From Acetobacterium malicum subsp. dehalogenans DSM 11527 (GTDB lineage: Bacteria > Bacillota > Clostridia > Eubacteriales > Eubacteriaceae): a DNA stretch of 64,000 nucleotides. Every line of letters starts with the position of its first letter. Position 1 is the first letter of the stretch. This document shows, piece by piece, positions 1 to 64,000 of the stretch. The position numbers and the translations under genes were made by a program. The notes beneath the pieces are model-generated. The model was not told the DNA's origin and did not search any database. It was given only the letters and a program-made list of their open reading frames with translations. The stretch is from assembly GCF_000472665.1 (NCBI RefSeq), contig NZ_AXAC01000014.1:1-64000 (forward strand), in the 5' to 3' direction.

Positions 1-1
1 C

Positions 2-280
2 ACAACCATTGTTTTTACCCGATACATCCTGCTGGAATGGCTTCGCCGAAACGAAAATGATGATAAAACCTTGTGTGAGTTATTCTTCAGGCTTTGTGAT
101 GACATCCAGGATATGGCACTCTCAACCGCTCTTCAAAGTTTGATGAGCTTATTTGTTGAACAATTGAATTCGGTAGGCTCTAGAAAGTCTACTCTGTTAA
201 AAAATCAACTCCAGCAATGGATTGAATCTCAGGCCTCTTTTATCAAGGCTTTGTTTGGTCAATTGGGCTGGGAAAGTTGA
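2..280 (+). CDS. Transposase, C-terminal part (IS4-like DDE family), cut by left edge
   Basis: The frame is open from base 2 to a TGA at 278-280, so the 5' part lies outside the window. The translation begins TTIVFTRYILLEWLRRNEND and continues with an LCELFFRLCDDIQDM-like stretch. This resembles the C-terminal tail of IS4-type DDE transposases, where a helix repeating FxRYxxLxxxxR is followed by an LFxxxxDxxQD motif. The catalytic DDE residues would be upstream and cannot be checked. No clear terminal inverted repeat was recognised after the stop, so the right end of the element is not defined. The family assignment rests on recognising the tail pattern. Confidence 0.6.
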   Translation, partial: TTIVFTRYILLEWLRRNENDDKTLCELFFRLCDDIQDMALSTALQSLMSLFVEQLNSVGSRKSTLLKNQLQQWIESQASFIKALFGQLGWES

Positions 281-319
281 GTTATTAAATTAATACCAAA
301 TCATCCGCCACTGTTAAAT

Positions 320-1129
320 TCAAAATGACTGTATAAGAATCACGCCTAACAGTCCCCAGGCGGTTCCCAGCATCGCCCCGCCGAGGACATCCCGGGGGTA
401 GTGCATGCCGACATAGATCCGGGTGATCCCGACCAAAAATGCCAGCAGATAACCAGCCAACCCGATAAAAAAGTTGACGTGAAAATAGGGTAAGAGAAAG
501 GTTGCCATAAAAAAGGACTGACTGGTATGGCCACTGGGAAAAGAACAGCCTCTGGCTCGTGACCCGACAATGCGACTATTTTCAATCTTTTTATAGGGTC
601 GGGTGCGATGAACCAGCATTTTTATCAGTTCTACCACAAACCATAATGATAAGGTGCCTAAGATAAAGGCATAGGCAAGGACGTGGTACCCCAAAAAATA
701 CAAAAGAGTGGCCAGGATCATCGCAAAAATCCCGTTGCCAAGCTGCGTCAATAACAGCATCGTCCCATCAAGCCAGCTCCGGCGGCGGCCATGCATATTA
801 AAATAAGTAAAAACCCAGACATCAATCCGTTGACCAACCGACCACACCAGCGAAATCGTGGTTAAAGCAAAAATCAGGACCAGGATCAGCAGCGAATTTT
901 GGCTTTTGACGGCGTCTGAAAAAATGATCCAGACATAATCAGGAATAACGAGCAGAAATGAAACAAGGACAATCGCAACCATAATTAACCAGTAAAGCGG
1001 GGGGATATGGCGGATCCCGGTTATGATTTTCTGCCCGGCGTCGCGAATTTTAGCCACCGGTAAGGGGCTTTTTTTAGTTGCTTTATGGCCATTGTCAGTA
1101 CCGGACTGATCCGGCTTATTGCTCTTCAT
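320..1129 (-). CDS. PAP2-family membrane phosphatase
   Basis: Predicted integral-membrane phosphatidic acid phosphatase / undecaprenyl-pyrophosphate phosphatase-like enzyme of 269 residues. All three signature motifs are visible: K-x6-RP (KMLVHRTRP, about residues 170-178), PSGH (in CSFPSGHTS, about 196-202), and R-x5-H-x3-D (TRIYVGMHYPRD, about 236-248). Several hydrophobic segments fit the usual six-helix core, with an extra N-terminal helix pair. I chose ATG 1129; a longer frame upstream lies inside the preceding gene. The start overlaps the end of the upstream diacylglycerol kinase gene by 14 bases, which implies translational coupling. Both neighbours act on lipid phosphates, so a role in lipid or carrier-lipid turnover is likely. 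The exact substrate cannot be told. Confidence 0.85.
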   Translation of the reverse strand: MKSNKPDQSGTDNGHKATKKSPLPVAKIRDAGQKIITGIRHIPPLYWLIMVAIVLVSFLLVIPDYVWIIFSDAVKSQNSLLILVLIFALTTISLVWSVGQRIDVWVFTYFNMHGRRRSWLDGTMLLLTQLGNGIFAMILATLLYFLGYHVLAYAFILGTLSLWFVVELIKMLVHRTRPYKKIENSRIVGSRARGCSFPSGHTSQSFFMATFLLPYFHVNFFIGLAGYLLAFLVGITRIYVGMHYPRDVLGGAMLGTAWGLLGVILIQSF

Positions 1130-2051
1130 GTGACGCGGTCGCCCCGACCATAACCGACAAAGCCTGGGGCTGGACTTGGATACGCACCGACCCTTCGCCC
1201 AAACTGATGCCATCGGCCATCACCGCCATGGCCGGTTCGGTGTCGATGACCATTTCACGGACCTGATAGTGCAAAATCCGGGGATCCTCGGGGTTATCGG
1301 TGCCGACGCCAGTCAGAATATAATTGATTAAATCGAGCTTGGATAGATCGGCAAAAAACATCACATCCAGTAAGCCGTCATGATAGGCATCGGGCGCACC
1401 GACTTGGTAATTACGACCGATATAGGGCATATTGGAAATTAATGCGGCATGACCCAACTCGCTGATTTCCTGACTATCGTCCAGAAAAAGATGGATGTCT
1501 GAGGGCGGAGCAGTTGTCAGAATGCCCAGAAAATCGCCGATCCGGGTGATGTTACCGTGCTGAATGTCATCCCCGGCGGGGAACAGGGTCGAAAATAATC
1601 CCACCGAACAAAGTTCGATAAATGGTGTACTGACACCGTTGCAAATGACCAGGCCGAGATCTATTTTTAAACGCTGTCCTTCGCTGAGGATGGCGACGGC
1701 CGCCGCAATATCGGTGGGGATACAGAGACTCAAGGCGATATTGTTGCGGGTTCCGGTGGGAACAATGCCAAGCGTCGCCGCTGAACCGTAGAGCGCCTTG
1801 GTGACCGAAGAAACGGTGCCGTCGCCGCCACACACCACAAACAGCTCAATGCCCTGGGCAATGGCCTCATCGACCACTTCCTGCAAGTTACTGTCGGGTT
1901 CAATTAAATAAAGTTCCGGGATTAACTGCCGGGCCTGCATTTCTTTAACGACCGCCATGATCTGCAGTGGGGATTCGTCATTCACGCCAGAACCGGGATT
2001 AAAAATAAGTTTAACACGCTGTGGCTGTAGCTTGGTATCTACCGTTTTCAT
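1116..2051 (-). CDS. Diacylglycerol/lipid kinase family protein (YegS/DagK type)
   Basis: Soluble 311-residue lipid kinase of the DagK catalytic family. It carries the N-terminal NPGSG motif (residues 18-22), the nucleotide-binding GGDGT motif (75-79), and PTGTRNN (98-104), where many relatives have D at the last position. Length is typical for the family. A good ribosome site (GGAGG) sits about 10 bases before the ATG. Its 3' end overlaps the start of the PAP2 phosphatase gene, so the two form a kinase/phosphatase pair in one transcript. Members phosphorylate diacylglycerol or related lipids; the substrate here is inferred only from the family. Confidence 0.88.
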   Translation of the reverse strand: MKTVDTKLQPQRVKLIFNPGSGVNDESPLQIMAVVKEMQARQLIPELYLIEPDSNLQEVVDEAIAQGIELFVVCGGDGTVSSVTKALYGSAATLGIVPTGTRNNIALSLCIPTDIAAAVAILSEGQRLKIDLGLVICNGVSTPFIELCSVGLFSTLFPAGDDIQHGNITRIGDFLGILTTAPPSDIHLFLDDSQEISELGHAALISNMPYIGRNYQVGAPDAYHDGLLDVMFFADLSKLDLINYILTGVGTDNPEDPRILHYQVREMVIDTEPAMAVMADGISLGEGSVRIQVQPQALSVMVGATASHEEQ

Positions 2052-2077
2052 CGTTTTGTCCTCCGTTTTTTTGGTTT

Positions 2078-2893
2078 TTATTTCCTGACTGGGATCGTAT
2101 ACTCAATATAACGGTGCATTTTTCCATCGGCGTGGACCCGGGTCAGGATTTTGCCGATGATATCACCTTCCGGCACAATGCCGTGGTCGCGGATATAGGT
2201 CACCAGCGGGTCAAACTGGCGTAAGGTTAAATTGCCATAGTCGCCCAGATCCATCACCGTACACAAACATAAACTCGCCGGCCGGATCTGCACCTCCGCG
2301 TTCAGCGGCAGATTTAACAGCGCGGCGTCAGCGCTTTCGACACACAGCCCCCAGGCATCGCGGTCGATGCGGGGGTCGGCGATGTCAGCAAAGGAAATGT
2401 GATGGGTAAACTCGACAAAGGGGATTTGCTTGAGCCAGTTGGCAAACAAGGGCTTTTCCTCGACCTCGCCATAATGATCACCGTTTTCGCGTCGGACATA
2501 GGTAAAATAACGATACTCGGGGGTATTGACGAACCAATAGCAGCCGACATTGTAGGGCAGACTTGCCAGTTTATCCTTGTAGGCGGAAATCTTGCGCTCC
2601 AGCATCTGATAATAGCGCAGTTTTTCATCGATGACCTGTTGTTTAAAGCCAATCCGCTCGACAAAAAAGTCCAGCGAATCATTATGAAGCATCTTGGAAA
2701 TATCTTTTAACGAAATGTCAAAGCTGCGGTAACGCATGCATTCCATCAGAAAAAAGATATCCCAGGTCTCATAGGTGCGGTAGTCACTGTTTTCCTGACG
2801 TTTGGGCGCAATAATCTGCTCTTTTTCATAATAGCGGATGGTCTCCACCGGCAGACCCAAGAGTTTGGAGACTTCCCCAATGCGATATGCCAT
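2078..2893 (-). CDS. MerR-family regulator with C-terminal effector-binding domain
   Basis: 271 residues. The N-terminal winged helix (about 2-70) starts YRIGEVSKLLGLPVETIRYY, typical of MerR proteins. A coiled-coil segment (about 75-125) follows, then a long C-terminal region resembling a GyrI-like or multidrug-sensor domain (from about 130). No metal-binding cysteine pair is seen, so a small organic ligand is more likely than a metal. The start has a strong GGGAGG ribosome site. The gene lies directly downstream of the old-yellow-enzyme gene, on the same strand. That gene has a MerR-type promoter with a 19-bp spacer at 5162-5192, so this protein is the natural candidate activator (inference). 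Confidence 0.88.
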   Translation of the reverse strand: MAYRIGEVSKLLGLPVETIRYYEKEQIIAPKRQENSDYRTYETWDIFFLMECMRYRSFDISLKDISKMLHNDSLDFFVERIGFKQQVIDEKLRYYQMLERKISAYKDKLASLPYNVGCYWFVNTPEYRYFTYVRRENGDHYGEVEEKPLFANWLKQIPFVEFTHHISFADIADPRIDRDAWGLCVESADAALLNLPLNAEVQIRPASLCLCTVMDLGDYGNLTLRQFDPLVTYIRDHGIVPEGDIIGKILTRVHADGKMHRYIEYTIPVRK

Positions 2894-2928
2894 GATTTTC
2901 CTCCCTCTAGTGGCTTCAGTTTTTTTTC

Positions 2929-2956
2929 ATTGTATCACATTTATACACTAAGACAA
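2929..2956 (-). promoter_or_regulatory. Promoter of the MerR gene
   Basis: On the minus strand TTGTCT (2951-2956) and TACAAT (2929-2934) are separated by 16 bp, a normal sigma-70-type arrangement just upstream of the MerR ribosome site. It lies to the left of the palindromic element at 2961-3172, so this gene probably has its own transcript. Confidence 0.5.
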
Positions 2957-2960
2957 ATAA

Positions 2961-3172
2961 AAAAGGATAGGGCTTTAAAAAAGCACCTATCCTTTAGACT
3001 GTCAAAAAAGATAACCCAGTACCGACAATTGTTACATCATGTTGTACGCATCGGAGCGGACACGGCAGAGCCTGTCCGATTCCGCGGCGAACAACAGATT
3101 AACAATTGGTCGGTACGGTAGTTTATAGATAACCTCAAGGATAGGGCTTTTACAAGCACCGATCCTTTTTTT
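2961..3172. repeat. 212-bp nested palindromic element, hairpins at both ends
   Basis: The whole segment is symmetric about base 3067. The outer hairpins are near-copies of each other. The left one (AAAGGATAGG 2962-2971 / CCTATCCTTT 2986-2995) has a T-run on the minus strand. The right one (AAGGATAGG 3137-3145 / CCGATCCTT 3159-3167) has a T-run on the plus strand. Inside, GTACCGACAATTGTTA (3019-3034) pairs with TAACAATTGGTCGGTAC (3100-3116) with one bulge. Further pairs are GTTGT/ACAAC, CGGA/TCCG, GGACA/TGTCC and GGC/GCC. It could be a MITE-like repeat, a structured RNA or an elaborate bidirectional terminator. It also ends transcription of the reductase gene at 3202. Confidence 0.7.
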
Positions 3173-3201
3173 ATCTTTAATTGTTAGCGGTGTAGTGGGG
3201 G

Positions 3202-5127
3202 TTACAGCGATAGGCCGGCATTAAAGCCGTCATTGATTGCCACCATGGCATTGCTGGTTTTAACAGCCCCGCCAACGACGATGACGTGGTTGTGAACAGC
3301 TGATAATGCTTCGGCCAGCTGGTTGTTGGGACGGTAGCCTAAAGCGATGACGACAGTATCGGCTGGCAGGGTCTGCTGGCCCTGGCTGTTTTCGATGATT
3401 ACCCCATCATCCAGAATTTCGACCACTTTGGTTTGGGTCATTTGGTTGACCTCATATTCGCAGAGAATTTTCATCAGATTGAACTTGTTGACGCCATCGA
3501 GATCGCTGCAGATCTTGGGCAGCATTTCGATGATGGTCACATCCCGTTGCTGCATCGCCAGATGCGCCGCCGTTTCTGAACCGACCTCACCGCCGCCGGC
3601 GACAACGATCTGATCACCGGTGGCCACATTGCCCAGTAGGGCATCCTCAGCGGTGACAACCAGGGCTTTGTCGATCCCTTTGATCGCTGGTTTGCAGGGG
3701 GTTCCGCCGGTGGCGACGATAACGGTATCCGGTTTTTCAGCGGCGACCAGTTCTTTGGTCACTTGGCGGTTGAGATGAATCGTCACCCCTAACTGATCCA
3801 GTTCGCTCGTGATCCAGTTGGTATAAGTGGCCAACTCACCCTTGCAGGGGGGATAAGCGGCGGATTTAAACTGACCGCCTAAAAAGCTGCCCTCTTCATA
3901 AAGCGTGACCTCGTGGCCTTTGATCGCCGCAGCGCGAGCCGCTTCCAGGCCACCGGGTCCACCGCCGGCAATGAAGACTTTTTGCGGTTTGGTGACTTTG
4001 CTATAATCCAAGTGATATTCTTGGCCCAGCGAGGGATTGACCAGACAGGTGATGGCTTCACCCACCAGTAATTTGCCAACACAGCCTTGCATACACCCGA
4101 TGCAGTAACGGATTGAGGTTAAATCACCAGCCTTGGCCTTGTTTGGCAACTCCGGATCGGCCAGGGAGCCCCGACCCATTCCGATGAAATCGGCTTTGCC
4201 CATTTCCAGCAGACCATCGGCCATGCGGGGATCATTGATGCGGTTGACCGTAAAGACCGGGATATCGACGAGCTGTTTGATCTCAGCAGCAAAATCGACA
4301 GTCCAGGCATGGGAAACATACATCGGTGAAACAATCCCCTTATTATGATCGCCATAGGCACCACTGGAAACATGCAGGGCATCAAAACCCCATTCGGCAA
4401 ATAATTTAGCCAGCACCCGGGATTCAGAAATGTCCCGGCCGCCCTGAACCACTTCGTCAGCCGAAAAACGGATCATGACCGGGAAATCGTCGCCGACCTT
4501 GCCGCGGATATTGGCATAGATTTCTTTAACAAAGCGTAAGCGATTGTCCAGACAACCACCGTATTTATCAGTACGTTTGTTGACATAGGTGGACATGAAT
4601 TCGGCAATTAAATAGCCATGTCCGGCATGCACTTCGATGCCATCAAATCCGGCCTGTTTAGCCCGTAAGGCACAGTCGCCAAAATCTTCAACAATCTGTT
4701 CAATCTCCGGAATGGTCAGCTCCCGGGGCAGTTGCCGCAACCACGGACAGGGGATTGCCGATGGGGCCACCGGCTGAACGCCGCCATTAACGAAGCTGGC
4801 GCTTTGGCGGCCGGCATGATAGATCTGGGCAAAGATTTTTGAATCATACTGATGAATGGTATCAGTCAGTTTTTTGTGACTGGCAATCTGATCATCATTC
4901 CACAGCCCGGCAATAAACTGATAGCCCATGGCATGTTGGCTGACGGCATAATCTTCGGTAATAATCAAGCCCCAGCCGCCCTTGGCCTTGGCTTCGTGAT
5001 AGGCAATATAACGATCGGTGGCGGTGCCGTCTTCATTGCAATAGTTGGCCACCATGGCGGTGACCGCCAGACGATTGGGAATCTCACACTGATTGATTTT
5101 CTTGGGTGTAAATAATTTAGTGAACAT
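3202..5127 (-). CDS. Old-yellow-enzyme NADH:flavin oxidoreductase (2,4-dienoyl-CoA / enoate reductase type)
   Basis: 641-residue flavoprotein. The N-terminal half is an FMN-binding TIM barrel (MFTKLFTPKKI onward). Next come four cysteines in C-x2-C-x3-C-x11-C spacing (residues 342, 345, 349, 361), which bind a [4Fe-4S] cluster in this family. The C-terminal half has an FAD-type AGGGPGG Rossmann motif (about 380) and a second NAD-binding AGGGEVG motif. Relatives reduce activated C=C bonds in enoates or dienoyl-CoA; the substrate here is unknown. I chose ATG 5127 over 5145 because GAGG lies 8 bases upstream of it. It also leaves a sensible leader after the MerR-type promoter at 5162-5192. Expression is probably induced by a MerR regulator. 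Confidence 0.88.
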   Translation of the reverse strand: MFTKLFTPKKINQCEIPNRLAVTAMVANYCNEDGTATDRYIAYHEAKAKGGWGLIITEDYAVSQHAMGYQFIAGLWNDDQIASHKKLTDTIHQYDSKIFAQIYHAGRQSASFVNGGVQPVAPSAIPCPWLRQLPRELTIPEIEQIVEDFGDCALRAKQAGFDGIEVHAGHGYLIAEFMSTYVNKRTDKYGGCLDNRLRFVKEIYANIRGKVGDDFPVMIRFSADEVVQGGRDISESRVLAKLFAEWGFDALHVSSGAYGDHNKGIVSPMYVSHAWTVDFAAEIKQLVDIPVFTVNRINDPRMADGLLEMGKADFIGMGRGSLADPELPNKAKAGDLTSIRYCIGCMQGCVGKLLVGEAITCLVNPSLGQEYHLDYSKVTKPQKVFIAGGGPGGLEAARAAAIKGHEVTLYEEGSFLGGQFKSAAYPPCKGELATYTNWITSELDQLGVTIHLNRQVTKELVAAEKPDTVIVATGGTPCKPAIKGIDKALVVTAEDALLGNVATGDQIVVAGGGEVGSETAAHLAMQQRDVTIIEMLPKICSDLDGVNKFNLMKILCEYEVNQMTQTKVVEILDDGVIIENSQGQQTLPADTVVIALGYRPNNQLAEALSAVHNHVIVVGGAVKTSNAMVAINDGFNAGLSL

Positions 5128-5161
5128 CTTGTACCTCGTTTTCATATTTGGATTTACTCAT

Positions 5162-5192
5162 AGGATAAACCCTCAAGTCACTTCAAGGTCAA
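5162..5192 (-). promoter_or_regulatory. MerR-type promoter (19-bp spacer) with dyad operator
   Basis: On the minus strand TTGACC (5187-5192) and TATCCT (5162-5167) are separated by exactly 19 bp, the overlong spacer typical of MerR-activated promoters. The spacer holds an imperfect dyad, ACCCTCAAGT-C-ACTTCAAGGT on the plus strand (5169-5189), with 8 of 10 positions matching between arms. It sits 35-65 bases before the reductase start at 5127. Confidence 0.7.
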
Positions 5193-5288
5193 GCTGTTAA
5201 TTAAAAAACTATCAAAGTTTTTTGTGCCTTAATTGTTTGATCATTACTTCCAGAATGCGAAAAAGAAAATCCGTCTGCTGCGACAGTT

Positions 5289-6812
5289 TTATTCGAAAGA
5301 GAAGGAAGCGTGGCTGAGATAGGAAAGAATATTCAATGTCAGCAAAATTCGCTCTCGCTCAAAGGCATCATCCAGATTAAAAGAAAAGAGCTGATCAATT
5401 TTATCGAGTCGGTAGCTTAAGGTATTGCGATGAATATGGAGGGCCGCAGCAGTGGGCAGGCTGTGTCGTTCGTGTTTTAAATAGGTCTCCAAGGTTTGTA
5501 CAAATTTTGTGTCATGTTCGGCATCGTAAGTCTTAAGAATCAGCATGCCCGGATGACACATAACGGCCAATTCATCTTTCTTGTCAAAACCGAGAAAGGG
5601 GTGATAGCGCATCACTTCCTGATAGCGATAAATCGTCGTCGACAGAGCCAACTGCTGTCCCAGGGTAATGGCGGTGGCAGCTTGAAGATAGAGGCGATGA
5701 AGATTGGCAAAACCCGGTATTTCATCGCTGATGCCGATGGTGCCGTTAATACTCTTGCTCAAGGTTTTTAATTTATTGATCAGACTGGATTGCTGCCGTT
5801 GAAGCTTTGGAAAAACAGCGACAATGGCATTTTTGTAAAAAACCGGTTTACAGCCGTTAATTTGTTCGAGTTGCCGCGAGATTTGTTCATTTTGCAGCTC
5901 GTCATGAAGGTCCGGATCGATCTTGACGACAGTGTAACCGTCATTGAGATCAAGCTTCAGGGCACTGACCTGATTTTTAATGTGAGCTAAGCGCATCGGT
6001 TTACCTTCTAGCATGTCGATAATAAAATGTTCATAATATCGGCCCCGGGTGGTCTGAAAATGCGGGTCAGAGCGGATCGCATCGAGGATATAGGGTCCTG
6101 CCAAATTAGTCAGTTCGACATCGCCCGGGGTGATTTTTTTGAGCATCCCAACCACAAAAAAATGGCCCTGGAGTTTACCTTTATAACGCATATTATAATT
6201 GATAAATGGTGTGTAGAAGAATTTAGAAACAATCAGATCAGCACAGCGACCGGATTCCATGGATTGTAGCTCATTGCTCTCGATCAGATTCATCACGATG
6301 TTATAAGGCAGGTAACCATCATTGAGAAGTCGCCGCCAGTTGGCACTCATTTCCGGCATTGTCTTCGGACCGTGGATCCCCAGCACCTTGAAACTGGAAT
6401 CCACCAGATAAACCGGGTTGCTACAGATTTTTGAAATAATTTCAACCACCTGCTGGAGGCCCTTTTTCTGAATGATCGCCTCGGTCAGTTGTTCAAACTG
6501 GGTGCGCAGCTCGTAAAATAGTTGCGAAATGCGATTAAACAATTCAAATAAAGAGCATTCACCAGCAATTACCAGTGCATCACAGGGAAAGGGACCGGAG
6601 CTGTTGAGTAAACACAGACCACTGCCAGCTTCACAAATGAATTCATTTCCGAGGGAACCTTCGCCAACATATAAAATGCCGCTTTTCAAGGTAGCCAGTT
6701 TTGGTGAAAGCAGCCGCACATCCGAAAAAACGGAGTGATTGGGGGCCTCCAGCACGGCCTCGTCGGTATTTAAATTCAATTTTTCCCAGATAATCTGCAA
6801 CGAAATTTTCAT
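5289..6812 (-). CDS. PucR-family transcriptional regulator
   Basis: 507-residue one-component regulator. The C-terminal helix-turn-helix (HSLPTAAALHIHRNTLSYRL, then DKI; about residues 455-490) is the PucR/CdaR-type domain. The middle carries the GGDEF-like CdaR region, and the N-terminal part is a probable ligand-sensing domain containing paired cysteines. The start was placed at ATG 6812, preceded by AAGGAG with ideal spacing; an upstream in-frame ATG lacks one. It diverges from the methyltransferase gene at 7030 across a short shared region, so it probably controls that gene and itself. Related proteins activate catabolic operons in response to substrates. The ligand here cannot be read from sequence. 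Confidence 0.87.
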   Translation of the reverse strand: MKISLQIIWEKLNLNTDEAVLEAPNHSVFSDVRLLSPKLATLKSGILYVGEGSLGNEFICEAGSGLCLLNSSGPFPCDALVIAGECSLFELFNRISQLFYELRTQFEQLTEAIIQKKGLQQVVEIISKICSNPVYLVDSSFKVLGIHGPKTMPEMSANWRRLLNDGYLPYNIVMNLIESNELQSMESGRCADLIVSKFFYTPFINYNMRYKGKLQGHFFVVGMLKKITPGDVELTNLAGPYILDAIRSDPHFQTTRGRYYEHFIIDMLEGKPMRLAHIKNQVSALKLDLNDGYTVVKIDPDLHDELQNEQISRQLEQINGCKPVFYKNAIVAVFPKLQRQQSSLINKLKTLSKSINGTIGISDEIPGFANLHRLYLQAATAITLGQQLALSTTIYRYQEVMRYHPFLGFDKKDELAVMCHPGMLILKTYDAEHDTKFVQTLETYLKHERHSLPTAAALHIHRNTLSYRLDKIDQLFSFNLDDAFERERILLTLNILSYLSHASFSFE

Positions 6813-6967
6813 TTGCAGCTCCTTTTTTTCTCGTTTTTTGTATTGTGCCGACGGCACAGTTTTTTTTTATTTATTCTCGGGCCAACCGTCCGATGTTTTA
6901 TTTTGTAAAAAGAAAGATAATACCAATAACAACGATTACAAAAGATGGATGTGTCCCTAGTATAGTG

Positions 6968-7010
6968 CATCGTTGGTTCTTTTGTCAAATTGTTGCATTG
7001 AAAATAATAG
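6968..7010 (+). promoter_or_regulatory. Possible PucR box and promoter for the 7030 methyltransferase
   Basis: TTGTCA (6982-6987) and TAATAG (7005-7010) are 17 bp apart and lie just before the ribosome site. The adjoining CATCGTTGGTTCT (6968-6980) resembles the Bacillus PucR box core CNTTGGTT. Both matches are partial. Confidence 0.35.
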
Positions 7011-7029
7011 ATTAAAAGGAGAAACACAA

Positions 7030-8040
7030 ATGAATGAACGAAAAAACATGGAGTTGATTTTCCAACATAAAAAACCGGATTGGATTCCCCATCTGGGGAA
7101 TGACACCTATGGTATCCGTGACTATATTGTCGAACGGCCAATCATGACCACCGGTGATGATGCCTGGGGCTGTCATTGGATCAGCTGCCCAACAGCACTT
7201 AACATTACCCATCCGGACACCAGCGATCTCAAATTTGAGGATCTGGATAACTGGCGGGAAAAAATCAACATCCCCGATCTGGACAAGGTCGATTTTACCC
7301 CAATGATCGAAGAAGCTAAGGCCTTTACCAACCGGGATCAAAAAATGACCCAATACGTCTCACTAAATGGAATTTTTGAGCGAACCCATATTCTGATGGG
7401 TTTTGAAAATGCCTTATGTGCCAGTATGGAAGAACCGGAGGAATTCGGGGAAATGCTGGAAGCCATTACCGAACATAAAATCCGGCTCTTTAAAAAAGTA
7501 TTCGAAATTGCTCAGCCGGACATTCTCGTCTACCACGATGATATGGCAACCCAGGCGTCGCAATTTTTATCAACTGATTTTTATAAACAGTATTTGTTCC
7601 CACGTTACCAACGAATTGTTGCAGCAGCTCGGGAAATCGGCTACAAGTATGTGGTACAACACAGTTGCGGGCGAATTGAAAAAATTATTCCTGACTGGCT
7701 TTCCTGTGGTTTTGACGGCTGGGACAGTGTCATGCCCTGTAATGATCTCGTTCAGGTCAAAAAAGAATTCGGTGACAAAATTGTCTTTATGCCTGGGCTG
7801 GATACCCAGGGAGTGCTCGGTAAAGCCGGTTCCAGTCGCCAGGAAATTGAAGCAATGGTGGTTCGCTGGATGAACATGCTGGCCAGTGACGGCACCGGCC
7901 TGATTATTGATGCGACCGTTGCCTACAGCTTAAATCCCGCCAATGAAGCCGTCTGTCTGGAATTTATCAAAAAGCACGGGAAACCGTTTATGGATGCAAA
8001 AAAAGCGGGTATTGAATATGTTCCTGATTTGGAAATTTAG
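7030..8040 (+). CDS. Corrinoid-dependent methyltransferase, uroporphyrinogen decarboxylase fold (stand-alone)
   Basis: 336 residues of the UROD/MtaA/CmuA superfamily, the group that includes methyl-donor:corrinoid protein and corrinoid:cofactor methyltransferases. The zinc-ligand motif H-x-C is present in VVQHSCG (H211, C213), with a later cysteine (in NEAVCLEF) as a possible third ligand. The start ATG 7030 follows AAAAGGAG. Unlike the operon at 9.7 kb, no corrinoid protein or pterin methyltransferase lies beside it, so it must use a partner encoded elsewhere. The corrinoid proteins at 11627 or 30224 are candidates. The divergent PucR regulator is the likely controller. The methyl donor (methoxyaromatic, methanol, methylamine or other) cannot be decided. 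Confidence 0.82.
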   Translation: MNERKNMELIFQHKKPDWIPHLGNDTYGIRDYIVERPIMTTGDDAWGCHWISCPTALNITHPDTSDLKFEDLDNWREKINIPDLDKVDFTPMIEEAKAFTNRDQKMTQYVSLNGIFERTHILMGFENALCASMEEPEEFGEMLEAITEHKIRLFKKVFEIAQPDILVYHDDMATQASQFLSTDFYKQYLFPRYQRIVAAAREIGYKYVVQHSCGRIEKIIPDWLSCGFDGWDSVMPCNDLVQVKKEFGDKIVFMPGLDTQGVLGKAGSSRQEIEAMVVRWMNMLASDGTGLIIDATVAYSLNPANEAVCLEFIKKHGKPFMDAKKAGIEYVPDLEI

Positions 8041-8088
8041 TCAACGGAATTAAGTTGCGACCAGCCCGAAGCTATCCATATTAGACGA

Positions 8089-8763
8089 TTATATGTCATG
8101 ATACTCCAGCCGAATCGATGACAAATCGGTCATCTCATACTCAATTCGACTGGCATAGCTTTTGGCCTCAGTAATAATCCTATCCTGCTCAATCGGATCC
8201 AAACCCAGCAGCTTGAGATGGAGGATGTTACACATATCGAGAATAGCTTCGGTCTTGGCGGTAATATCCCCATCTTTTTTTGCTCGGATCAACTGAACCA
8301 GGGAGGCCACAAAAATGTGAGCATACATCCGCAGGGTTTGGTCGTCTAAATTCAGTTTAAGAAAATCCGCCTGCTCGATAAAATGCTGGTGATCTGATTC
8401 AATTAACAGTTCGCTGAGAATATTCGCGCAAGCCAGTTCGTAGTAGAAGTTCATGGTTGGGTTGTGAGAATGAAATATGCTTATCCAAGTTCGGATGTGG
8501 ATGGTGTCACGGAGGATTTTGTTCTGCTTGACCGGAATGATTTCAAATAATTCGGTATTCAGATTTCTGAGAAATTCTTTGCAGATAATTCCGGCCACCT
8601 CAGCTTTGCTGTTGAAATGATAATTTAATCGGCTCAGCGAGAGACCAGATTCTCTGGCAATATCCCGGATGGTGGTGGTATTGTAACCCTGGTTATAAAA
8701 CAGGGCGGATGCGGTCTTGATGATTTTATCTTTTGTTTCGATGCTTTTTTTATAACTTGCCAT
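8089..8763 (-). CDS. TetR-family regulator
   Basis: 224 residues. The N-terminal TetR helix-turn-helix spans about residues 10-57 (KIIKTASALFYNQGYNTTTI, then RDIARESGLS and YHFNSKAEV). The C-terminal ligand domain is not recognisable. AGGAAG precedes the ATG. It is convergent with the methyltransferase at 7030 and in tandem, 93 bases downstream, with a second TetR gene at 8857. The two TetR proteins are only distantly similar. Its target may be the 9.7 kb methyl-transfer operon or the lone methyltransferase gene, but no operator can be assigned to it. Confidence 0.85.
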   Translation of the reverse strand: MASYKKSIETKDKIIKTASALFYNQGYNTTTIRDIARESGLSLSRLNYHFNSKAEVAGIICKEFLRNLNTELFEIIPVKQNKILRDTIHIRTWISIFHSHNPTMNFYYELACANILSELLIESDHQHFIEQADFLKLNLDDQTLRMYAHIFVASLVQLIRAKKDGDITAKTEAILDMCNILHLKLLGLDPIEQDRIITEAKSYASRIEYEMTDLSSIRLEYHDI

Positions 8764-8856
8764 AGTCTTCCTATTCTTAAAAAAGTTGATGATTGGTCAT
8801 AACATTGAGCTGACAACCTAGATAGTTCAATTTTCGTATTTGTTGCGTATTTTACA

Positions 8857-9501
8857 TTAAATCAACAGTCGGATTGCTGAGCCATCATGGTTCTCAAAAA
8901 AGGTCAGAGCTTCCTGGATATATTGCTGGGTTGTTTCTTCAGGAATTCGCATTAAACGGCCGGTCAAAGTCTGGATGGTGATGTACAGTTCGGTTACTGT
9001 TTTAGCTTGCGGGGCGTTGATATATTGCAGACCAAATTCCTTGCGTAGACAGGTATCCGCAAAAACAGCGGTATCAAAGTCCTCTTTTGTCATCCGGTTG
9101 GGTAGAGCGCGAAAATATGGGTTGTATAATTTCAGGATAATTTCCTGATAAACATATTCAGAGTGGAGCATTTCAGCATGAAAGGCTTGGGTTTGGGGAT
9201 CACTGTAAATAGCATGGTAATGGTAGATCTGTTTGTGAAAATTGATCTGGATACCATTCATATGATCATGATAGGTGTTGGTTCGGACAAAGGATAATAG
9301 TCTGACAATGAATTCTGAATAGATTCGTTCGGCAATATCCTTTTTTTTCTTAAAATAATAGGTCAGTGTCCCCAATTGAATACCGGTTTCGGCGCAGATA
9401 TCCCGCATCGAGGTTTTGGCATAGCCGTTTTTATAAAATAATAGTTTGGCGGTTTGAAGAATCATTTGTTCAGTCTGGAAGCCTTTTTTATATTTTTTCA
9501 T
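8857..9501 (-). CDS. TetR-family regulator, probable repressor of the 9.7 kb methyl-transfer operon
   Basis: 214 residues with an N-terminal TetR DNA-binding domain (about 10-57: MILQTAKLLFYKNGYAKTSM, then RDICAETGIQ and YYFKKKKDI). The C-terminal region is the presumed ligand pocket. A good ribosome site (AGAGGA) precedes the ATG. It is divergent from the methyltransferase operon that starts at 9706. Two copies of a palindrome, TCGTACA-N10-TGTACGA, lie in the 204-bp space between them, one over the operon promoter. That arrangement makes this the likely autoregulated repressor of the operon. The inducer would then be a substrate or product of the methyl-transfer system (inference). Confidence 0.87.
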   Translation of the reverse strand: MKKYKKGFQTEQMILQTAKLLFYKNGYAKTSMRDICAETGIQLGTLTYYFKKKKDIAERIYSEFIVRLLSFVRTNTYHDHMNGIQINFHKQIYHYHAIYSDPQTQAFHAEMLHSEYVYQEIILKLYNPYFRALPNRMTKEDFDTAVFADTCLRKEFGLQYINAPQAKTVTELYITIQTLTGRLMRIPEETTQQYIQEALTFFENHDGSAIRLLI

Positions 9502-9579
9502 GAGATCCTCTTTACGATATTCGCTATAAGTTTGAATTTATTATAGCACAGAAGGAAATAGATGGTTACTGAAAAATAA

Positions 9580-9603
9580 TCGTACAAAAAATAAAATGTA
9601 CGA
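9580..9603. promoter_or_regulatory. TetR operator copy 1
   Basis: Perfect palindrome TCGTACA-N10-TGTACGA. Its distal position, nearer the TetR gene at 8857, fits autoregulation. The identical spacing in copy 2 (9638-9661) supports a true operator pair. Confidence 0.72.
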
Positions 9604-9609
9604 AAAGGA

Positions 9610-9661
9610 TTGCGTTCGCATTTCAAATGTGCTAATATAGTACAAAATAAACAATGTACGA
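9610..9661 (+). promoter_or_regulatory. Operon promoter with TetR operator copy 2 over the start site
   Basis: TTGCGT (9610-9615) and TAATAT (9633-9638) are 17 bp apart. The second palindrome, TAGTACA-N10-TGTACGA (9638-9661), begins at the -10 element and covers the expected transcription start, so a bound repressor would block initiation. Confidence 0.68.
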
Positions 9662-9705
9662 AATCGGATCACACCGATTGAGAATTATGTTAAAAGGAGA
9701 ATGAA

Positions 9706-10686
9706 ATGCTAACAAAAAGACAAAACTTAATGGAAACGATTAAAGGTGGCCAGCCGGACCGGTTTGTCAATCAGTATGAATTTCTGGAACTGATCAGAGA
9801 ATCGCCCAAAGAAGCATTTATGACACCTATGGGGACTGAAGTCAAAAATGCCTGGGGGATTACCATCCGCTGGCCGGAAGGTCAAATCGGGTCCTTCCCA
9901 GTTCATGATCATGGCCATAAGGTCTTAAATGACATTACCGAGTGGCGTGAATACGTGAAGGCTCCGTCAGTGGATTATCCAGCCGAACGCTGGACCGAAG
10001 CTATTGCTCATGCGAAAGCAGTCGATCGCAATGAAAAATTTGTGACCGCTTTTGTAACGCCGGGGATCTTTGAACTGACCCATTATCTGATGGGCATGGA
10101 AGATGCTTTAATGAGTTATTATGAAGAACCGGAAGCCATGCATGAACTGATCGAGTACCTGACTGAATATGAATTGCAGTACGCCCAGCAGCTTATTGAC
10201 AACCTTCACCCGGATGCGCTGTTTCATCATGATGACTGGGGTAGCCAGATTTCGTCATTTATGTCGCCAGAAACATTTAAGGAATTTATTTTACCGGCTT
10301 ACAAAAAAATCTATGGCTTCTATAAGGATAACGGCGTGGAACTGATTGTCCATCACAGCGACAGCTACGGCGTGAACCTGGTGCCCTTCATGATTGAAAT
10401 GGGTATCGATATCTGGCAGGGCGTCATGAATACCAACAATATTCCCGAGCTGATCAAAGAATACGGCGGACAGATTTCATTTATGGGCGGCCTTCACAGC
10501 GGTGAAATTGATTTTCCTGACTGGACCCCTGAAATCGTCATGGAACATGTGGAGAGGGCTTGTAAAGAATGTGGCAAGCATTACTTTATTCCCAATCTCA
10601 GCCAGGGCGCACCAATCAGCTCATTCCCGGGTGTTTATGAGGCCACTTCGGAAGCCATCGACAAGATGAGTGCCGAACTGTTTTAA
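9706..10686 (+). CDS. Methyltransferase I (UROD fold), methyl donor:corrinoid protein
   Basis: 326 residues of the uroporphyrinogen-decarboxylase-like methyltransferase family, as found in vanillate/veratrol-type O-demethylases (MtvB-like). At the place where the 7030 paralogue has H-x-C, this protein has H-H-S-D-S (H216-S220). The metal site is therefore altered, a feature that may separate methyl-donor-specific enzymes from MtaA-type ones. It is the first gene of an operon, followed by a pterin methyltransferase and a corrinoid protein, which together form a complete methyl-transfer set. AAAAGGAG precedes the ATG. The substrate is unknown; a methoxylated compound is a reasonable guess for an acetogen. 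Control is probably by the divergent TetR at 8857. Confidence 0.82.
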   Translation: MLTKRQNLMETIKGGQPDRFVNQYEFLELIRESPKEAFMTPMGTEVKNAWGITIRWPEGQIGSFPVHDHGHKVLNDITEWREYVKAPSVDYPAERWTEAIAHAKAVDRNEKFVTAFVTPGIFELTHYLMGMEDALMSYYEEPEAMHELIEYLTEYELQYAQQLIDNLHPDALFHHDDWGSQISSFMSPETFKEFILPAYKKIYGFYKDNGVELIVHHSDSYGVNLVPFMIEMGIDIWQGVMNTNNIPELIKEYGGQISFMGGLHSGEIDFPDWTPEIVMEHVERACKECGKHYFIPNLSQGAPISSFPGVYEATSEAIDKMSAELF

Positions 10687-10727
10687 CAATAAACAATAAA
10701 TTAAATCACAGCTTTTGGAGGAAAAAA

Positions 10728-11525
10728 TTGATAATTATTGGCGAAAAAATTAATGGGGCCATTCCCTCAACCGGGAAGGCCATAGCGGCAAAGGATGCCG
10801 AATTTATCCGGAACCTGGCCATCAAGCAGGCCGAAGCCGGGGCGAATTTCATCGACGTCTGTGCCTCAGTCGACGATGACATCGAACTGGAAACGATGAA
10901 GTGGTTGATCGACATCGTTCAGGATGCCACCGATGTGCCGATTGCGGTGGACAGCCCCAATGTTTATACCTGCATTGAATCGATGAAATTCTGCAACAAA
11001 CCGGGACTATTTAACTCGGTGTCGCTGGAAGGCGGTAAGGTTGATGAGGCTTTCAAAGTACTGGCGGAGACCAAATGGGAATGTGTTGCCTTATTAAATA
11101 GTGACAAGGGCATCCCTAAAACAGCTAAAGACCGTCTGGACGTTTTCACTGATCTGATGGCAAAATGCAAAGAATATAAGATCGACCCCTCCCGCATGCA
11201 CATTGATCCCTTGATTGAAATGCTTTGTACCTCGGAAGATGGCATTGCCATGGTGACCGAAGTGATCCGGGAAATAAAAAAACAATATCCAACCATTCAT
11301 GTCACCGGCGCCGTCAGCAACATTTCCTTCAACCTGCCCGCCCGTCGGATTGCCAATCAGGCCTTTGCCGTTTTGGCCATGAGTGCCGGCATGGACAGCT
11401 TTATTCTCGATCCACTGAACAAGGATATGATGGGGATGTTGTTTGCCACTGAAGCGATGATGGGTGAAGATGAATACTGTATGGAATATATTGGCGCTTT
11501 CCGGGAAGGTATTTTCGTAAAATAA
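10728..11525 (+). CDS. Methyltransferase II: methyl-corrinoid protein:tetrahydrofolate methyltransferase
   Basis: 265 residues with the pterin-binding (DHPS-like) TIM-barrel fold shared with AcsE and MetH. It starts IIIGEKINGAIPSTGKAI and keeps the family's DVCASVDDD and IAVDSPN strands, which line the folate site. The start is TTG 10728, fixed by TTGGAGG seven bases upstream; no alternative start is as well placed. It sits 41 bases after methyltransferase I and 101 bases before the corrinoid protein, in one operon. Its inferred role is to take the methyl group from the methylated corrinoid protein and pass it to tetrahydrofolate, feeding the methyl branch of the Wood-Ljungdahl pathway. Confidence 0.87.
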   Translation: MIIIGEKINGAIPSTGKAIAAKDAEFIRNLAIKQAEAGANFIDVCASVDDDIELETMKWLIDIVQDATDVPIAVDSPNVYTCIESMKFCNKPGLFNSVSLEGGKVDEAFKVLAETKWECVALLNSDKGIPKTAKDRLDVFTDLMAKCKEYKIDPSRMHIDPLIEMLCTSEDGIAMVTEVIREIKKQYPTIHVTGAVSNISFNLPARRIANQAFAVLAMSAGMDSFILDPLNKDMMGMLFATEAMMGEDEYCMEYIGAFREGIFVK

Positions 11526-11626
11526 ACAAGAGCAAAAATGGTTATACTAAACCCGGCACTCACACAGGTTCCGGGTGGGAATAAATGAAATACATAAAAT
11601 TCGAATCAAAAATCAAGGAGAAAAAG

Positions 11627-12256
11627 ATGTCAAAAATTGAAGAAGTAAAAGTATTGGTCGAAACTGGTAAATCAAAGAAGGTTGCTGCCGCTGTTCAGGA
11701 AGCTCTGGATGCTGGCGATAAAGCCCAGGATATTCTGGATGCGATGATCGCTTCCATGGGTGTGGTGGGGGATAGATTTTCTTCCGGTGAAATCTTTGTG
11801 CCGGAAATGTTAATTGCTGCTAAAGCCATGTCTAAGGGTGTGGAAGTGCTAAAACCAGTCATGGCTGGCGATGGCTCCAGTTCACTGGGTACCTGTATTA
11901 TGGGAACCGTGGCCGGAGACCTTCACGATATCGGTAAAAACCTGGTCGTCATGATGCTTGAAAGCGCTGGATTTGATATGGTTGACCTGGGTGTTGACGT
12001 TCCAGCCGAGCGATTTGTGGAAGCTGTCAAAGAAAATAACAACGTGGTCCTGATTGCCTGTTCCGGACTATTGACAACGACGATGCCAGCTTTAAAAGAA
12101 GCGGTTCAAACCATTAAAGCAGCCTACCCAGATATGAAAGTCATTGTTGGTGGTGCGCCGGTTACTCAGGAATACGCCAATGAAATCGGCGCCGATGGTT
12201 ACGCTCCTGACGCCGGTAGCTCCGCGTCAAAAGCCAAAGAACTGATTGGCGCTTAA
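11627..12256 (+). CDS. Corrinoid protein (B12-binding methyl carrier)
   Basis: 209 residues, the usual length of MtaC/MtvC-type carriers. The N-terminal helical cap domain spans about 1-85, followed by a Rossmann-like cobalamin domain. The lower-ligand motif D-x-H-x-x-G is present as DLHDIG (98-103), with H100 the expected cobalt ligand. SGLLTTTM and GGAPV of the B12 fold follow. ATG 11627 has AAGGAG upstream; an earlier in-frame ATG at 11585 lacks one. It is closely similar along its whole length to the corrinoid protein at 30224. In the operon it would shuttle the methyl group between methyltransferases I and II. Confidence 0.93.
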   Translation: MSKIEEVKVLVETGKSKKVAAAVQEALDAGDKAQDILDAMIASMGVVGDRFSSGEIFVPEMLIAAKAMSKGVEVLKPVMAGDGSSSLGTCIMGTVAGDLHDIGKNLVVMMLESAGFDMVDLGVDVPAERFVEAVKENNNVVLIACSGLLTTTMPALKEAVQTIKAAYPDMKVIVGGAPVTQEYANEIGADGYAPDAGSSASKAKELIGA

Positions 12257-12326
12257 TTTAAATGAACCCCTATCTCTTTCGGGGATAAAGTGAGATTTGA
12301 TTTTTTCTGTTTTTATCTCAGAAAGC

Positions 12327-12369
12327 CCCCTGATTGGACTCGCAGATTTTCTGCGAGTCCAATCAGGGG
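12327..12369. repeat. Perfect 19-bp inverted repeat between corrinoid-protein and transporter genes
   Basis: The arms at 12327-12345 and 12351-12369 are exact reverse complements with a 5-base loop (ATTTT). There is no T-run after it on either strand, so it is not a classical terminator. It may be an mRNA-stabilising hairpin that sets different expression for upstream and downstream genes, or an operator. Confidence 0.75.
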
Positions 12370-12433
12370 ATCAAAAAACTGAAGTTTAGTAAGAAAACGT
12401 TTAAAATAAGAAAAAAGTAGGAGGATCATGACA

Positions 12434-13822
12434 ATGATCAGAATGAATAATAAAATTAAGAATTTTTATGGTATTGGTGATATGTTCTTCTCGTTTATGG
12501 TTTGTATTGAACTTTATTTCATGATGGTGTTTTTAACCGATGTTTTGAAACTCAATGTCGCCATGGCCGGAACCATCGTTTCTATTACTGCAATGGGGGA
12601 TTTAATTACTTCCTTTATTGCCGGTGGTATTGTCGATAAATCCAACTTGAAATGGGGGAAATACCGTTCCTGGTTACTGTTTGCCCCGGGGGTAGCATCA
12701 GTCTTCTTTGTGATGGAGTTCTCCGGTGTTGGTTCAGCCACAACAGCGGGCATCGTCTTTACAATCTGTTATCTTATCTCTCATACCTTATGGAATATTT
12801 TTTATACCGCCAGTCGGGCCCTTGCCGGTGCCGTTACCGATGATCCGACCGAACGGGCGCATATTTCGGGCCGAATTTCAGCCTGGATGAATGCTGGACG
12901 AATCGCCGGATCTAAAATAGTCATTCTGATGATCGGATTCTTTGCTGCCAGTTTTGGCAGCGGCGAAAGTCAGCTAATTGGTTATACGATAACTGCGCTG
13001 ATTACCAGTGTCTTAATGTGTATTGGTTATCTGATTCACTTTAAAATAACTGATGGTTATGATAAGCCTCAGGAAGTATCTAAAGAAGACGCTGCTAAGC
13101 AGAAGGTGACGATTGCAGATATGTTCAAGGGTGTTGGGAAGAACCCACCGCTGATTTCGGTTCTGGTTTGTGAGTTTCTGCGACTCAGTGGTTATTATAT
13201 GATGATGGCCTTAGCCGCTTACTACTGTAAACTGGTGCTTGGCAATCCCGCTGCAATTGGTAATCTTCTGATGGCGATGAACATCTGCTGTCTAATCGGT
13301 GCTCTTTGCTCAAAAACCTTTGTTACAAAGTTGGGAACAAAAATGACAACTGTATTAGGAATGGGTGGCGCAGCCATGATGATGGTGGTAGCTATGATGG
13401 TTTCCCCTAATCTTACTGGTGTCACGGTTTGTCTGGCAATCAGCCAATTGTTCTACGGAATTTCTTTTGGTCTGACAACCAGTCTTTATGCAAATGCAGC
13501 CACCTATGCAGAATTCTCCACCGGAAAAAACACGGCCGGCTTTATCATGGGTTTATTATCCTTCTCAATTAAGGGTGCGATCTTTATTCGTGGTCTGATT
13601 ATCACCTTTGTGCTTGGTTTTATCGGTTACAGTGCTGATATGACCGTCAATCAGCAAGTAATTGGAAATACGACAATTGCTTTCTTCATTATCCCAGCGG
13701 TTCTGATTGCTATTGGTATTTTACCACTGTTCATGATGAAAATGAAAGACAGTGATGTCATCGATATGCGGAAAGAAATTGAAGCACGCAAAAATGTTCA
13801 AGTAAGTGTCGAAGCACAATAA
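12434..13822 (+). CDS. GPH/MFS-type cation symporter
   Basis: About 462 residues with roughly 12 hydrophobic segments. The beginning (NNKIKNFYGIGDMFFSFMV) and the loop VDKSNLKWGKYRSWLLFAP match the glycoside-pentoside-hexuronide symporter family (MFS_2), which imports organic solutes with H+ or Na+. The AGGAGG at 12419-12424 is only 3 bases from ATG 12428 but 9 from ATG 12434, so I prefer the latter. It follows the corrinoid-protein gene after the perfect hairpin at 12327-12369. It may belong to the same operon and import the methyl donor or export its demethylated product; this is inference from position. The substrate is unknown. Confidence 0.8.
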   Translation: MIRMNNKIKNFYGIGDMFFSFMVCIELYFMMVFLTDVLKLNVAMAGTIVSITAMGDLITSFIAGGIVDKSNLKWGKYRSWLLFAPGVASVFFVMEFSGVGSATTAGIVFTICYLISHTLWNIFYTASRALAGAVTDDPTERAHISGRISAWMNAGRIAGSKIVILMIGFFAASFGSGESQLIGYTITALITSVLMCIGYLIHFKITDGYDKPQEVSKEDAAKQKVTIADMFKGVGKNPPLISVLVCEFLRLSGYYMMMALAAYYCKLVLGNPAAIGNLLMAMNICCLIGALCSKTFVTKLGTKMTTVLGMGGAAMMMVVAMMVSPNLTGVTVCLAISQLFYGISFGLTTSLYANAATYAEFSTGKNTAGFIMGLLSFSIKGAIFIRGLIITFVLGFIGYSADMTVNQQVIGNTTIAFFIIPAVLIAIGILPLFMMKMKDSDVIDMRKEIEARKNVQVSVEAQ

Positions 13823-13833
13823 ACAACTTTTTA

Positions 13834-13874
13834 AAAGGTGCTGTTTAGTCTTACAAAGATTGAACAGCACCTTT
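13834..13874 (+). terminator. Hairpin terminator after the transporter
   Basis: AAAGGTGCTGTT (13834-13845) pairs perfectly with AACAGCACCTTT (13863-13874). The following bases are T/A-rich but the T-run is short, so termination may be partial. Confidence 0.6.
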
Positions 13875-13905
13875 AATTCAGTATCAGAATAAATGAGGTG
13901 ATTGA

Positions 13906-16236
13906 GTGAGGACGGATAAAAGCTTACTATCAAAGATGATTTTAAAGCTGGGAATTCCTTCAGGGATATTGTTTGTAGTGATGTTTGGTGCGGTATTGTA
14001 TTGTGTTAAGCAGAGTGTTATCGATGCAACACAACTGATCTTTGTGCAGAGGAGTATCATAATCATTTTCAGTACAGGTTTGATTTTTACTGTGTTATTG
14101 TTTCTTTTAACGATGAGTAATTTATCAAAAAAAGTCGAACGTATGGTAAAGATTGTGCAATTGATTGATAACGATGAGATTAATTTTGCAGCCATGAAAA
14201 AAACGGGCCGTTCAAAGGATTCATTAGATGAGATGATGTGTCATATCTATTCAATTGCGGCAAAACATAAAAATAATATTCTACTTGCTGAAGGCATAGT
14301 CGAAGGTAATTTTTCGCGAGACGATTCAGATTCAACTGTATCGAATCGACTCGGCCATAGTTTAAACAAGATCGGTAGTTCGATCAAAGATATGGAAATC
14401 GCAACCAAAAATTATTTGGAATTAACACAACAGGGAATATTTGAAAAAAGATCCCAGTCAGAGGCGCTGACAGGTGGTTTTACCAAGGTCAATCATAATG
14501 TTGATGAAATCATTAATACAATTATCGATAAAATGGATTTTTACTATTCCATTCTTGATGCAATTCCACACTCCTTTTTAGTAACCGATGCCGACATGAG
14601 ATTCAAATATTTTAATAAACGTTATTCCGACTATTTAGTTTCATTTGGTATTATTGAAAATCGTCAATCAGCCATGGGGCTTGATTGTTGTATTTCGGCT
14701 GCAGATATGTGCGGAACTGAACGATGTGCCAGAAGATTATTGGTAGAAAAAGGCCTGTCAACAACCAATTTTGAAGCACGAGGCAAGTATTATAAAATGG
14801 ACATGGTCTATCTTAAAAATAAAAATGGGGAATTGACATCTGACTTATTGGAAATGACCCTGGACCAGACTTCAATAATGAGCATTAATGAATTCACAAA
14901 AACAGAAGTAGCCCGATTTGAAAAAAACCTCATATGTCTGGCTGAAGGAGATCTGAATTTTGATTTAGCAATTGCTGATGTCAATGACTATACTGAAGAA
15001 GTCTACGGGCAATTCAATTCAATTGCTCAGAGCATGGATCGTGTCAAAGATTCGATTAGTGCCCTCACAAACAATGCGTCAATATTGATCAATGCCACGG
15101 TGAAAGGAGAATTAGATACCCGGGCCGATGTATTGCAGTTCAACGGTAACTGGAGAACACTGATCGACGGAATGAATAGAATTCTAGAGGAAACTTCCAA
15201 ACCGCTAAATGAGGTTGTTCAAGTGATGGATTCAATTTCAAAAGGCCACTTGGATATCAGGATCAAGGGCAATTATCAAGGAGACTTTGAGAAATTGAAG
15301 CAATCGGTTAATCAAACAACAGAAAATCTAAATTTGGTGATTGGCGAAATAGCAGCCCTAACTGGAGAAATCAGCAGTGGAAATCTCAATATCAATCGTA
15401 TCGAAAATTTTGGAGGTGATTACAACAGCATCTCAGATGCATTAAATACGATTGTTAAAACCCTCAACGGGTTATTACTTGAAATTAACGATTCTGCTCA
15501 ACAAGTTAGTGCTGGGGCCAATCAGGTGGCGATGGGTAGTCAGTCTTTGGCTCAGGGCTCCACTGAACAGGCAAGTTCAATTGAGGAGTTGACAGCATCA
15601 ATTACTGAAATAGCTAATCAAACAAAGAAAAGCGCTGAAGATGCCGGCAGTGCTCAGGGTTTGGCGACACGAGTGAAAGAAAATGCACTGAATGGAAACA
15701 TCCGAATGATTGAGATGCAAAACTCAATGCTTGAGATAAATCGGTCTTCAATAGATATCTCGAAAATAATTAAAGTGATCGATGATATTGCTTTTCAGAC
15801 AAATATTCTAGCCCTCAATGCCGCAGTAGAAGCAGCCAGAGCCGGCCAGCATGGAAGAGGCTTTGCAGTGGTTGCTGAAGAGGTAAGAACTCTCGCGGCA
15901 CGAAGTGCAGAAGCCGCCAAAGAGACAACGATATTAATAGAAGGGTCCATTGGAAAAGTACAAATTGGAACGAAAATTGCTGACGAAACAGCAACTGCAC
16001 TTTCTGAAATCGTGGATGGTATTGGCCAAGTAACCGATTTGATTGGTCGCATTGCCAGAGCTTCAAATGAGCAGGCTACTGGGATTGCTCAGATAAATAT
16101 CGGCATTGAACAGGTTACCACGGTTGTTCACCAGAATTCTGCGACAGCAGAAGAAAGTGCTGCCGCCAGTGAAGAGCTGTCGGGACAGGCAGAATTACTT
16201 AAGAATAAATTGAGATATTTTACGTTGAGATCATAG
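13906..16236 (+). CDS. Methyl-accepting chemotaxis protein with cysteine-bearing PAS domain
   Basis: 776 residues, GTG start fixed by GAGGTG five bases upstream. Two membrane helices (about 15-35 and 46-66) are separated by only some ten residues, so there is almost no extracellular sensor domain. The cytoplasm holds a PAS-like domain (about 208-330), which contains C261, C262, C269 and C274. HAMP-like repeats and a C-terminal MCP signalling domain follow, with the hallmark sequence [20 protein letters not shown]. Sensing is therefore probably intracellular, possibly through a metal or redox cofactor held by the cysteines (inference). The C-x7-C-x4-C spacing recurs in the receptor at 38923. 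It lies between two transporter genes. Confidence 0.9.
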
Positions 16237-16300
16237 TTTGAAGCGTAAACTATCGGAAAACATGCAGGTGAAAGATCCTGACACTATTTTGAGGTGATGT

Positions 16301-17695
16301 ATGAATAAAAAACAGATTATCGGGTTGGTTTTCAGTATTGCGGTGTTGATTACTTTTTATTTGCTACCGATCCCGGAAGGTCTTAGCAACAATGGGATGA
16401 TCACGATTGGCCTACTGTTCTTCTTTTTGATCATGTTGATCACAGAAGCCTTGCCAGTTGGGGTCATTTGTTTTTTGTGTTTAGCGTTGCTGCCGACCCT
16501 GGGGGTTACCAAAAACCTGGGCACAGCCTTAGGCGGTTTTACCAATACGATTTTATTTTTTGTGTTGGCATCGTTTGGTCTGGCCGAAGCGGTATCATCG
16601 ACCCCGATTATCCAACGGGTTCTGCATCGGCTATTAAAAACTTTCGGACGCAATGTTAAAACCTGCGTGTTGGCAATCATGATTGCGGCCGCGGCCGTCT
16701 CGTCGATTGTAACCGATGTACCAACGGTGGTGGTTTTCATGGGGGTCGGAGCCAGCTTTCTGAAGTTGTTTAAAAATGAAACAGACCGCCATCAAACTGC
16801 TAAATCCCTGATGATGGGGATTCCGGTTGCCGTTATGCTGGGCGGGCTGATGACACCGGCCGGCAGTGGCATCAATATTTTGACAATTGGTTTGCTGCAA
16901 AGTATCGCCGGAATTCAGATTACCTTTATTCAATGGATGGTCTGTGCGATTCCGGTCGTTTTGGTGATGGTCCCATTGGCATGGTTTATCCTGACCAAAA
17001 TCTATCCACCGGCAGAAATTGATGCCAGTGAAATCAAAGCCTATCTCAATCAGATTGCGGTTCACGAAAAGGTGAGTCAGCGGGAAGGGAAGGTGATCAT
17101 CATCGCCGCGGCGATGATGCTATTCTGGATGATGAGCTCCTTTTTTCCCGTTATCGAGGTGGCCGTGGTATCGCTTTTTGGTTGTGCCTTGTTCTTTCTG
17201 CCCGGGATCAAAATTCTCACCTGGGAACAGTACATGAAAGCCGTCAGTTGGACTTCCTATCTCCTGATCGGGACGGTCTTATGTATTGCCAATACCATCG
17301 TCGCTAACGGAGTCAGTGAGTGGTTTGTTACTTATGTTTTACCCTCATCGCTGTCGCTTTCGACCATGGGTGGGGTCTTTTTTGTGGCGGTGATGATTTT
17401 TGTGATCATGTTGATTGTCCCGGTCGCACCGGCCTTGATTGGGGTGCTGACCCCAGTGATTGTCAGTCTAGCCGCAACGATGGGGATCAACCCGGCCCTA
17501 TTGATCATTACCCTGGGCCTATGCGCCGGCAACTGCTATCTGTTTCCCATTGATACAATTCCGCTAATCACCTACACCGCCGGCTATTATAAAATGACCG
17601 ATATGCCCAAGGCGACCATCTGGATGCAACTGGCCTTTATTTTATTGGCGACCTTGTGGCTGCCGCTGGCCGGTTTGATTACCAAAATTGTTTGA
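16301..17695 (+). CDS. SLC13/DASS-family anion (dicarboxylate) transporter
   Basis: 464 residues with about 11-12 hydrophobic segments. The loop after the first third (SSIVTDVPTVVVF, then GGLMTPAGSGIN) corresponds to the substrate/sodium-binding region of divalent-anion:Na+ symporters. Other typical stretches are ITEALPVGVICF and APALIGVLTPV. A GAGGTGAT ribosome site lies before ATG 16301. The gene is placed between two chemoreceptor genes, suggesting that the cell swims toward and imports the same organic acid (inference). Substrates of the family are C4 dicarboxylates, citrate or sulfate; sequence alone does not decide. Confidence 0.83.
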   Translation: MNKKQIIGLVFSIAVLITFYLLPIPEGLSNNGMITIGLLFFFLIMLITEALPVGVICFLCLALLPTLGVTKNLGTALGGFTNTILFFVLASFGLAEAVSSTPIIQRVLHRLLKTFGRNVKTCVLAIMIAAAAVSSIVTDVPTVVVFMGVGASFLKLFKNETDRHQTAKSLMMGIPVAVMLGGLMTPAGSGINILTIGLLQSIAGIQITFIQWMVCAIPVVLVMVPLAWFILTKIYPPAEIDASEIKAYLNQIAVHEKVSQREGKVIIIAAAMMLFWMMSSFFPVIEVAVVSLFGCALFFLPGIKILTWEQYMKAVSWTSYLLIGTVLCIANTIVANGVSEWFVTYVLPSSLSLSTMGGVFFVAVMIFVIMLIVPVAPALIGVLTPVIVSLAATMGINPALLIITLGLCAGNCYLFPIDTIPLITYTAGYYKMTDMPKATIWMQLAFILLATLWLPLAGLITKIV

Positions 17696-17802
17696 GGGGA
17701 TTTTGGCGTAAGATGATTGTTAACAGATAATCTGATGTAAATAAGCGGGCCACACCATTTTTCCTGTTCACATTTCCATAAATTAAGAAAAACCCGAATT
17801 AC

Positions 17803-17818
17803 TGGCACAATAATTGCT
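17803..17818 (+). promoter_or_regulatory. Sigma-54 promoter of the chemoreceptor gene
   Basis: CTGGCAC-N5-TTGCT: TGGCAC at 17803-17808 and TTGC at 17814-17817 give the exact -24/-12 spacing. It lies about 50 bases before ATG 17867. Only two such sites were recognised in the window; the other drives acsB. Confidence 0.8.
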
Positions 17819-17866
17819 TAAATTAACGGTTAAACTTAAAAATTGGAAGCAGAGGAAAGGTTAACG

Positions 17867-20794
17867 ATGGAAGAGAGAAAACGAAAGAGTAAAACGATTA
17901 AACGAAAATTACTGATTGTACCATTGTGTTCTGTGTTGCTAGGGGTGTTTGTGATTGGGGCCATCTCCGCTTATTTGACCCGGGAAAGCTTGATGGCGGA
18001 AATGAGAGCCAGCGGCTTTGCTACCTCTCAGCAGTTTGTCGACCGACTAGAAGACAACACGGAAGCCCTTGATGCCATGAACGTCATGATCGAAGAACAG
18101 ATCCGCAGCATCGGGAACATTGTCATTGCCAACCGGGGCGCCATCAGCGATCCCTACCTGACCGCTCTGGCCCAGCAGTCTGGGATAAATCAGATTTACT
18201 GGTTTAATGCGGCCGGCGAAATTCTTAATGCGGTTAATGGCGAGTACGTAGGCTGGAAGGCTGCTCCTGGGGATCCCATCTATAATTTCATGATCAGCGG
18301 CGAAAATGAACTGATGGAGGCTATCCGCAAAAGCACCGAAACCGATGAAACCTTCAAATTTGGTTATCTGAAGACCAGTACCGGTGAATTTGTTCAGGCT
18401 GGGGTCACCGCTGACCGGATTACCGATCTGACTGAACGATTTGGTTATCAGGCTTTGATTGACGAATTGTCAGCCAACGACCAAATTGTTTATGCCAGTT
18501 TTATTGATCAGGATTTGACCGTGGTGGCCGATACTCATCCCGAGGATTTGGGGATCAGTTATGCGGAGGACGAAAAGGTTGCAGCGGTAGCCATTGATGG
18601 TCAATCATCAGCCTCTGAATATTTTTATGAGGCTGATCAAACCAAGGTCTATGACGTATTGTTTCCGGTGGTTATTAATGATGAATTGAAGGGGGCTTTA
18701 AATATCGGTTATTCAATGGACGCTATTGAGACCGCAATCTTTAAAAATATTCTGATGGTATCAGTTGTTGGTTTGCTAGTTTTTCTGGTGCTGGCCTTGA
18801 TTCTCTATCGGGTGTCCACATCAATTACTAAGCCTATTTCCAGTGTCAATCATATGATTAAAGAAATGAGCCTGGGACATTTAGGCCTGCGGTTGGGCAT
18901 TGACAGCGACGATGAAATCGGCGAAATGGCCACCGCCATGGATTCCTTTGCTGAAGATCTACAAAAAGTAGTGATCGGCACGATGATCGAAATATCGGAT
19001 GGGAATGTCTCGGCAACAATCCGGGAAAAGGACGATGCGGATGAGATCTCGCCAGCACTGAAACGCACCATTGCATCGATACGCGGTTTGATCGATGAGG
19101 TTACCACCCTTTCCCAGGCGGGGGTGGCCGGGCGGTTGCATGTCCGTGGCAACAGCGACCAGTTTAAAGGTGGGTTTCGCGATATCGTCAAGGGGGTTAA
19201 CGATACCCTCGATGCGGTCGTAGGCCCCATCAATATGGCGGCCGATTATGTTAAGCGCATCGGTGCCGGGGATATTCCATTAAAAATCACAGCCACCTAT
19301 CAGGGTGAATTTGATGCCCTGAAAAACAGTATCAATGCCTGCATCGATGGTTTGGGGGCCTTGGAAGAAGGAAATCGGATTCTCGAACAAATGAGTCATC
19401 ACGATTTCGGAGAAACCATGGATGGTCAGTATTTCGGCATCTATTCCGAGTTTGCCCAATCCATTAACATCCTTAATCAGCGACTTAACGATGTGATTGC
19501 GGTGATCAATCATATCGCCGGGGGTAATCTTCAGGATCTCGATAAGCTGAGACAATCGGGACAACTCAGCGACAAGGATGAGCTGGTCCCAAGTCTGATT
19601 GGAATGATCGAAACCATTGATCTGTTAATTGCCGAAGCCAACGAAATGGCCCGGATTGCCGTGGCGGGAAACACCGGTAATCGTGGCGATGAAAGCCGTT
19701 TCCCTGGTGAATATGCTATGGTTATCGCCGGTTTTAACAAAACTCTGGATGCCCTGGTGGGACCGATGATGGCCGCTTCAGAAACCCTGGAAGAACTGTC
19801 CCAAGGCAATCTCAACACCGCTATGAAAGGCGATTATCAGGGCGACTACGCCCTGATTCAGGATAATATGAATCATACCGTTGAGTTCTTAAAACGATAT
19901 GTTGATGAAATTACCGCTGTTTTAGAAGCGGTGGGCAAGGGAAATCTCGCACAGGAAATTACCGCCGAGTATCGGGGCGATTTTCTGGCCATCAAACGAG
20001 CGCTCAACCAGATCACCACTAACCTCAGCTACACGATGACGGAAATCAATGTGGCTGCCGGACAGGTGGAGCTGGGTGCCCGGCAGATTTCTGATGGTGG
20101 CCAGGCGCTGTCCCAGGGCACCATGGAACAGGCCAGTTCAATACAACAACTGACGGCATCTATTGATGAGGTTTCCACGGAGACTAAACGCAATGCGACC
20201 AATGCCAACGAAGCCAATATCCGGGCCATCGAGGTTCGGAACAATGCCGAAATTGGCAATCAGCAAATGAAAAAAATGGTCACTGCCATGGTGGACATTA
20301 ATGACTCATCCAATAATATTTCTAAAATCATCAAGGTTATCGATGATATCGCCTTCCAGACCAATATTCTGGCCCTGAATGCGGCGGTGGAAGCTGCCCG
20401 GGCCGGCCAGCATGGCAAGGGTTTTGCGGTGGTCGCGGAAGAAGTCCGGACCCTGGCCGCCCGGAGCGCTGAAGCCGCCAAGGAAACGACCGGGCTGATT
20501 GAAGGATCGATCGCCAAAGTGGAAGCAGGGACGAAAATTGCCGATGAAACCGCCGCGAGTCTTAAAGAAATCCTTGATGAAATCGAAAAGGTGTCGGATC
20601 TGGTGGGGAATATCGCCCAGGCTTCCAGCGATCAGGCCTCGGAAATTGCCCAGATTACCAAAGGTATTGAACAAGTTTCCCAGGTTGTCCAGACCAACTC
20701 AGCCACAGCAGAAGAAAGTGCCGCCTCCAGCGAAGAACTGTCGGGTCAGGCCGAACTACTGAAAAAGATGGTAGGAGAGTTTAAGCTAAAGTAA
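17867..20794 (+). CDS. Methyl-accepting chemotaxis protein, sigma-54-driven
   Basis: 975 residues. An N-terminal membrane helix (about 15-37) is followed by a large extracellular Cache-like sensor domain (about 40-285) and a second helix ([18 protein letters not shown], about 295-315). Several tandem HAMP-type repeats follow (the LDALVGPM and LDAVVGPI motifs recur), then a C-terminal signalling domain with [23 protein letters not shown] 17867 has AGGAAAGG upstream and was chosen over a TTG at 17843. A sigma-54 promoter precedes it, unusual for a chemoreceptor and shared in type with acsB. Cache domains usually bind small organic acids or amino acids, which fits the adjacent anion transporter. 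Confidence 0.92.
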
Positions 20795-21365
20795 GGCTAA
20801 GCAGCAATTTCGAAAAGTGCTTGAAACCCGTAGTAAATAGCGAGAAAGTGATTGCTTTTAAACCGTACGAATCTGAAAAAAAATGATGCAAAAAATTGAG
20901 ACATGCAAAATTATGATCATGCTGACAGAAAAAGAATCGGATTTGGCCGATACACAATAAAAATGATTATTAATGAGTCAGGTTTTAAGCGTTTAATGCA
21001 TAATTATTTGCACTTTGAGATCATGATTGTGATAAAGTAATACCCCGTCAAAAGCTGTGATATGCTCCCCTTATAGTGGATAGTTAAAATTAAAAACTGT
21101 TTATTAAAAGGAGGAGCATATTTTTATGGAAAGAAAAAGTAAGTTACCCCTGGTCGATGCCATTTAGAGTGGTAGAAACCATTCTAAATAGCATCGACCC
21201 GGTTAATTTTAAAAGATTGATCCGTCAGATCTAAGTCACAGTAAGCAAAAGCCGGTACATCAGCTCCGGTACCTTGATCGTCAAGCAAACATCAGCTATA
21301 ATAAAAGGAAAAGACTGAGCGGATCGGGTCTTTTATCAAATTCATAAATTTTAGGAGCGATGGCG
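20795..21365. other. 570-bp intergenic region before the sigma-54 activator
   Basis: There is no long reading frame. It contains the IS-like remnant and hairpin described at 21060-21199, an AT-rich stretch at 20860-21050, and a short region (21200-21350) with no clear signal except the activator's ribosome site. No sigma-54 site is visible here. Confidence 0.5.
21060..21199 (+). mobile_element. IS3-like left-end remnant with 13-codon ORF and hairpin
   Basis: ATATGCTCC (21060-21068) is repeated inverted as GGAGCATAT (21113-21121). The stretch TGCTCCCCTTATAGTGGA resembles left ends of IS3-family elements. A strong AAGGAGG ribosome site precedes ATG 21126, which opens MERKSKLPLVDAI and stops at 21165-21167. 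This looks like the start of an orfA cut short. The stop lies inside a strong hairpin: GGTCGATGC 21152-21160 / GCATCGACC 21191-21199, continued by ATTTAGA/TCTAAAT. An alternative reading is a leader peptide with an attenuator-like hairpin. Confidence 0.4.
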
Positions 21366-23300
21366 ATGTTTAATAATGGTATTGTGAACTATGAAAATTA
21401 CAATAATGTTGAAAAAAATCTGAAAAATGTGCTGAATCTGGCCAATACCAGTCAGAATGCCAAGGCCGTTGAGGAAGAAATCTATTATAATACCGCCAAA
21501 AATGTTGGACGTAGCCTGAATGTCACCGATTATAACAGCTTATCCGAAAAAATCATGGAGTTGGGAATCGGTCAGATCGTCATTACCAACATGTCCGATG
21601 AAAAAGTCGTCTTTCGGCTGTACGATTGTTTTACCTGCAGCGACATGGAAAATATCGGGAAACCAGTCTGTTACTTTGAAGCTGGGATCCTGGCCGGGGC
21701 CGTCAGTACCATCAGCAAGCAGGATATGGACGCCGTGGAAGTCCGATGTAACGCCCTCGGCGACAGCTATTGCGAATTTGAAGTCACCAAGGCAAGTGGC
21801 ACGAAGAAGAGCTTCAATGACGACAGCGATGGTGGAAAAACCGATATCAATATGCTTTACCTGACGATCAACTCATTGAAACTGGCCAAAAGCAAAAATC
21901 AGATCCAGTCCCAAAGTCAACGCTCCACCCAGGACAATAAAAAACTCAATGATGCGCTGGAAAATGCCTTGGAAGCCGACAATTTCAATCAGAACATCAT
22001 CGACAGCATCCCCAATTATCTGGCGGTGATTGACAGTTCCGGGATGGTTGTTCGGATCAATAAAAAGTACCAGGAATTCTTATCATCAGCTTTTAAAAAA
22101 GATACCAGCATCATTTCATTGGCCTGGGAATCAAAATATCTTGAGGTTTTGGCGACCGGGGCACCGGCCATCTGGCAGCAGCAGATTTCCGGCAAGGAAC
22201 ATATCATTTTTGAAAGCCCGATTTTAGAAGCAAAGGCGGTGCTAAGACAGGTGATCCCGGTGGAATCTGACTTTATTAAGCTGCTCCTCGATAAAATATC
22301 GGTGCTGGAAGAACAGATTGACAGCAAAAAAAAGGCCGGCGAGACGGAGCACGCCACACTTCATGATCCCAACGTGATGGTTACCAGCGCTGAAATGATT
22401 GACCTGGTCAACTACATCAAGAAAGTGGCAAAAACGGATGCCTCAATTTTAATGCGCGGGGAAAGCGGCACCGGAAAAACAATGTTTGCTGAAGTTGTTC
22501 ATCAGGAGAGTCCCAGAAGTCACCAGCCATTTATTTATATTGACTGCACCACCATTCCCAAGAATTTTTTTGAAACCGAACTGTTCGGATATACTCCCGG
22601 AGCCTTTACCGGGGCCAATAAAAAGGGGAAAATCGGAAAACTGGAAATGGCCCAGGGCGGCACGGTTTTTTTAGATGAAATCGCCGAGATTCCCATCGAA
22701 ATCCAATCCAAACTGCTCCGTTTTCTGCAGGAAAAAAAGTTTGAAAAGATGGGCTCAGTAACAACCCAACAAGTTGATACCCGGGTGATTGCCGCCACCA
22801 GTCAAAACCTGGAAGCGATGATCGGGGCCGGTTTATTCCGAAAAGATCTCTATTACCGGCTCAATGTGATCAATATTATGCTGCCGCCGCTGCGCGAAAG
22901 AAGTCAGGAAATCCCTGGTCTGGTTGATCGAATCCTGACGCAAATCAGCCAGGAAACGGGTACGGCGGTGAAAAAGATTGAAGCCGCCGGTCTGCAGGAA
23001 TTAATGAATTACAGTTGGCCGGGGAATATCCGCGAACTGGAGAATCTAATCAAAAGACTGACCTTTTTAGTTGATGATCCGGTCATTTCCAGGGCCGCGA
23101 TTGATAAAGAACTGAATACGGCGGAATCGTTAAATGTCTTTGCCGGGGTCGTTAAAAACGAAATCAAAGAAAATGAAAAAGAGCTGATCGTCAGAGTGCT
23201 GCAAAATTGCCGCGACAACAAGTCGGCGGCGGCGGCCAAACTGGGGATCACGCGTCAAACACTTTATAATAAAATCAAAAAGTATAACATCACATTTTGA
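21366..23300 (+). CDS. Sigma-54-dependent activator with V4R and PAS sensor domains
   Basis: 644 residues from ATG 21366, which is 8 bases after AGGAG; ATG 21360 is too close. Domain order: V4R ligand domain (about 70-145, with the signature CYFEAGILAG and later C-x7-C), PAS (about 205-290), and AAA+ sigma-54 interaction domain. The last has Walker A GESGTGKT (365-372), the sigma-54 contact loop GAFTGA (412-417) and Walker B GTVFLDE. A Fis-type helix-turn-helix ends the protein (AAAAKLGITRQTLYNKIKKY). V4R domains of DmpR/XylR bind small organic effectors. The acsB gene just downstream has a sigma-54 promoter and a TGTCAA array, so this protein is its probable activator (inference from adjacency). 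Confidence 0.93.
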   Translation: MFNNGIVNYENYNNVEKNLKNVLNLANTSQNAKAVEEEIYYNTAKNVGRSLNVTDYNSLSEKIMELGIGQIVITNMSDEKVVFRLYDCFTCSDMENIGKPVCYFEAGILAGAVSTISKQDMDAVEVRCNALGDSYCEFEVTKASGTKKSFNDDSDGGKTDINMLYLTINSLKLAKSKNQIQSQSQRSTQDNKKLNDALENALEADNFNQNIIDSIPNYLAVIDSSGMVVRINKKYQEFLSSAFKKDTSIISLAWESKYLEVLATGAPAIWQQQISGKEHIIFESPILEAKAVLRQVIPVESDFIKLLLDKISVLEEQIDSKKKAGETEHATLHDPNVMVTSAEMIDLVNYIKKVAKTDASILMRGESGTGKTMFAEVVHQESPRSHQPFIYIDCTTIPKNFFETELFGYTPGAFTGANKKGKIGKLEMAQGGTVFLDEIAEIPIEIQSKLLRFLQEKKFEKMGSVTTQQVDTRVIAATSQNLEAMIGAGLFRKDLYYRLNVINIMLPPLRERSQEIPGLVDRILTQISQETGTAVKKIEAAGLQELMNYSWPGNIRELENLIKRLTFLVDDPVISRAAIDKELNTAESLNVFAGVVKNEIKENEKELIVRVLQNCRDNKSAAAAKLGITRQTLYNKIKKYNITF

Positions 23301-23322
23301 CGCCCGAGTTCTTGCCGGCAGG

Positions 23323-23392
23323 TGTCAAATTGTGTCAAAAAGTGTCAAGCCATCTTTGACAGTGTCAAAAAAAATAGACACTGTCAAAGATG
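23323..23392 (+). promoter_or_regulatory. Phased TGTCAA array and 16-bp inverted repeat, probable upstream activating sequence
   Basis: TGTCAA occurs at 23323, 23333, 23343, 23363 and 23382, that is at about 10, 10, 20 and 19 bp, on one face of the helix. An inverted copy TTGACA lies at 23356. The last part forms a perfect 16-bp inverted repeat (23351-23366 and 23377-23392, spacer of ten A/T). It lies 50-120 bp before the sigma-54 promoter of acsB, the usual distance for enhancer sites. Confidence 0.75.
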
Positions 23393-23404
23393 AAATATTA
23401 AACG

Positions 23405-23436
23405 AAACCCGCCTGAATGCTGAATCAGGTGGGTTT
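23405..23436 (+). terminator. Hairpin terminator of the activator gene
   Basis: AAACCCGCCTGA (23405-23416) pairs with TCAGGTGGGTTT (23425-23436), one G-T pair, followed by TTTA-type bases. It separates the activator transcript from acsB. Confidence 0.65.
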
Positions 23437-23443
23437 TATGCGC

Positions 23444-23460
23444 TTGGCACAAAAATTGCG
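23444..23460 (+). promoter_or_regulatory. Sigma-54 promoter of acsB
   Basis: TTGGCAC-N5-TTGCG: TGGCAC at 23445-23450 and TTGC at 23456-23459 match the -24/-12 consensus with exact spacing. It lies 66 bases before the acsB start. Confidence 0.9.
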
Positions 23461-23525
23461 ATATATTTTAGAGATGAATAAACACTAAAACAATAAATTT
23501 CTTTGAAAAGGAAGAGTGAAAAATT

Positions 23526-25661
23526 ATGAGTTTGACAGATTTAATTTATGCTGGTTCGAATGCGGTTGCCGGATTAACGGAAGGCGCAGTCAGTGATGCC
23601 ATTGAAAAATATGGCGAAGGTCATGCGGTTGGCTACCCGGATACAGCTTATTTTTTACCGATCATTTACGCTGCCACCGGCGTTAAAATTAAAACATTGG
23701 GTGATTTGCCAGCGGCAGTGGGGATTCTGAAAAGTCTGATCACCAACAAGGAAGACCTGGGCGACGCTTTAAACGCTGGACTGGCTACCGCCGTCGGCGC
23801 TGAAATTATTGAAGCGATCCGTTACCTCGATGGCGACCCCTACGCCAACGATGCCGGTATTGGTTTTGTCGCCGATCCAATTATTCGTTCTTTGGGCGTG
23901 CCCCTGGTAACTGGCGATATTCCCGGGATTGCCGTGCTTTTAGGCGAATCCGCTGATCCGGCTGGATTGGCTGCGATAGTCAAAGATTATCAGGAAAAAG
24001 GCTTACTGACCTTTATGGTTGGTAATATCATTGAGCAAGCGCTCGAAGCCGGTGTGAAAATGGGACTGGACTATCGCGTCATCCCCCTTGGCCATGAAGT
24101 AACCTCGGTGATCCATGTGGTCTCCGTTGCAATTCGGGCCGCTCTGATTTTTGGTGGTATCGAGCCAGGTAAATTGCCAGAGTTTTTAACCTACACCAAA
24201 GAGCGGGTCCCGGCCTTTGTTAATACCTTTGGTGAATTAAACGAAGTGATTGTTTCCGTTGGCGCTGGCGCCATTGCTTTAGGCTTCCCAGTAATCGCTG
24301 ATGTCCCGGTACCCGAAGTACCCGGTGCCTTAATGACCCAGGCTGATCACGCCAAAACCGTCGAGTTCTCGTTAGAAGCCCGGGAAATTAAAATTAAAGT
24401 CACCAAAATTGATGTCCCTGTTTCCGTGGCCTCCGCTTTTGAAGGTGAACGGGTCCGTAAAGACACCATGTTTGCGGAATTTGGCGGCAACAAAACCGAA
24501 TGTTGGGAACTGGTTACCAGCGGTGATCCGGCCGAAATGGAAGATCACAAAATTACCCTGATCGGACCGGATATCGATGATGCCAGTTTTGCCGATGCCG
24601 ACGTCGTCCGTTTACCACTGGGGATTGTCGTCACCGTAGGCGGTAAAGCGATGCAAAAAGATTTCGAAACCGTGCTGGAACGACGTATCCACTACTTCAC
24701 CAACTATATTGATGGTGCCATGCATGTCGGCCAACGTAACATCGCCTGGATCCGCTTAACCAAAGAAGCCTTTGAAAAAGGATTCCGCTTAAAACACATC
24801 GGTGAAGTGCTCTATGCAAAAATGCGCTCTGACTTTGAAAAGGTCGTTGATAAATGCGAAATCACCATTTACACCAAGGCGGAAGATGTCAAACGGCTGG
24901 GCGAAGAAATGGTTAAACCGATTTATGCCGAACGTGATGCCCGGATGAATGCTTTAACCGATGCCAGCGTCGATGAGTTCTATACTTGTTTATTATGTCA
25001 GTCATTTGCCCCCAGTCATGTCTGTGTCGTTACCCCGGAACGTTTGGGCCTGTGCGGCGCCGTCTCCTGGTTGGACGCCAAAGCCACCAAAGAACTGGAT
25101 CCATTGGGACCGAATCAGCCAATTGTCAAAGGTGAAGCCGTTGATGAACGACTAGGTATCTGGAATTCCGTCAACGAAGTGGTTAATGCCGCGTCCCAGG
25201 GTGCCGTTGAACGGGTAACCCTGTATTCAATTCTGGAAGATCCGATGACATCCTGTGGTTGTTTTGAATGTATTTGCGGAATTATGCCTGAAGCCAATGG
25301 CGTTATCATCGTCAACCGTGAATTCAGCGAGTCCTCACCGGTCGGGATGACCTTCGGTGAGCTGGCCTCAATGACCGGCGGCGGCGTGCAGACCCCCGGC
25401 TTTATGGGTCATGGCCGTTTCCTGATCGGTTCGAAAAAATTCATGTCAGCTGAAGGTGGCTTATCACGAATCGTCTGGATGCCCAAAGAATTGAAAGACG
25501 ATGTGGCCGAACGGTTAAACAAAGCGGTCTTCGAAATGACCGGCATCGAAAACTTTGCCGATATGGTCTGCGACGAAACCATTGCCACCGATTCCGAAGC
25601 CGTTTTAGAATTCCTGGAAACTAAAAACCATCCCGCTTTGGCGATGGATCCGATTATGTAG
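23526..25661 (+). CDS. acsB: Acetyl-CoA synthase beta subunit (CO dehydrogenase/acetyl-CoA synthase), orphan copy
   Basis: 711 residues. This enzyme makes acetyl-CoA from a methyl group (carried by the corrinoid iron-sulfur protein), CO and CoA, at the nickel-iron A-cluster. All A-cluster ligands are seen with the same spacing as in Moorella AcsB: C488, C491, C500 and C510 (Moorella 506, 509, 518, 528), and the C577-G578-C579 nickel site (595-597). The N-terminal domain is complete, so the protein is full length. The other subunits (CO dehydrogenase, corrinoid iron-sulfur proteins, methyltransferase AcsE, maturation factors) are absent from the window, so this is a detached copy. Expression is probably sigma-54-dependent through the activator at 21366. 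It ends before tandem terminators. Confidence 0.96.
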   Translation: MSLTDLIYAGSNAVAGLTEGAVSDAIEKYGEGHAVGYPDTAYFLPIIYAATGVKIKTLGDLPAAVGILKSLITNKEDLGDALNAGLATAVGAEIIEAIRYLDGDPYANDAGIGFVADPIIRSLGVPLVTGDIPGIAVLLGESADPAGLAAIVKDYQEKGLLTFMVGNIIEQALEAGVKMGLDYRVIPLGHEVTSVIHVVSVAIRAALIFGGIEPGKLPEFLTYTKERVPAFVNTFGELNEVIVSVGAGAIALGFPVIADVPVPEVPGALMTQADHAKTVEFSLEAREIKIKVTKIDVPVSVASAFEGERVRKDTMFAEFGGNKTECWELVTSGDPAEMEDHKITLIGPDIDDASFADADVVRLPLGIVVTVGGKAMQKDFETVLERRIHYFTNYIDGAMHVGQRNIAWIRLTKEAFEKGFRLKHIGEVLYAKMRSDFEKVVDKCEITIYTKAEDVKRLGEEMVKPIYAERDARMNALTDASVDEFYTCLLCQSFAPSHVCVVTPERLGLCGAVSWLDAKATKELDPLGPNQPIVKGEAVDERLGIWNSVNEVVNAASQGAVERVTLYSILEDPMTSCGCFECICGIMPEANGVIIVNREFSESSPVGMTFGELASMTGGGVQTPGFMGHGRFLIGSKKFMSAEGGLSRIVWMPKELKDDVAERLNKAVFEMTGIENFADMVCDETIATDSEAVLEFLETKNHPALAMDPIM

Positions 25662-25752
25662 GCAGTTTGCTGCACCGTTCTCCGACTCGATCGTTGGGAG
25701 GTAGAGCTGGTCGATAAATAGTCAGCCACCTACCGACCTCAGAAAATTAATA

Positions 25753-25787
25753 AAAAAGACGTATTTTATTTTGGAATACGTCTTTTT
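25753..25787 (+). terminator. acsB terminator 1
   Basis: AAAAAGACGTATT (25753-25765) pairs perfectly with AATACGTCTTTTT (25775-25787), giving a rho-independent terminator with a T-run. Confidence 0.85.
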
Positions 25788-25814
25788 GTGATGCAATAAA
25801 GCTGAATAAAAAAT

Positions 25815-25858
25815 AAAAATCTGCTAAAAAAGTTCTTGATTTTTCTTAGCAGGTTTTT
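25815..25858 (+). terminator. acsB terminator 2
   Basis: AAAAATCTGCTAA (25815-25827) pairs with TTAGCAGGTTTTT (25846-25858), one G-T pair. It is tandem with the first terminator. The rest of the space up to 26046 shows no further clear feature. Confidence 0.7.
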
Positions 25859-26046
25859 ATGCAAATGGTTAAGCGAATGCGGTTATTAAGTGATGTCTGA
25901 TAACTTGGTTTCACCGGGCCTTTTCCAGATACGCGAGAAAAGGGCTGGACTGGAGCAGCGGACAGAAAAAGCAGGTAGGATGAAAAAAACATGTGTGTTA
26001 TAATCAAAAATACAGAACGATGCGTAAGCGTTTAGGAGGGGAATCG

Positions 26047-26580
26047 ATGAAAGACTATCTGAAACAGGCCGACTTTACTGAGATTGCAGAACTTAAGAAT
26101 ATCCATGACATTCACATTACCCAGGAGGTACGGGATCGCTGTGCTGATAATTATTGCGGATTTTTTGGTAAAAATCACATGTGTCCGCCAGCAGTGGGAG
26201 ATCTGGATCATTACCGCCAGATGATTGAGCAGTATGACCAGGGATTGGTTTTTTCGAAAGCCTATCCGATCAAGTCCCGCAGTGATTTTGCCGGGATGAT
26301 GGCAGCGGGGATTGCGTTTCGGGAAATCATCCAGGAAATAAATGGGAAGGCTAGAGCAAATCACCAGAATTGTGTGTTTTTCACAGCAGGAACCTGCGGT
26401 ATTTGTGAAAAATGCGCCATTTTAGACAATGAGCCCTGCCGGTTTCCGGAGGAGGCCATTCCATCCTTGGAAGCCGCCGGTATCGATGTGGTGCGATTGA
26501 GTCGGGATCTGGGGATGAAGTACAATAACGGAGCTGATAAGGTGACATATTTTGGACTAGTGGTATATCGGGAAGGATAG
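26047..26580 (+). CDS. DUF2284 cysteine-rich metal-binding protein
   Basis: 177 residues. It matches the DUF2284 family of predicted metal-binding proteins. It has an N-terminal cysteine group (CADNYCGFFGKNHMCPP, about residues 33-49) and a C-terminal group (TCGICEKCAILDNEPC, about 115-133), which could together hold an iron-sulfur cluster. ATG 26047 was chosen because TAGGAGGGG lies just before it; an upstream start lacks a ribosome site. Family members are common in anaerobes, where they occur near corrinoid or methyltransferase genes, but no biochemical role is established. The gene stands alone between the acsB terminators and a convergent HxlR gene. Confidence 0.82.
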   Translation: MKDYLKQADFTEIAELKNIHDIHITQEVRDRCADNYCGFFGKNHMCPPAVGDLDHYRQMIEQYDQGLVFSKAYPIKSRSDFAGMMAAGIAFREIIQEINGKARANHQNCVFFTAGTCGICEKCAILDNEPCRFPEEAIPSLEAAGIDVVRLSRDLGMKYNNGADKVTYFGLVVYREG

Positions 26581-26655
26581 CCCATAAATAGATAAAATAT
26601 ATGAATGATATCGATTGGAAATGGGGATAAAAACCACGAAATGACGATAAATATC

Positions 26656-26698
26656 AAAAAAACAGTGACCGGCGCAATTGGTGGGTTACTGTTTTTTT
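26656..26698. terminator. Bidirectional terminator between DUF2284 and HxlR genes
   Basis: AAAACAGTGACC pairs with GGGTTACTGTTTT (one G-T), flanked by A-runs and T-runs on both strands, between two convergent genes. Confidence 0.75.
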
Positions 26699-26702
26699 GC
26701 AG

Positions 26703-27056
26703 TTACTGACTGACCGCTTCGTTCAACTCGACGGGGGCATCCTCAGCCATATAATCTTTGCCCCATTCACACATGGCATCCAGAATCGGATAGAGGCTCA
26801 GGCCGAAACTAGTCAGGGCGTATTCGGTTTTAGGTGGCACCACCGGATAAACCGTCCGGGTGATCAGTCCGTCCCGTTCCAGCTCCCGGAGTTGCTGGGT
26901 GAGCATTTTGGGGGTAGCATGGTGGACGATTTTTTGTAGTTCGTTAAAGCGCAGAGTCTGGTTAACCAGGTTCCACAGAATTTTGGTTTTATATTTACCG
27001 CCAATCAGGCTAATTGTGGCATCAATTGGGCAGCAGAAATGTTTTTTTTCAGTCAT
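26703..27056 (-). CDS. HxlR-family regulator
   Basis: 117 residues with the HxlR winged-helix domain through most of the length (ISLIGGKYKTKILWNLVNQT, FNELQKIVHHATPKMLTQQL, then RELERDGLI). Adjacent cysteines near the N-terminus (CC, residues 8-9) match the position of the redox- or electrophile-sensing cysteine in several HxlR proteins such as HypR and YodB. It is divergent from a nitroreductase gene with a palindrome between them, the classic arrangement for a quinone- or thiol-stress sensor controlling a nitroreductase. The start is preceded by a GGAGTCC-type site, which is weak. Confidence 0.9.
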   Translation of the reverse strand: MTEKKHFCCPIDATISLIGGKYKTKILWNLVNQTLRFNELQKIVHHATPKMLTQQLRELERDGLITRTVYPVVPPKTEYALTSFGLSLYPILDAMCEWGKDYMAEDAPVELNEAVSQ

Positions 27057-27084
27057 TGGGGACTCCTTTTGAATTTTTATGGAT

Positions 27085-27110
27085 ACTTACTATCATTTTG
27101 GGTAGTAAGT
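27085..27110. promoter_or_regulatory. HxlR operator candidate
   Basis: ACTTACTA-N10-TAGTAAGT is a perfect 8-bp inverted repeat in the divergent HxlR/nitroreductase region. A likely nitroreductase promoter follows (TTGTAT 27128-27133, 16 bp, TAAAAT 27150-27155). Confidence 0.65.
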
Positions 27111-27225
27111 GATTAATAAGTGCATACTTGTATTTTTGAAAATCATTGGTAAAATGATAGCATGAATAAAAGTAAGACGCAAGCAATTGCCAAAATACGA
27201 TTATAAAAATTTATTGGAGGAAAAA

Positions 27226-27717
27226 ATGAGCGCAATTTTTAGTCGAACCAGTGTTAGAAAGTATGAAAACAAAGAAGTGGAAGCGGAAAAAATCGATGCG
27301 ATTCTAAGAGCTGCGATGGCCGCCCCATCAGCTGCCAATCAACAACCCTGGGAGTTTTATGTGGTTAAAAACAAAGAAACCCTGGCCGCACTGGCTGATT
27401 GTAGTCCCTATGGTGGATGTGTTAAGGATGCTGCCATGGCGATTGTACCGGTTTACCGTAAAGAAATGATGATGCCGGAATTTGCCAACATCGACATGGC
27501 TGCCGCCACCCAGAATATCCTGCTGGAAGTTACCGAGTTGGGCCTGGGCGCTGTCTGGATTGGTATTGCACCACTGGCAGACCGGATGGAAAATGTCCGC
27601 AAGGTGTTGCAGATACCGGATCATCTTAGCCCCTACGCGATCATTCCGATTGGTTATCCAGTGGAAGGTGCCGAGCAGAAAGACCGGTTTGATGCCGAAC
27701 GGGTCCATTTTGAGTAA
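27226..27717 (+). CDS. Nitroreductase-family FMN protein
   Basis: 163 residues, on the short side for the family. It opens IFSRTSVRKYENKEVEAEKI, which contains the R-S/T-x-R-x-Y/F FMN-phosphate motif. MAAPSAANQQPWEFYVV, the FMN-binding loop, follows, and the C-terminal part has GLGAVWIGIAP and a final IPIGYP stretch. ATG 27226 follows TTGGAGG; an upstream in-frame start lacks a site. Family members reduce nitro compounds, quinones or flavins with NAD(P)H. The divergent HxlR regulator suggests induction by electrophiles or oxidants. It ends before a strong terminator at 27744-27784. Confidence 0.9.
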   Translation: MSAIFSRTSVRKYENKEVEAEKIDAILRAAMAAPSAANQQPWEFYVVKNKETLAALADCSPYGGCVKDAAMAIVPVYRKEMMMPEFANIDMAAATQNILLEVTELGLGAVWIGIAPLADRMENVRKVLQIPDHLSPYAIIPIGYPVEGAEQKDRFDAERVHFE

Positions 27718-27743
27718 GCCGGAAAAATTCTGATTAACTGATC

Positions 27744-27784
27744 AAAAGCCGCAGCAGCCAATAAATGGTTGTTGCGGCTTTTTT
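27744..27784 (+). terminator. Nitroreductase terminator
   Basis: AAAAGCCGCA (27744-27753) pairs with TGCGGCTTTT (27773-27782); the inner CCA/TGG extends the stem, and a T6 run follows. Confidence 0.85.
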
Positions 27785-27837
27785 AGAATTTTTGCATGGT
27801 TTGCAAGTATAGAAATTTTTTCGTTTGCGTTTCTTCT

Positions 27838-27935
27838 ATAACCGGTTAATACTGGTTTAATTTGTTTGAAAACGTTAAATAGTCATTGACAGAAAAAATT
27901 GCACATAATATAATATTTACAATTTAACCGGTAAA
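27838..27935 (+). promoter_or_regulatory. Promoter of the 27997 MFS gene with AACCGGTT-type operators
   Basis: A perfect consensus promoter is present: TTGACA (27886-27891), 17 bp, TATAAT (27909-27914). TTTAACCGGTAAA (27923-27935) lies at the expected start site, and a second site, ATAACCGGTTAATAC (27838-27852), is upstream. The same motif at the same place occurs in the corrinoid-protein promoter at 30006. Confidence 0.78.
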
Positions 27936-27996
27936 ATTTTTAATGTGAATCATAAATTTATCTGGGAAAAAACGCTATGATTGTTAGGAGAAAGTT

Positions 27997-29163
27997 TTGG
28001 AAAAGAAAAAAATTAAAATTGCGATTCTGTCGATATCATCATTACTGATGATATCCATGACCGCATCAGCGATTCTGGCCGATATTCAGGCTTATTTTGT
28101 GGGTGTCGATCCATCGTTGATTTCGATGGTTTTAACCATTCCAGCCTTGATGGGGTTGGTGTTTGCCTTTGCCTCCGGTCCACTGTCACTGCGGCTGCCG
28201 AAGAAAAGTCTGGTGATTTTCGGTCTGGTTTGTGGACTGACTGGGGGGATGATCGCGCTATTTTTTGGCTCCATCAGTATTTATGTGCTGCTTGGCTGCA
28301 GTTTGTTACTGGGAATCGCCCAGGGTATGAATTCCACCATGTCGATGGCCCTGATTGCCGATTATTTTGTGGCGGAAGAAAGTGGTGCCCTGATGGGGCT
28401 GCAGTCGGCCTTTGTCAATGGCGGTAGTATGGTGCTATTGTTCAGTTCCGGGATGCTAGCCGGGATTTCATGGCAGATGTCTTATTTAGTCTATCTGGTT
28501 TTTATTCCGGTGATCTTTCTGGTCATCAAAAACCTGCCTAAGGATCAGGCCCCGCCCCATGCCGAAGAAAAACATGCCGAGAAAAGTGCCAAGCTTAACG
28601 CCCGGGTTTATTTTACGGCCCTGACGATGTTTCTGTTTGGGGTTTTCCTGTTTGTCTTTCAAACCAATATTGCCCTTTACGTGTCTGGCAAGGGATTGGG
28701 GGATGCCTCTACCAGCGGGTTGATTAATACCTCCATGTCCGCCGCCGGGATGCTCACCGGAATCTTGTTTGGGCGGATGCAGCGGGTCCTGAAAAAGCTG
28801 GTGATCCCGGTATCACTACTAGTTGGGGGTATGGGGATGCTGCTGATCTTTGTGCTGGGTAGTTTGCCGTCACTCTTTATCGGGGCGATGTGCTGTGGTT
28901 TCTGTCTGGCCACCATCAATCCGGCGGGTACCTTCCAGGCGGCCAATGCCGTTCATCCGTCGATCAGTTCATTGGCCATCGCTATTGTCACCGCTGCCAC
29001 CAGTGTTGGGATCTTTGTCTCGCCAATCGTTTCCAATGGGGTCGCTAGTTTAGCTGGCGGCAATATCGAAATTAAATTTCTGCTGGCGGCCGTCGGGCTG
29101 GCGGCGGTTGGGGTGATGTCTTTTATCGGCAATGCTATTCTCGACAAAAAACAAACGATCTAA
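27997..29163 (+). CDS. MFS transporter
   Basis: 388 residues with about 12 hydrophobic segments and a charged central loop (PPHAEEKHAEKSAK). The start is TTG 27997, seven bases after AGGAG, following a consensus promoter. The protein belongs to the major facilitator superfamily, but the substrate cannot be inferred. It is convergent with the TetR gene at 29233, and its promoter carries the same AACCGGTT-type operator as the TetR/corrinoid-protein divergent region. It is therefore likely part of the TetR regulon with the orphan corrinoid protein. Import of a methylated substrate or efflux of a product are both possible. Confidence 0.85.
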   Translation: MEKKKIKIAILSISSLLMISMTASAILADIQAYFVGVDPSLISMVLTIPALMGLVFAFASGPLSLRLPKKSLVIFGLVCGLTGGMIALFFGSISIYVLLGCSLLLGIAQGMNSTMSMALIADYFVAEESGALMGLQSAFVNGGSMVLLFSSGMLAGISWQMSYLVYLVFIPVIFLVIKNLPKDQAPPHAEEKHAEKSAKLNARVYFTALTMFLFGVFLFVFQTNIALYVSGKGLGDASTSGLINTSMSAAGMLTGILFGRMQRVLKKLVIPVSLLVGGMGMLLIFVLGSLPSLFIGAMCCGFCLATINPAGTFQAANAVHPSISSLAIAIVTAATSVGIFVSPIVSNGVASLAGGNIEIKFLLAAVGLAAVGVMSFIGNAILDKKQTI

Positions 29164-29180
29164 AATCTGTCATCAACGTT

Positions 29181-29217
29181 AAAACCGCCCGGATTCATGA
29201 AGAATCCGGGCGGTTTT
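29181..29217. terminator. Bidirectional terminator between MFS and TetR genes
   Basis: AAAACCGCCCGGATT (29181-29195) pairs perfectly with AATCCGGGCGGTTTT (29203-29217), loop of 7, between convergent genes. Confidence 0.9.
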
Positions 29218-29232
29218 GTTTTTTGGATGCGT

Positions 29233-29898
29233 TTAATCAATTTGAAAATAGGGTTTAAAGCTGAAGGGCACGGTTTCCAGCACTGTTTTGCTCTCAGCAA
29301 TTATTTCGTCAATCCGCGGGCTATCGATGTGCATCAGCATAAAGTTCAACCGGATAATATAATCCAGGCAGTCATCTCGGGTGCACTTGAACTCACCCCG
29401 GTCAAAGGCCCACATCAGGGAGAAACTGGAAGATCGGGCAGCATTGGCGATCATTGCCAGCTCATCGGTTTTTTCGTCAAAATCCAGATGATAGCGGCGT
29501 TGGTGCATTTTATAGAGGACATTGCCTTCGGTGCTGAACATATCCTCATACTTGTCATCGGCCAGCTCGCGGATAAACTGCATGGCTTTGGGGTCGGATA
29601 GAAACATCAGATGATAGAGCCGGATCTCTACCGCCGTACCGACCTGGAGATCGGTACGGCGGTCTTTAAAATAGTTGTTGTAAAGTTTTAAAGCAACGGT
29701 GTTCTTTAGATCAAAAAGGAAGGCGTCACCGACGGATCGGCCCAGGCTTGATTTTGATTTGAAATAGTAGGAGATCAGCGGTTTGGTAATTTCGCAGATC
29801 TCGGCAATCTGATCCAGGTATGTTTTTTTATAGCCTTGCTCGTAAAACAGCTGGCTGGCCACCTTGAGAATATTTTCTTTCTGGTTATTCATGGTCAT
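29233..29898 (-). CDS. TetR-family regulator of the corrinoid-protein/MFS regulon
   Basis: 221 residues. The N-terminal TetR domain (about 8-55) reads ILKVASQLFYEQGYKKTYLD, then QIAEICEITK and SYYFKSKSSL. The C-terminal effector domain is not recognised. The gene is divergent from the corrinoid protein at 30224. Sites with the AACCGGTT core lie close to its own start (29974), over the corrinoid-protein start site (30044) and over the MFS start site (27923). The most economical reading is a repressor that binds these and controls all three transcripts; this is inference from position and repetition. Confidence 0.88.
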   Translation of the reverse strand: MTMNNQKENILKVASQLFYEQGYKKTYLDQIAEICEITKPLISYYFKSKSSLGRSVGDAFLFDLKNTVALKLYNNYFKDRRTDLQVGTAVEIRLYHLMFLSDPKAMQFIRELADDKYEDMFSTEGNVLYKMHQRRYHLDFDEKTDELAMIANAARSSSFSLMWAFDRGEFKCTRDDCLDYIIRLNFMLMHIDSPRIDEIIAESKTVLETVPFSFKPYFQID

Positions 29899-29973
29899 CT
29901 CTCTCGCATTGGAATTTTTAAATATCTTTTTATTTTAGCCTTTTCGGCGGGGGGATGCAAGTTTATTTTACTG

Positions 29974-30070
29974 TACCGGTTTAAATTAAATTAATTTAAA
30001 AAAGATTGACTTTTCGTAAAAAACCGATTACAATACGATTACTGAACCGGTTAAAATATTTGAACCGGGA
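29974..30070 (+). promoter_or_regulatory. Divergent control region: corrinoid-protein promoter and AACCGGTT operators
   Basis: TTGACT (30006-30011), 17 bp, TACAAT (30029-30034) forms the promoter toward 30224. GAACCGGTTAAAAT (30044-30057) covers the start site, and a half-like copy GAACCGGGA follows (30062-30070). TACCGGTTTAAA (29974-29985) lies toward the TetR gene. The leader to the ATG is about 180 bases, unusually long, with no recognised riboswitch. Confidence 0.75.
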
Positions 30071-30223
30071 GAAATATTCTGGAGCAATCCCCGTTATCAT
30101 AGGATAATTGCGATTATTATGCGTTTAAAAAGAGTTGAAAAAAATATGATGAAAACGGTGATATGTTTTCCAGACAGTCATATTTCGTAAGAACATTGAA
30201 TTCATTTAACAGGAGGAAGAAAG

Positions 30224-30853
30224 ATGTCAAAAATTGTAGAAGTCAAAGCCAAAGTTGAAGCAGGAAAATCTAAACTGGTGCCCGGACTGGTTCAGGAAGC
30301 ATTGGATGCCGGTGCTGCACCGGAAGAGATTCTCCAGGCAATGGTTGATTCCATGGGTGTAGTTGGGGAGAAGTTCTCATCCGGAGAAATCTTTGTGCCG
30401 GAAATGCTGATCGCTGCTAAAGCCATGTCAAAAGGTGTGGAAGTTTTAAAACCATTGATGGCTGGCGATGGCTCGGCATCAATGGGTACCTGCGTCATCG
30501 GTACGGTTGCCGGAGATTTACATGATATCGGAAAGAATCTTGTTTCCATGATGATCGAAAGTGCGGGCTTTGATATGGTGGATCTGGGAGTTGATGTCCC
30601 CGCTGATAATTTTGTCAAGGCTGTTAAAGATAATGATAAGGTTGTTCTGGTTGCCTGCTCCGGTTTGCTGACAACAACGATGCCGGCGTTAAAAGAAGCA
30701 GTTCAGACCATTAAAACGGCTTGTCCTGACGTTAAAGTAATTGTTGGAGGCGCGCCAGTGACACCAGAATACGCAGCAGAAGTGGGTGCCGACGGTTATG
30801 CTCCTGATGCCGGCAGTGCTGCCGTGAAAGCTAAAGAACTGGTTACTGCTTAA
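30224..30853 (+). CDS. Corrinoid protein (B12-binding methyl carrier), orphan
   Basis: 209 residues, closely similar end to end to the corrinoid protein at 11627. The cobalamin-ligand motif DLHDIG is at residues 98-103 (H100), within GTVAGDLHDIGKNLV, followed by SGLLTTTMPALKEAV and GGAPV. AGGAGG lies just before ATG 30224. Unlike its paralogue, no methyltransferase gene adjoins it; neighbours are a TetR regulator and two MFS transporters. It must therefore work with methyltransferases from elsewhere, such as the lone UROD-fold enzyme at 7030 or the set at 9.7 kb. Control is probably by the divergent TetR. Confidence 0.93.
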   Translation: MSKIVEVKAKVEAGKSKLVPGLVQEALDAGAAPEEILQAMVDSMGVVGEKFSSGEIFVPEMLIAAKAMSKGVEVLKPLMAGDGSASMGTCVIGTVAGDLHDIGKNLVSMMIESAGFDMVDLGVDVPADNFVKAVKDNDKVVLVACSGLLTTTMPALKEAVQTIKTACPDVKVIVGGAPVTPEYAAEVGADGYAPDAGSAAVKAKELVTA

Positions 30854-31000
30854 AGTGCGCAAGTGCTTTCATTCCCTGTCAGACATCCGGTCTTCTCATC
30901 GATAATTCTGAAGGTGTTGCGTCACCGTCAGTAAAGAAATTGTCCGCATGATCAGGGTGCTATTTTAGAACCTTCCAGAATAAATTTATTTAATTTCAAG

Positions 31001-31031
31001 TATTTGCGAAACCTTCGTTGTTTCGCAAATA
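31001..31031. repeat. Perfect 12-bp inverted repeat between corrinoid-protein and MFS genes
   Basis: TATTTGCGAAAC (31001-31012) and GTTTCGCAAATA (31020-31031) are exact reverse complements with a 7-base loop. No T-run follows. It occupies the same relative place as the perfect repeat at 12327-12369 in the other corrinoid operon. Confidence 0.72.
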
Positions 31032-31060
31032 CTGAATATACAAAAATAAGGAGGAAAAAA

Positions 31061-32245
31061 ATGAACAAAACAGTAAAACCCATCTCAACCTTCACGATTT
31101 TGGCCATGGCGTTTTTCGGAATGGGTGTCGGGACCATTACCCCAGCCCTAAATGCAATTTTTGTACAGTTCTCAGATTTGCCGATTACAACTCTTTTGCT
31201 GGTGTCCACACTGCCCTCATTAACCGTTATTCCAGCCACTCTGATTGCCGGGTCTGTTGCCGGTAGTAAAGTAAAATACCGAACCCTGGCAATAATCGGG
31301 ATGACCCTTTTTGTCCTTGGCGGTATTGCCCCGTATTTCGCAACTGACTTTACCGTGATTTTACTTGAACGAGCTATCTTTGGTATTGGTCTTGGGATCA
31401 TGTCACCACTGGCTAATTCCCTGGTCATGGGCGTTTATGAAGGCGACAAAGTCGCCAGCATGACGGGTATGGTTACCCTGGCGATGAACATCGGCGGTAT
31501 GGTGCTTCAATTTATGGGCGGTTATTTTGCCGGAATTGGCTGGAATTACAGCTTCTTGCCCCATGCATTAGGTATTATTTCTTTAATAATGGTTATCTTT
31601 TTCTTGCCAGAGCCACCAAAAGCTCCGGTAACAGCAGAAACCCAGGCCGCTCCCAAAGAAAAACTACCGGTCAAATTGTTTATTATCGTGCTGGTATATG
31701 GTCTTTACACCTTGTCCATTTATCCGATGCTCGTCAATATGTCCACCCTGATTGTTGATCGGGGAATGGGAACAACTGCAACCGCAGGTGTTGTCCTGGC
31801 GCTTTTGACCATTGGTGGAATGGTAGCCGGTTCTGTTTTTGGTAAGGTATTCAAGATGTCCGGTCGCTTTATTATGGCTCTGGGTTATGCTTTAGCAACA
31901 ATCGGTCTGGTGATGGTGGTTTTTGCCAGCAACATTGCACTGTTGTCAGTTGGTGTCTTTATTGAAGGTTTTGCCATGTCCACCCTGATTCCGGCCAGTA
32001 TGATGCTCATTTCGATGACCGTTAAACCAAGCCAGATGGCTATAGGTGTGTCCTTCTTCATGGCTGGTATGAACCTCTTCGGATTCCTGTCAACCTACTG
32101 GATTGGCGCTATTGCCGCCGTAACCGGTGACGCCGTGACCGCTCCAATTGCGGTTGGTGCTTGTGTAACAGCTGCTTTCTTTGTGATCTATCTCATTATC
32201 AATCCGTTAAAATCGGGTGCACCGGTTGCCCCTGAACGCGGATAA
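31061..32245 (+). CDS. MFS transporter downstream of the orphan corrinoid protein
   Basis: 394 residues, about 12 hydrophobic segments, starting KPISTFTILAMAFFGMGVGT. ATG 31061 follows AAGGAGG; a longer upstream frame overlaps the hairpin and has no site. The loop after the second helix contains GSKVKYRTLAIIG, resembling the MFS signature between helices 2 and 3. It is only modestly similar to the MFS protein at 27997. It lies about 200 bases after the corrinoid-protein gene, with a perfect hairpin between, and probably shares its transcript. The substrate is unknown; transport of a methyl donor is a guess from context. Confidence 0.85.
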   Translation: MNKTVKPISTFTILAMAFFGMGVGTITPALNAIFVQFSDLPITTLLLVSTLPSLTVIPATLIAGSVAGSKVKYRTLAIIGMTLFVLGGIAPYFATDFTVILLERAIFGIGLGIMSPLANSLVMGVYEGDKVASMTGMVTLAMNIGGMVLQFMGGYFAGIGWNYSFLPHALGIISLIMVIFFLPEPPKAPVTAETQAAPKEKLPVKLFIIVLVYGLYTLSIYPMLVNMSTLIVDRGMGTTATAGVVLALLTIGGMVAGSVFGKVFKMSGRFIMALGYALATIGLVMVVFASNIALLSVGVFIEGFAMSTLIPASMMLISMTVKPSQMAIGVSFFMAGMNLFGFLSTYWIGAIAAVTGDAVTAPIAVGACVTAAFFVIYLIINPLKSGAPVAPERG

Positions 32246-32288
32246 AGTGATCAAGAACCAGAACTGTTCTATTGAATAAAACTGAAAT

Positions 32289-32323
32289 AAAGCCTTCCGT
32301 TGTAATTGAAAATGGGAGGCTTT
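32289..32323 (+). terminator. MFS terminator
   Basis: AAAGCCTTCC (32289-32298) pairs with GGGAGGCTTT (32314-32323), one G-T pair, followed by TATTTAT. Confidence 0.65.
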
Positions 32324-32390
32324 TATTTATGTAAATTTAAGCATGGGTGATCTTAGTGAAACGGCTCTCATGAATTGAGTTGTTGCACAA

Positions 32391-32455
32391 AAAAACACCA
32401 GACCAATGCACGATATGATATTAGATGATATCAATACATTAGTCAGGTGTTTTTA
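32391..32455. terminator. Bidirectional terminator between MFS and PanE-like genes
   Basis: AAAAACACCAGACCAATG (32391-32408) pairs with CATTAGTCAGGTGTTTTT (32437-32455 region) with two imperfect positions. The loop contains a further GATAT/ATATC pairing. It is flanked by A-runs and T-runs on both strands. Confidence 0.75.
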
Positions 32456-32517
32456 TTAGCTACGTCAGGTATTTGGTGCAAGTTGACCTCGATGAGAGGC
32501 TATGAGGGCGATGTCTG

Positions 32518-33435
32518 TCACTGAGCTAATTCGCTGAATGCCTGTGCCATCCGTTGATAAGTCGGCATCGGAACGCGGTAATGTGCACCCATCCGCAGGA
32601 CTTCAAAAACCAGGCCGTCAATCTCTGACTTTTTGCCCAGACTAATATCACGTTGCATTGAAGTTGAAGCTGTTGGTGCCAGTGAGTCCAGGATATCCAG
32701 ATTAAACTGGACGATATCAACATCGAAATGAATGTCCATGGCCAGGGCCAGCGCTTCGATTTCCCGCAGTAAAGCTATATAGGTGTCCCTAATTTTACCA
32801 GGCTTCTGAACCGCTCCGGCCTCAACCTGATAATACAAACCGCAGGCCGCCATTGCCGATACATAGGAAAATTTCTGTAAAGCGTCTTTGCGGATATCCG
32901 GGGATAGGATACCCAGAATAGCGCTGTCATTTAAATCTGCTTCAATTTGCTTCAGAACCGGGCGGAATTGGGCGGGATCACGGACTCCGAAAAAAACCCT
33001 GAAAATTTTGCCGTGCATCTTGATTTTTCCCGGTCCGGTAATATTGGCGGAGATATAAATGCAGCCGTCGGTAACCAGCAGCTCGGGGAGTAGGACCTGA
33101 AGTTTTCCACCGGTACCATAAATGTTTAAAATGGGAATTACCACGGTATTTTTATCAGCGATCCGTTTGATAAACGGAACAATATCGGCTAGTGAATAGC
33201 CTTTGACGCAGACAAAAATCACATCCGGACGTTCATCATAATGCTCGGAGTCGCAAACCTTGATCGGGGCGACCGTATAAGTCCCTTGCCAATTGGTTTC
33301 TAACTCAATTCCGTTTTCCCTGATCCGGTCAAGGTGTGGGCCTCTGGCAATTAAGGTCACATCTTTCCCGGCTTTGGCCAGATAGGCCCCAATGCATCCA
33401 CCAGTCCCGCCGGCTCCGATAACCAGATATTTCAT
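32518..33435 (-). CDS. Ketopantoate reductase-family protein (PanE/ApbA type)
   Basis: 305 residues. The N-terminal NAD(P)-binding Rossmann motif reads LVIGAGGTGGCIGAYLAKAG. A conserved KGYSLADIV segment follows (the catalytic lysine region of PanE, VKxxd), then an ANITGPGKIKMHG stretch. The C-terminal helical domain keeps the NxxDxL-like pattern. Family members reduce 2-dehydropantoate to pantoate for coenzyme A synthesis, but many paralogues act on other 2-oxo acids. With no other pantothenate genes nearby, the physiological role is open. The ATG is preceded by AAGGAGC. It is convergent with the MFS gene. Confidence 0.85.
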   Translation of the reverse strand: MKYLVIGAGGTGGCIGAYLAKAGKDVTLIARGPHLDRIRENGIELETNWQGTYTVAPIKVCDSEHYDERPDVIFVCVKGYSLADIVPFIKRIADKNTVVIPILNIYGTGGKLQVLLPELLVTDGCIYISANITGPGKIKMHGKIFRVFFGVRDPAQFRPVLKQIEADLNDSAILGILSPDIRKDALQKFSYVSAMAACGLYYQVEAGAVQKPGKIRDTYIALLREIEALALAMDIHFDVDIVQFNLDILDSLAPTASTSMQRDISLGKKSEIDGLVFEVLRMGAHYRVPMPTYQRMAQAFSELAQ

Positions 33436-33601
33436 AAGCAGCTCCTTCTATACGATCAATAAGACGTTGTTTATTGATAGTATACAGCGAATAAGCATTA
33501 TCAGCAACTGTGTCTTCGGTTACAAAATGCGAAATATTAAAATATTTTTGATCTTCAGCACTCGGCTTCCAGAAGCTTTGGAAAGAGGGGACAAACGGTG
33601 A

Positions 33602-33994
33602 TTATAAATATTGCTGATTACTGGAATAAGAACCCTTAATCTTGTCGTCTTCAAAATCGTTCATGGCCAGGTTATAATTGGAAAGGAACAGCTTCTCAAC
33701 GGCTGACAATTTATGCTTGCTGGCATTGAGGCATTCCTGACACTGGGGGTCGATGGTTTCCGGGATTTGAATATCCGTAGGCTTAGAAACCTGATCAAAA
33801 TCAATATTGGTCAGCTTGCAGTGACTTTCAATATCGACGTCGGTCCAGAGGCTCTTTAAGAATTTTAGACATGATTTTTGAGGCTGCTCAAATAGTTGTT
33901 TTATTTGTGAGTGATTGATATGCTGGCTTATTTTGGTCACAGTATTTTCTAGATCGGACAGGCTAAAATAGTTGTTTAAAGTTAATTGATTCAT
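33602..33994 (-). CDS. Hypothetical 130-residue protein with a C-x2-C pair
   Basis: I do not recognise this protein. It is 130 residues, acidic to neutral and without membrane segments or signal peptide. Cysteines occur at about 43 and 59, and as a pair in PQCQECLNA (about 84-87), which could bind a metal or act as a redox pair. A good ribosome site (AGGAGAATTAAC before ATG) and an isolated position support a real gene. It stands between the PanE-like gene and a TipAS-type MerR gene, both on the same strand. The 368 bases upstream (33995-34363) hold the MerR terminator at 34278-34324 and no other feature I can support. Confidence 0.6.
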   Translation of the reverse strand: MNQLTLNNYFSLSDLENTVTKISQHINHSQIKQLFEQPQKSCLKFLKSLWTDVDIESHCKLTNIDFDQVSKPTDIQIPETIDPQCQECLNASKHKLSAVEKLFLSNYNLAMNDFEDDKIKGSYSSNQQYL

Positions 33995-34277
33995 GTTAAT
34001 TCTCCTAATTTATATGTTATCAGGCAAAGTCAGACTCTGGTGAGTATCACTGCCAATTTTACTGTTTTAAACACCATCCCGATATGGAATTAATTGTTTG
34101 GTGAATAAATAAATAATAACAGATGAATGTGAACGTTATGTTAACAAGAGATTACGAATTTCTGAAGATTTAAGAATCGGGGCTTTATTTGTTGCACGCA
34201 AGCGCATTGAGCCGGGGGAATAATGGGTTGTCACGATTATTGGTTGAACAGCAATGATGATGAGTGTGGAAAATAAA

Positions 34278-34324
34278 AAGAACCATATGGGATTAATATG
34301 GTAGATTAACCCAAAATGGTTCTT
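34278..34324 (-). terminator. Terminator of the TipAS-MerR gene
   Basis: AAGAACCAT (34278-34286) pairs perfectly with ATGGTTCTT (34316-34324), with inner GGG/CCC pairing. On the minus strand a TTTTTATTTT tract follows. Confidence 0.75.
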
Positions 34325-34363
34325 ATAATACAGTGAATTATTGATGATTTTGGGTTTTAATCC

Positions 34364-35101
34364 CTATTTAGCGGTATAAATACCGATGGCATCGCTCATA
34401 AACTGGGCCAGGCCTTCGGCGTGGGTATCAATGTTTACCTTGAACCGGTCATCATGGACGTACATCAGCCCCAGTCCGGACAGAATTTCTTTGGTACAGT
34501 CGTAGTAGTGCCGGGTGATGTTGTCTTGCCACTGGGCGACCAGCTCCTGAACCTCGGGGTCAGTGGCATCTTTTTCCATATTGGCAACAAAGCTGGCATA
34601 GATGGCTTCGGTTTCATTGTGGATTGCTTCCCATTGTTCCGGGCTGTAGCCGTTGGTTTTCTGCTGGCTCTGACGGTAGGCGTCAGTTTTCCCCCAGCGC
34701 TCTTTCACCTCGGTTTCGTATTTTTTCTTGTTCGCTTCAATTTCAGTCATATCAAATGGTTTAAAATTCATGGTTTTTTCTCCTTCTAATTTTTGGTCAA
34801 GCAAGGCAATCAGTTTGTCTAAACGGCGCCGTTTGAGCAGCAGCAGGTGACGTTGTTTTTTAAAGGCATCCATTTCATCATAGTTGGGGTCGGCCAGAAT
34901 CCCTTTGATTTCCTGGATCGAAAAATCCAGCTCTCGTAAGAACAGAATATTCTGGAGCTGGGCCAGATTGGCCGCATCGTAGTATCGATACTTATTTTCG
35001 GTGACCTCACTGGGAATCAGAATTCCTTCACGATGGTAGTAGTGAAGGGTGCGCACACTGACCCCGGTAAGTGTCGCCACTTCCTTAACTGTCATTTTCA
35101 T
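34364..35101 (-). CDS. MerR-family regulator with TipAS ligand domain
   Basis: 245 residues. The N-terminal MerR winged helix (about 2-70: TVKEVATLTGVSVRTLHYYH, then REGILIPSE) is followed by a coiled coil (about 75-110). A C-terminal TipAS-like domain follows (about 120-245, with YSPEQWEAIHNETEAIYASF). TipAS domains bind hydrophobic peptides or drugs in multidrug regulators such as TipA and Mta. There is no divergent target gene; instead the gene has its own MerR-type promoter with a 19-bp spacer, so it is probably autoactivating. A second target elsewhere is likely. Confidence 0.92.
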   Translation of the reverse strand: MKMTVKEVATLTGVSVRTLHYYHREGILIPSEVTENKYRYYDAANLAQLQNILFLRELDFSIQEIKGILADPNYDEMDAFKKQRHLLLLKRRRLDKLIALLDQKLEGEKTMNFKPFDMTEIEANKKKYETEVKERWGKTDAYRQSQQKTNGYSPEQWEAIHNETEAIYASFVANMEKDATDPEVQELVAQWQDNITRHYYDCTKEILSGLGLMYVHDDRFKVNIDTHAEGLAQFMSDAIGIYTAK

Positions 35102-35152
35102 TGGCTTCTCCTTGCTGGATGTTTTTGGCTCGGTTTTCCCTGACCTGATTCT

Positions 35153-35183
35153 ATCATAAACTATGACCTAAGGTTAGAGTCAA
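35153..35183 (-). promoter_or_regulatory. MerR-type promoter (19-bp spacer) of the TipAS-MerR gene
   Basis: On the minus strand TTGACT (35178-35183) and TATGAT (35153-35158) are 19 bp apart. The spacer region contains the dyad ACTCTAACC-TTA-GGTCATAGT with 7 of 9 positions symmetric. Confidence 0.7.
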
Positions 35184-35254
35184 GAGGGGAATTAAAAAAG
35201 TTTTCGTCAGCCTGAAAATATTTGTAACCAGCGGCATTGATTTCATCTGGTTTA

Positions 35255-35283
35255 TTGATCTATTTACAGGTTTATGTCATAAT
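35255..35283 (+). promoter_or_regulatory. Promoter of the dehydratase operon
   Basis: TTGATC (35255-35260), 17 bp, CATAAT (35278-35283), about 50 bases before ATG 35335. Confidence 0.5.
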
Positions 35284-35334
35284 AAGAGATGAGTTTATTG
35301 AGATTAAGAAAGTGACAAAAAGAAGGAGATTAAA

Positions 35335-36621
35335 ATGGGTAAGACAATAGCAGAAAAAATATTTGATGCACATCGGGTAGACGAGCCGTTTCCAGACACA
35401 CATGTATTAAAACTGGACCGGGTTTTCTGTCATGAAATCACCACACCAATTGCCATCACTGATCTGATGGCCCGGGGGATGGATCGGGTTTTTGATCCCA
35501 CCAAGATCAAGGCCGTTATCGACCATGTCACCCCAGCCAAGGATTCAAAAACTGCGGCGCAGGGTAAAATCCTCAGAGACTGGGCCCGGCGACATGATAT
35601 TAAAGACTTTTTTGATATTGGCAAAAACGGCGTCTGTCATGCCATCTTCCCGGAAAAGGGATTTGTCCGACCTGGCTACACCATCATCATGGGCGACTCG
35701 CACACCTGTACCCATGGGGCTTTTGGGGCCTTTGCGGCCGGAATTGGTACCACTGACCTGGAAGTTGGGATTTTAAAAGGGGTTTGTGCCTTCCATTTTC
35801 CTAAAACCATTAAAATTGTTCTCACCGGCGCCCTGCAACCGGGAGTTTATGCCAAGGATCTGATCCTCTTTATCATCAAAGAGCTGACGGTCAACGGCGC
35901 CACCAACATGGTCATTGAATTTACCGGTCCGGTCGTCGATGCGATGTCGATGGAATCCCGGATGACCCTCTGTAACATGGCCATTGAAGCCGGCGGCACC
36001 TGCGGGATCTGCTATCCCGATATGACCACTGTCGATTATCTGTGGGACTTTATCCAGGACGAATTTGCCACCAAAGCTGATGCCCTGGCCGATTATTCAA
36101 AGTGGGTTTCCGATGCGGATGCCGAATACGAACGGGTGCTGGAATACAATGTTTCGGAACTGCAACCGATGGTTACCGTGGGTTTTAAGCCTGATCAGGT
36201 CAAAACCGTGGCCGAAATGACCGGCACCAAAGTCGATCAGATCTATATTGGTAGCTGCACCAATGGTCGGATTGAAGATTTACGGATCGCCGCTGAAGTC
36301 CTCAAAGGCAAAAAAATCAGCGATAATGTCCGCGCCATTGTCAGCCCGGCAACACCAGCCATTTATTCGATGGCTTTAAAAGAAGGCATCATCGAAATCT
36401 TCCAGGATGCCGGCTTCTGCGTCACCAACCCCACCTGCGGGGCCTGCTTGGGTATGAGCAACGGGGTCCTGGCTGAAGGCGAAGTCTGTGCTTCCACCAC
36501 CAACCGTAATTTCAACGGCCGGATGGGTAAGGGTGGCATGGTTCATCTGATGAGCCCGGCCTCAGCCGCGGCGGCAGCCATTAGCGGCACGATTGAAAAT
36601 TCTTTTTTATTCAAGGCTTAG
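35335..36621 (+). CDS. leuC: Aconitase-family dehydratase large subunit (LeuC type)
   Basis: 428 residues, matching the short LeuC2/homoaconitase/dimethylmalate dehydratase group. Iron-sulfur ligands are visible: C in IGSCTNGRIEDL (about residue 306), and the pair in NPTCGACLGM (about 365-368). The MGDSHTCTHGAFGAFAAGIG substrate motif is at about 121-140. The best-known role is isomerising 2- to 3-isopropylmalate in leucine synthesis, together with LeuD. The same fold also serves citramalate, homoaconitate or 2,3-dimethylmalate dehydratases. Neither leuA nor leuB lies nearby, so the symbol is by family only. AAGGAG precedes the ATG. It is 13 bases from the small-subunit gene. Confidence 0.82.
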   Translation: MGKTIAEKIFDAHRVDEPFPDTHVLKLDRVFCHEITTPIAITDLMARGMDRVFDPTKIKAVIDHVTPAKDSKTAAQGKILRDWARRHDIKDFFDIGKNGVCHAIFPEKGFVRPGYTIIMGDSHTCTHGAFGAFAAGIGTTDLEVGILKGVCAFHFPKTIKIVLTGALQPGVYAKDLILFIIKELTVNGATNMVIEFTGPVVDAMSMESRMTLCNMAIEAGGTCGICYPDMTTVDYLWDFIQDEFATKADALADYSKWVSDADAEYERVLEYNVSELQPMVTVGFKPDQVKTVAEMTGTKVDQIYIGSCTNGRIEDLRIAAEVLKGKKISDNVRAIVSPATPAIYSMALKEGIIEIFQDAGFCVTNPTCGACLGMSNGVLAEGEVCASTTNRNFNGRMGKGGMVHLMSPASAAAAAISGTIENSFLFKA

Positions 36622-36634
36622 AGGGGAGATTGAG

Positions 36635-37156
36635 ATGAAGACATTTAAAGGAAACGTATTATTTTTAGATCGCAGTGATATTAACACCGATGAGATCATC
36701 CCGGCCAAATATCTGACCGAAATTACGAAAGAGGCGTTAAAACCGAATCTGCTGGAGGATCTGGTTTTGCCAGGTTTTTCCCGGGCTGATACCGAGGATA
36801 AGGCCGTCATTGTGACCCGCGAAAACTTCGGTTGCGGTTCATCCCGAGAACATGCGCCCTGGGCTTTGGAAGTCAATGGCATCAACGTCGTGATTGCCGA
36901 AAGTTTTGCCCGGATTTTTAGACAAAATATGTACAACTGCGGGATGTTCGCAATTGAACTGCCCAAAGAAACGATTGACGGCTTGTTTGCTAACTATGCC
37001 GGCAAAGCGGTGACCATGGCAGTTGATGTGGATCGTAACCAGATTACTATTCAGGCTGATGGGAAATCTGAAACGATTGACTTCAAGGTTGGCGAATTTG
37101 ATCAGACTCTGGTCAAAGAAGGCGGCTGGGTTGGCTACGCCGATAAGAATTACTAG
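36635..37156 (+). CDS. leuD: Aconitase-family dehydratase small subunit (LeuD type)
   Basis: 173 residues, the swivel-domain subunit. Characteristic stretches are SDINTDEIIPAKYLT (about 13-27) and NFGCGSSREHAPWAL (about 60-74), which positions the substrate. RQNMYNCGM follows. ATG 36635 was chosen because GAGGGGAG lies just before it; the frame extends further upstream into the large-subunit gene, but without a site. It forms the heterodimer with the LeuC-type subunit. The pathway (leucine, citramalate or dimethylmalate) is undetermined. It ends before a strong terminator. Confidence 0.83.
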   Translation: MKTFKGNVLFLDRSDINTDEIIPAKYLTEITKEALKPNLLEDLVLPGFSRADTEDKAVIVTRENFGCGSSREHAPWALEVNGINVVIAESFARIFRQNMYNCGMFAIELPKETIDGLFANYAGKAVTMAVDVDRNQITIQADGKSETIDFKVGEFDQTLVKEGGWVGYADKNY

Positions 37157-37192
37157 AATCGACGGGTACTGAATTTAATCATGAAAATAAAG

Positions 37193-37228
37193 AAGACTGC
37201 CATACCGCTGGGTTGGCAGTCTTTTTTT
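37193..37228 (+). terminator. Dehydratase operon terminator
   Basis: AAGACTGCCA (37193-37202) pairs with TGGCAGTCTT, followed by a T-run to 37228. Confidence 0.88.
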
Positions 37229-37358
37229 AGCACACTAAAGCAGCTGTAAGACGATGGTAGTATGTAGATGAGTCTCACAAAGAGCAGACCGTCGTGCTAA
37301 AATATGATCAAAATCAAGGTGAAAAAACGGAGACGGAAAGGGATTGCGTTATCGGGCA

Positions 37359-38624
37359 CTAAAAATGAGCATTCTTGTTGATGATGACTTCAGTGTAATC
37401 ACGGTACTGCTGATGCAAGGTCTGGATGGAAGGATTGGGTAGTTGTCCTAACTCAGTCTGGAGCAGAGTCCGCAATTCCTCGTAATGTAGGAAAAAGGAA
37501 GGGTAATCATCATCAAATAGAAATACATTTAATAAAAGCTCATGATAGTTTTCATTGAGATTATCCATATCGATCAGTTTGTTTAAGACTCGTTTTGTTG
37601 AAGGGTAATCACGTTTCAGAAAATAATATCGGGCCAGAGCGAAGGCGTATTTTTCAAATTGGTGCCGGTAGAAGGCTGCCTGAGAGTTTGCCCAGGGATA
37701 ATCATTTTCAGCCAGATAATCCTCTTCATATAGTAAAAGGGCCCGTTCAGTTTTTTTGACTGCTTCGGTATCAAAGGAATTATAGGGATTTACTGAGGTT
37801 TTAATCAGGTTTTTTAATTCATCAAGGTCAGTGTAAAAACGGTGTTCATCATAACAGTAAAAACCGTTGACCAACTCCAGTTGAAAGGATACATTCACGG
37901 ATTTCAAATCTTTCTTCAGATTATAAATGGAGGTATGAAGATGTTTGTTGGCTTTTTCCAGTTCGAGTTCCGGCCAGAGAGCTTCCAGTATTTCAGCTTT
38001 TGAAATATACTGGTTTTCTTTCTGCAGGATAAATGCAAACAGTTCTTCAGTCTTGCTGGTCCGCCACTTGATCGGTTTTAGGGCATTGTCGGTTAATGCT
38101 CTGAATTTTCCGAAAAAATACACAGAGAGTTCGGGTTTACCCACTTGTGGTGATTTCTGATCATTTATGAATTGTTGCTGATTCCTGATGGTGTCAATGA
38201 GTTTCTTTTCGTGCAGCTTGCGTTTGGTAATATCCCTGGAAACACCGGAGATCATGACGTGATTTGTATCGGTGTTGAGTTGGAGACGGGTAGAGATTTC
38301 GATGATTTTAATCGAGCCATCTTTACAGTATTGTTCGTATTCACTGAGATCATAGACGATGGCATCACTCCGGTCACCGTCAATAAACCGTTGATAACGA
38401 CGTAGACCTTCATTCTTGATTTTCTGCAGCGATTCCATGGTTAAGCAGTCTTCCAGGCTTTCAGCCATTGCTTCGGCGACGGTGAGTCCTCTGAGCTGGT
38501 AAATGGAGGGACTGACATATAAAAATTTCTTTAAAGTGAGATCAAAAACCCAGACGCATTCTTTGAGTTCTTCAACTAGGATCTTAAAATCTATTGTCAT
38601 CTCAGGTGTTGACTGTTTGCCCAT
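37359..38624 (-). CDS. PAS-domain regulator with winged helix and BTAD domain
   Basis: 421 residues. An N-terminal PAS domain (about 10-140, with VWVFDLTLKKFLYVSPSIYQ and ending SGVSRDITKR) is followed by a short coiled linker and an OmpR-like winged helix (about 165-265). The C-terminal bacterial transcriptional activator domain comes last (about 275-415, with LYEEDYLAENDYPWA and repeated helical hairpins). SARP/AfsR-type regulators share the last two domains; a PAS sensor in front is less common. The gene is divergent from a large chemoreceptor gene at 38923, with a 298-bp space between, and may regulate it. No ligand or cofactor residues can be named. Confidence 0.83.
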   Translation of the reverse strand: MGKQSTPEMTIDFKILVEELKECVWVFDLTLKKFLYVSPSIYQLRGLTVAEAMAESLEDCLTMESLQKIKNEGLRRYQRFIDGDRSDAIVYDLSEYEQYCKDGSIKIIEISTRLQLNTDTNHVMISGVSRDITKRKLHEKKLIDTIRNQQQFINDQKSPQVGKPELSVYFFGKFRALTDNALKPIKWRTSKTEELFAFILQKENQYISKAEILEALWPELELEKANKHLHTSIYNLKKDLKSVNVSFQLELVNGFYCYDEHRFYTDLDELKNLIKTSVNPYNSFDTEAVKKTERALLLYEEDYLAENDYPWANSQAAFYRHQFEKYAFALARYYFLKRDYPSTKRVLNKLIDMDNLNENYHELLLNVFLFDDDYPSFFLHYEELRTLLQTELGQLPNPSIQTLHQQYRDYTEVIINKNAHF

Positions 38625-38922
38625 TAATCATTTGCCTCCATAAAAATACGCTACTGTTTCGCGATATATTGCGCTGTCTTCAATAGTGATTGTTTCACTT
38701 TATTCTGTTTAGAATTTGTTGAGTTTATTATAGTATAATCCTAAACATTGCGGCTTTCAAGGGTTAAATATGAATAATTCCTAACTATTTATTTTCTCGT
38801 CTTTGACAAAAATATATAAATACTGGCACCTGCCAAGAGGTTTTAACATCAAAGAGTAATATATATTTAGAGAAGAGTAAAAAACAATAGCTGCATCTGA
38901 AAAACTGAAGGGAGTATGAGTA

Positions 38923-41900
38923 ATGAAGGCAGAAAGAAATGATTTAAAGAACAATCAGAATGGAGGTGAAGGTTTTATTGTAAAAATGCGCTTGACGACT
39001 AAGCTTATTTTGTTAACCGTGCTGACCCTGGCGGCAGCCGTTATTACTCTGGGAATTCTGGTGGTCAATAGTGGGGCAGCTATTATTGACCAGGAAACGG
39101 AAGCAGATGCCCTGGAATATGTAGAGGAATCGGCGGGCCTGATTGGGGCTGAAATCTCAGGAAATCTGGAAACCCTGAATGAGATCGCCCTTCGGGAGCG
39201 AACCACTGGTATGGATTTTGGGATCCAGGTGGCATCTATTTCTGGTGATGTGGAACGGTTGGGCTATCAGGATATGGCGGTGATTGGAACGAATGGCCAC
39301 GGTAAATATATAATTAGCGGCGGTGAGTTTGATGTACCCGATCAGATCTGGTATCAGGAAGCGTTAAAGGGTAATGCTTACGTTTCAGATGTGGCCATCA
39401 GTCAGGTAACGAAAAAGCCGGCGGTTTTTGAAGTAGTACCCATCAAAAAAGATAATCAGATTGTAGGCGTGCTCCTGGGAAGACGGGATGCCAATTTTTT
39501 AAGCGCTATTACCAATTCCCTCGGCGACGGTAAAATTAAATACGGCTATGTGATCAGTGCCAGTGGTGGCATGATGGCTCATCCCAGCGAAGAAATAGTC
39601 ATGAACCAGACCAATGTTTTTGCCAATATTGAGAAAGACGGACCGCAGGGCTTTGGCGCTATGTTTAAAGCATTAGGATCAAACGAAGTTGCTGCTTTTG
39701 AATATGAATATAACGGTGAAACTAAACTGGCCTTTGTGGCACCTATCCCGGAAACCGATTGGACCCTGGTTATCACTGAGTCCGAAGCTGCCATGCTGGC
39801 ACCGATTGTGCAACTGCGTAATACGATCATCATTTTTGCAATAGCGATTCTGGTAGCTGGGGCGGTGGTTTCTTATATTATTTCCCGGCGTATTGCCAAA
39901 CCGGTGATTGCCGCCAATGTGCTGATCAAGGAAATCAATGCCGGTCACCTGGGTGAGCGGCTGGAAATCACCTCCAAAGATGAAGTTGGCGAAATGACTG
40001 ATTCCCTCAATCAACTGGCTGATACCTTCCAGTTTGGGATTATTGGTCTGTTGAAGAAAATTTCAAATGGCGATGTTTCATCTGTTATTGAGGTTACAGA
40101 CCCAACGAATGAGGTGATCCCGGTTCTCAAACTGACGGTAGAAACGATCCGGTCATTGATCGATGAAGCCACGATGCTGTCTAATGCAGCGCTGGCCGGT
40201 CATTGGGAAACCCGTGGCGATGCTGATGCCTTTAATGGCGGCTTTAAAGAAATCGTTCAGGGTGTTAACGCGACTCTGGATACGGTGGTGGACAAGATGG
40301 TCTGGTATGAAGCAATTATCGATTCAGTGCCTTTTCCGCTACACGTTACTGATAACGATATGAAATGGGCATTTATGAACAGGGCATTTGAAGATCTGAT
40401 GATTGACGGTAAGGTAATCAAAGATCGGGCTTCCGCAGTCGGCATGGATTGCCACAATGCGGGAGCAAATATTTGTCAGACTGAAGGCTGTGGAATCCGC
40501 CGTTTGGTTGATCAGGGCATCGGTGAGACCTACTTTGAATGGTGTGGTCGGAATAATAAGCAGGATACGGCTTATCTGAAAAATGCCAAAGGTGAAAACG
40601 TCGGTTTTGTCGAAATCGTCTCCGATCTGACCCCGATGATCCGGGTGAGCAATTATACCAGCAACGAGGTAGCCAGACTGGCTAATAATCTGACCTGTCT
40701 GGCCCAGGGTAATCTGGAGTTTGATCTGGAAATCGGTCAGGCGGATGAGTACACTTCGGAAGTCAGTGCGCAGTTTGCTGAGATCCGCAATAGTTTGTCG
40801 GACGTGAAAGATTCGGTTGATCATCTGATTGCTGATGCCACGATGCTGGCTCAGGCCGGTATTGAAGGACAGTTAGATACCCGGGCCGATGCCAACCAGC
40901 ATCAGGGCGACTTTGCTAAAATTGTTGACGGTGTCAATGCCACCCTGGATGCTGTGGTAGCGCCAATTCAGGAAGCTTCATCAACGCTCAAAGAACTCGC
41001 CAAGGGGAACCTCAATACAGGGATGGTGGGGAATTATAACGGCGACTATACCCAGATTAAAGACGACATGAACCAGACGGTGACCTTCCTGAAACGCTAT
41101 GTTGATGAAATTTCAGATACCCTTAATGAAATCGGGCAGGGGAACCTGACGCTGGAAATAACCGATGATTATCTGGGCGACTTCCAAGCCATTAAGACTG
41201 CGCTAAACGAGATCACGACAAATCTCAGCACCACCATGGCGGATATCAATGAAGCCGCCGGTCAGGTAGAAGCTGGTGCGCTCCAGATTTCTGATGGTGG
41301 CCAGGCTCTGTCACAGGGAACCACGGAACAGGCCAGCTCGATCCAGGAACTTACGGCTTCCATGGAAGAAGTAGCTGGTGAAACGATGCGAAATGCAAAA
41401 AATGCCAATAACGCCAATGAACTGGCGTCTGAAGTTAAAACCAATGCTGAGGTTGGTAACCGGCAAATGGCTCAAATGGTTTCAGCGATGGTGGAAATCA
41501 ATGAGGCGTCCAGTAATATTTCTAAAATCATTAAGGTTATTGATGATATCGCCTTCCAGACCAATATTCTGGCTCTCAACGCCGCGGTGGAAGCGGCCCG
41601 AGCCGGGCAACATGGCAAGGGTTTTGCAGTAGTGGCCGAAGAAGTACGGACCCTGGCGGCCCGAAGTGCTGATGCCGCCAAGGAAACAACCGCATTGATC
41701 GAGGGCTCGATTTCGAAAACTGAAGCGGGTTCAAAAATTGCTGGACAAACGGCCGATAGCTTAAAAGAAATCCTCAATCAAATTGAGAAGGTCACCAGTC
41801 TGGTCGGTGATATTGCCCGGGCATCCAATGACCAGGCATCGGAAATTGCTCAGATCAACCAGGGGATTGAACAGGTTTCCCAGGTGGTGCAAACCAATTC

Positions 41901-42108
41901 CGCCACCGCCGAAGAAAGTGCCGCCGCCAGTGAGGAGCTTTCTGGTCAGGCGGAAATCTTAAAACAGATGGTGGGTGCCTTCCGTCTCAAAGGTAAGCGT
42001 TTGGGCAGTAGTAACAGAACCCCGGCGCAACCGGCACCAAAGCTAGTAAGTTCATCGTCGCCAAAGATTGATATCTTCTTGGATGACGTAGAAATGGACA
42101 AGTATTAA
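38923..42108 (+). CDS. Large methyl-accepting chemotaxis protein with Cache and cysteine-bearing PAS domains
   Basis: 1061 residues. About 20 polar residues precede the first membrane helix (LTTKLILLTVLTLAAAVITL). A dCache-type extracellular domain (about 50-300), a second helix (about 305-325) and HAMP follow. A PAS domain (about 465-600) carries C510, C518 and C523 in the same C-x7-C-x4-C spacing as the receptor at 13906. Tandem HAMP-like modules and the signalling domain ([20 protein letters not shown]) come next, with a proline-rich tail. ATG 38923 follows GAAGGGAG. A GGAGGTGAAGG lies inside the frame at 38962, but no standard start codon fits it. It would sense both an external ligand and an internal redox or metal signal (inference). 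Confidence 0.9.
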   Translation: MKAERNDLKNNQNGGEGFIVKMRLTTKLILLTVLTLAAAVITLGILVVNSGAAIIDQETEADALEYVEESAGLIGAEISGNLETLNEIALRERTTGMDFGIQVASISGDVERLGYQDMAVIGTNGHGKYIISGGEFDVPDQIWYQEALKGNAYVSDVAISQVTKKPAVFEVVPIKKDNQIVGVLLGRRDANFLSAITNSLGDGKIKYGYVISASGGMMAHPSEEIVMNQTNVFANIEKDGPQGFGAMFKALGSNEVAAFEYEYNGETKLAFVAPIPETDWTLVITESEAAMLAPIVQLRNTIIIFAIAILVAGAVVSYIISRRIAKPVIAANVLIKEINAGHLGERLEITSKDEVGEMTDSLNQLADTFQFGIIGLLKKISNGDVSSVIEVTDPTNEVIPVLKLTVETIRSLIDEATMLSNAALAGHWETRGDADAFNGGFKEIVQGVNATLDTVVDKMVWYEAIIDSVPFPLHVTDNDMKWAFMNRAFEDLMIDGKVIKDRASAVGMDCHNAGANICQTEGCGIRRLVDQGIGETYFEWCGRNNKQDTAYLKNAKGENVGFVEIVSDLTPMIRVSNYTSNEVARLANNLTCLAQGNLEFDLEIGQADEYTSEVSAQFAEIRNSLSDVKDSVDHLIADATMLAQAGIEGQLDTRADANQHQGDFAKIVDGVNATLDAVVAPIQEASSTLKELAKGNLNTGMVGNYNGDYTQIKDDMNQTVTFLKRYVDEISDTLNEIGQGNLTLEITDDYLGDFQAIKTALNEITTNLSTTMADINEAAGQVEAGALQISDGGQALSQGTTEQASSIQELTASMEEVAGETMRNAKNANNANELASEVKTNAEVGNRQMAQMVSAMVEINEASSNISKIIKVIDDIAFQTNILALNAAVEAARAGQHGKGFAVVAEEVRTLAARSADAAKETTALIEGSISKTEAGSKIAGQTADSLKEILNQIEKVTSLVGDIARASNDQASEIAQINQGIEQVSQVVQTNSATAEESAAASEELSGQAEILKQMVGAFRLKGKRLGSSNRTPAQPAPKLVSSSSPKIDIFLDDVEMDKY

Positions 42109-42125
42109 TAGCATCGACTCAATTA

Positions 42126-42165
42126 AAAAGCAACCTCGGCGTTTTATACGTCCAGGTTGCTTTTA
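42126..42165. terminator. Terminator between chemoreceptor and hydrolase genes
   Basis: AAAAGCAACCT pairs with AGGTTGCTTTT; it is bordered by A- and T-runs and lies between convergent genes. Confidence 0.8.
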
Positions 42166-43209
42166 TTATCGGTGGATTAAATCTTTTAAAATCGTCAGCA
42201 CCGCCTCCGGTTCCTCAAAGATGGGGCTGTGGGCGGAGTCTTCAAAAAGATAGAAATGCTTTTCCGGAGCCTGGATTTCTTCCAGATAAACCTCGGACAG
42301 ATGATGATTGACGGTGTAATCATAAACACCGGAAAAAAACAGGACAGGAAGCTTCAGCCGGGTGACAATGTCACTGAGATTGGCCTGCCGGAATTCGTCG
42401 TTGAGGACGGTGTTTTGAGAAAATGCTTTGCCTTGCCAGATCTGGATCTTCTCCTTTAGCATATATTCCCGGTGCGTCATCACGGCCAGAAAAATCCCGG
42501 TAATCACCGAATACATTGTATGGGTGGTACCAATCCCGGCCTCATGCATCACCTGATCCCGAATTCGTTCGTAGGCGGCGGTGCCGTAAGGGGCTTTTTT
42601 TAGTAGTTCCAGGTTTTTCTTATCATCGGTATAGAAGTCCAGCATAAATTCATAGGCTAACTCCTCCGACAGGGGCAGATTGACCGACTGAGCTACCCCA
42701 ATATAGGCATGGTAAAGCTCAGGTGCCTGGGCGGCGGCCTGAATCCCGACATAGGTCCCAAAGGAGTGAGCCATCAAATAGATTTTATTCTGCTGAAACC
42801 GTTGACGCAGATACTGGGTTACCGCAATGGTATCGGCCACCATCTGGGCGGTGGTCATCGTCTCCGGGGAAATTTTAGTATTGTATGATAGTCCGGCACC
42901 CCGCTGATCCCACCACACGACGGTAAAGAGTTCGTCGAGGCGGGAAGGATGACTGGCGTTCAGCCAATATTCGGGCATCCCCGGGCCACCATGGACAAAG
43001 AGCAGCACCGGCCGGGTCGGGTCTCGGGTTTTAATGATCATCCCCATTTCTACCCCGTTAATTGGGACCCAGGATTTTTCTGACAAACTGCCCGGCAGTA
43101 CCTGGCCGTTGATATCGCTAAAGGGAATCATTTTACCGGAAACGAAGAGCATCAGCAGAATGGTGACAATGCTGATGAAAGTCAGTAGCAGAATAAAAAA
43201 TAGCACCAT
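42166..43209 (-). CDS. Membrane-anchored alpha/beta hydrolase, proline-iminopeptidase-like
   Basis: 347 residues. An N-terminal hydrophobic anchor (VLFFILLLTFISIVTILLML) is followed by an alpha/beta hydrolase domain. The oxyanion motif HGGPG, followed by WWDQRGAG, is the pattern of proline iminopeptidases and related hydrolases. The nucleophile is in MAHSFGTYVG; a late D (GVYDYTVNHH) and H (EDSAHSPIF) complete the triad. ATG 43209 was preferred because AGAGGACC lies before it. The upstream space to 43492 contains the terminator of the neighbouring gene. The substrate is unknown. Confidence 0.82.
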   Translation of the reverse strand: MVLFFILLLTFISIVTILLMLFVSGKMIPFSDINGQVLPGSLSEKSWVPINGVEMGMIIKTRDPTRPVLLFVHGGPGMPEYWLNASHPSRLDELFTVVWWDQRGAGLSYNTKISPETMTTAQMVADTIAVTQYLRQRFQQNKIYLMAHSFGTYVGIQAAAQAPELYHAYIGVAQSVNLPLSEELAYEFMLDFYTDDKKNLELLKKAPYGTAAYERIRDQVMHEAGIGTTHTMYSVITGIFLAVMTHREYMLKEKIQIWQGKAFSQNTVLNDEFRQANLSDIVTRLKLPVLFFSGVYDYTVNHHLSEVYLEEIQAPEKHFYLFEDSAHSPIFEEPEAVLTILKDLIHR

Positions 43210-43393
43210 GATTCGGTCCTCTTTCCAATGAATTTTTGAGGAGTGTCGCACTTAAACAGCCAACGCTTCGATTGACAGGATGTTTCGATTATATCGGAAC
43301 ACTTTGCAGGCGTCAAGCGGGAAGTGGGTTCTCAACAATAAGATTGGCAGGGCTGACTTGAACCGCGAGATCCGGCGTCATCAAAAAATCATT

Positions 43394-43430
43394 GAGGCTG
43401 ATTCCGCATTACTGGTGCAGAATCAGCCTC
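43394..43430 (-). terminator. Terminator of the zinc-ribbon gene
   Basis: GAGGCTGATTC (43394-43404) pairs perfectly with GAATCAGCCTC (43420-43430). T-rich tracts follow on both strands. Confidence 0.75.
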
Positions 43431-43492
43431 TGTTTCGTTTTTTTATGGTCATTGGTTCGAACTCCCTTCTGGTTTGGTTGCAGTAATTTTAG

Positions 43493-44440
43493 TCAGGGCA
43501 CATAGGTGCAAAGATAACCATTGATATAGATGGCATTGTCACCCAGGGGGTTACAGTCGATGTAGAGCTGGTCGCCGCCAGTATAAACGGTGCCAATGGT
43601 GCCGTTTGTTCCGGTGGTTACAGTTGAAGAGTAATAATCATAATAATAGTCGCTGCCGCCATCAGTTACCAGTAACATGCCATTGCTGAACTGATAATAA
43701 AGGGTAAATCCGCTGCCGTCGGTCCACTGCCATGTTCCGCTGATGTTATTTTCGAACTGCTGCCATTCACTGACTTCGGGCTCTACGGTAACTGCCGGGG
43801 TAGTCGTAGCTGCTGGTTGCTGAGTTGTGGCCTGTTGCGGAATGGTGATGGTGAAGGAGCCTGTTTTGATACCACTTGTATTGCCATTCTTGTCAATCGC
43901 AATACTCTTCAGGGTGGTCGTCGTGTTTAGCACGATGGCACTGTCATAACGGCTGGATTTGTCAGTCGGGTCGCTGCCGTCAATGGTAAAATACACAACA
44001 ATTTCCTCACCGGCGGGCTTGTTGATTTCAACTTTCTGAGACGAGGTGTAACTGCCTTCGTTTAAGGAATAAGAAGGCAACTCGATGGTCCCCTGTTTTC
44101 CCCCTGTCAATCCCTGGGTGCTGTGATTGGCAGCGGTGTTAGTTGAATTTGAAATGAGCCTGCTTCCGAGACTAAACCATAAAAACGTTGCACCGCCGAT
44201 TAAAACAACTACCCCCAGCAGAACCGACAGGATGATAATCGCCGTCTTCTGGGATCCGCTCGACGATGTTTTTGGGGGCCTGGGAATTTGAGCTGATACC
44301 ATTGGAACCGGTTGAATCGGATCTTGCGGAACCAGCATGGCATTGGCGGTTGATTCGGTATCAAAGCCGCAATTTCCACAGAATGGTTCGCCAGGTTCCA
44401 GTTTTGCTCCGCACTTTGGACAAAATTCTGAGTCTTTCAT
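43493..44440 (-). CDS. Zinc-ribbon, single-pass membrane protein with chitobiase-like (CHB_HEX) domain
   Basis: 315 residues. An N-terminal zinc ribbon (FCPKCG...FCGNCGF, residues about 6-27), a proline-rich linker and one membrane helix (IIILSVLLGVVVLIGGATFL, about 70-90) come first. An extracellular part follows with an FN3/chitobiase C-terminal-like module (VVYFTIDGSDPTDKSSRYD). The protein ends with a tyrosine-rich domain containing YYYDYYSS. ATG 44440 has GGGAGGTG at good spacing; the GTG three codons earlier lies inside that site. The function is unknown. The domain order resembles other Firmicute cell-surface sensor-like proteins that keep a zinc ribbon in the cytoplasm. Confidence 0.75.
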   Translation of the reverse strand: MKDSEFCPKCGAKLEPGEPFCGNCGFDTESTANAMLVPQDPIQPVPMVSAQIPRPPKTSSSGSQKTAIIILSVLLGVVVLIGGATFLWFSLGSRLISNSTNTAANHSTQGLTGGKQGTIELPSYSLNEGSYTSSQKVEINKPAGEEIVVYFTIDGSDPTDKSSRYDSAIVLNTTTTLKSIAIDKNGNTSGIKTGSFTITIPQQATTQQPAATTTPAVTVEPEVSEWQQFENNISGTWQWTDGSGFTLYYQFSNGMLLVTDGGSDYYYDYYSSTVTTGTNGTIGTVYTGGDQLYIDCNPLGDNAIYINGYLCTYVP

Positions 44441-44621
44441 GAATTTCACCTCCCTTCCACAGTGTGAAGGCTTTTGCGGTCATTTATACTAACTACATAC
44501 CCGTCCGATTTGAAATATATCATCATCTCAATCGCCAATTAAAAAAAGTGACCGTGAGAAATTTCTGATTAATGCGGGTGTTTGGTAATTTAAAATGATT
44601 CCATTGATTGCTGATATCAGC

Positions 44622-44650
44622 TTACCAATTTGGTTGGATGATGGTATAAT
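44622..44650 (+). promoter_or_regulatory. Promoter of the diguanylate cyclase gene
   Basis: TTACCA (44622-44627), 17 bp, TATAAT (44645-44650). The 324-base gap around it (44441-44764) shows no c-di-GMP riboswitch pattern. Confidence 0.5.
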
Positions 44651-44764
44651 AAAGAAAAGTGTTAAGGAATGCGAAAAAAAAGCGTGTCTTATGTGCAGAG
44701 CTATGAATGAGCCGATAGCAGCGGCATGGGCTGTGGTGTATAATTGATCGACAGGAGATTGACG

Positions 44765-46309
44765 ATGGAACCATTGCGAAAAAAATACCGTCTGACGTTG
44801 GTGGTTATTATTTTAATTCTCGGCGGGTTAAGCAGCCTGGCTTTTTTGCTGCTGTCCTTTCAAATAGAAGCCGTCTATGAAAAAAATATTGAAGCCAGTA
44901 TCATCGATGTGAAAAAAACTTTTTTAAAAGATAATGTCGACAACCTGATTTTAACCATCGACCAGGAACGTCAGGCCCAGGAAACCCTATTTGCCAGACT
45001 TAACCAGTTGGCAGAAACCGCTTTGGATGGTTACTATGTCTATAATCCGGATGCTTTTCTGGAACAGGCGATCCTTTATTTTGAGGATCCGATCCGACAG
45101 ACTTATTTAACGGTGCTGATCGCTGATTCAGCCACCAGCAGAATCCTTTATTCAGTGAACCTTTCTGATGTGGATCAAAGTCTGACCTTTTTAGAAAAAA
45201 CCGAGCTGCTCACCCCGCAGATGACATCATCGGTTAAAAAGGATTATGGATCCTATCAGGTATTTTTTGGCGTGCGTCAAAGTCGGGTGGCGGAAATTGT
45301 GGAACAGAATATCCGGCAGCTGATTCACGCCTCCCGGTTTTCCAACGATGCCTATTTCTGGGTGAATGAAGTGGTCAGTTTTGAAGGCGGTGACAACTAC
45401 GCCATTCGCCTGATTCATCCCAACTTAAAAGACACAGAGGGCCAGCTGTTGTCCACCAATATGACTGACATTCAAGGAAACTTTCCCTATCTGGAGGAGC
45501 TGGAGGGAGTCAAAGGCTCAGGTGAGATTTTTTACACCTACTTTTTTAAAAAATTGAATTCGGACGTGGTATCAGAAAAGCTTTCTTATGCCCGGCTATA
45601 TCCCGACTACAATTGGATTGTCGCCATGGGCGTGCATCTCGATGATATCAGCTCCTATGTCAGCGCCGCTACGGCAGAAAGTAATCAAAGAATCATGTGG
45701 TTACTGCTGGGGCTGATTGGCTTTATTTTTGTCCTGATTGTGATTATGACTGTCGCCATGAGTCGGATTGAAGGCTGGTATTATCGGAATTCTGAGCAGG
45801 AACTAAAGGCTGCCGTTTATCTTGATCCCCTGACCCAAACCTATAACCGGCGGGCGGGGAATGAATGTCTGGAAAAAACATTCAAAACCTATAAACACGC
45901 TGGGGAAAGCCCGGCCTTTATTATGATCGACATTGATGGTTTTAAAATAGTTAATGATGAGTGTGGCCACGATGTCGGGGATGAGGTGCTGATCAAACTG
46001 GCCACCGTCATTAACCAGCATATTCGGGGCAAGGACAAACTTTTCCGTTGGGGTGGCGAAGAATTTCTGCTGGTCTGTCAGGGGCTTAAGGAAGACGATA
46101 TTGAGGTCTTTACCACAAAACTGTTGGAAGTCGCCGCCTCCTTTTATTATGACTGTTGTGGTCAGTCCCGTCGGATCACGGTATCAATGGGGGTTTCTTA
46201 CTGCAGCCCCGGCGATACCGACGAAAAGGATGTTATTAAACGGGCGGATCAGGGTCTTTACGAAGCCAAAAAAGCTGGCAAAAACCGCAGCTGTTATATC
46301 CGGCCCTAG
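44765..46309 (+). CDS. Diguanylate cyclase with extracellular Cache domain
   Basis: 514 residues. A first membrane helix (about 10-33), a large extracellular Cache-type domain (about 35-300, with FSNDAYFWVNEV and DYNWIVAMGVHLDDI typical of sCache/dCache) and a second helix (about 315-337) come first. A GGDEF domain follows (about 350-510). The active-site loop is GGEEF (430-434), which is functional in known enzymes. It makes c-di-GMP from two GTP, probably in response to an external ligand. ATG 44765 follows ACAGGAG. No RxxD inhibitory site was checked beyond doubt. Confidence 0.92.
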   Translation: MEPLRKKYRLTLVVIILILGGLSSLAFLLLSFQIEAVYEKNIEASIIDVKKTFLKDNVDNLILTIDQERQAQETLFARLNQLAETALDGYYVYNPDAFLEQAILYFEDPIRQTYLTVLIADSATSRILYSVNLSDVDQSLTFLEKTELLTPQMTSSVKKDYGSYQVFFGVRQSRVAEIVEQNIRQLIHASRFSNDAYFWVNEVVSFEGGDNYAIRLIHPNLKDTEGQLLSTNMTDIQGNFPYLEELEGVKGSGEIFYTYFFKKLNSDVVSEKLSYARLYPDYNWIVAMGVHLDDISSYVSAATAESNQRIMWLLLGLIGFIFVLIVIMTVAMSRIEGWYYRNSEQELKAAVYLDPLTQTYNRRAGNECLEKTFKTYKHAGESPAFIMIDIDGFKIVNDECGHDVGDEVLIKLATVINQHIRGKDKLFRWGGEEFLLVCQGLKEDDIEVFTTKLLEVAASFYYDCCGQSRRITVSMGVSYCSPGDTDEKDVIKRADQGLYEAKKAGKNRSCYIRP

Positions 46310-46476
46310 AACCATCTAAATCGATGGTTTACAAGCGGATCTGCTTAATGGACTTCGTGAATGGTTGGTTTTCGGCGTGAACTGCGATTGTGGATGGCTG
46401 ATGAATGGGTTAAACTTTGAAGAGAAGTGCTTTTTACTAGGACCGTAACCATTTCAATTAGCAGAGGAGTACAATT

Positions 46477-46887
46477 ATGGGATTTTTTGACAAGTTTAAA
46501 CAGGGATCGAAAGATATGATTAAAAGCTATGACAAGGTGAAACTCAACCAAAAACTAAGTTATGAAGAACTTCATGATATTATGAAAGCGGGAACCTATC
46601 CCTGCGGGGAACCCCAGTTGACCGGAAAAGGGATTATGCATTGCATTCAGTTTCCACCGGTAGACAAATATGTTATTCAGGTGGCTTTAAGCGGAACCAC
46701 CGTGACGATCACCAAAACCTACAATGGCGTTGGCGGTATCCTTAAAGAAACCGTCGGCGATGCTGTGACCGGTGGCTGGTATGATGTCTTCAATGGCGAA
46801 AATATTGACCTTAATCAGATGACCCGGATCATCGGCGAAGAGCTGACCCGACTATGTGGCGAAAAAGGATTACTAAAAACCGCGTAA
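46477..46887 (+). CDS. Hypothetical 136-residue protein
   Basis: I cannot assign a family. The protein is 136 residues, soluble, starting MGFFDKFKQGSKDMIKSYDK. It has a central beta-rich stretch (YVIQVALSGTTVTITKTYNG) and a glycine-rich segment. Two cysteines (about 43 and 56) are not in a recognisable motif. A clear AGAGGAG ribosome site and independent location support a real gene. The N-terminal MGFFDKFK start resembles small Firmicute proteins of unknown role, but that is weak evidence. It is followed by a hairpin shared with the convergent permease gene. Confidence 0.6.
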   Translation: MGFFDKFKQGSKDMIKSYDKVKLNQKLSYEELHDIMKAGTYPCGEPQLTGKGIMHCIQFPPVDKYVIQVALSGTTVTITKTYNGVGGILKETVGDAVTGGWYDVFNGENIDLNQMTRIIGEELTRLCGEKGLLKTA

Positions 46888-46994
46888 GCTGTCAGGGCGA
46901 GTGAAACAGCCAGTAAAAAATGCCGAAACAATAAAGGCAAAGCGCCATCAACGGTTTTGATATACATGGATGATTCCAAGCCGATAAAAACACT

Positions 46995-47037
46995 AAAATC
47001 CCCCGGCTGCCAAAGAACAGCAGCAGAGGGATTTTTT
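46995..47037. terminator. Bidirectional terminator between hypothetical and permease genes
   Basis: AAAATCCC (46995-47002) pairs with GGGATTTT (about 47028-47035), with T-runs on both strands. It overlaps the permease stop codon. Confidence 0.6.
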
Positions 47038-47768
47038 CAGCGATAAAACCGGATGATTTTTGCGGGACATTTTGCCACGGCATCCTTGATGGCCAGGCCG
47101 TCCCCGGGCGATAGGGTCTGGCTGATGACCATCGCTTTTTTGTCGACCATTTTAAAATGGCTGGGGGAGATTTTAGCGCACAGGCCGCAGCCCACACAAT
47201 AGTCCGCATTCACAGCAATGGGACCATCCAGAGCGGCAGCTGCTTCATCGTCGGCGGGAAGATCCTCCGGCTTGACAAACCGGGAGGTGATATAGCCCAT
47301 CAGAAAAATCGCCAGGGTGGTCAGAACCCAGCGGACGAGCATGAATTCGGGGCCTAGAAATTTGCTTTCAGTGATTAACATCGGGATTTTAATCACCGCC
47401 CAGGTGGACAGGATGATGACGATGTTAGCAATACTGGCGCCCTTACTCAGCAGCATTTTGCAGACCGGAAAGGCGGCGTAAATGGGACCGGCTGAAAAAC
47501 TGCCCAGTAAAAAAGCAAACAGCGAACCTTTAAGGCCCGAGTTTTTGCCAAAGGCATTTTCGATGGTTTCTTTTGGTACCCAGGCGGATATCAGCGAGGT
47601 TAACAGCAGAATCACCGGCATGATCATCAGCATTTCCTTGACATAATACCAGGTGTTGCCCAGGGATGGCAGAAATTTGTCCGGAGCGAAAATGCCAACG
47701 GCCACATAAGCCAGGATCACGATCATCAGAAAGCGGTTGTTTTTGAGTTGGTTTTTTAAAAATGTCAT
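47037..47768 (-). CDS. Permease half with C-terminal [4Fe-4S] ferredoxin domain
   Basis: 243 residues. The N-terminal two thirds contain about four or five membrane helices of the DUF318/ArsP-like permease family (SAGPIYAAFPVCKMLLSKGA is the conserved loop). The C-terminal part is a compact ferredoxin module with C-x2-C-x2-C (CVGCGLC) and a distant KCPAK, enough for one [4Fe-4S] cluster. The start overlaps the stop of the upstream permease half by four bases (ATGA), so the two are co-translated. Together they make one complete permease. The fused ferredoxin suggests redox-linked transport of a metal or metalloid; the substrate is unknown. Confidence 0.82.
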   Translation of the reverse strand: MTFLKNQLKNNRFLMIVILAYVAVGIFAPDKFLPSLGNTWYYVKEMLMIMPVILLLTSLISAWVPKETIENAFGKNSGLKGSLFAFLLGSFSAGPIYAAFPVCKMLLSKGASIANIVIILSTWAVIKIPMLITESKFLGPEFMLVRWVLTTLAIFLMGYITSRFVKPEDLPADDEAAAALDGPIAVNADYCVGCGLCAKISPSHFKMVDKKAMVISQTLSPGDGLAIKDAVAKCPAKIIRFYR

Positions 47769-48247
47769 AGGATCACCCCCATTGCCAGGGCAATCACCAG
47801 GGCAAAAGCAAAGCTCAGTGAGTTGCGGATCAGCGTGAATTTCAGACCGAATTCTCTTTTCTCAAGCGGAAAGGTCACCACTCCGACCATCGTCAGCGTG
47901 GTCAGAAAAGCGACAATTGGAACGATGCTGGCACCGGCGTCCACCAGTGAGGCCACCAGTGGAAAGGCGACAAAGGCGGGGATCAGGGTGATGCTTCCCA
48001 GCAGTGCGAAAAGCACCGTCGAAACAACCTCGTTGGTCTGACCAATGGTGGCTTTAATCGTTTCCGGCGGCACAAAGGTCAGGATCAGACCAATCAACAG
48101 CAAGATGCCGAGGATATCCCCGGCGATCCCTTTCATCATTCCCCCGGACATTTTTATGGCCTTAAGGGTTTTGCTCTTGTCTTTTTTCAGCGAAAATCCC
48201 AGCCATACCAGGGTAATCACCCAGAAAATCAGTGTAAAAATGTCCAT
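47765..48247 (-). CDS. Permease, first half of a split DUF318/ArsP-like transporter
   Basis: 160 residues with about four or five membrane helices. The conserved loop TLIPAFVAFPLVASLVDAGA mirrors the motif in the other half, as expected of a pseudo-symmetric permease. The first stretch after helix 1 is basic (KKDKSKTLKAIK). It overlaps the downstream half by four bases. In many bacteria the two halves form one protein of about 300-350 residues; here they are separate genes. It is divergent from a Crp/Fnr regulator over a 116-bp region with two palindromes, so its expression is probably controlled by that protein. Confidence 0.82.
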   Translation of the reverse strand: MDIFTLIFWVITLVWLGFSLKKDKSKTLKAIKMSGGMMKGIAGDILGILLLIGLILTFVPPETIKATIGQTNEVVSTVLFALLGSITLIPAFVAFPLVASLVDAGASIVPIVAFLTTLTMVGVVTFPLEKREFGLKFTLIRNSLSFAFALVIALAMGVIL

Positions 48248-48285
48248 CCGTTAACCTCCAAGTGGATTATGCGAATCTCAGCTTC

Positions 48286-48315
48286 AAAATTCGAATTTTC
48301 TATAGTATACTGTAG
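48286..48315. promoter_or_regulatory. Palindromes in the divergent permease/Crp region
   Basis: AAAATTCGAATTTT (48286-48299) is a perfect 14-bp palindrome. Next to it CTATAGTATACTGTAG (48300-48315) is symmetric except at one pair. Either could be the Crp/Fnr-family operator; the second also carries a TATAGT/TATACT -10-like box. Confidence 0.5.
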
Positions 48316-48363
48316 ATCAGCGGAATAAAAAGTTACCATGGTCACACCTCAGGAGGTTATTTT

Positions 48364-49038
48364 ATGAATTACCAGGATTTCATGACAATTTTATCCAGCC
48401 ACAGCCTTTTTTCAGATTTTTCAGACGAAGCCCTGAATCAGATTTTCAGAGCCCATTACTATGAGAAACGGGAGTATGAAAAAGATCAGGTGATCCATTT
48501 TCAGAACGAATGCTGCCGAACCATGGATCTGATTCTTAGCGGCCGGGTGGCGGTTCAGAATCTCGACCGCGAGGGAAATGTGTTGACCATCAGTATTTTT
48601 CAGGATGGCGACGTGCTGGGGGCCAATCTGATTTTCTCCAGTCGCAACAACTATCCGATGACGGTGCTGGCTCAGTCGCCGGTGGAGATCCTCCATCTTC
48701 ATCAGGAAATGATTCTGGAACTGTGCCAGATGAACCGCACCTTTATGATCGGGTTGATGAAAGCCATCTCCGATAAAACCCTGATTCTCACCGACAAGAT
48801 CAATGCCATCTCGATGAAAACAATCCGCCAGTGTATCATTGATTTTTTACACTATGAGTCCCAGATTCAGAAAAGTCAGGTAATCCGGTTGCCATCATCT
48901 AAAAAAGATCTGGCCCAGCGCTTTGGGATTCAGCGATCATCCCTGAGCCGGGAGCTCAACAAAATGCGCCAGGATGGATTGATCGATTATGATGCCAAAA
49001 CCATTACCATCAAAGATTTAGATGCCAGAACAGGTTGA
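48364..49038 (+). CDS. Crp/Fnr-family transcriptional regulator
   Basis: 224 residues. The N-terminal cyclic-nucleotide-binding-like domain (about 15-130) has no complete cAMP-binding arginine/serine motif that I can see. The C-terminal winged helix is at about 150-220 (SSKKDLAQRFGIQRSSLSRE, then LNKMRQDGLI). An adjacent CC pair (in NECCRTM, about residue 50) is not the Fnr cluster pattern. CAGGAGG precedes the ATG. It is divergent from the permease/ferredoxin pair, which it likely controls. Its effector may be a metal, heme or redox signal. Confidence 0.88.
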   Translation: MNYQDFMTILSSHSLFSDFSDEALNQIFRAHYYEKREYEKDQVIHFQNECCRTMDLILSGRVAVQNLDREGNVLTISIFQDGDVLGANLIFSSRNNYPMTVLAQSPVEILHLHQEMILELCQMNRTFMIGLMKAISDKTLILTDKINAISMKTIRQCIIDFLHYESQIQKSQVIRLPSSKKDLAQRFGIQRSSLSRELNKMRQDGLIDYDAKTITIKDLDARTG

Positions 49039-49812
49039 TAAACGACCCGCTTATATTCTGAGGCTAGGCGGATAATAAATGGTGATCTAATTGCCAGCAG
49101 TAATATTCCAAAGTAACCCAAAAAAGAACTAGAACCGATTCCGCCATTTAACCTGCGAAACCGGCCTAGTTCACAATCTCAGTAGTCATCCGTTTGGACT
49201 CCTTCTTTTGATTTTATCAAAAACCTTCTTTTTCACTATTCAGTTTAACTATTACACACTTATAAGGGGATATCCGGCAGTTAAAAAGATTTCGCTTTTT
49301 AATAGTTGGAAGATCTGACTTGTTGCAGATTGTTTTCCCGGCCTGTCAATCAATTATTTCATCATGGTCAAATTTTCACCTTCAACCTCGGGTCGGTACA
49401 TTGATTTGTTTGCCAGCGTCGTAATTGTTATTGAGTGGTTGACACTATGATTCTTTCACTCGTTCCTGAAAATGATTGAGTTGATCTTTGATATGATCCT
49501 ATTATATCACCATTTATCAGGAAGTAAATAGACAAACTGTAAACGTTTGTATAATATTCGTATACAGTTGTGATTATTTTTTGTTGGGAATAATAAAGAG
49601 ATCAAACGGCGTTGTCAGCGGGCAATGAGAAACGTCTTCGGCAGCTCTGATCGGCTACAAAAACCGCGTTGATCTTGATTGAAGCTATTTAAAATTGTTT
49701 TCAAGCATCACTTTCTGTTATATAATGATTCGTAAATACGAAAAATGAAATGAAGAGGGCGTCAGCCGGTCAAAACTCGAGCTTTGTCGGATTCTTCAGG
49801 AAGGCGCAAGAT
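49039..49812. other. 774-bp region without a recognised gene
   Basis: No long frame with a ribosome site is present on either strand. GAACTAG at about 49128 pairs with CTAGTTC at about 49166, a weak hairpin after the Crp gene. GTATAATATTCGTATAC near 49549-49565 is a dyad with a -10-like box that could promote the 49813 gene. The rest shows nothing I can support; no c-di-GMP riboswitch core was found. Confidence 0.4.
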
Positions 49813-51423
49813 ATGAAACGGAGCAGCGCTCATGGAAAAAGTAAGTATTGCAAACTAATTTCAGGAATAATCATCCTTGGCTTTTTCACGGCAGTGGCGA
49901 TGGTCACCGGTCTTTCATTGGCATCACCCGGGGAAATCGTAACAAACCCAGTCCCCCGTCGGGAAACTGCTACGCCCAACCAGATAGCTGAGGTGAGTGA
50001 CAAGAAGGTGGAATTGACCGCCGCGGAACAAGCATATCTGGATGCCCTGGGGCCGGTGAAAATTTGTATCGATCCCGACTGGGAGCCCTATGAACGGATC
50101 AATGAGCAGGGTGTGGCCGAAGGGATTGCCGTTGATCTGGTTGCTCTCATCGCCAGCCGGACTGGCGTGGAGCTGGAATTGGTTGCCACATCGGATTGGG
50201 AAGAAAGTCTCAAAAATTCCCGGATGGGTAAATGTCAGGTGCTGGGACTTTTGTTGCAGACCCCCTATCGGGATCAATGGCTGGTTTTTACAGAACCCTA
50301 TTTTTCTGACCCCAGTGTTCTGATTACCCGGGCGGAACATGATTATATTTCTGATCTGGCATCTCTTTCGGGAGAAACGCTGGTATTGCCGGAAGGAACC
50401 GGTACCGAAGAAGCCATCCGGCGGGATTATCCCAATCTGGAAATTATGACTGTCGAATCCGAGGCGGTTGCCTTTGAAATGGTGGAGACCAGGCAGGCCG
50501 ATTTAACCATCCGCTCGCTGACTATGGCCGCCTTTACCATTAAGAGTCAGGGTTTTTTCAATCTCAAAATTGCCGGGCAGGTGCCCAATTATACCTACGC
50601 CTTCCGAATGGGCGTGGTGGAAGATGAGCCGATGCTCAGAGATATTTTAAACAAGGGCATTGCTACCCTGTCACCCCAGGAGATTCAGAAAATTTCTAAT
50701 GAACATATTGCCGTCGAAATGCAATCAGCAATCGATTATGACTTGCTTTGGCGGGTGGTTCTGATTTTTGTCGTAGTGGCCATTGTCGGTTTGTTATGGA
50801 TTCGGCAATTGCAGAATTTCAATAAGAAGTTGACCCAAAAAACAAAGGAGCTGGAGCAGGTCACTGAAGAGCTCAACGCCGATATCATCGCCCGGGAAAA
50901 AGCGGAAGCAGAAATCCGGATTTTATTGTATCATGATCAGCTCACCGGGTTATACAACCGTACCTTTTTGAATCAGATGGTCTTAGTTTCCGAGGAAGCC
51001 CATCCGATCACGGTGTTTATGTTTGATCTTGACGGCCTGAAAGAAGTTAATGACACCCACGGTCATCTCCAAGGGGACATCCTGATTAAAAATGCCGCCA
51101 ATCTTTTTACCCAATGCTTTATCGAAAACGCCAGCATCATCCGGATTGGCGGCGATGAGTTCCTGGCGGTGGTGACGAACTGTAATGAGCAGCGGGCGGA
51201 TGATCTCAGGGATTGCATCCGGCAGGCTGTGACGGCCTACAATCTTCAGAATCAGGATGCCAGTCTGGTGATCAGCATGTCGATGGGCTATGCCATCAGT
51301 AAAAATCCGGCAACGACCATGGCTGAGTTTATGCAGAAATCCGACGAACAGATGTATGCCGACAAGTTACGACATAAAAAAGGCATTTATGATACTGCAG
51401 CAAAGGGAATCTGGATTGAATGA
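49813..51423 (+). CDS. Diguanylate cyclase with periplasmic-binding-protein-like sensor
   Basis: 536 residues from ATG 49813, chosen because AGGAAGG lies before it; an ATG at 49750 has no site. An N-terminal membrane helix (KLISGIIILGFFTAVAMVTG) is followed by an extracellular SBP_bac_3 domain (about 85-310, starting VKICIDPDWEPYERINEQGV). A second membrane helix (VVLIFVVVAIVGLLWI), a coiled coil and a GGDEF domain follow, with an intact GGDEF site (446-450). SBP_bac_3 domains bind amino acids or similar small molecules, so this enzyme would couple external nutrient levels to c-di-GMP (inference). Confidence 0.9.
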   Translation: MKRSSAHGKSKYCKLISGIIILGFFTAVAMVTGLSLASPGEIVTNPVPRRETATPNQIAEVSDKKVELTAAEQAYLDALGPVKICIDPDWEPYERINEQGVAEGIAVDLVALIASRTGVELELVATSDWEESLKNSRMGKCQVLGLLLQTPYRDQWLVFTEPYFSDPSVLITRAEHDYISDLASLSGETLVLPEGTGTEEAIRRDYPNLEIMTVESEAVAFEMVETRQADLTIRSLTMAAFTIKSQGFFNLKIAGQVPNYTYAFRMGVVEDEPMLRDILNKGIATLSPQEIQKISNEHIAVEMQSAIDYDLLWRVVLIFVVVAIVGLLWIRQLQNFNKKLTQKTKELEQVTEELNADIIAREKAEAEIRILLYHDQLTGLYNRTFLNQMVLVSEEAHPITVFMFDLDGLKEVNDTHGHLQGDILIKNAANLFTQCFIENASIIRIGGDEFLAVVTNCNEQRADDLRDCIRQAVTAYNLQNQDASLVISMSMGYAISKNPATTMAEFMQKSDEQMYADKLRHKKGIYDTAAKGIWIE

Positions 51424-51518
51424 ACGGGGAAGAGGCATGATTACGGCAGCCCCCAACCTCATCATGTTAAGCTTTAATCATGTCAAAATGGTGTTATATT
51501 TTTCGGAGCACTAATGAT

Positions 51519-52319
51519 TTATGGTAATCGATCCAGAAAATCCTCAACCACGGCATTAAAAACAACCGGATTATCAACATTGGCATTATGGCCGGCCGCG
51601 GGGATGACTTTCAGGGGATAGCCGGTTTTGGCCGCCCAGGCCCAGTTGTATTGGGAGACCTTGCCGAAGCGGTCATATTCGCCCAGCGTCAGCAGCACCG
51701 GGAACTCAAACGCCGTATCCTGATTTTCGCGGAGAAAGCTGGCATAAGCGATCCCCATGATCCGGCAGAGTTCCGCCTTGTCATAGGGTTTTAGCATCGC
51801 GACCATGTTATCAAAGCCCCGTTTCGTATGAGTGGCCCCTTTGGCAATGGCCGTTACCAGTTTGTCATGGCGATAACAGCGGGACAGCCACTCTACCTGC
51901 CGGACCCAGAAGCGGTCTGAACGAGAATAGTAGGAACGGCCAAAAGGGGAGGTATCCACCCCAATAAAGGCCAGCACCTTATCCGGAAAATCGAGGGCAT
52001 ATTGTTGACAGGCATAGCCTCCCAGCGACTGTCCGATCAGTACCGCCGCCGGGATGTTCTCCTGAATGAAGATGGCGTCCAGATCGGCGGCGGCATGCTG
52101 AAATGAAAAATCGGCATAGGGGCGCGAAGCCCCGTGGAGCGGCAGATCCCAGCTGATGACGGTGTAATGCTTTCTAAAATAAGCAACCTGGTGATCAAAC
52201 ATCCGATGATTGGCAGTAAGTCCATGAGTAAAGACCAGGCAAATTGCCTGAGGATCCCGGTGCCGGGCGATCCAATAATGAACGGTGCCCCGGGGAGAGG
52301 TGGTTGTTTTTTCCAGCAT
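51519..52319 (-). CDS. Alpha/beta hydrolase
   Basis: 266 residues, no signal peptide. The nucleophile elbow is GQSLGG (in VLIGQSLGGYACQQ, about residue 95). The oxyanion strand is FTHGLTANHRMF, and the late aspartate/histidine are in LGEYDRFG and PAAGHNANVD. The DLPLHGAS motif after the third strand is typical of esterase or lipase-like members. It is not closely related to the HGGPG hydrolase at 42166. The substrate cannot be inferred. AAGGTCGTCGTC before the ATG is a weak ribosome site. Confidence 0.85.
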   Translation of the reverse strand: MLEKTTTSPRGTVHYWIARHRDPQAICLVFTHGLTANHRMFDHQVAYFRKHYTVISWDLPLHGASRPYADFSFQHAAADLDAIFIQENIPAAVLIGQSLGGYACQQYALDFPDKVLAFIGVDTSPFGRSYYSRSDRFWVRQVEWLSRCYRHDKLVTAIAKGATHTKRGFDNMVAMLKPYDKAELCRIMGIAYASFLRENQDTAFEFPVLLTLGEYDRFGKVSQYNWAWAAKTGYPLKVIPAAGHNANVDNPVVFNAVVEDFLDRLP

Positions 52320-52520
52320 GACGACGACCTTCTTTCGCAGATTAGCCCATTCCCGGCGGAATGGGTCTTTTTTTAAGTGTACCGATAAAAAAAGGGTTCG
52401 TCAATGGCAGAATTGTAAAGGATGAAAAAAAGAATGGTTCACAGCAATCGGACTGACGATGATACTTGATGGTGCGCCGCTGTTAATTTACCAGAAGATC
52501 TGCACATCAGAAAAAAATAA

Positions 52521-52558
52521 AGCCGCGACAACCTACTTTAAATTAGGATGTCGCGGCT
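52521..52558 (-). terminator. Terminator of the GH16/ChW gene
   Basis: AGCCGCGACA (52521-52530) pairs perfectly with TGTCGCGGCT (52549-52558), extended by CCTA/TAGG. On the minus strand TTTATTTTTTT follows. Confidence 0.85.
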
Positions 52559-52562
52559 GTTT

Positions 52563-53687
52563 TTAATAGCGGATCCAATCAATCAGCAACTGCTGGGTTT
52601 GGGGTGCTGGCTTTTTATCAAGCCAGTTGGGAAACCAGGCATTAACCATCAGATACATCGGGTTGTGCGGAATCCCCTCGCTAAAGCGGGTCAGCAGAAT
52701 ATCATCGACATAAAAATCGATGGTGTCCGGCTGATAGTCAATCCGGTAGTGATGAAAATCAGCGGTCGGGTCAAAACTCAGATCGCTGGTCAGCGTTTGG
52801 GTCAGAGCACCGTTGGCATAGCTGGTAAACATGATTTTGCCATCCGGCTGATTATAGATTTCAATGTCAATTTCCTGATCATAATCCGGGGCGGCATAGA
52901 GAAAAAAACCGGTGATCGACGAGGGTGCATTGGGTAGTTTCATCGAAATCTCATAGCTGCCATAGCCCTTTAAATCAGTGCTGGAAACTTCACCGCTGGC
53001 CATTGTTCCGGCCGGGATGGTAATCGCCAGCTGGCCATCGGTGACGGCCACGTTTTCGGGCTTGAACTGGGTCTGGCCGAGGCGATGGCTGGAGGCTTTA
53101 AAGACGGCGGGATCGAGGCTGCCAGAAAATTTGGGCACAATCCGGATCTGGATGGCTTCCAGTCGTTTGGATTCACCGGCGGTGCCGGCGATGGCCCCGT
53201 CTTTTTTCCAGCCCTGGGACCAGCCGTAGTCCTGAATATGAACCCGGTATTCAACGGCATAATCGGTTGCCGGTTGACCAGCGGCGTCGGTGAGTTGCAG
53301 CTGAATTGCTTCCAGCCGCTGGCTTTTGCCCTGGGAACCGGCAAAGTCACCGTCCTTTTTCCAACTGAGCGGCTCGTCAGTGGCCGCCTGCCAGCCTTCG
53401 TTTTGTATATGGACATTATAGCGGATGCTGTAATTCCCGGTGGCTGCGGCTTCCCCGGTTAACTCCACAGTCAGCCCTTCAATCCGTTTGCCTTCGCCAG
53501 TGGTGCCCAACAGGCCGCCATCCGTGACGACACCGTTATCCGCCGGCAGATCTCCGTAATCCTGAATATGGCCGCGATAAACCGCCCCCAGAGAGGCGGT
53601 TGTGGCTGTCTGGGCGTAAAGGGGAACCGGGAACACGAACACAAACAGCAGCACACCGAGTAGCCCGACAATGGACATGATTTTCAT
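52563..53687 (-). CDS. Secreted glycoside hydrolase family 16 protein with three ChW repeats
   Basis: 374 residues. A signal peptide (MSIVGLLGVLLFVFVFPVPL, then YAQ) is followed by three clostridial hydrophobic-W repeats (about 35-185), each with HIQ(D/N)xGW and GxxGxxxRLEAI cores. A GH16 beta-glucanase-like domain follows (about 195-374). The catalytic motif EIDIE is visible in QEIDIEIYN. It probably acts on beta-1,3 or beta-1,3-1,4 glucans or related polysaccharides, with ChW repeats thought to attach to the cell surface. A strong GGAGGTGT-type ribosome site precedes the start. A second ChW protein lies on the other side of the defence-like island. Confidence 0.88.
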   Translation of the reverse strand: MKIMSIVGLLGVLLFVFVFPVPLYAQTATTASLGAVYRGHIQDYGDLPADNGVVTDGGLLGTTGEGKRIEGLTVELTGEAAATGNYSIRYNVHIQNEGWQAATDEPLSWKKDGDFAGSQGKSQRLEAIQLQLTDAAGQPATDYAVEYRVHIQDYGWSQGWKKDGAIAGTAGESKRLEAIQIRIVPKFSGSLDPAVFKASSHRLGQTQFKPENVAVTDGQLAITIPAGTMASGEVSSTDLKGYGSYEISMKLPNAPSSITGFFLYAAPDYDQEIDIEIYNQPDGKIMFTSYANGALTQTLTSDLSFDPTADFHHYRIDYQPDTIDFYVDDILLTRFSEGIPHNPMYLMVNAWFPNWLDKKPAPQTQQLLIDWIRY

Positions 53688-54034
53688 GGGACACCTCCTC
53701 GCAATCGTTCATCAGCGATAATTATTCTTTGTTGGAATTCTATCAAAGGAATCTTAATTATAGAGCCATCGTAGTTGATTTTCGGCTGTCATCGGAGTCC
53801 TTTACCAATCACCGGAATTGGGCCGGACAAATGGCTGTCATTTATTAATAAAAGTGAAAATAGAGAAAAAGCGTGGCGGAAAAAGTACAATTTGCAATAG
53901 CCATTTTTTGTTAAAAGGCGTATAATTATAAACGAATGCAAAAATAAATGCACAAGATAAAACCACCAAATAAAAGCTGTCAAATTAAAAATAAAACTGG
54001 CAGATAAAATAGACACAGGAAATCAGGAGAAAAA

Positions 54035-55475
54035 ATGATCACAGGCGAAGTAAAAAACAAAGTTGATAAAATATGGACCGATATCTGGGCCGGCGGGATC
54101 AGCAACCCCCTTACCGTCATCGAACAGCTGACCTATTTGATGTTTATCCGGTCACTGGACGAAAAAGAACTGGAAAACGAGAGTTTTGAAAATCTCACCG
54201 GCGAAACCATGCCCAAAATCTTTCCCCCCACCGAGGCCGGCCAGAACCTGCGCTGGAGCCGCACTGATCTGATCGATGGCAACTATACCGACAAGCGGCG
54301 CTTTTTTATCTTTGACTATCTCGGCAATTTTGAGTTTTTCCGGGCCCATAAGGAGGGCCTCGAAAGCCGCGAGACCGGATCTCTCAGTGAGGTCATCTTT
54401 GCCAAACGAGTGCGGCTGATCCGCCACCTGCAGGTCAGCACCTATGCTGCCAACAAGCTATCAGCACTGGCGCCAGGAGCTGGTAAAAACGGTGCTGGAT
54501 CAGGTCCAGAGCCTCAACCCCGAGCTGATTGCGGTCAGTTTAAGACGGCGGTTTGTCGAACAATTCCGCCCGGCCAGCGCTTTCATCTGCCTGAGCGAGC
54601 AGGATCAGGGCGCCCTGGTCCATGAAATTGCGTCGCTGGACTTTATGGCCGACACCGACGAGCCGGCCAAGCGTTTTGACAACCTGATCTACGGCCTGAT
54701 GCTGAGCCAGATTGAAGCTCTGCCGGCCTATCATACCGCTAAACGCCAGCCGTGCGGCCTGATGAACGAGCTGGAGCAGAAAATCACGATACCCCAGATC
54801 AAGGCCCGGCTACCGCTGATCCAGACGGTCACTACCGATGAATTTTGGACCGCCGGAGATCTGCTGGCCTTTGAAAAAGTGCGGCAGGAACTCCGCGAGC
54901 TGATAAAGTTTATCATTGAGAACGGCCAGGAAAAGTCAGCGGTGATCACCAACCTCTACGATCCGATTATCAATCGCAACGAGGGAGTGGTGATGGAAGC
55001 GGCCTATGACTACGGCGATTATAAAATGAAGGTAAACCGCTATGTCAATGACCATCAGGATACCCTGGCAATCCAGAAACTGCGCAAAAATATCCCCCTG
55101 ACCCAGACGGACTACCAGGTGCTGGAGCACATCCTCACCATAGAACTGGGCAGCAAGGCTGATTATCAGCGCGAATTCGGCGAAACGCCATTTGGATTGC
55201 TGATCCGCAAGATCGCCAAACTGGAACCCCAGGCGGCGATGGCGGCCTTCTCCGACTTTATCGACGACCAGACCTTGAACCAATCCCAGATCGTCTTCGT
55301 CCGCAAGGTCATCGACTACGTGGTCCAGAACAGCTACATCGAAAACGTCACCGAACTGATGAAACCGCCCTTTGACAAACCACAAAGCTTCGGCAAGCTG
55401 TTCGATCTGACCAAACAGCAGCGGCTGGTGGAAATTGTTAAGGCAGTTAAGGAGAATGCGGTGCGGATTGGGTGA
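54035..55475 (+). pseudogene. Type I restriction remnant: hsdM 5' end fused to hsdR 3' end, frameshifted
   Basis: The first part (from ATG 54035, with AGGAGAAAAA upstream) encodes the HsdM N-terminal helical domain (IWAGGISNPLTVIEQLTYLM, then FIRSLDEKE and FPPTEAGQNLRWS). At about 54280 it switches into HsdR-type sequence (FFIFDYLGNFEFF, SLSEVIFAKRVRLIRHLQ), with the methyltransferase core, the specificity subunit and the helicase missing. At about 54440-54460 the frame shifts by one base, and the second frame (to 55475) continues as the EcoEI-type HsdR C-terminal domain. The nuclease and modification functions cannot be active. A large internal deletion is the simplest origin. Confidence 0.82.
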
Positions 55476-55591
55476 GGGGTGTAAAAATAAGGACCTGTAC
55501 CAGATTTAGGAATAGTAATGTGGGATAATGTTTGTAACAATCGTTCGTTTAAAATCGGTTGAAGAGAATAAAACTTTTCAGGAGGAAAATG

Positions 55592-56638
55592 ATGAATATT
55601 TGGCTGCATCGAATTTCGCACGGTTATGAGGCTGCAAAGCCTTTGTTGGACCAGAATTATGTAACCATCGGTTTTGCTGATTATGTCAGCGACTTCTTAA
55701 AATATGATAGTGACACCAAAGTTGTTCGGGATCAATTTGAAGCTGACATGGAAACGATTTACGGAGCAAGCTTTCGACCACGTCATAATTTGAAAAAATT
55801 TCTGTTTGAATTTGAAGTGGGTGATCAGGTAGTAATCCCATTATGGGGGGAGTTTTCTGTTTATAAAATAATTGAAACAGCTAAACCATTAACCAGTTTG
55901 CCTAACGAGGCGCTGGAAAAAATGAATACTAAAGTTTTTATAGACAAGGACGGTTTATTGTCCATTCAGCGAAATGATACAGAGATAGCAGAAATTGATC
56001 TAGGCTTTTTTATTCGGGTTGAACCAATCAAACTGAATATTCCCCGGGATGGCTATTGCAGTTCCGCCTTGATTTCTAGGATGAAGATACGGCAAGCAAC
56101 GGCAAACATCAGTGATCTGGCGATGGATGTGAATGATGCTGTCGATCGGGCTCATACCAACAGTCGGATAGACTTTCATTATGAAGCAAGTAAGGCAATG
56201 GGTGAAAACCTGATCAGTGCAATTCTGAATAAGCTGAATGACCGGAAATTTGAAAAAATGGTGCAGTGGTACATGCAAAAAATTGGTGCAACGGAGACTA
56301 CGATTCCAGCCAAAAATGAACCGGGGAAATATGATGGGGCGGATGCCGATGTTATTGCCATTTTTGAGCTCTTAAAGTGTATTATTTACGTACAGGTTAA
56401 ACACCATGTCGGTCTGACATCTGAACGGGCAGTAAATCAGATCGCTCGATACAAAGAACAAAAAGAAGTGCCTGATGACGCCTATACCCGCATGACCTGG
56501 GTGGTTACCAGTGCTGAATTTTCTGATGAAACCAAGAAAAAAGCACAATTAGATGGGGTGCGTTTGATTGATCAACATGAATTTGCGAGTATGCTGATTG
56601 ATGTAGGTCTTGATGGGATTAATGATGCGTTTAATTAA
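55592..56638 (+). CDS. Mrr-like restriction endonuclease
   Basis: 348 residues. The N-terminal domain (about 1-190) begins MNIWLHRISHGYEAAKPLLD and resembles the target-recognition half of some Mrr-like proteins. The C-terminal PD-(D/E)xK nuclease has FEKMVQWYMQKIGA, D253 and the QVK motif (Q268-V269-K270), the D-x14-QxK pattern of Mrr. Mrr-type enzymes usually cut DNA carrying foreign modification. ATG 55592 has AGGAGG six bases upstream. The gene is AT-richer than the remnant before it. It is only 29 bases before a KAP NTPase gene, so the two likely form one unit. Confidence 0.8.
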   Translation: MNIWLHRISHGYEAAKPLLDQNYVTIGFADYVSDFLKYDSDTKVVRDQFEADMETIYGASFRPRHNLKKFLFEFEVGDQVVIPLWGEFSVYKIIETAKPLTSLPNEALEKMNTKVFIDKDGLLSIQRNDTEIAEIDLGFFIRVEPIKLNIPRDGYCSSALISRMKIRQATANISDLAMDVNDAVDRAHTNSRIDFHYEASKAMGENLISAILNKLNDRKFEKMVQWYMQKIGATETTIPAKNEPGKYDGADADVIAIFELLKCIIYVQVKHHVGLTSERAVNQIARYKEQKEVPDDAYTRMTWVVTSAEFSDETKKKAQLDGVRLIDQHEFASMLIDVGLDGINDAFN

Positions 56639-56667
56639 GAATTAATTTAAATAAGGAGGTCATAAAA

Positions 56668-58458
56668 ATGGCAAAGTATTCAGGTTATACAGATCGTCCG
56701 ACTTCTTCAATTAATGAAGATTTATTCAATATTGAAAAATATATACAGGGGTTATCTAGTTTTATATTGGAATGCAATACCCCAATGACAATCGCCATAC
56801 AAGGAGATTGGGGAAGTGGCAAGACCAGCTTTATGAATATGATAAAAGAGACTGTGCAGGAGAAAGTTGTTGTTTCCTGGTTTAATACCTGGCGATATTC
56901 ACAATTCAATATGGGCGATGAGATTTCATTATCTCTTATCAGACAGTTGATCAACACTTTACCGGGACTAGATGAAAAAATGAGCGATTCGATGAAAAAA
57001 ATAATTAATGGAGTGGCAAAGGTTATAAAAGCAGGGGCGCTTGTTGCTGCAGAAGTTGGTGGTTTTGGTAACGTAGCTGAAGGTGTTGTAAAAGTTGTAG
57101 ATAGTAATGCCTCAGCTAATGCTGATCAAATCGATGCAACACTTTCACTGGGAATGTTAAAAGAGCAGTTTCAAGAATGCATTCGACAAGTTCTTGTAAC
57201 GTCAGGTAAAGATCGAGTGGTTGTGTTTGTTGATGATTTGGATCGACTAAACCCTGCAAAGGCAGTTGAATTATTAGAGGTATTAAAACTATTTTTGGAT
57301 TGTGAAAATTGCGTATTTATTCTCGCCATTGATTACCAGGTCGTTTCGCAAGGAATTTCCGAAAAATATGGTAATACATTGGATGAGGAAAAAGGAAAGG
57401 CATTCTTTGATAAAATCATCCAGGTGCCTTTTAAAATGCCGGTGGCTTTATATGACATGTATAAATTCATCAATAATATGTTGGAAGAAATTGGTTTCCA
57501 ATATGAGATGACAAACAAAAATCAAACGATTGATTATTATATTAAATTGATTCAAGCTTCAATAGGCTCAAACCCCAGAGCGATCAAACGCCTTTTTAAT
57601 GCCTATCTTTTACTGAAAAAGATATATGGAGTTGATTCTGAATTAGATGAAGTTGGACAAAAATTACTGTTTGCTATCCTCTGTGCTCAGCTGTCTTTTG
57701 AAAATCTGTATAATTATATTATATTAAATAAGTGTGATGTCTCAAATGGTGACTTTTTACAAAAATTAAAAAATCAGAAATCTTATTTAGATGAAAATAA
57801 TGGTACTTCATTATACAAGGAACTCGGAATAAAAAATGATGACGAGTTACGAAAAATTTGCTATTTTATGGAAATCTTTTATAAAGCAATTGATCACAAT
57901 GAGGATGGAGATTTATCAGAAGAAGAAACAGAAAAATTCATTAACCTTTTAAACTTATCATCGATCATTTCAACAAACGATCTTACCGAAAACAAGGACG
58001 AAAAATCATGGATGATTCGAAGAAGCAATCGCAGACTGGTTAAACAATCGGTATTTTTTACTCTAAAAAAATATAAGGAGTTAAATTTAAAAATATATCA
58101 ATCAAATCAAGATCGTGGTGACTGGAAATTTCAGGATGTATCTGCTAGTGGTACTTTTAGCATCCAAAAAAATAAGGTGGAATTCTGTTTTCAACTACAA
58201 ACGGATTTTGATACGGAGTTTACAAAAATCATTTTCAGATTTGACGAAAACAATAATCCCAACAAAAACGATCGTGGTGTCTTTTTTGATGACTTATCTG
58301 GGTGGGCCGAAGCAAACGATTTTGAATGTGATGATAATCATTGTTTTTCTAAAACGATTAATACCGTTAAATATGATAATGAAGAAGGAATTTTGAATGT
58401 ATTGAATAATGAGGTAAGGTCTATTCTTGATTCATTAAAAGCGTTGTATAAAGACTGA
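56668..58458 (+). CDS. KAP-family P-loop NTPase with EF-hand loop
   Basis: 596 residues. Walker A is GDWGSGKT (46-53), and Walker B is VVVFVDDLDRLNP (184-196, catalytic acid pair D189/D190). Both are typical of KAP NTPases such as PifA and of phage-defence STAND-like proteins. A hydrophobic insert (about 110-150, VIKAGALVAAEVGGFGNVAE) could associate with membrane. Residues 409-420 (DHNEDGDLSEEE) match the calcium-binding EF-hand loop at every ligand position. The C-terminal 100 residues are not recognised. It lies 29 bases after the Mrr-like nuclease gene with AAGGAGG, so it is co-transcribed. The probable role is defence against phage or plasmid; inference from family and neighbours. Confidence 0.85.
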   Translation: MAKYSGYTDRPTSSINEDLFNIEKYIQGLSSFILECNTPMTIAIQGDWGSGKTSFMNMIKETVQEKVVVSWFNTWRYSQFNMGDEISLSLIRQLINTLPGLDEKMSDSMKKIINGVAKVIKAGALVAAEVGGFGNVAEGVVKVVDSNASANADQIDATLSLGMLKEQFQECIRQVLVTSGKDRVVVFVDDLDRLNPAKAVELLEVLKLFLDCENCVFILAIDYQVVSQGISEKYGNTLDEEKGKAFFDKIIQVPFKMPVALYDMYKFINNMLEEIGFQYEMTNKNQTIDYYIKLIQASIGSNPRAIKRLFNAYLLLKKIYGVDSELDEVGQKLLFAILCAQLSFENLYNYIILNKCDVSNGDFLQKLKNQKSYLDENNGTSLYKELGIKNDDELRKICYFMEIFYKAIDHNEDGDLSEEETEKFINLLNLSSIISTNDLTENKDEKSWMIRRSNRRLVKQSVFFTLKKYKELNLKIYQSNQDRGDWKFQDVSASGTFSIQKNKVEFCFQLQTDFDTEFTKIIFRFDENNNPNKNDRGVFFDDLSGWAEANDFECDDNHCFSKTINTVKYDNEEGILNVLNNEVRSILDSLKALYKD

Positions 58459-58476
58459 AAAGAGCAATTATTGGTT

Positions 58477-58504
58477 GCAACAACTGAACGATATCAGTTG
58501 TTGC
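58477..58504. repeat. Hairpin after the KAP gene
   Basis: GCAACAACTGA (58477-58487) and TCAGTTGTTGC (58494-58504) form a perfect 11-bp stem without a T-run. A smaller AAGCATA/TATGCTT hairpin follows at about 58525-58543. They may partly terminate the island transcript. Confidence 0.5.
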
Positions 58505-58565
58505 GCCAGAAAACTAATAAAAAAAGCATAAAAATATGCTTTATCAAAACGAAAGGTAGGAAAAA

Positions 58566-59567
58566 ATGAAAAATAAATTTCAGTTCGTTTTTCGTTTGTT
58601 TTTAGCTTTCATGCTGCTGTTAACCACTATTCCAATTGGAGTAATAGCAGAAACGCAAGAATATGCTGATGTTCAAATACCTATAGTTGCTGAAGACAAT
58701 GTCCAACTTAGTGAGGAATCAGTATCAGTCCACACTGATACAATGACAACCCCATCTTGTTTCTATCGCACCCATGTACAAAACGAAGGCTGGCAGGAAT
58801 GGAAAAGCAATGGTGGTATGAGCGGCACTTCGGGAAAAGGTCTCCGTCTCGAAGGTATCGAAATAAAATTGGATCAGCAGGGTTGTGATCTAGGGGTATC
58901 TTACAGCACCCATGTACAAAATATTGGTTGGCAGGGATCAAAAATTGATGGTGTCACGAGCGGAACATCTGGTCAAGGTCTTCGACTGGAAGCGATCCGT
59001 ATTAATCTGACTGGTTCAGATGCTGAATTGTTTGATATTTACTATCAGGTCCATGTGCAAAACTATGGTTGGCTGGACTGGGCTAAAAATGGAGCAGAAG
59101 CAGGCACCCAGGGTTTAGGTTTGCATTTAGAAGGAATAAATATTCTTATTTTTCCAAAAGGTAGTGTGGCCCCCGGCGCAACTATGACACCCTATGTTAG
59201 TGTCGATGCATTCTTAAATAATATTAAAGGCGATTGGTATAATCGTTCATTGAAATTTGCAGGACCGCACTTAAAGATCAGAGAGCCAAATGTAGAATCA
59301 GGTTTATTATGGTTGGGTATGAAATGGCATGAATATCGCTATCGGATTGTTTCAATCAGTCGAGATGGAAAATCTGGAACAATCGAAGCATACAAGTGGA
59401 ACTATTATAAACCATACGCAACGAGTTCTGGAAGTACGGCGTTTCAAAAAGTTGAAATGGATGTAAACCCTCCCGATCAATATGTTGATAATTCTAATAC
59501 CAATACTCTAACAGAATCAGAACAAACTGGTAGTAGTGTTCGTGTTATAAATTATACTCGAAATTGA
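58566..59567 (+). CDS. Secreted protein with three ChW repeats
   Basis: 333 residues. A signal peptide (FVFRLFLAFMLLLTTIPIGV, then IAE) and a short linker come first. Three ChW repeats follow (about 63-200), each with HVQNxGW and GTxGxGLxLEgI cores. The C-terminal domain (about 210-333, ending SVRVINYTRN) contains HEYRYRIVSISRD and YKWNYYKPY and is unrecognised. AAAGGTAGG precedes the ATG. ChW repeats occur in cell-surface proteins of Clostridia and relatives. It shares the repeat type with the GH16 protein at 52563 on the far side of the defence-like island. Confidence 0.85.
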   Translation: MKNKFQFVFRLFLAFMLLLTTIPIGVIAETQEYADVQIPIVAEDNVQLSEESVSVHTDTMTTPSCFYRTHVQNEGWQEWKSNGGMSGTSGKGLRLEGIEIKLDQQGCDLGVSYSTHVQNIGWQGSKIDGVTSGTSGQGLRLEAIRINLTGSDAELFDIYYQVHVQNYGWLDWAKNGAEAGTQGLGLHLEGINILIFPKGSVAPGATMTPYVSVDAFLNNIKGDWYNRSLKFAGPHLKIREPNVESGLLWLGMKWHEYRYRIVSISRDGKSGTIEAYKWNYYKPYATSSGSTAFQKVEMDVNPPDQYVDNSNTNTLTESEQTGSSVRVINYTRN

Positions 59568-59701
59568 TTATTATTTCTGGAGATGCGGGGGTCCTATCAT
59601 TAGCAGAACATACTAACGAACTGATTTCTAACGACGGGGCCCCATGCCGCTTCCTTTTACTCTAAGATGTCATTTCAGCCGTTTCCAAAAACTGCTATAG
59701 C

Positions 59702-60112
59702 TCAGCTCATGCCAGTAGTCTGCTGGTCACGGGCGAGTGCGTCACGCGATGCAAAGACCTCTTTGGCAACGGCAACCGCGTTTAAAACTTTCGGAAATCC
59801 GGTGTAGGGGATACATTGAATAAAGGCTTCAATAATTTTCTCTGGTAAAATCCCGACATTTAAAGCACCATTGATATGTACATCCAGCTGGGGTTCGCAG
59901 CCGCCAGCGGTCAGCAGGCTGGTGATGGTGATCAGTTCCCGTTCCTCAAGACTTAGCCCTGGCCGGGAGTAAATATCGCCAAAGGCGAATTCAATAATAT
60001 AGTTGCCCAAGTCGGGGGCGATTGTTTTCAGCGATTCGATTACTTTTTCGCCGCCAACCCCATCAATTTTTGTTAACTGTGCGACACCAATTTGATAACG
60101 TGTTTGATCCAT
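59702..60112 (-). CDS. Carboxymuconolactone decarboxylase-family protein
   Basis: 136 residues, all-helical, with the family core LEERELITITSLLTAGGCEP, followed by LDVHINGALNVG and IPYTGFPKVLNAV. It has one cysteine and a histidine about six residues later, rather than the C-x2-C of AhpD, so a peroxidase role is uncertain. Related proteins are decarboxylases or thiol enzymes. The gene has a MerR-type promoter with a 19-bp spacer and is divergent from a frameshifted MerR gene. Expression is therefore likely to have been induced through that regulator. Confidence 0.87.
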   Translation of the reverse strand: MDQTRYQIGVAQLTKIDGVGGEKVIESLKTIAPDLGNYIIEFAFGDIYSRPGLSLEERELITITSLLTAGGCEPQLDVHINGALNVGILPEKIIEAFIQCIPYTGFPKVLNAVAVAKEVFASRDALARDQQTTGMS

Positions 60113-60143
60113 ATGTGATTACCTCCAAATTCTTTATAATCCC

Positions 60144-60174
60144 AGTATAGTGCTTAGACTATGGTCTAAGTCAA
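60144..60174 (-). promoter_or_regulatory. MerR-type promoter (19-bp spacer) with perfect dyad operator
   Basis: On the minus strand TTGACT (60169-60174) and TATACT (60144-60149) are exactly 19 bp apart. The dyad CTTAGAC-TATG-GTCTAAG (60153-60170) lies between and into the -35. It drives the decarboxylase-family gene and lies next to the divergent MerR start. Confidence 0.82.
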
Positions 60175-60197
60175 CCATTATTTTGAAAGGTTTTATC

Positions 60198-60544
60198 ATG
60201 ATTATTAGCGAAATGACCGAACTGACCAAGATCAGTGAACATACCCTGCGATATTATGAAAAGAAGGAATTGATTGCTGTTTCCCGTGATGCCCGGGGGC
60301 GACGTAACTACGACGAAAACGATATTGAATGGATTCGTTTCATTCAGCGATTAAAAGAGACCGGGATGCCTCTGCGGGATATAAAAAATATTCCGATTTG
60401 AGAGCCGAAGGCGATCAGACCAGCCACGAACGACTGGTGATGCTTGAAGCCCATCGCCTATACGTTGTCGCTGAACAGCAGAAATGGGCCCAAAATCTTT
60501 GTAACCTTGATGCCAAAATCGAGTATTATCGAAAAAAAGATTAA
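60198..60544 (+). pseudogene. MerR-family regulator, frameshifted in an A-tract
   Basis: The frame from ATG 60198 encodes a MerR winged helix (MTELTKISEHTLRYYEKKEL, then IAVSRDARGR). It stops after RDIKNIPI at about 60401. In the next frame, KKYSDLRAEGDQTSHERLVM and the coiled-coil tail up to 60544 (IEYYRKKD) continue exactly as an intact MerR would, joined as RDI-KKYSDL. The break falls in a six-A run at about 60380-60386, where one extra A would restore a protein of about 115 residues. It could be a real mutation, ribosomal/transcriptional slippage or a sequencing error. The neighbouring perfect MerR operator argues that the regulator was recently functional. Confidence 0.82.
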
Positions 60545-60671
60545 TGCTGGATCAAGTCGTGTTGAATTGGGGGAATTTATCTGTATTGACTAAAAGAATA
60601 TTTAGATTAAAAATCAACTTTGCCAGATTAAAAAAGACTGCTGTTTCAAAAATCGCTATCCAGGAGGGTAC

Positions 60672-60923
60672 ATGGATTCATTTCAACAACACATCGTTAA
60701 CAGCCTGCTTCCCATTGCGATCTTTATTTTTTCTTTTGGAACGATGGCCTATATGAATTACAAAAATGGCAAGGCAACCGGAAATAAAAGATTGAAAGGC
60801 TTGGGGATTATGTACCTTGTTTTTCTGATTGGCGGTTTAGTGATTATCGGGGTGATGTTTTATCTGGAATATCGAGAATTAGCCTTTGATATGGCCGCCG
60901 AATTAATAGGCTGGGAAGCCTGA
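60672..60923 (+). CDS. Small two-helix membrane protein
   Basis: 83 residues with two predicted membrane helices (LLPIAIFIFSFGTMAYM and IMYLVFLIGGLVIIGVMFYL), joined by a basic loop (NYKNGKATGNKRLK). The C-terminal tail is acidic. A GGAGG lies before ATG 60672. I recognise no family. It is 89 bases before an ABC transporter ATPase gene on the same strand and could be linked to it, but this is only position. Confidence 0.6.
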   Translation: MDSFQQHIVNSLLPIAIFIFSFGTMAYMNYKNGKATGNKRLKGLGIMYLVFLIGGLVIIGVMFYLEYRELAFDMAAELIGWEA

Positions 60924-61012
60924 ACATTGTTTACAGGTACAATGGAGTAAGACGCCGGAAAATAAATAATAAACCATACTTCTAATAAAGAATTGAAAGA
61001 AGGAGCGAAAGT

Positions 61013-61711
61013 ATGTTCGTAGAAATTAATAAAATAAAAAAGAGTTATGGTGAAGGTGAGAGCTATGTTCAAGTGCTTAAAGGCCTTTCAACATATGTGG
61101 AAAAAGGCCAGACCTGTGTGATACTGGGTCCCAGCGGTTCCGGTAAATCCACTTTTCTTAATGCCATTGGTGGTTTGGACGATATTGAAAGCGGAAGCAT
61201 TAATATTGATAGCCTAGAAATCACAAAGCTAAATTCAAAGGAATTATCTTTGTATAGACGGGAGTATCTTGGCTTTATTTTTCAATTTTACAATCTCGTT
61301 CCTAATCTTACAGTTAAGGAAAACATTCAGGTTTGTGAGTACCTTACAAAGGAACCCCTAGATCTTAATGAACTTATGGATATATTAGGTCTAACAGAAC
61401 ACCAGAATAAATTCCCTTCTCAATTATCTGGTGGACAGCAGCAACGATGCGCCATTGCCAGAGCCCTCATTAAGAATCCAAAGCTATTACTTTGTGACGA
61501 ACCAACTGGCGCCCTGGATTACAAGGCGGCTAAGGAAATACTTATACTTCTTGAGGCGATCAATAAAAAATATGGAACGACGATGTTAATTGTCAGCCAT
61601 AATACCGCAATTAAAGACATGGTTCATCGGGTCATAAAAATTAAAGATGGTCAAATTAGTGAAGACTATTTCAACACCTCATTAATACCAGCGAGCCAAT
61701 TAGAATGGTAG
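61013..61711 (+). CDS. ABC transporter ATP-binding protein (MacB/LolD type)
   Basis: 232 residues. All ABC motifs are present: Walker A GPSGSGKS (about 41-48), Q-loop [11 protein letters not shown], signature LSGGQQQR, Walker B LLLCDEP, D-loop GALD and switch histidine in VSHNT. The sequence type (ETxLxx/MacB-like, exporter-associated) fits FtsX-type permeases such as the one encoded 7 bases downstream. AAGGAGCG precedes the ATG. The pair probably exports a peptide, lipid or antimicrobial or supports envelope functions. The substrate is unknown. Confidence 0.93.
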
Positions 61712-61718
61712 GTGCAGC

Positions 61719-64000
61719 GTGATTTTAAACAAACGAATATTGCGAGAACTGAAAGATAATTGGGTAAGATACAGTGCATTAGCTTTTTTAATTATTATTT
61801 CCATCGGTCTTGTTGTGAGCCAGGCAGGTTCCAGCGATGCTATATTTTATACCCTCGATACCAATAATGAAAAAAACCAATTAGAAGATGGTGAGTTTTC
61901 TGTTTATGTGCCTTTTACAACAACCCAGGTTCAAGAACTTTCGAATAAAGGGGCAAAAATTGAAGATGCGTTTTATATGGATCTGCCAGGAATAGACGAT
62001 TCCATCCTTCGGGTTTTTAAAAATAGGGAAAACATCAATACCGTTCAGTTGGATGGGGGAAGGCTGGCAGAAAAAACGGATGAAATTGTCCTTGAAAAGC
62101 ATTATGTCGAAAACTTCGGGGTAAACATTGGGGGCACCATTACGGTGAACCAGAAAGAATACACAGTCACAGGGATTGGTTCATCACCTGATTATATAAA
62201 TGTTCTTCAGAATGTTTCGGATGTATTATCTGATTTTAATAAATTCAGTATCGCATTTGTAACCGAAGAGGAATTTAATCAACTGATGCAAAAGGATACA
62301 ACGATTGAATATAATTATAGTTATAAGATTACCGGTGATTTAACAGATTCAGAACTCAAAGATTATTTGGTGGATATGGATTTCGATGAAACCGCAGTAA
62401 CGAATAAGTATATGCGGGAGATCATTGATGAAATTGAAAAAGGCAAAAAAGATTTATCCGGTGGTGTCAATAAATTGGTCGACGGGACCCAGTCATTAGC
62501 AGATGGCACCCGCTCATTAGCAGATGGCACTGGCTCTTTAGCTAATGGTGCCAGTGAACTGACAGCCGGAACCAGTGAGCTTGCGAGTGGTACGGACAGT
62601 CTAACAGCAGGACTGGAAGAATTGCAGGCAAACAATGGTACCATTAATAAAGCCGCAGATGAAATCTTTCAAGCGCTATTGGCCCAGGCGAATAGTGAGT
62701 TCGAAAAGATGGGTGCAGGAGTCATTGTAACATCAGATAATTACAGTACCGTGATTAATGCATTGATTAGTTCTATTGATCCATCAGACAGCGCGTCGAT
62801 CCTGACGCTCAACACATTAAAAGGGCAACTGGATGGTTATAAAGCATTTAAAGATGGACTACAAACCTATACTAGCGGCGTTGAATCAGCTTACACTGGT
62901 TCTCTGGAATTATCAGAAGGGGCAGATACTGTTAACGAAGGCAGTATGGAGTTAGCTAAGGGTGTTAACATTTTAAATTCCGGTACCGCAAAATTAAATT
63001 CTGGTACCACGGAACTAAATTCTGGAATGGGCGAATTTCAGTCCGAGGTATCGAAATTTATTACAGATAATATGGACTATCAATATGTAAATCTCATTAC
63101 CTTTTCAGAAGCACAAGACAGTCAACGGATCACAATTTGCAGAAATGACGCTGCCACAATGAAATATGCCGCCCTAATGGCGGGGCTCATAATAATAACA
63201 CTTCTCGCGTACATGATTTCTGTATTTATGATCCACACCATTGATAAAGAAAGCACCGTTATTGGGGCACTTTATGCCATGGGTTATGTAAAAAAAGAAC
63301 TGCGAAATCATTTTATGATACTACCGATGGTTATCGTTTCTTTGGCTTCAATTCTGGGAACGGTTATTGGCTTTTTGTTGGTGGGAGGGAACATCGAAAT
63401 GTCGAGTGCCGTTTATTATTCTTATCCGTTCTATACCATGGTATATCCGCCATATCTCTTAGCATATGGTATTCTTTTGCCGATATTTATCGCTTTTATT
63501 GTTAACTATATTGTCATTGATAAAAAGTTATCCATGGCACCGCTTAAACTTCTGAGACGGGAGAAGAAACAGCATAAACTGGCAAATGTCGATCTGAAAA
63601 ATATGGGGTTTATCAACCGCTATCGGATCAGACAACTTTTAAGAGAAATACGTGGCAATATCACCATGTTTTTTGGTTTGTTTATCGCAATTCTTTTGAT
63701 GATGTTAGGCTTTTGCATTTACGGCAGTGTTGACAGTTATGTAAATAACACCACTAAAGATGTAAAATATGATTATCTGTATATACTGAAATATCCACCG
63801 AAAACAGCACCTGTTGATTCTTATAAAGCCTATTCAAAACCGTTAAGTGCGTATCTTGATTTAACCGGCGGGGATATGGATGTGACGCTCCAGGGCATTG
63901 ATGATGCAAACCCCTATTTTGATTTTTCATTGGAAGGGGATAAGAAAGAAGTGCGTATTTCCGACTCCGTTGCTGATAAATTTGGTTATCGGGTAGGGGA
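61719..64000 (+). CDS. FtsX-like ABC permease with large heptad-rich extracellular domain (runs off right edge)
   Basis: The frame is open from GTG 61719 (with GGTAGGTG before it) to the window end, 760 residues so far. An N-terminal membrane helix (SALAFLIIISIGLVVSQAG) is followed by a long extracellular part (about 40-460). It contains consecutive seven-residue repeats of the form L(V/A)DGTxS (about residues 247-305), then a second, looser series. Helices resume at about 480 (LIIITLLAYMISVFMI) and continue in FtsX style. The repeats resemble the YhgE/Pip or MmpL-like coiled linker. It forms an exporter with the ATPase at 61013. The stop codon lies beyond the window. Confidence 0.85.
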   Translation, partial: MILNKRILRELKDNWVRYSALAFLIIISIGLVVSQAGSSDAIFYTLDTNNEKNQLEDGEFSVYVPFTTTQVQELSNKGAKIEDAFYMDLPGIDDSILRVFKNRENINTVQLDGGRLAEKTDEIVLEKHYVENFGVNIGGTITVNQKEYTVTGIGSSPDYINVLQNVSDVLSDFNKFSIAFVTEEEFNQLMQKDTTIEYNYSYKITGDLTDSELKDYLVDMDFDETAVTNKYMREIIDEIEKGKKDLSGGVNKLVDGTQSLADGTRSLADGTGSLANGASELTAGTSELASGTDSLTAGLEELQANNGTINKAADEIFQALLAQANSEFEKMGAGVIVTSDNYSTVINALISSIDPSDSASILTLNTLKGQLDGYKAFKDGLQTYTSGVESAYTGSLELSEGADTVNEGSMELAKGVNILNSGTAKLNSGTTELNSGMGEFQSEVSKFITDNMDYQYVNLITFSEAQDSQRITICRNDAATMKYAALMAGLIIITLLAYMISVFMIHTIDKESTVIGALYAMGYVKKELRNHFMILPMVIVSLASILGTVIGFLLVGGNIEMSSAVYYSYPFYTMVYPPYLLAYGILLPIFIAFIVNYIVIDKKLSMAPLKLLRREKKQHKLANVDLKNMGFINRYRIRQLLREIRGNITMFFGLFIAILLMMLGFCIYGSVDSYVNNTTKDVKYDYLYILKYPPKTAPVDSYKAYSKPLSAYLDLTGGDMDVTLQGIDDANPYFDFSLEGDKKEVRISDSVADKFGYRVG

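What the first reader, a model, noticed from the sequence alone, without database searches (positions are those of the whole stretch)
55592..58458. Two-gene Mrr-like nuclease plus KAP NTPase, candidate undescribed defence unit
A PD-(D/E)xK QxK nuclease and a KAP P-loop NTPase are 29 bases apart on one strand, next to a dead type I restriction locus. Each family is linked to defence, but I do not know this particular pair, with this N-terminal Mrr half and an EF-hand-bearing KAP, as a named system.
Basis: partly seen in the sequence, partly recalled or inferred. Interest (0 to 1): 0.75.

Follow-up and report, generated by a model that had tools for sequence, protein, structure and literature searches.

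The report
Modified-DNA nuclease paired with KAP NTPase
Two neighbouring bacterial genes encode a DNA-cutting enzyme with a predicted modified-base reader and a ring-type ATPase; together they look like a small, rarely seen anti-phage unit built from known parts, which remains to be tested.

Summary
At 55592-58458 (+) lie a 348-aa nuclease and, 29 bases on, a 596-aa KAP NTPase, beside a type I locus gutted by a ~6.5 kb deletion. Both genes are intact and under purifying selection. So it looks like a type IV, modification-dependent restriction enzyme. The NTPase core is closest in fold to the RADAR ring ATPase RdrA. In 19 genomes of the genus both genes occur in the same three and neither was found in the other 16; one of the three carries the pair in another defence island, between a RhuM gene and a Shango operon. 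Outside the genus the families mostly occur apart: 11 of 15 nuclease loci lack the KAP. Related KAP genes also sit near a UzuA GIY-YIG nuclease, a PDDEXK_4 nuclease and EVE-McrB/McrC; six of 13 show no recognised nuclease. Both proteins match PADLOC candidate families (PDC-S02, PDC-S20); my searches found no paper on the pair. Plausible defence pair, new variant of a known kind, function untested.

The parts
55592..56638 (+). Nuclease, 348 aa: residues 1-190 EVE/YTH-like (PUA superfamily) domain, 199-348 Mrr/MspJI-like PD-(D/E)xK domain; E221, D251, D253, Q268, K270 catalytic set
55592..56161 (+). EVE/YTH-like modified-base reader domain (codons 1-190), assigned by fold only
   Evidence: 1wmm Z 9.4, 9szp Z 9.4, 6yex Z 9.2; not found by Pfam; no match to one McrB EVE domain by hhalign
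56186..56635 (+). PD-(D/E)xK (Mrr_cat) nuclease domain (codons 199-348)
   Evidence: (1y88 Z 13.9, 4f0p Z 13.1, 4oc8 Z 12.7)
56639..56667 (+). 29-base gap with ribosome-binding site AAGGAGG ahead of the NTPase ATG
56668..58458 (+). KAP P-loop NTPase, 596 aa: KAP core, helical region, weak EF-hand-like loop (residues 409-420), C-terminal beta-rich domain about 475-595
53999..54258 (+). Remnant of hsdM start (type I methylase; ORF 54035-54625), 91% identical over 261 columns to G005
54290..55475 (+). Remnant of hsdR C-terminal end (ORF 54444-55475, EcoEI_R_C)

Best explanation
A two-gene anti-invader module. The first protein works like a type IV (modification-dependent) restriction enzyme: an N-terminal EVE/YTH-like domain reads a base modification on incoming DNA, and a C-terminal Mrr/MspJI-like PD-(D/E)xK domain cuts near it. 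The second protein, a KAP NTPase expected to form an RdrA/QatA-like ring, is an ATP-dependent partner that gates or helps the nuclease, for example by sensing infection or loading on DNA, much as McrB does for McrC. Shown by computation: both genes intact and under purifying selection, active-site residues, folds, joint presence in three genomes of the genus, defence-island settings. Inferred: modified-base reading, cleavage, ring assembly, physical or functional coupling, and phage or plasmid protection.
For: Nuclease model pLDDT 89.2; residues 1-190 align with EVE and YTH domains at Z 8.5-9.4 over 114-130 residues in the rows shown (PH1033 1wmm, YTHDC2 with m6A DNA 9szp, VcaM4I EVE-HNH 6yex), residues 199-348 with MspJI at 13.1 and AspBHI at 12.7; Foldseek's only five hits at E<=0.001 are MspJI (4) and AspBHI (1) chains. 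E221/D251/D253/Q268/K270 invariant in 13 of 13 rows. KAP core best matches RdrA, Z 17.1, 2.9 A, 208 residues. Both genes found in the same 3 of 19 genomes of the genus and neither in the other 16. In G015 the pair lies between a RhuM/PDC-S05 gene and SngA-SngB-SngC, about 10 kb after a type I system. In G005 it follows an intact-looking type I system. dN/dS 0.157 and 0.109. Related KAPs lie near other nucleases: UzuA GIY-YIG directly upstream in L045, PDDEXK_4 one gene away in L089, EVE-McrB/McrC one gene away in L055.
Against: 11 of 15 inspected nuclease loci have no KAP of this clade nearby and 9 of 13 full KAP-clade loci lack this nuclease, 6 of 13 lacking any nuclease that I could recognise. 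In family f114, 8 of 151 genomes carry the nuclease and 3 of 151 the KAP, with no genome in common. The EVE/YTH call rests on fold alone: no Pfam EVE or YTH hit in 9 of 9 members at E<=1, and hhalign to one McrB EVE domain gives 5%. The KAP model is only moderate (pLDDT 73.3). Two of the three genus genomes share the locus by descent, so joint presence is about two events, and several of the 16 negative genomes are incomplete. No control was made for how often any KAP gene has a nuclease neighbour.
Confidence: 0.5

Rival explanations
1. Two independent single-gene defences that happen to be neighbours: a stand-alone EVE/YTH-Mrr type IV nuclease (PDC-S02 kind) and a stand-alone PifA/PDC-S20-like KAP exclusion protein.
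For: PADLOC lists each family as a candidate of its own (that 'S' means single-gene is recalled); both occur without the other in most loci inspected; defence genes of all kinds cluster in islands, as around the pair in G015.
Against: Both-or-neither in 19 of 19 genus genomes, same order and direction among different neighbours, gaps of 29, 18 and about 102 bases; nucleases recur near the KAP clade.
Confidence: 0.35
2. The nuclease's N-terminal domain does not read base modifications: it is a PUA-like domain that binds RNA, a nucleotide signal or a phage protein, and the pair is an abortive-infection device in which the KAP senses infection and the nuclease degrades DNA indiscriminately.
For: The YTH matches include RNA readers; the nuclease domain also resembles Can2/Cdn1 second-messenger nucleases (Z 9.6-10.9); the KAP core resembles plant NLR, CED-4 and Avs3 NTPases at Z about 11-12.
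Against: MspJI/AspBHI score higher for the nuclease domain and are Foldseek's top hits over the whole length; the N-terminal half aligns with EVE/YTH rows, not with the sensor half of Can2/Cdn1 (50 rows shown).
Confidence: 0.12
3. A decaying relic of a defence island, no longer functional, like the neighbouring type I locus.
For: The adjacent hsd genes are dead and the pair is found in only 3 of 19 genomes of the genus.
Against: Both ORFs intact, catalytic and Walker residues kept, dN/dS 0.11-0.16 against G005.
Confidence: 0.03

Closest known systems
EVE/YTH-PD(D/E)XK type IV restriction enzymes (PMC7641849; passages read)
   Same: A PUA-superfamily reader domain fused to a PD-(D/E)XK nuclease (by fold)
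   Different: Reader too diverged for Pfam EVE/YTH; here a KAP NTPase gene follows; the word KAP does not occur in that paper's main text
MspJI / AspBHI
   Same: Modification-sensing N-terminal domain plus PD-(D/E)xK C-terminal domain; top Foldseek hits, Z about 13 for the nuclease domain
   Different: Their reader is SRA-like (recalled); here EVE/YTH-like; they have no NTPase partner (recalled)
Winged-helix- or RAMA-Mrr catalytic domain-NTPase fusions (PMC11037411; passages read)
   Same: Reader, Mrr-type (PD-QXK) nuclease and NTPase brought together; predicted type IV systems
   Different: One chain there, two genes here; other reader domains; the NTPases discussed there are McrB-like, not named as KAP in the passages read
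PADLOC PDC-S02 and PDC-S20 candidates
   Same: Nuclease matches PDC-S02 profiles (best 3.6e-11) and KAP matches PDC-S20 (2.8e-36)
   Different: Listed as separate candidates; matches are partial; [quoted passage not shown]
McrBC
   Same: NTPase plus PD-(D/E)xK nuclease against modified DNA; works-like analogy
QatABCD (QatA) and RADAR (RdrA)
   Same: KAP or KAP-like ring NTPase in a defence operon; RdrA is the nearest solved fold (Z 17.1); QatA reported to assemble as heptamer or octamer and to bind DNA (PMC13279940, passages read)
   Different: Window protein scores 122 bits on the QatA model and 13 on RdrA, cut-off 600 each; no QatBCD or RdrB recognised next to it
Uzume (UzuA GIY-YIG)
   Same: A UzuA homologue is the immediate upstream neighbour of a 47%-identical KAP in L045
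   Different: Different nuclease fold; Uzume is a one-gene system (recalled)

Membership tests
Type IV (modification-dependent) restriction enzyme | Reader domain of the PUA superfamily | tested here: met
   Fold match of residues 1-190 to EVE/YTH, Z 8.5-9.4; by fold only, Pfam silent, hhalign to one McrB EVE negative
Type IV (modification-dependent) restriction enzyme | Intact nuclease active site | tested here: met
   E221, D251, D253, Q268, K270 invariant in 13 of 13 rows of A6
Type IV (modification-dependent) restriction enzyme | Cuts modified but not unmodified DNA | not testable with these tools
   Needs biochemistry
Type IV (modification-dependent) restriction enzyme | No methylase next to it in the operon | tested here: inconclusive
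   Window: only an hsdM remnant. But a complete-looking type I methylase lies in the same island in G005 (directly preceding system) and about 10 kb upstream in G015; that these belong to the neighbouring type I systems is the likely reading, not shown
E. coli Mrr | Mrr_cat domain | tested here: met
   PF04471 above cut-off
E. coli Mrr | N-terminal winged-helix Mrr_N domain (recalled) | tested here: not met
   No Pfam hit, and the N-terminal half is modelled as a strand-rich domain that aligns with EVE/YTH
KAP NTPase | PF07693 with Walker A and B | tested here: met
   146.7 bits against cut-off 20; motifs at 46 and 184
QatABCD | QatA equivalog score | tested here: not met
   122.1 bits, cut-off 600
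QatABCD | QatB, QatC and QatD partners | tested here: not met
   None of the 8 neighbouring window ORFs scanned with Pfam (7, one) is a QueC- or TatD-type protein; Qat-specific models (NCBIfam, PADLOC) were run only on the pair and the two hsd remnants
RADAR (RdrA) | RdrA equivalog score | tested here: not met
   13.2 bits, cut-off 600; AAA fold similar, Z 17.1
PifA | Full-length match | tested here: inconclusive
   Matches positions 7-312 of 720 only, E 1.2e-32
PDC-S02 / PDC-S20 (PADLOC) | Full-length profile match above PADLOC's own threshold | tested here: inconclusive
   Partial matches, no cut-offs shown
McrBC | McrB-type AAA GTPase and McrC subunit | tested here: not met
   KAP domain and Mrr_cat instead
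EF-hand protein | EF-hand domain above cut-off | tested here: not met
   EF-hand_10 12.7 bits, cut-off 27; loop read as intact in 5 of 10 rows of A5

The most novel reading that the evidence does not exclude
An NTP-dependent restriction class in which a KAP ring replaces McrB: one KAP clade serves as a common motor or switch for interchangeable nucleases (EVE/YTH-Mrr, GIY-YIG UzuA, PDDEXK_4), the modified-base reader riding on the nuclease rather than on the NTPase.
Probability: 0.2. Interest if true: 0.7.

Novelty: new variant of a known kind. Interest (0 to 1): 0.45.

Why it matters
KAP NTPases turn up in several defence systems (QatA; PifA, recalled; RdrA by fold), but what they do for their partners is unclear; in Qat, defence against some phages survives loss of QatA (PMC13279940, passages read). 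A two-gene pair with a readable nuclease active site and a predicted modified-base reader is a simple setting in which to ask whether a KAP ring gates a nuclease. If coupled, it would add another layout, besides McrBC and single-chain fusions, to NTP-dependent attack on modified DNA, and would explain why related KAP genes sit near unrelated nucleases.

Tried and rejected
Searched for the pair in IMG/VR: six scans gave one contig with both families (L062, also fetched as L105) and one with KAP alone (L063). Protein searches: the nuclease in plasmids gave only 2 Thermus records at 29% identity, in phages none; the KAP in plasmids gave 102 records, none covering 80% of it. The genome-contig scan gave one locus, the G005 relative. 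No relative with a solved structure was found by sequence: profile of the nuclease, two hits at E 0.29 and 0.58 to proteins that I take to be unrelated; profile of the KAP, none at E<=0.1.

Considered and rejected: E. coli Mrr membership (N-terminal half is not Mrr_N); Qat and RADAR membership (NCBIfam scores far below cut-off); a functional EF-hand as a defining feature (below cut-off, lost in half of the aligned relatives). The C-terminal beta-rich domain of the KAP (about 475-595) is not named: the VIA rows covered residues 3-435 only, so it is barely tested. Using downstream flanking DNA to show an empty site failed: matches in 11 of 19 genomes are scattered over several places.

Rows dropped before counting. 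Nuclease loci: L016 (N-terminal fragment), L018 and L057-L059/L061 (nuclease domain only or weak). KAP loci: L049, L051, L052 (cut by contig ends), and L050, L053, L054 plus the weaker rows (outside the clade, E above 1e-60). L085 (short fragment near a contig end) is kept in the 15. L047 and L048 come from one genus and have near-identical neighbours, so they are one observation rather than two. Neighbours of L047 were judged by likeness to L048; L063 has two upstream genes without any Pfam or PADLOC hit. Neighbours outside the nearest few genes were looked at as ORF lists only.

Literature: ten searches of the held PMC library; KAP with Mrr, P-loop and restriction together gave 0 papers. bioRxiv and most subscription papers are not held, so absence from print is not shown. 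Papers with passages read: PMC10853773, PMC13279940, PMC10952713, PMC7641849, PMC11037411, PMC11719660, PMC11514479, PMC12988326; the rest were seen as listings only.
Full report
Observation. Pfam gives Mrr_cat on residues 213-335 of the first (E 8.1e-10) and KAP_NTPase on 24-316 of the second (E 1.2e-42), both over the curated cut-off. PADLOC gives PDC-S02 (and, weakly, ZorD) for the first, and PDC-S20, PifA and QatA for the second. G+C falls from about 50% in the left flank to 30-40% over the pair.

Setting. Upstream, an hsdM start (ORF 54035-54625) and an hsdR tail (ORF 54444-55475) are all that is left of a type I system. Window 53999-54258 matches L017 5498-5756, and the next match starts at window 54290 and L017 12246, so about 6.5 kb is missing in the window. 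The pair survived this loss, with dN/dS 0.157 for the nuclease over 348 codons and 0.109 for the KAP over 596 against G005; against G015 the nuclease gives 0.144 and the KAP's silent sites are saturated.

What the nuclease is. An AlphaFold2 model from nine sequences has mean pLDDT 89.2, pTM 0.65. Foldseek's only five hits at E<=0.001 are MspJI and AspBHI chains. In the second-look alignment, residues 199-348 match 1y88 (from residue 216; Z 13.9), MspJI (13.1, 3.4 A, 136 residues) and AspBHI (12.7, 2.7 A, 131), while residues 1-190 match EVE and YTH domains: PH1033 1wmm (9.4, 3.3 A, 120), YTHDC2 with m6A DNA 9szp (9.4, 3.0 A, 120), VcaM4I EVE-HNH 6yex (9.2, 4.1 A, 130). The aligner's notes say Z under 8 may be a common arrangement; these lie a little above, and among the 50 rows shown those confined to residues 1-192 are all YTH entries, the EVE-HNH enzyme, or PH1033 and MJECL36 (that these two are EVE-fold proteins is recalled). 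Sequence methods do not see it: no EVE or YTH hit in 9 of 9 members at E<=1, and hhalign with one McrB EVE domain gives 5%. The catalytic set E221, D251, D253, Q268, K270 is invariant in the 13 rows of A6. This is the layout of a modification-dependent (type IV) enzyme; EVE-PD(D/E)XK and YTH-like-PD(D/E)XK fusions are reported in PMC7641849 (passages read). In G005 and G015 the nuclease shares an island with an N6_Mtase-type type I methylase, so a reader of any m6A whatever is unlikely (inference).

What the KAP protein is. Its model is moderate (pLDDT 73.3). The core is nearest to RdrA of RADAR (Z 17.1, 2.9 A, 208 residues; the best rows that are not RdrA are at 11.9). RdrA is a heptamer (abstract of PMC9994260 as listed) and QatA appears as a heptamer or octamer that binds DNA (PMC13279940, passages read), so a ring is a fair inference. 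The strongest 19-residue hydropathy average is 1.63 and falls in the NTPase core, so there is no clear membrane segment, unlike the KAP family's original membrane theme (recalled). A beta-rich domain of about 120 residues ends the protein; its fold was not tested.

Conservation of the pair. In the 19 genomes of the genus, the nuclease (E<=0.001) and the KAP clade (E<=1e-40) were both found in G000, G005 and G015 and neither in the other 16, some of which are incomplete (for the nuclease, for the KAP). If three carriers were drawn at random for each gene, agreement has probability 1/969, but G000 and G005 share the locus by descent, so this is two events rather than three. In G015 the pair has other neighbours: RhuM (PDC-S05) before it and SngA, SngB, SngC of Shango after it, with a second, distant KAP-type protein and a type I system (its methylase 29% identical to that of G005) further upstream. 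So in both settings the pair lies in an island that also holds, or held, a type I system. Gaps between the two genes are 29, 18 and about 102 bases (the last for the ATG start).

Beyond the genus. Nuclease relatives were found in 6 of 391 class genomes, 5 of 398 phylum genomes (three of these are weak, nuclease domain only) and 8 of 151 genomes of family f114, G000 counted in the first two. KAP-clade genes at E<=1e-60 were found in 6 of 391 class genomes, 4 of 11 in the family of G245, 3 of 151 in f114, 1 of 2 in the family of G253 and 2 of 373 phylum genomes, and at E<=1e-40 in 3 of 67 order genomes; these samples overlap. In f114 no genome has both, which with 8 and 3 of 151 is what chance would give. 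Of 15 nuclease loci read (window, L017, L012, L013, L014, L015, L060, L062, L079-L085), 4 have the KAP: three adjacent, and in L062 with two genes between (L062's nuclease aligns with the family profile at 98.6% probability over 307 columns). Of 13 full KAP-clade loci (window, L017, L012, L045-L048, L055, L062, L063, L089-L091), 4 have this nuclease and 3 have another: UzuA GIY-YIG (PADLOC 3.4e-47) in L045, 4 bases away if the longest ORF start is right, PDDEXK_4 (Pfam 1.3e-30) in L089 with one gene between, and EVE-McrB plus McrC in L055 with one gene between. Six show none that I could recognise. I made no proper control for how often any KAP gene has a nuclease neighbour.

Mechanism. Most likely the nuclease reads a modified base and cuts, and the KAP ring adds an ATP-dependent step. 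The first half is supported by fold and active site; the coupling is supported by joint presence, gene order and the recurrence of nuclease neighbours, and weakened by the many solitary copies and by the general clustering of defence genes. A loose association of two single-gene defences remains nearly as likely.

Novelty. Parts known, combination not found in the ten literature searches made (listed in Tried and rejected); KAP with Mrr, P-loop and restriction returned no paper. The nearest printed hints are a KAP NTPase with Orc/Cdc6 proteins in mobile neighbourhoods (PMC10853773, passage read) and winged-helix or RAMA fusions with an Mrr domain and an NTPase in one chain (PMC11037411, passages read). 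Hence 'new variant of a known kind', interest 0.45.

Noticed in passing
L013 (G335), 9300-14338: The nuclease relative (45% identical in alignment A1) is followed by a prokaryotic Argonaute (PADLOC pAgo, E 0) and a protein with a T5orf172/MUG113 GIY-YIG end: a possible nuclease-pAgo-GIY-YIG cluster.
   Followed up: partly
L060, L062, L063, L055, L079, L083: Several nuclease or KAP loci share a similar WYL-type regulator (Pfam-confirmed in L063) and/or an HD-domain gene (Pfam-confirmed in L079, L083), suggesting a common island type.
   Followed up: partly
window 53999-55475: Type I restriction locus reduced by a deletion of about 6.5 kb relative to G005, leaving an hsdM start and an hsdR end.
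   Followed up: yes
L012 (G015) 1333-3798: An 821-aa protein with a weak KAP match (20.4 bits, cut-off 20) and a hydrophobic N-terminal stretch lies in the same island as the pair.
   Followed up: no
window 52563-53687 (-) and 58566-59567 (+): Two clostridial hydrophobic W-repeat (ChW) proteins flank the region, one with a GH16 domain.
   Followed up: no
L003 2586-3698: A 370-aa gene without Pfam match sits between hsdS and hsdR in the intact relative.
   Followed up: no
window 57892-57927 (KAP residues 409-420): A canonical single EF-hand loop, read as intact in 5 of 10 aligned relatives; calcium control is untested.
   Followed up: partly
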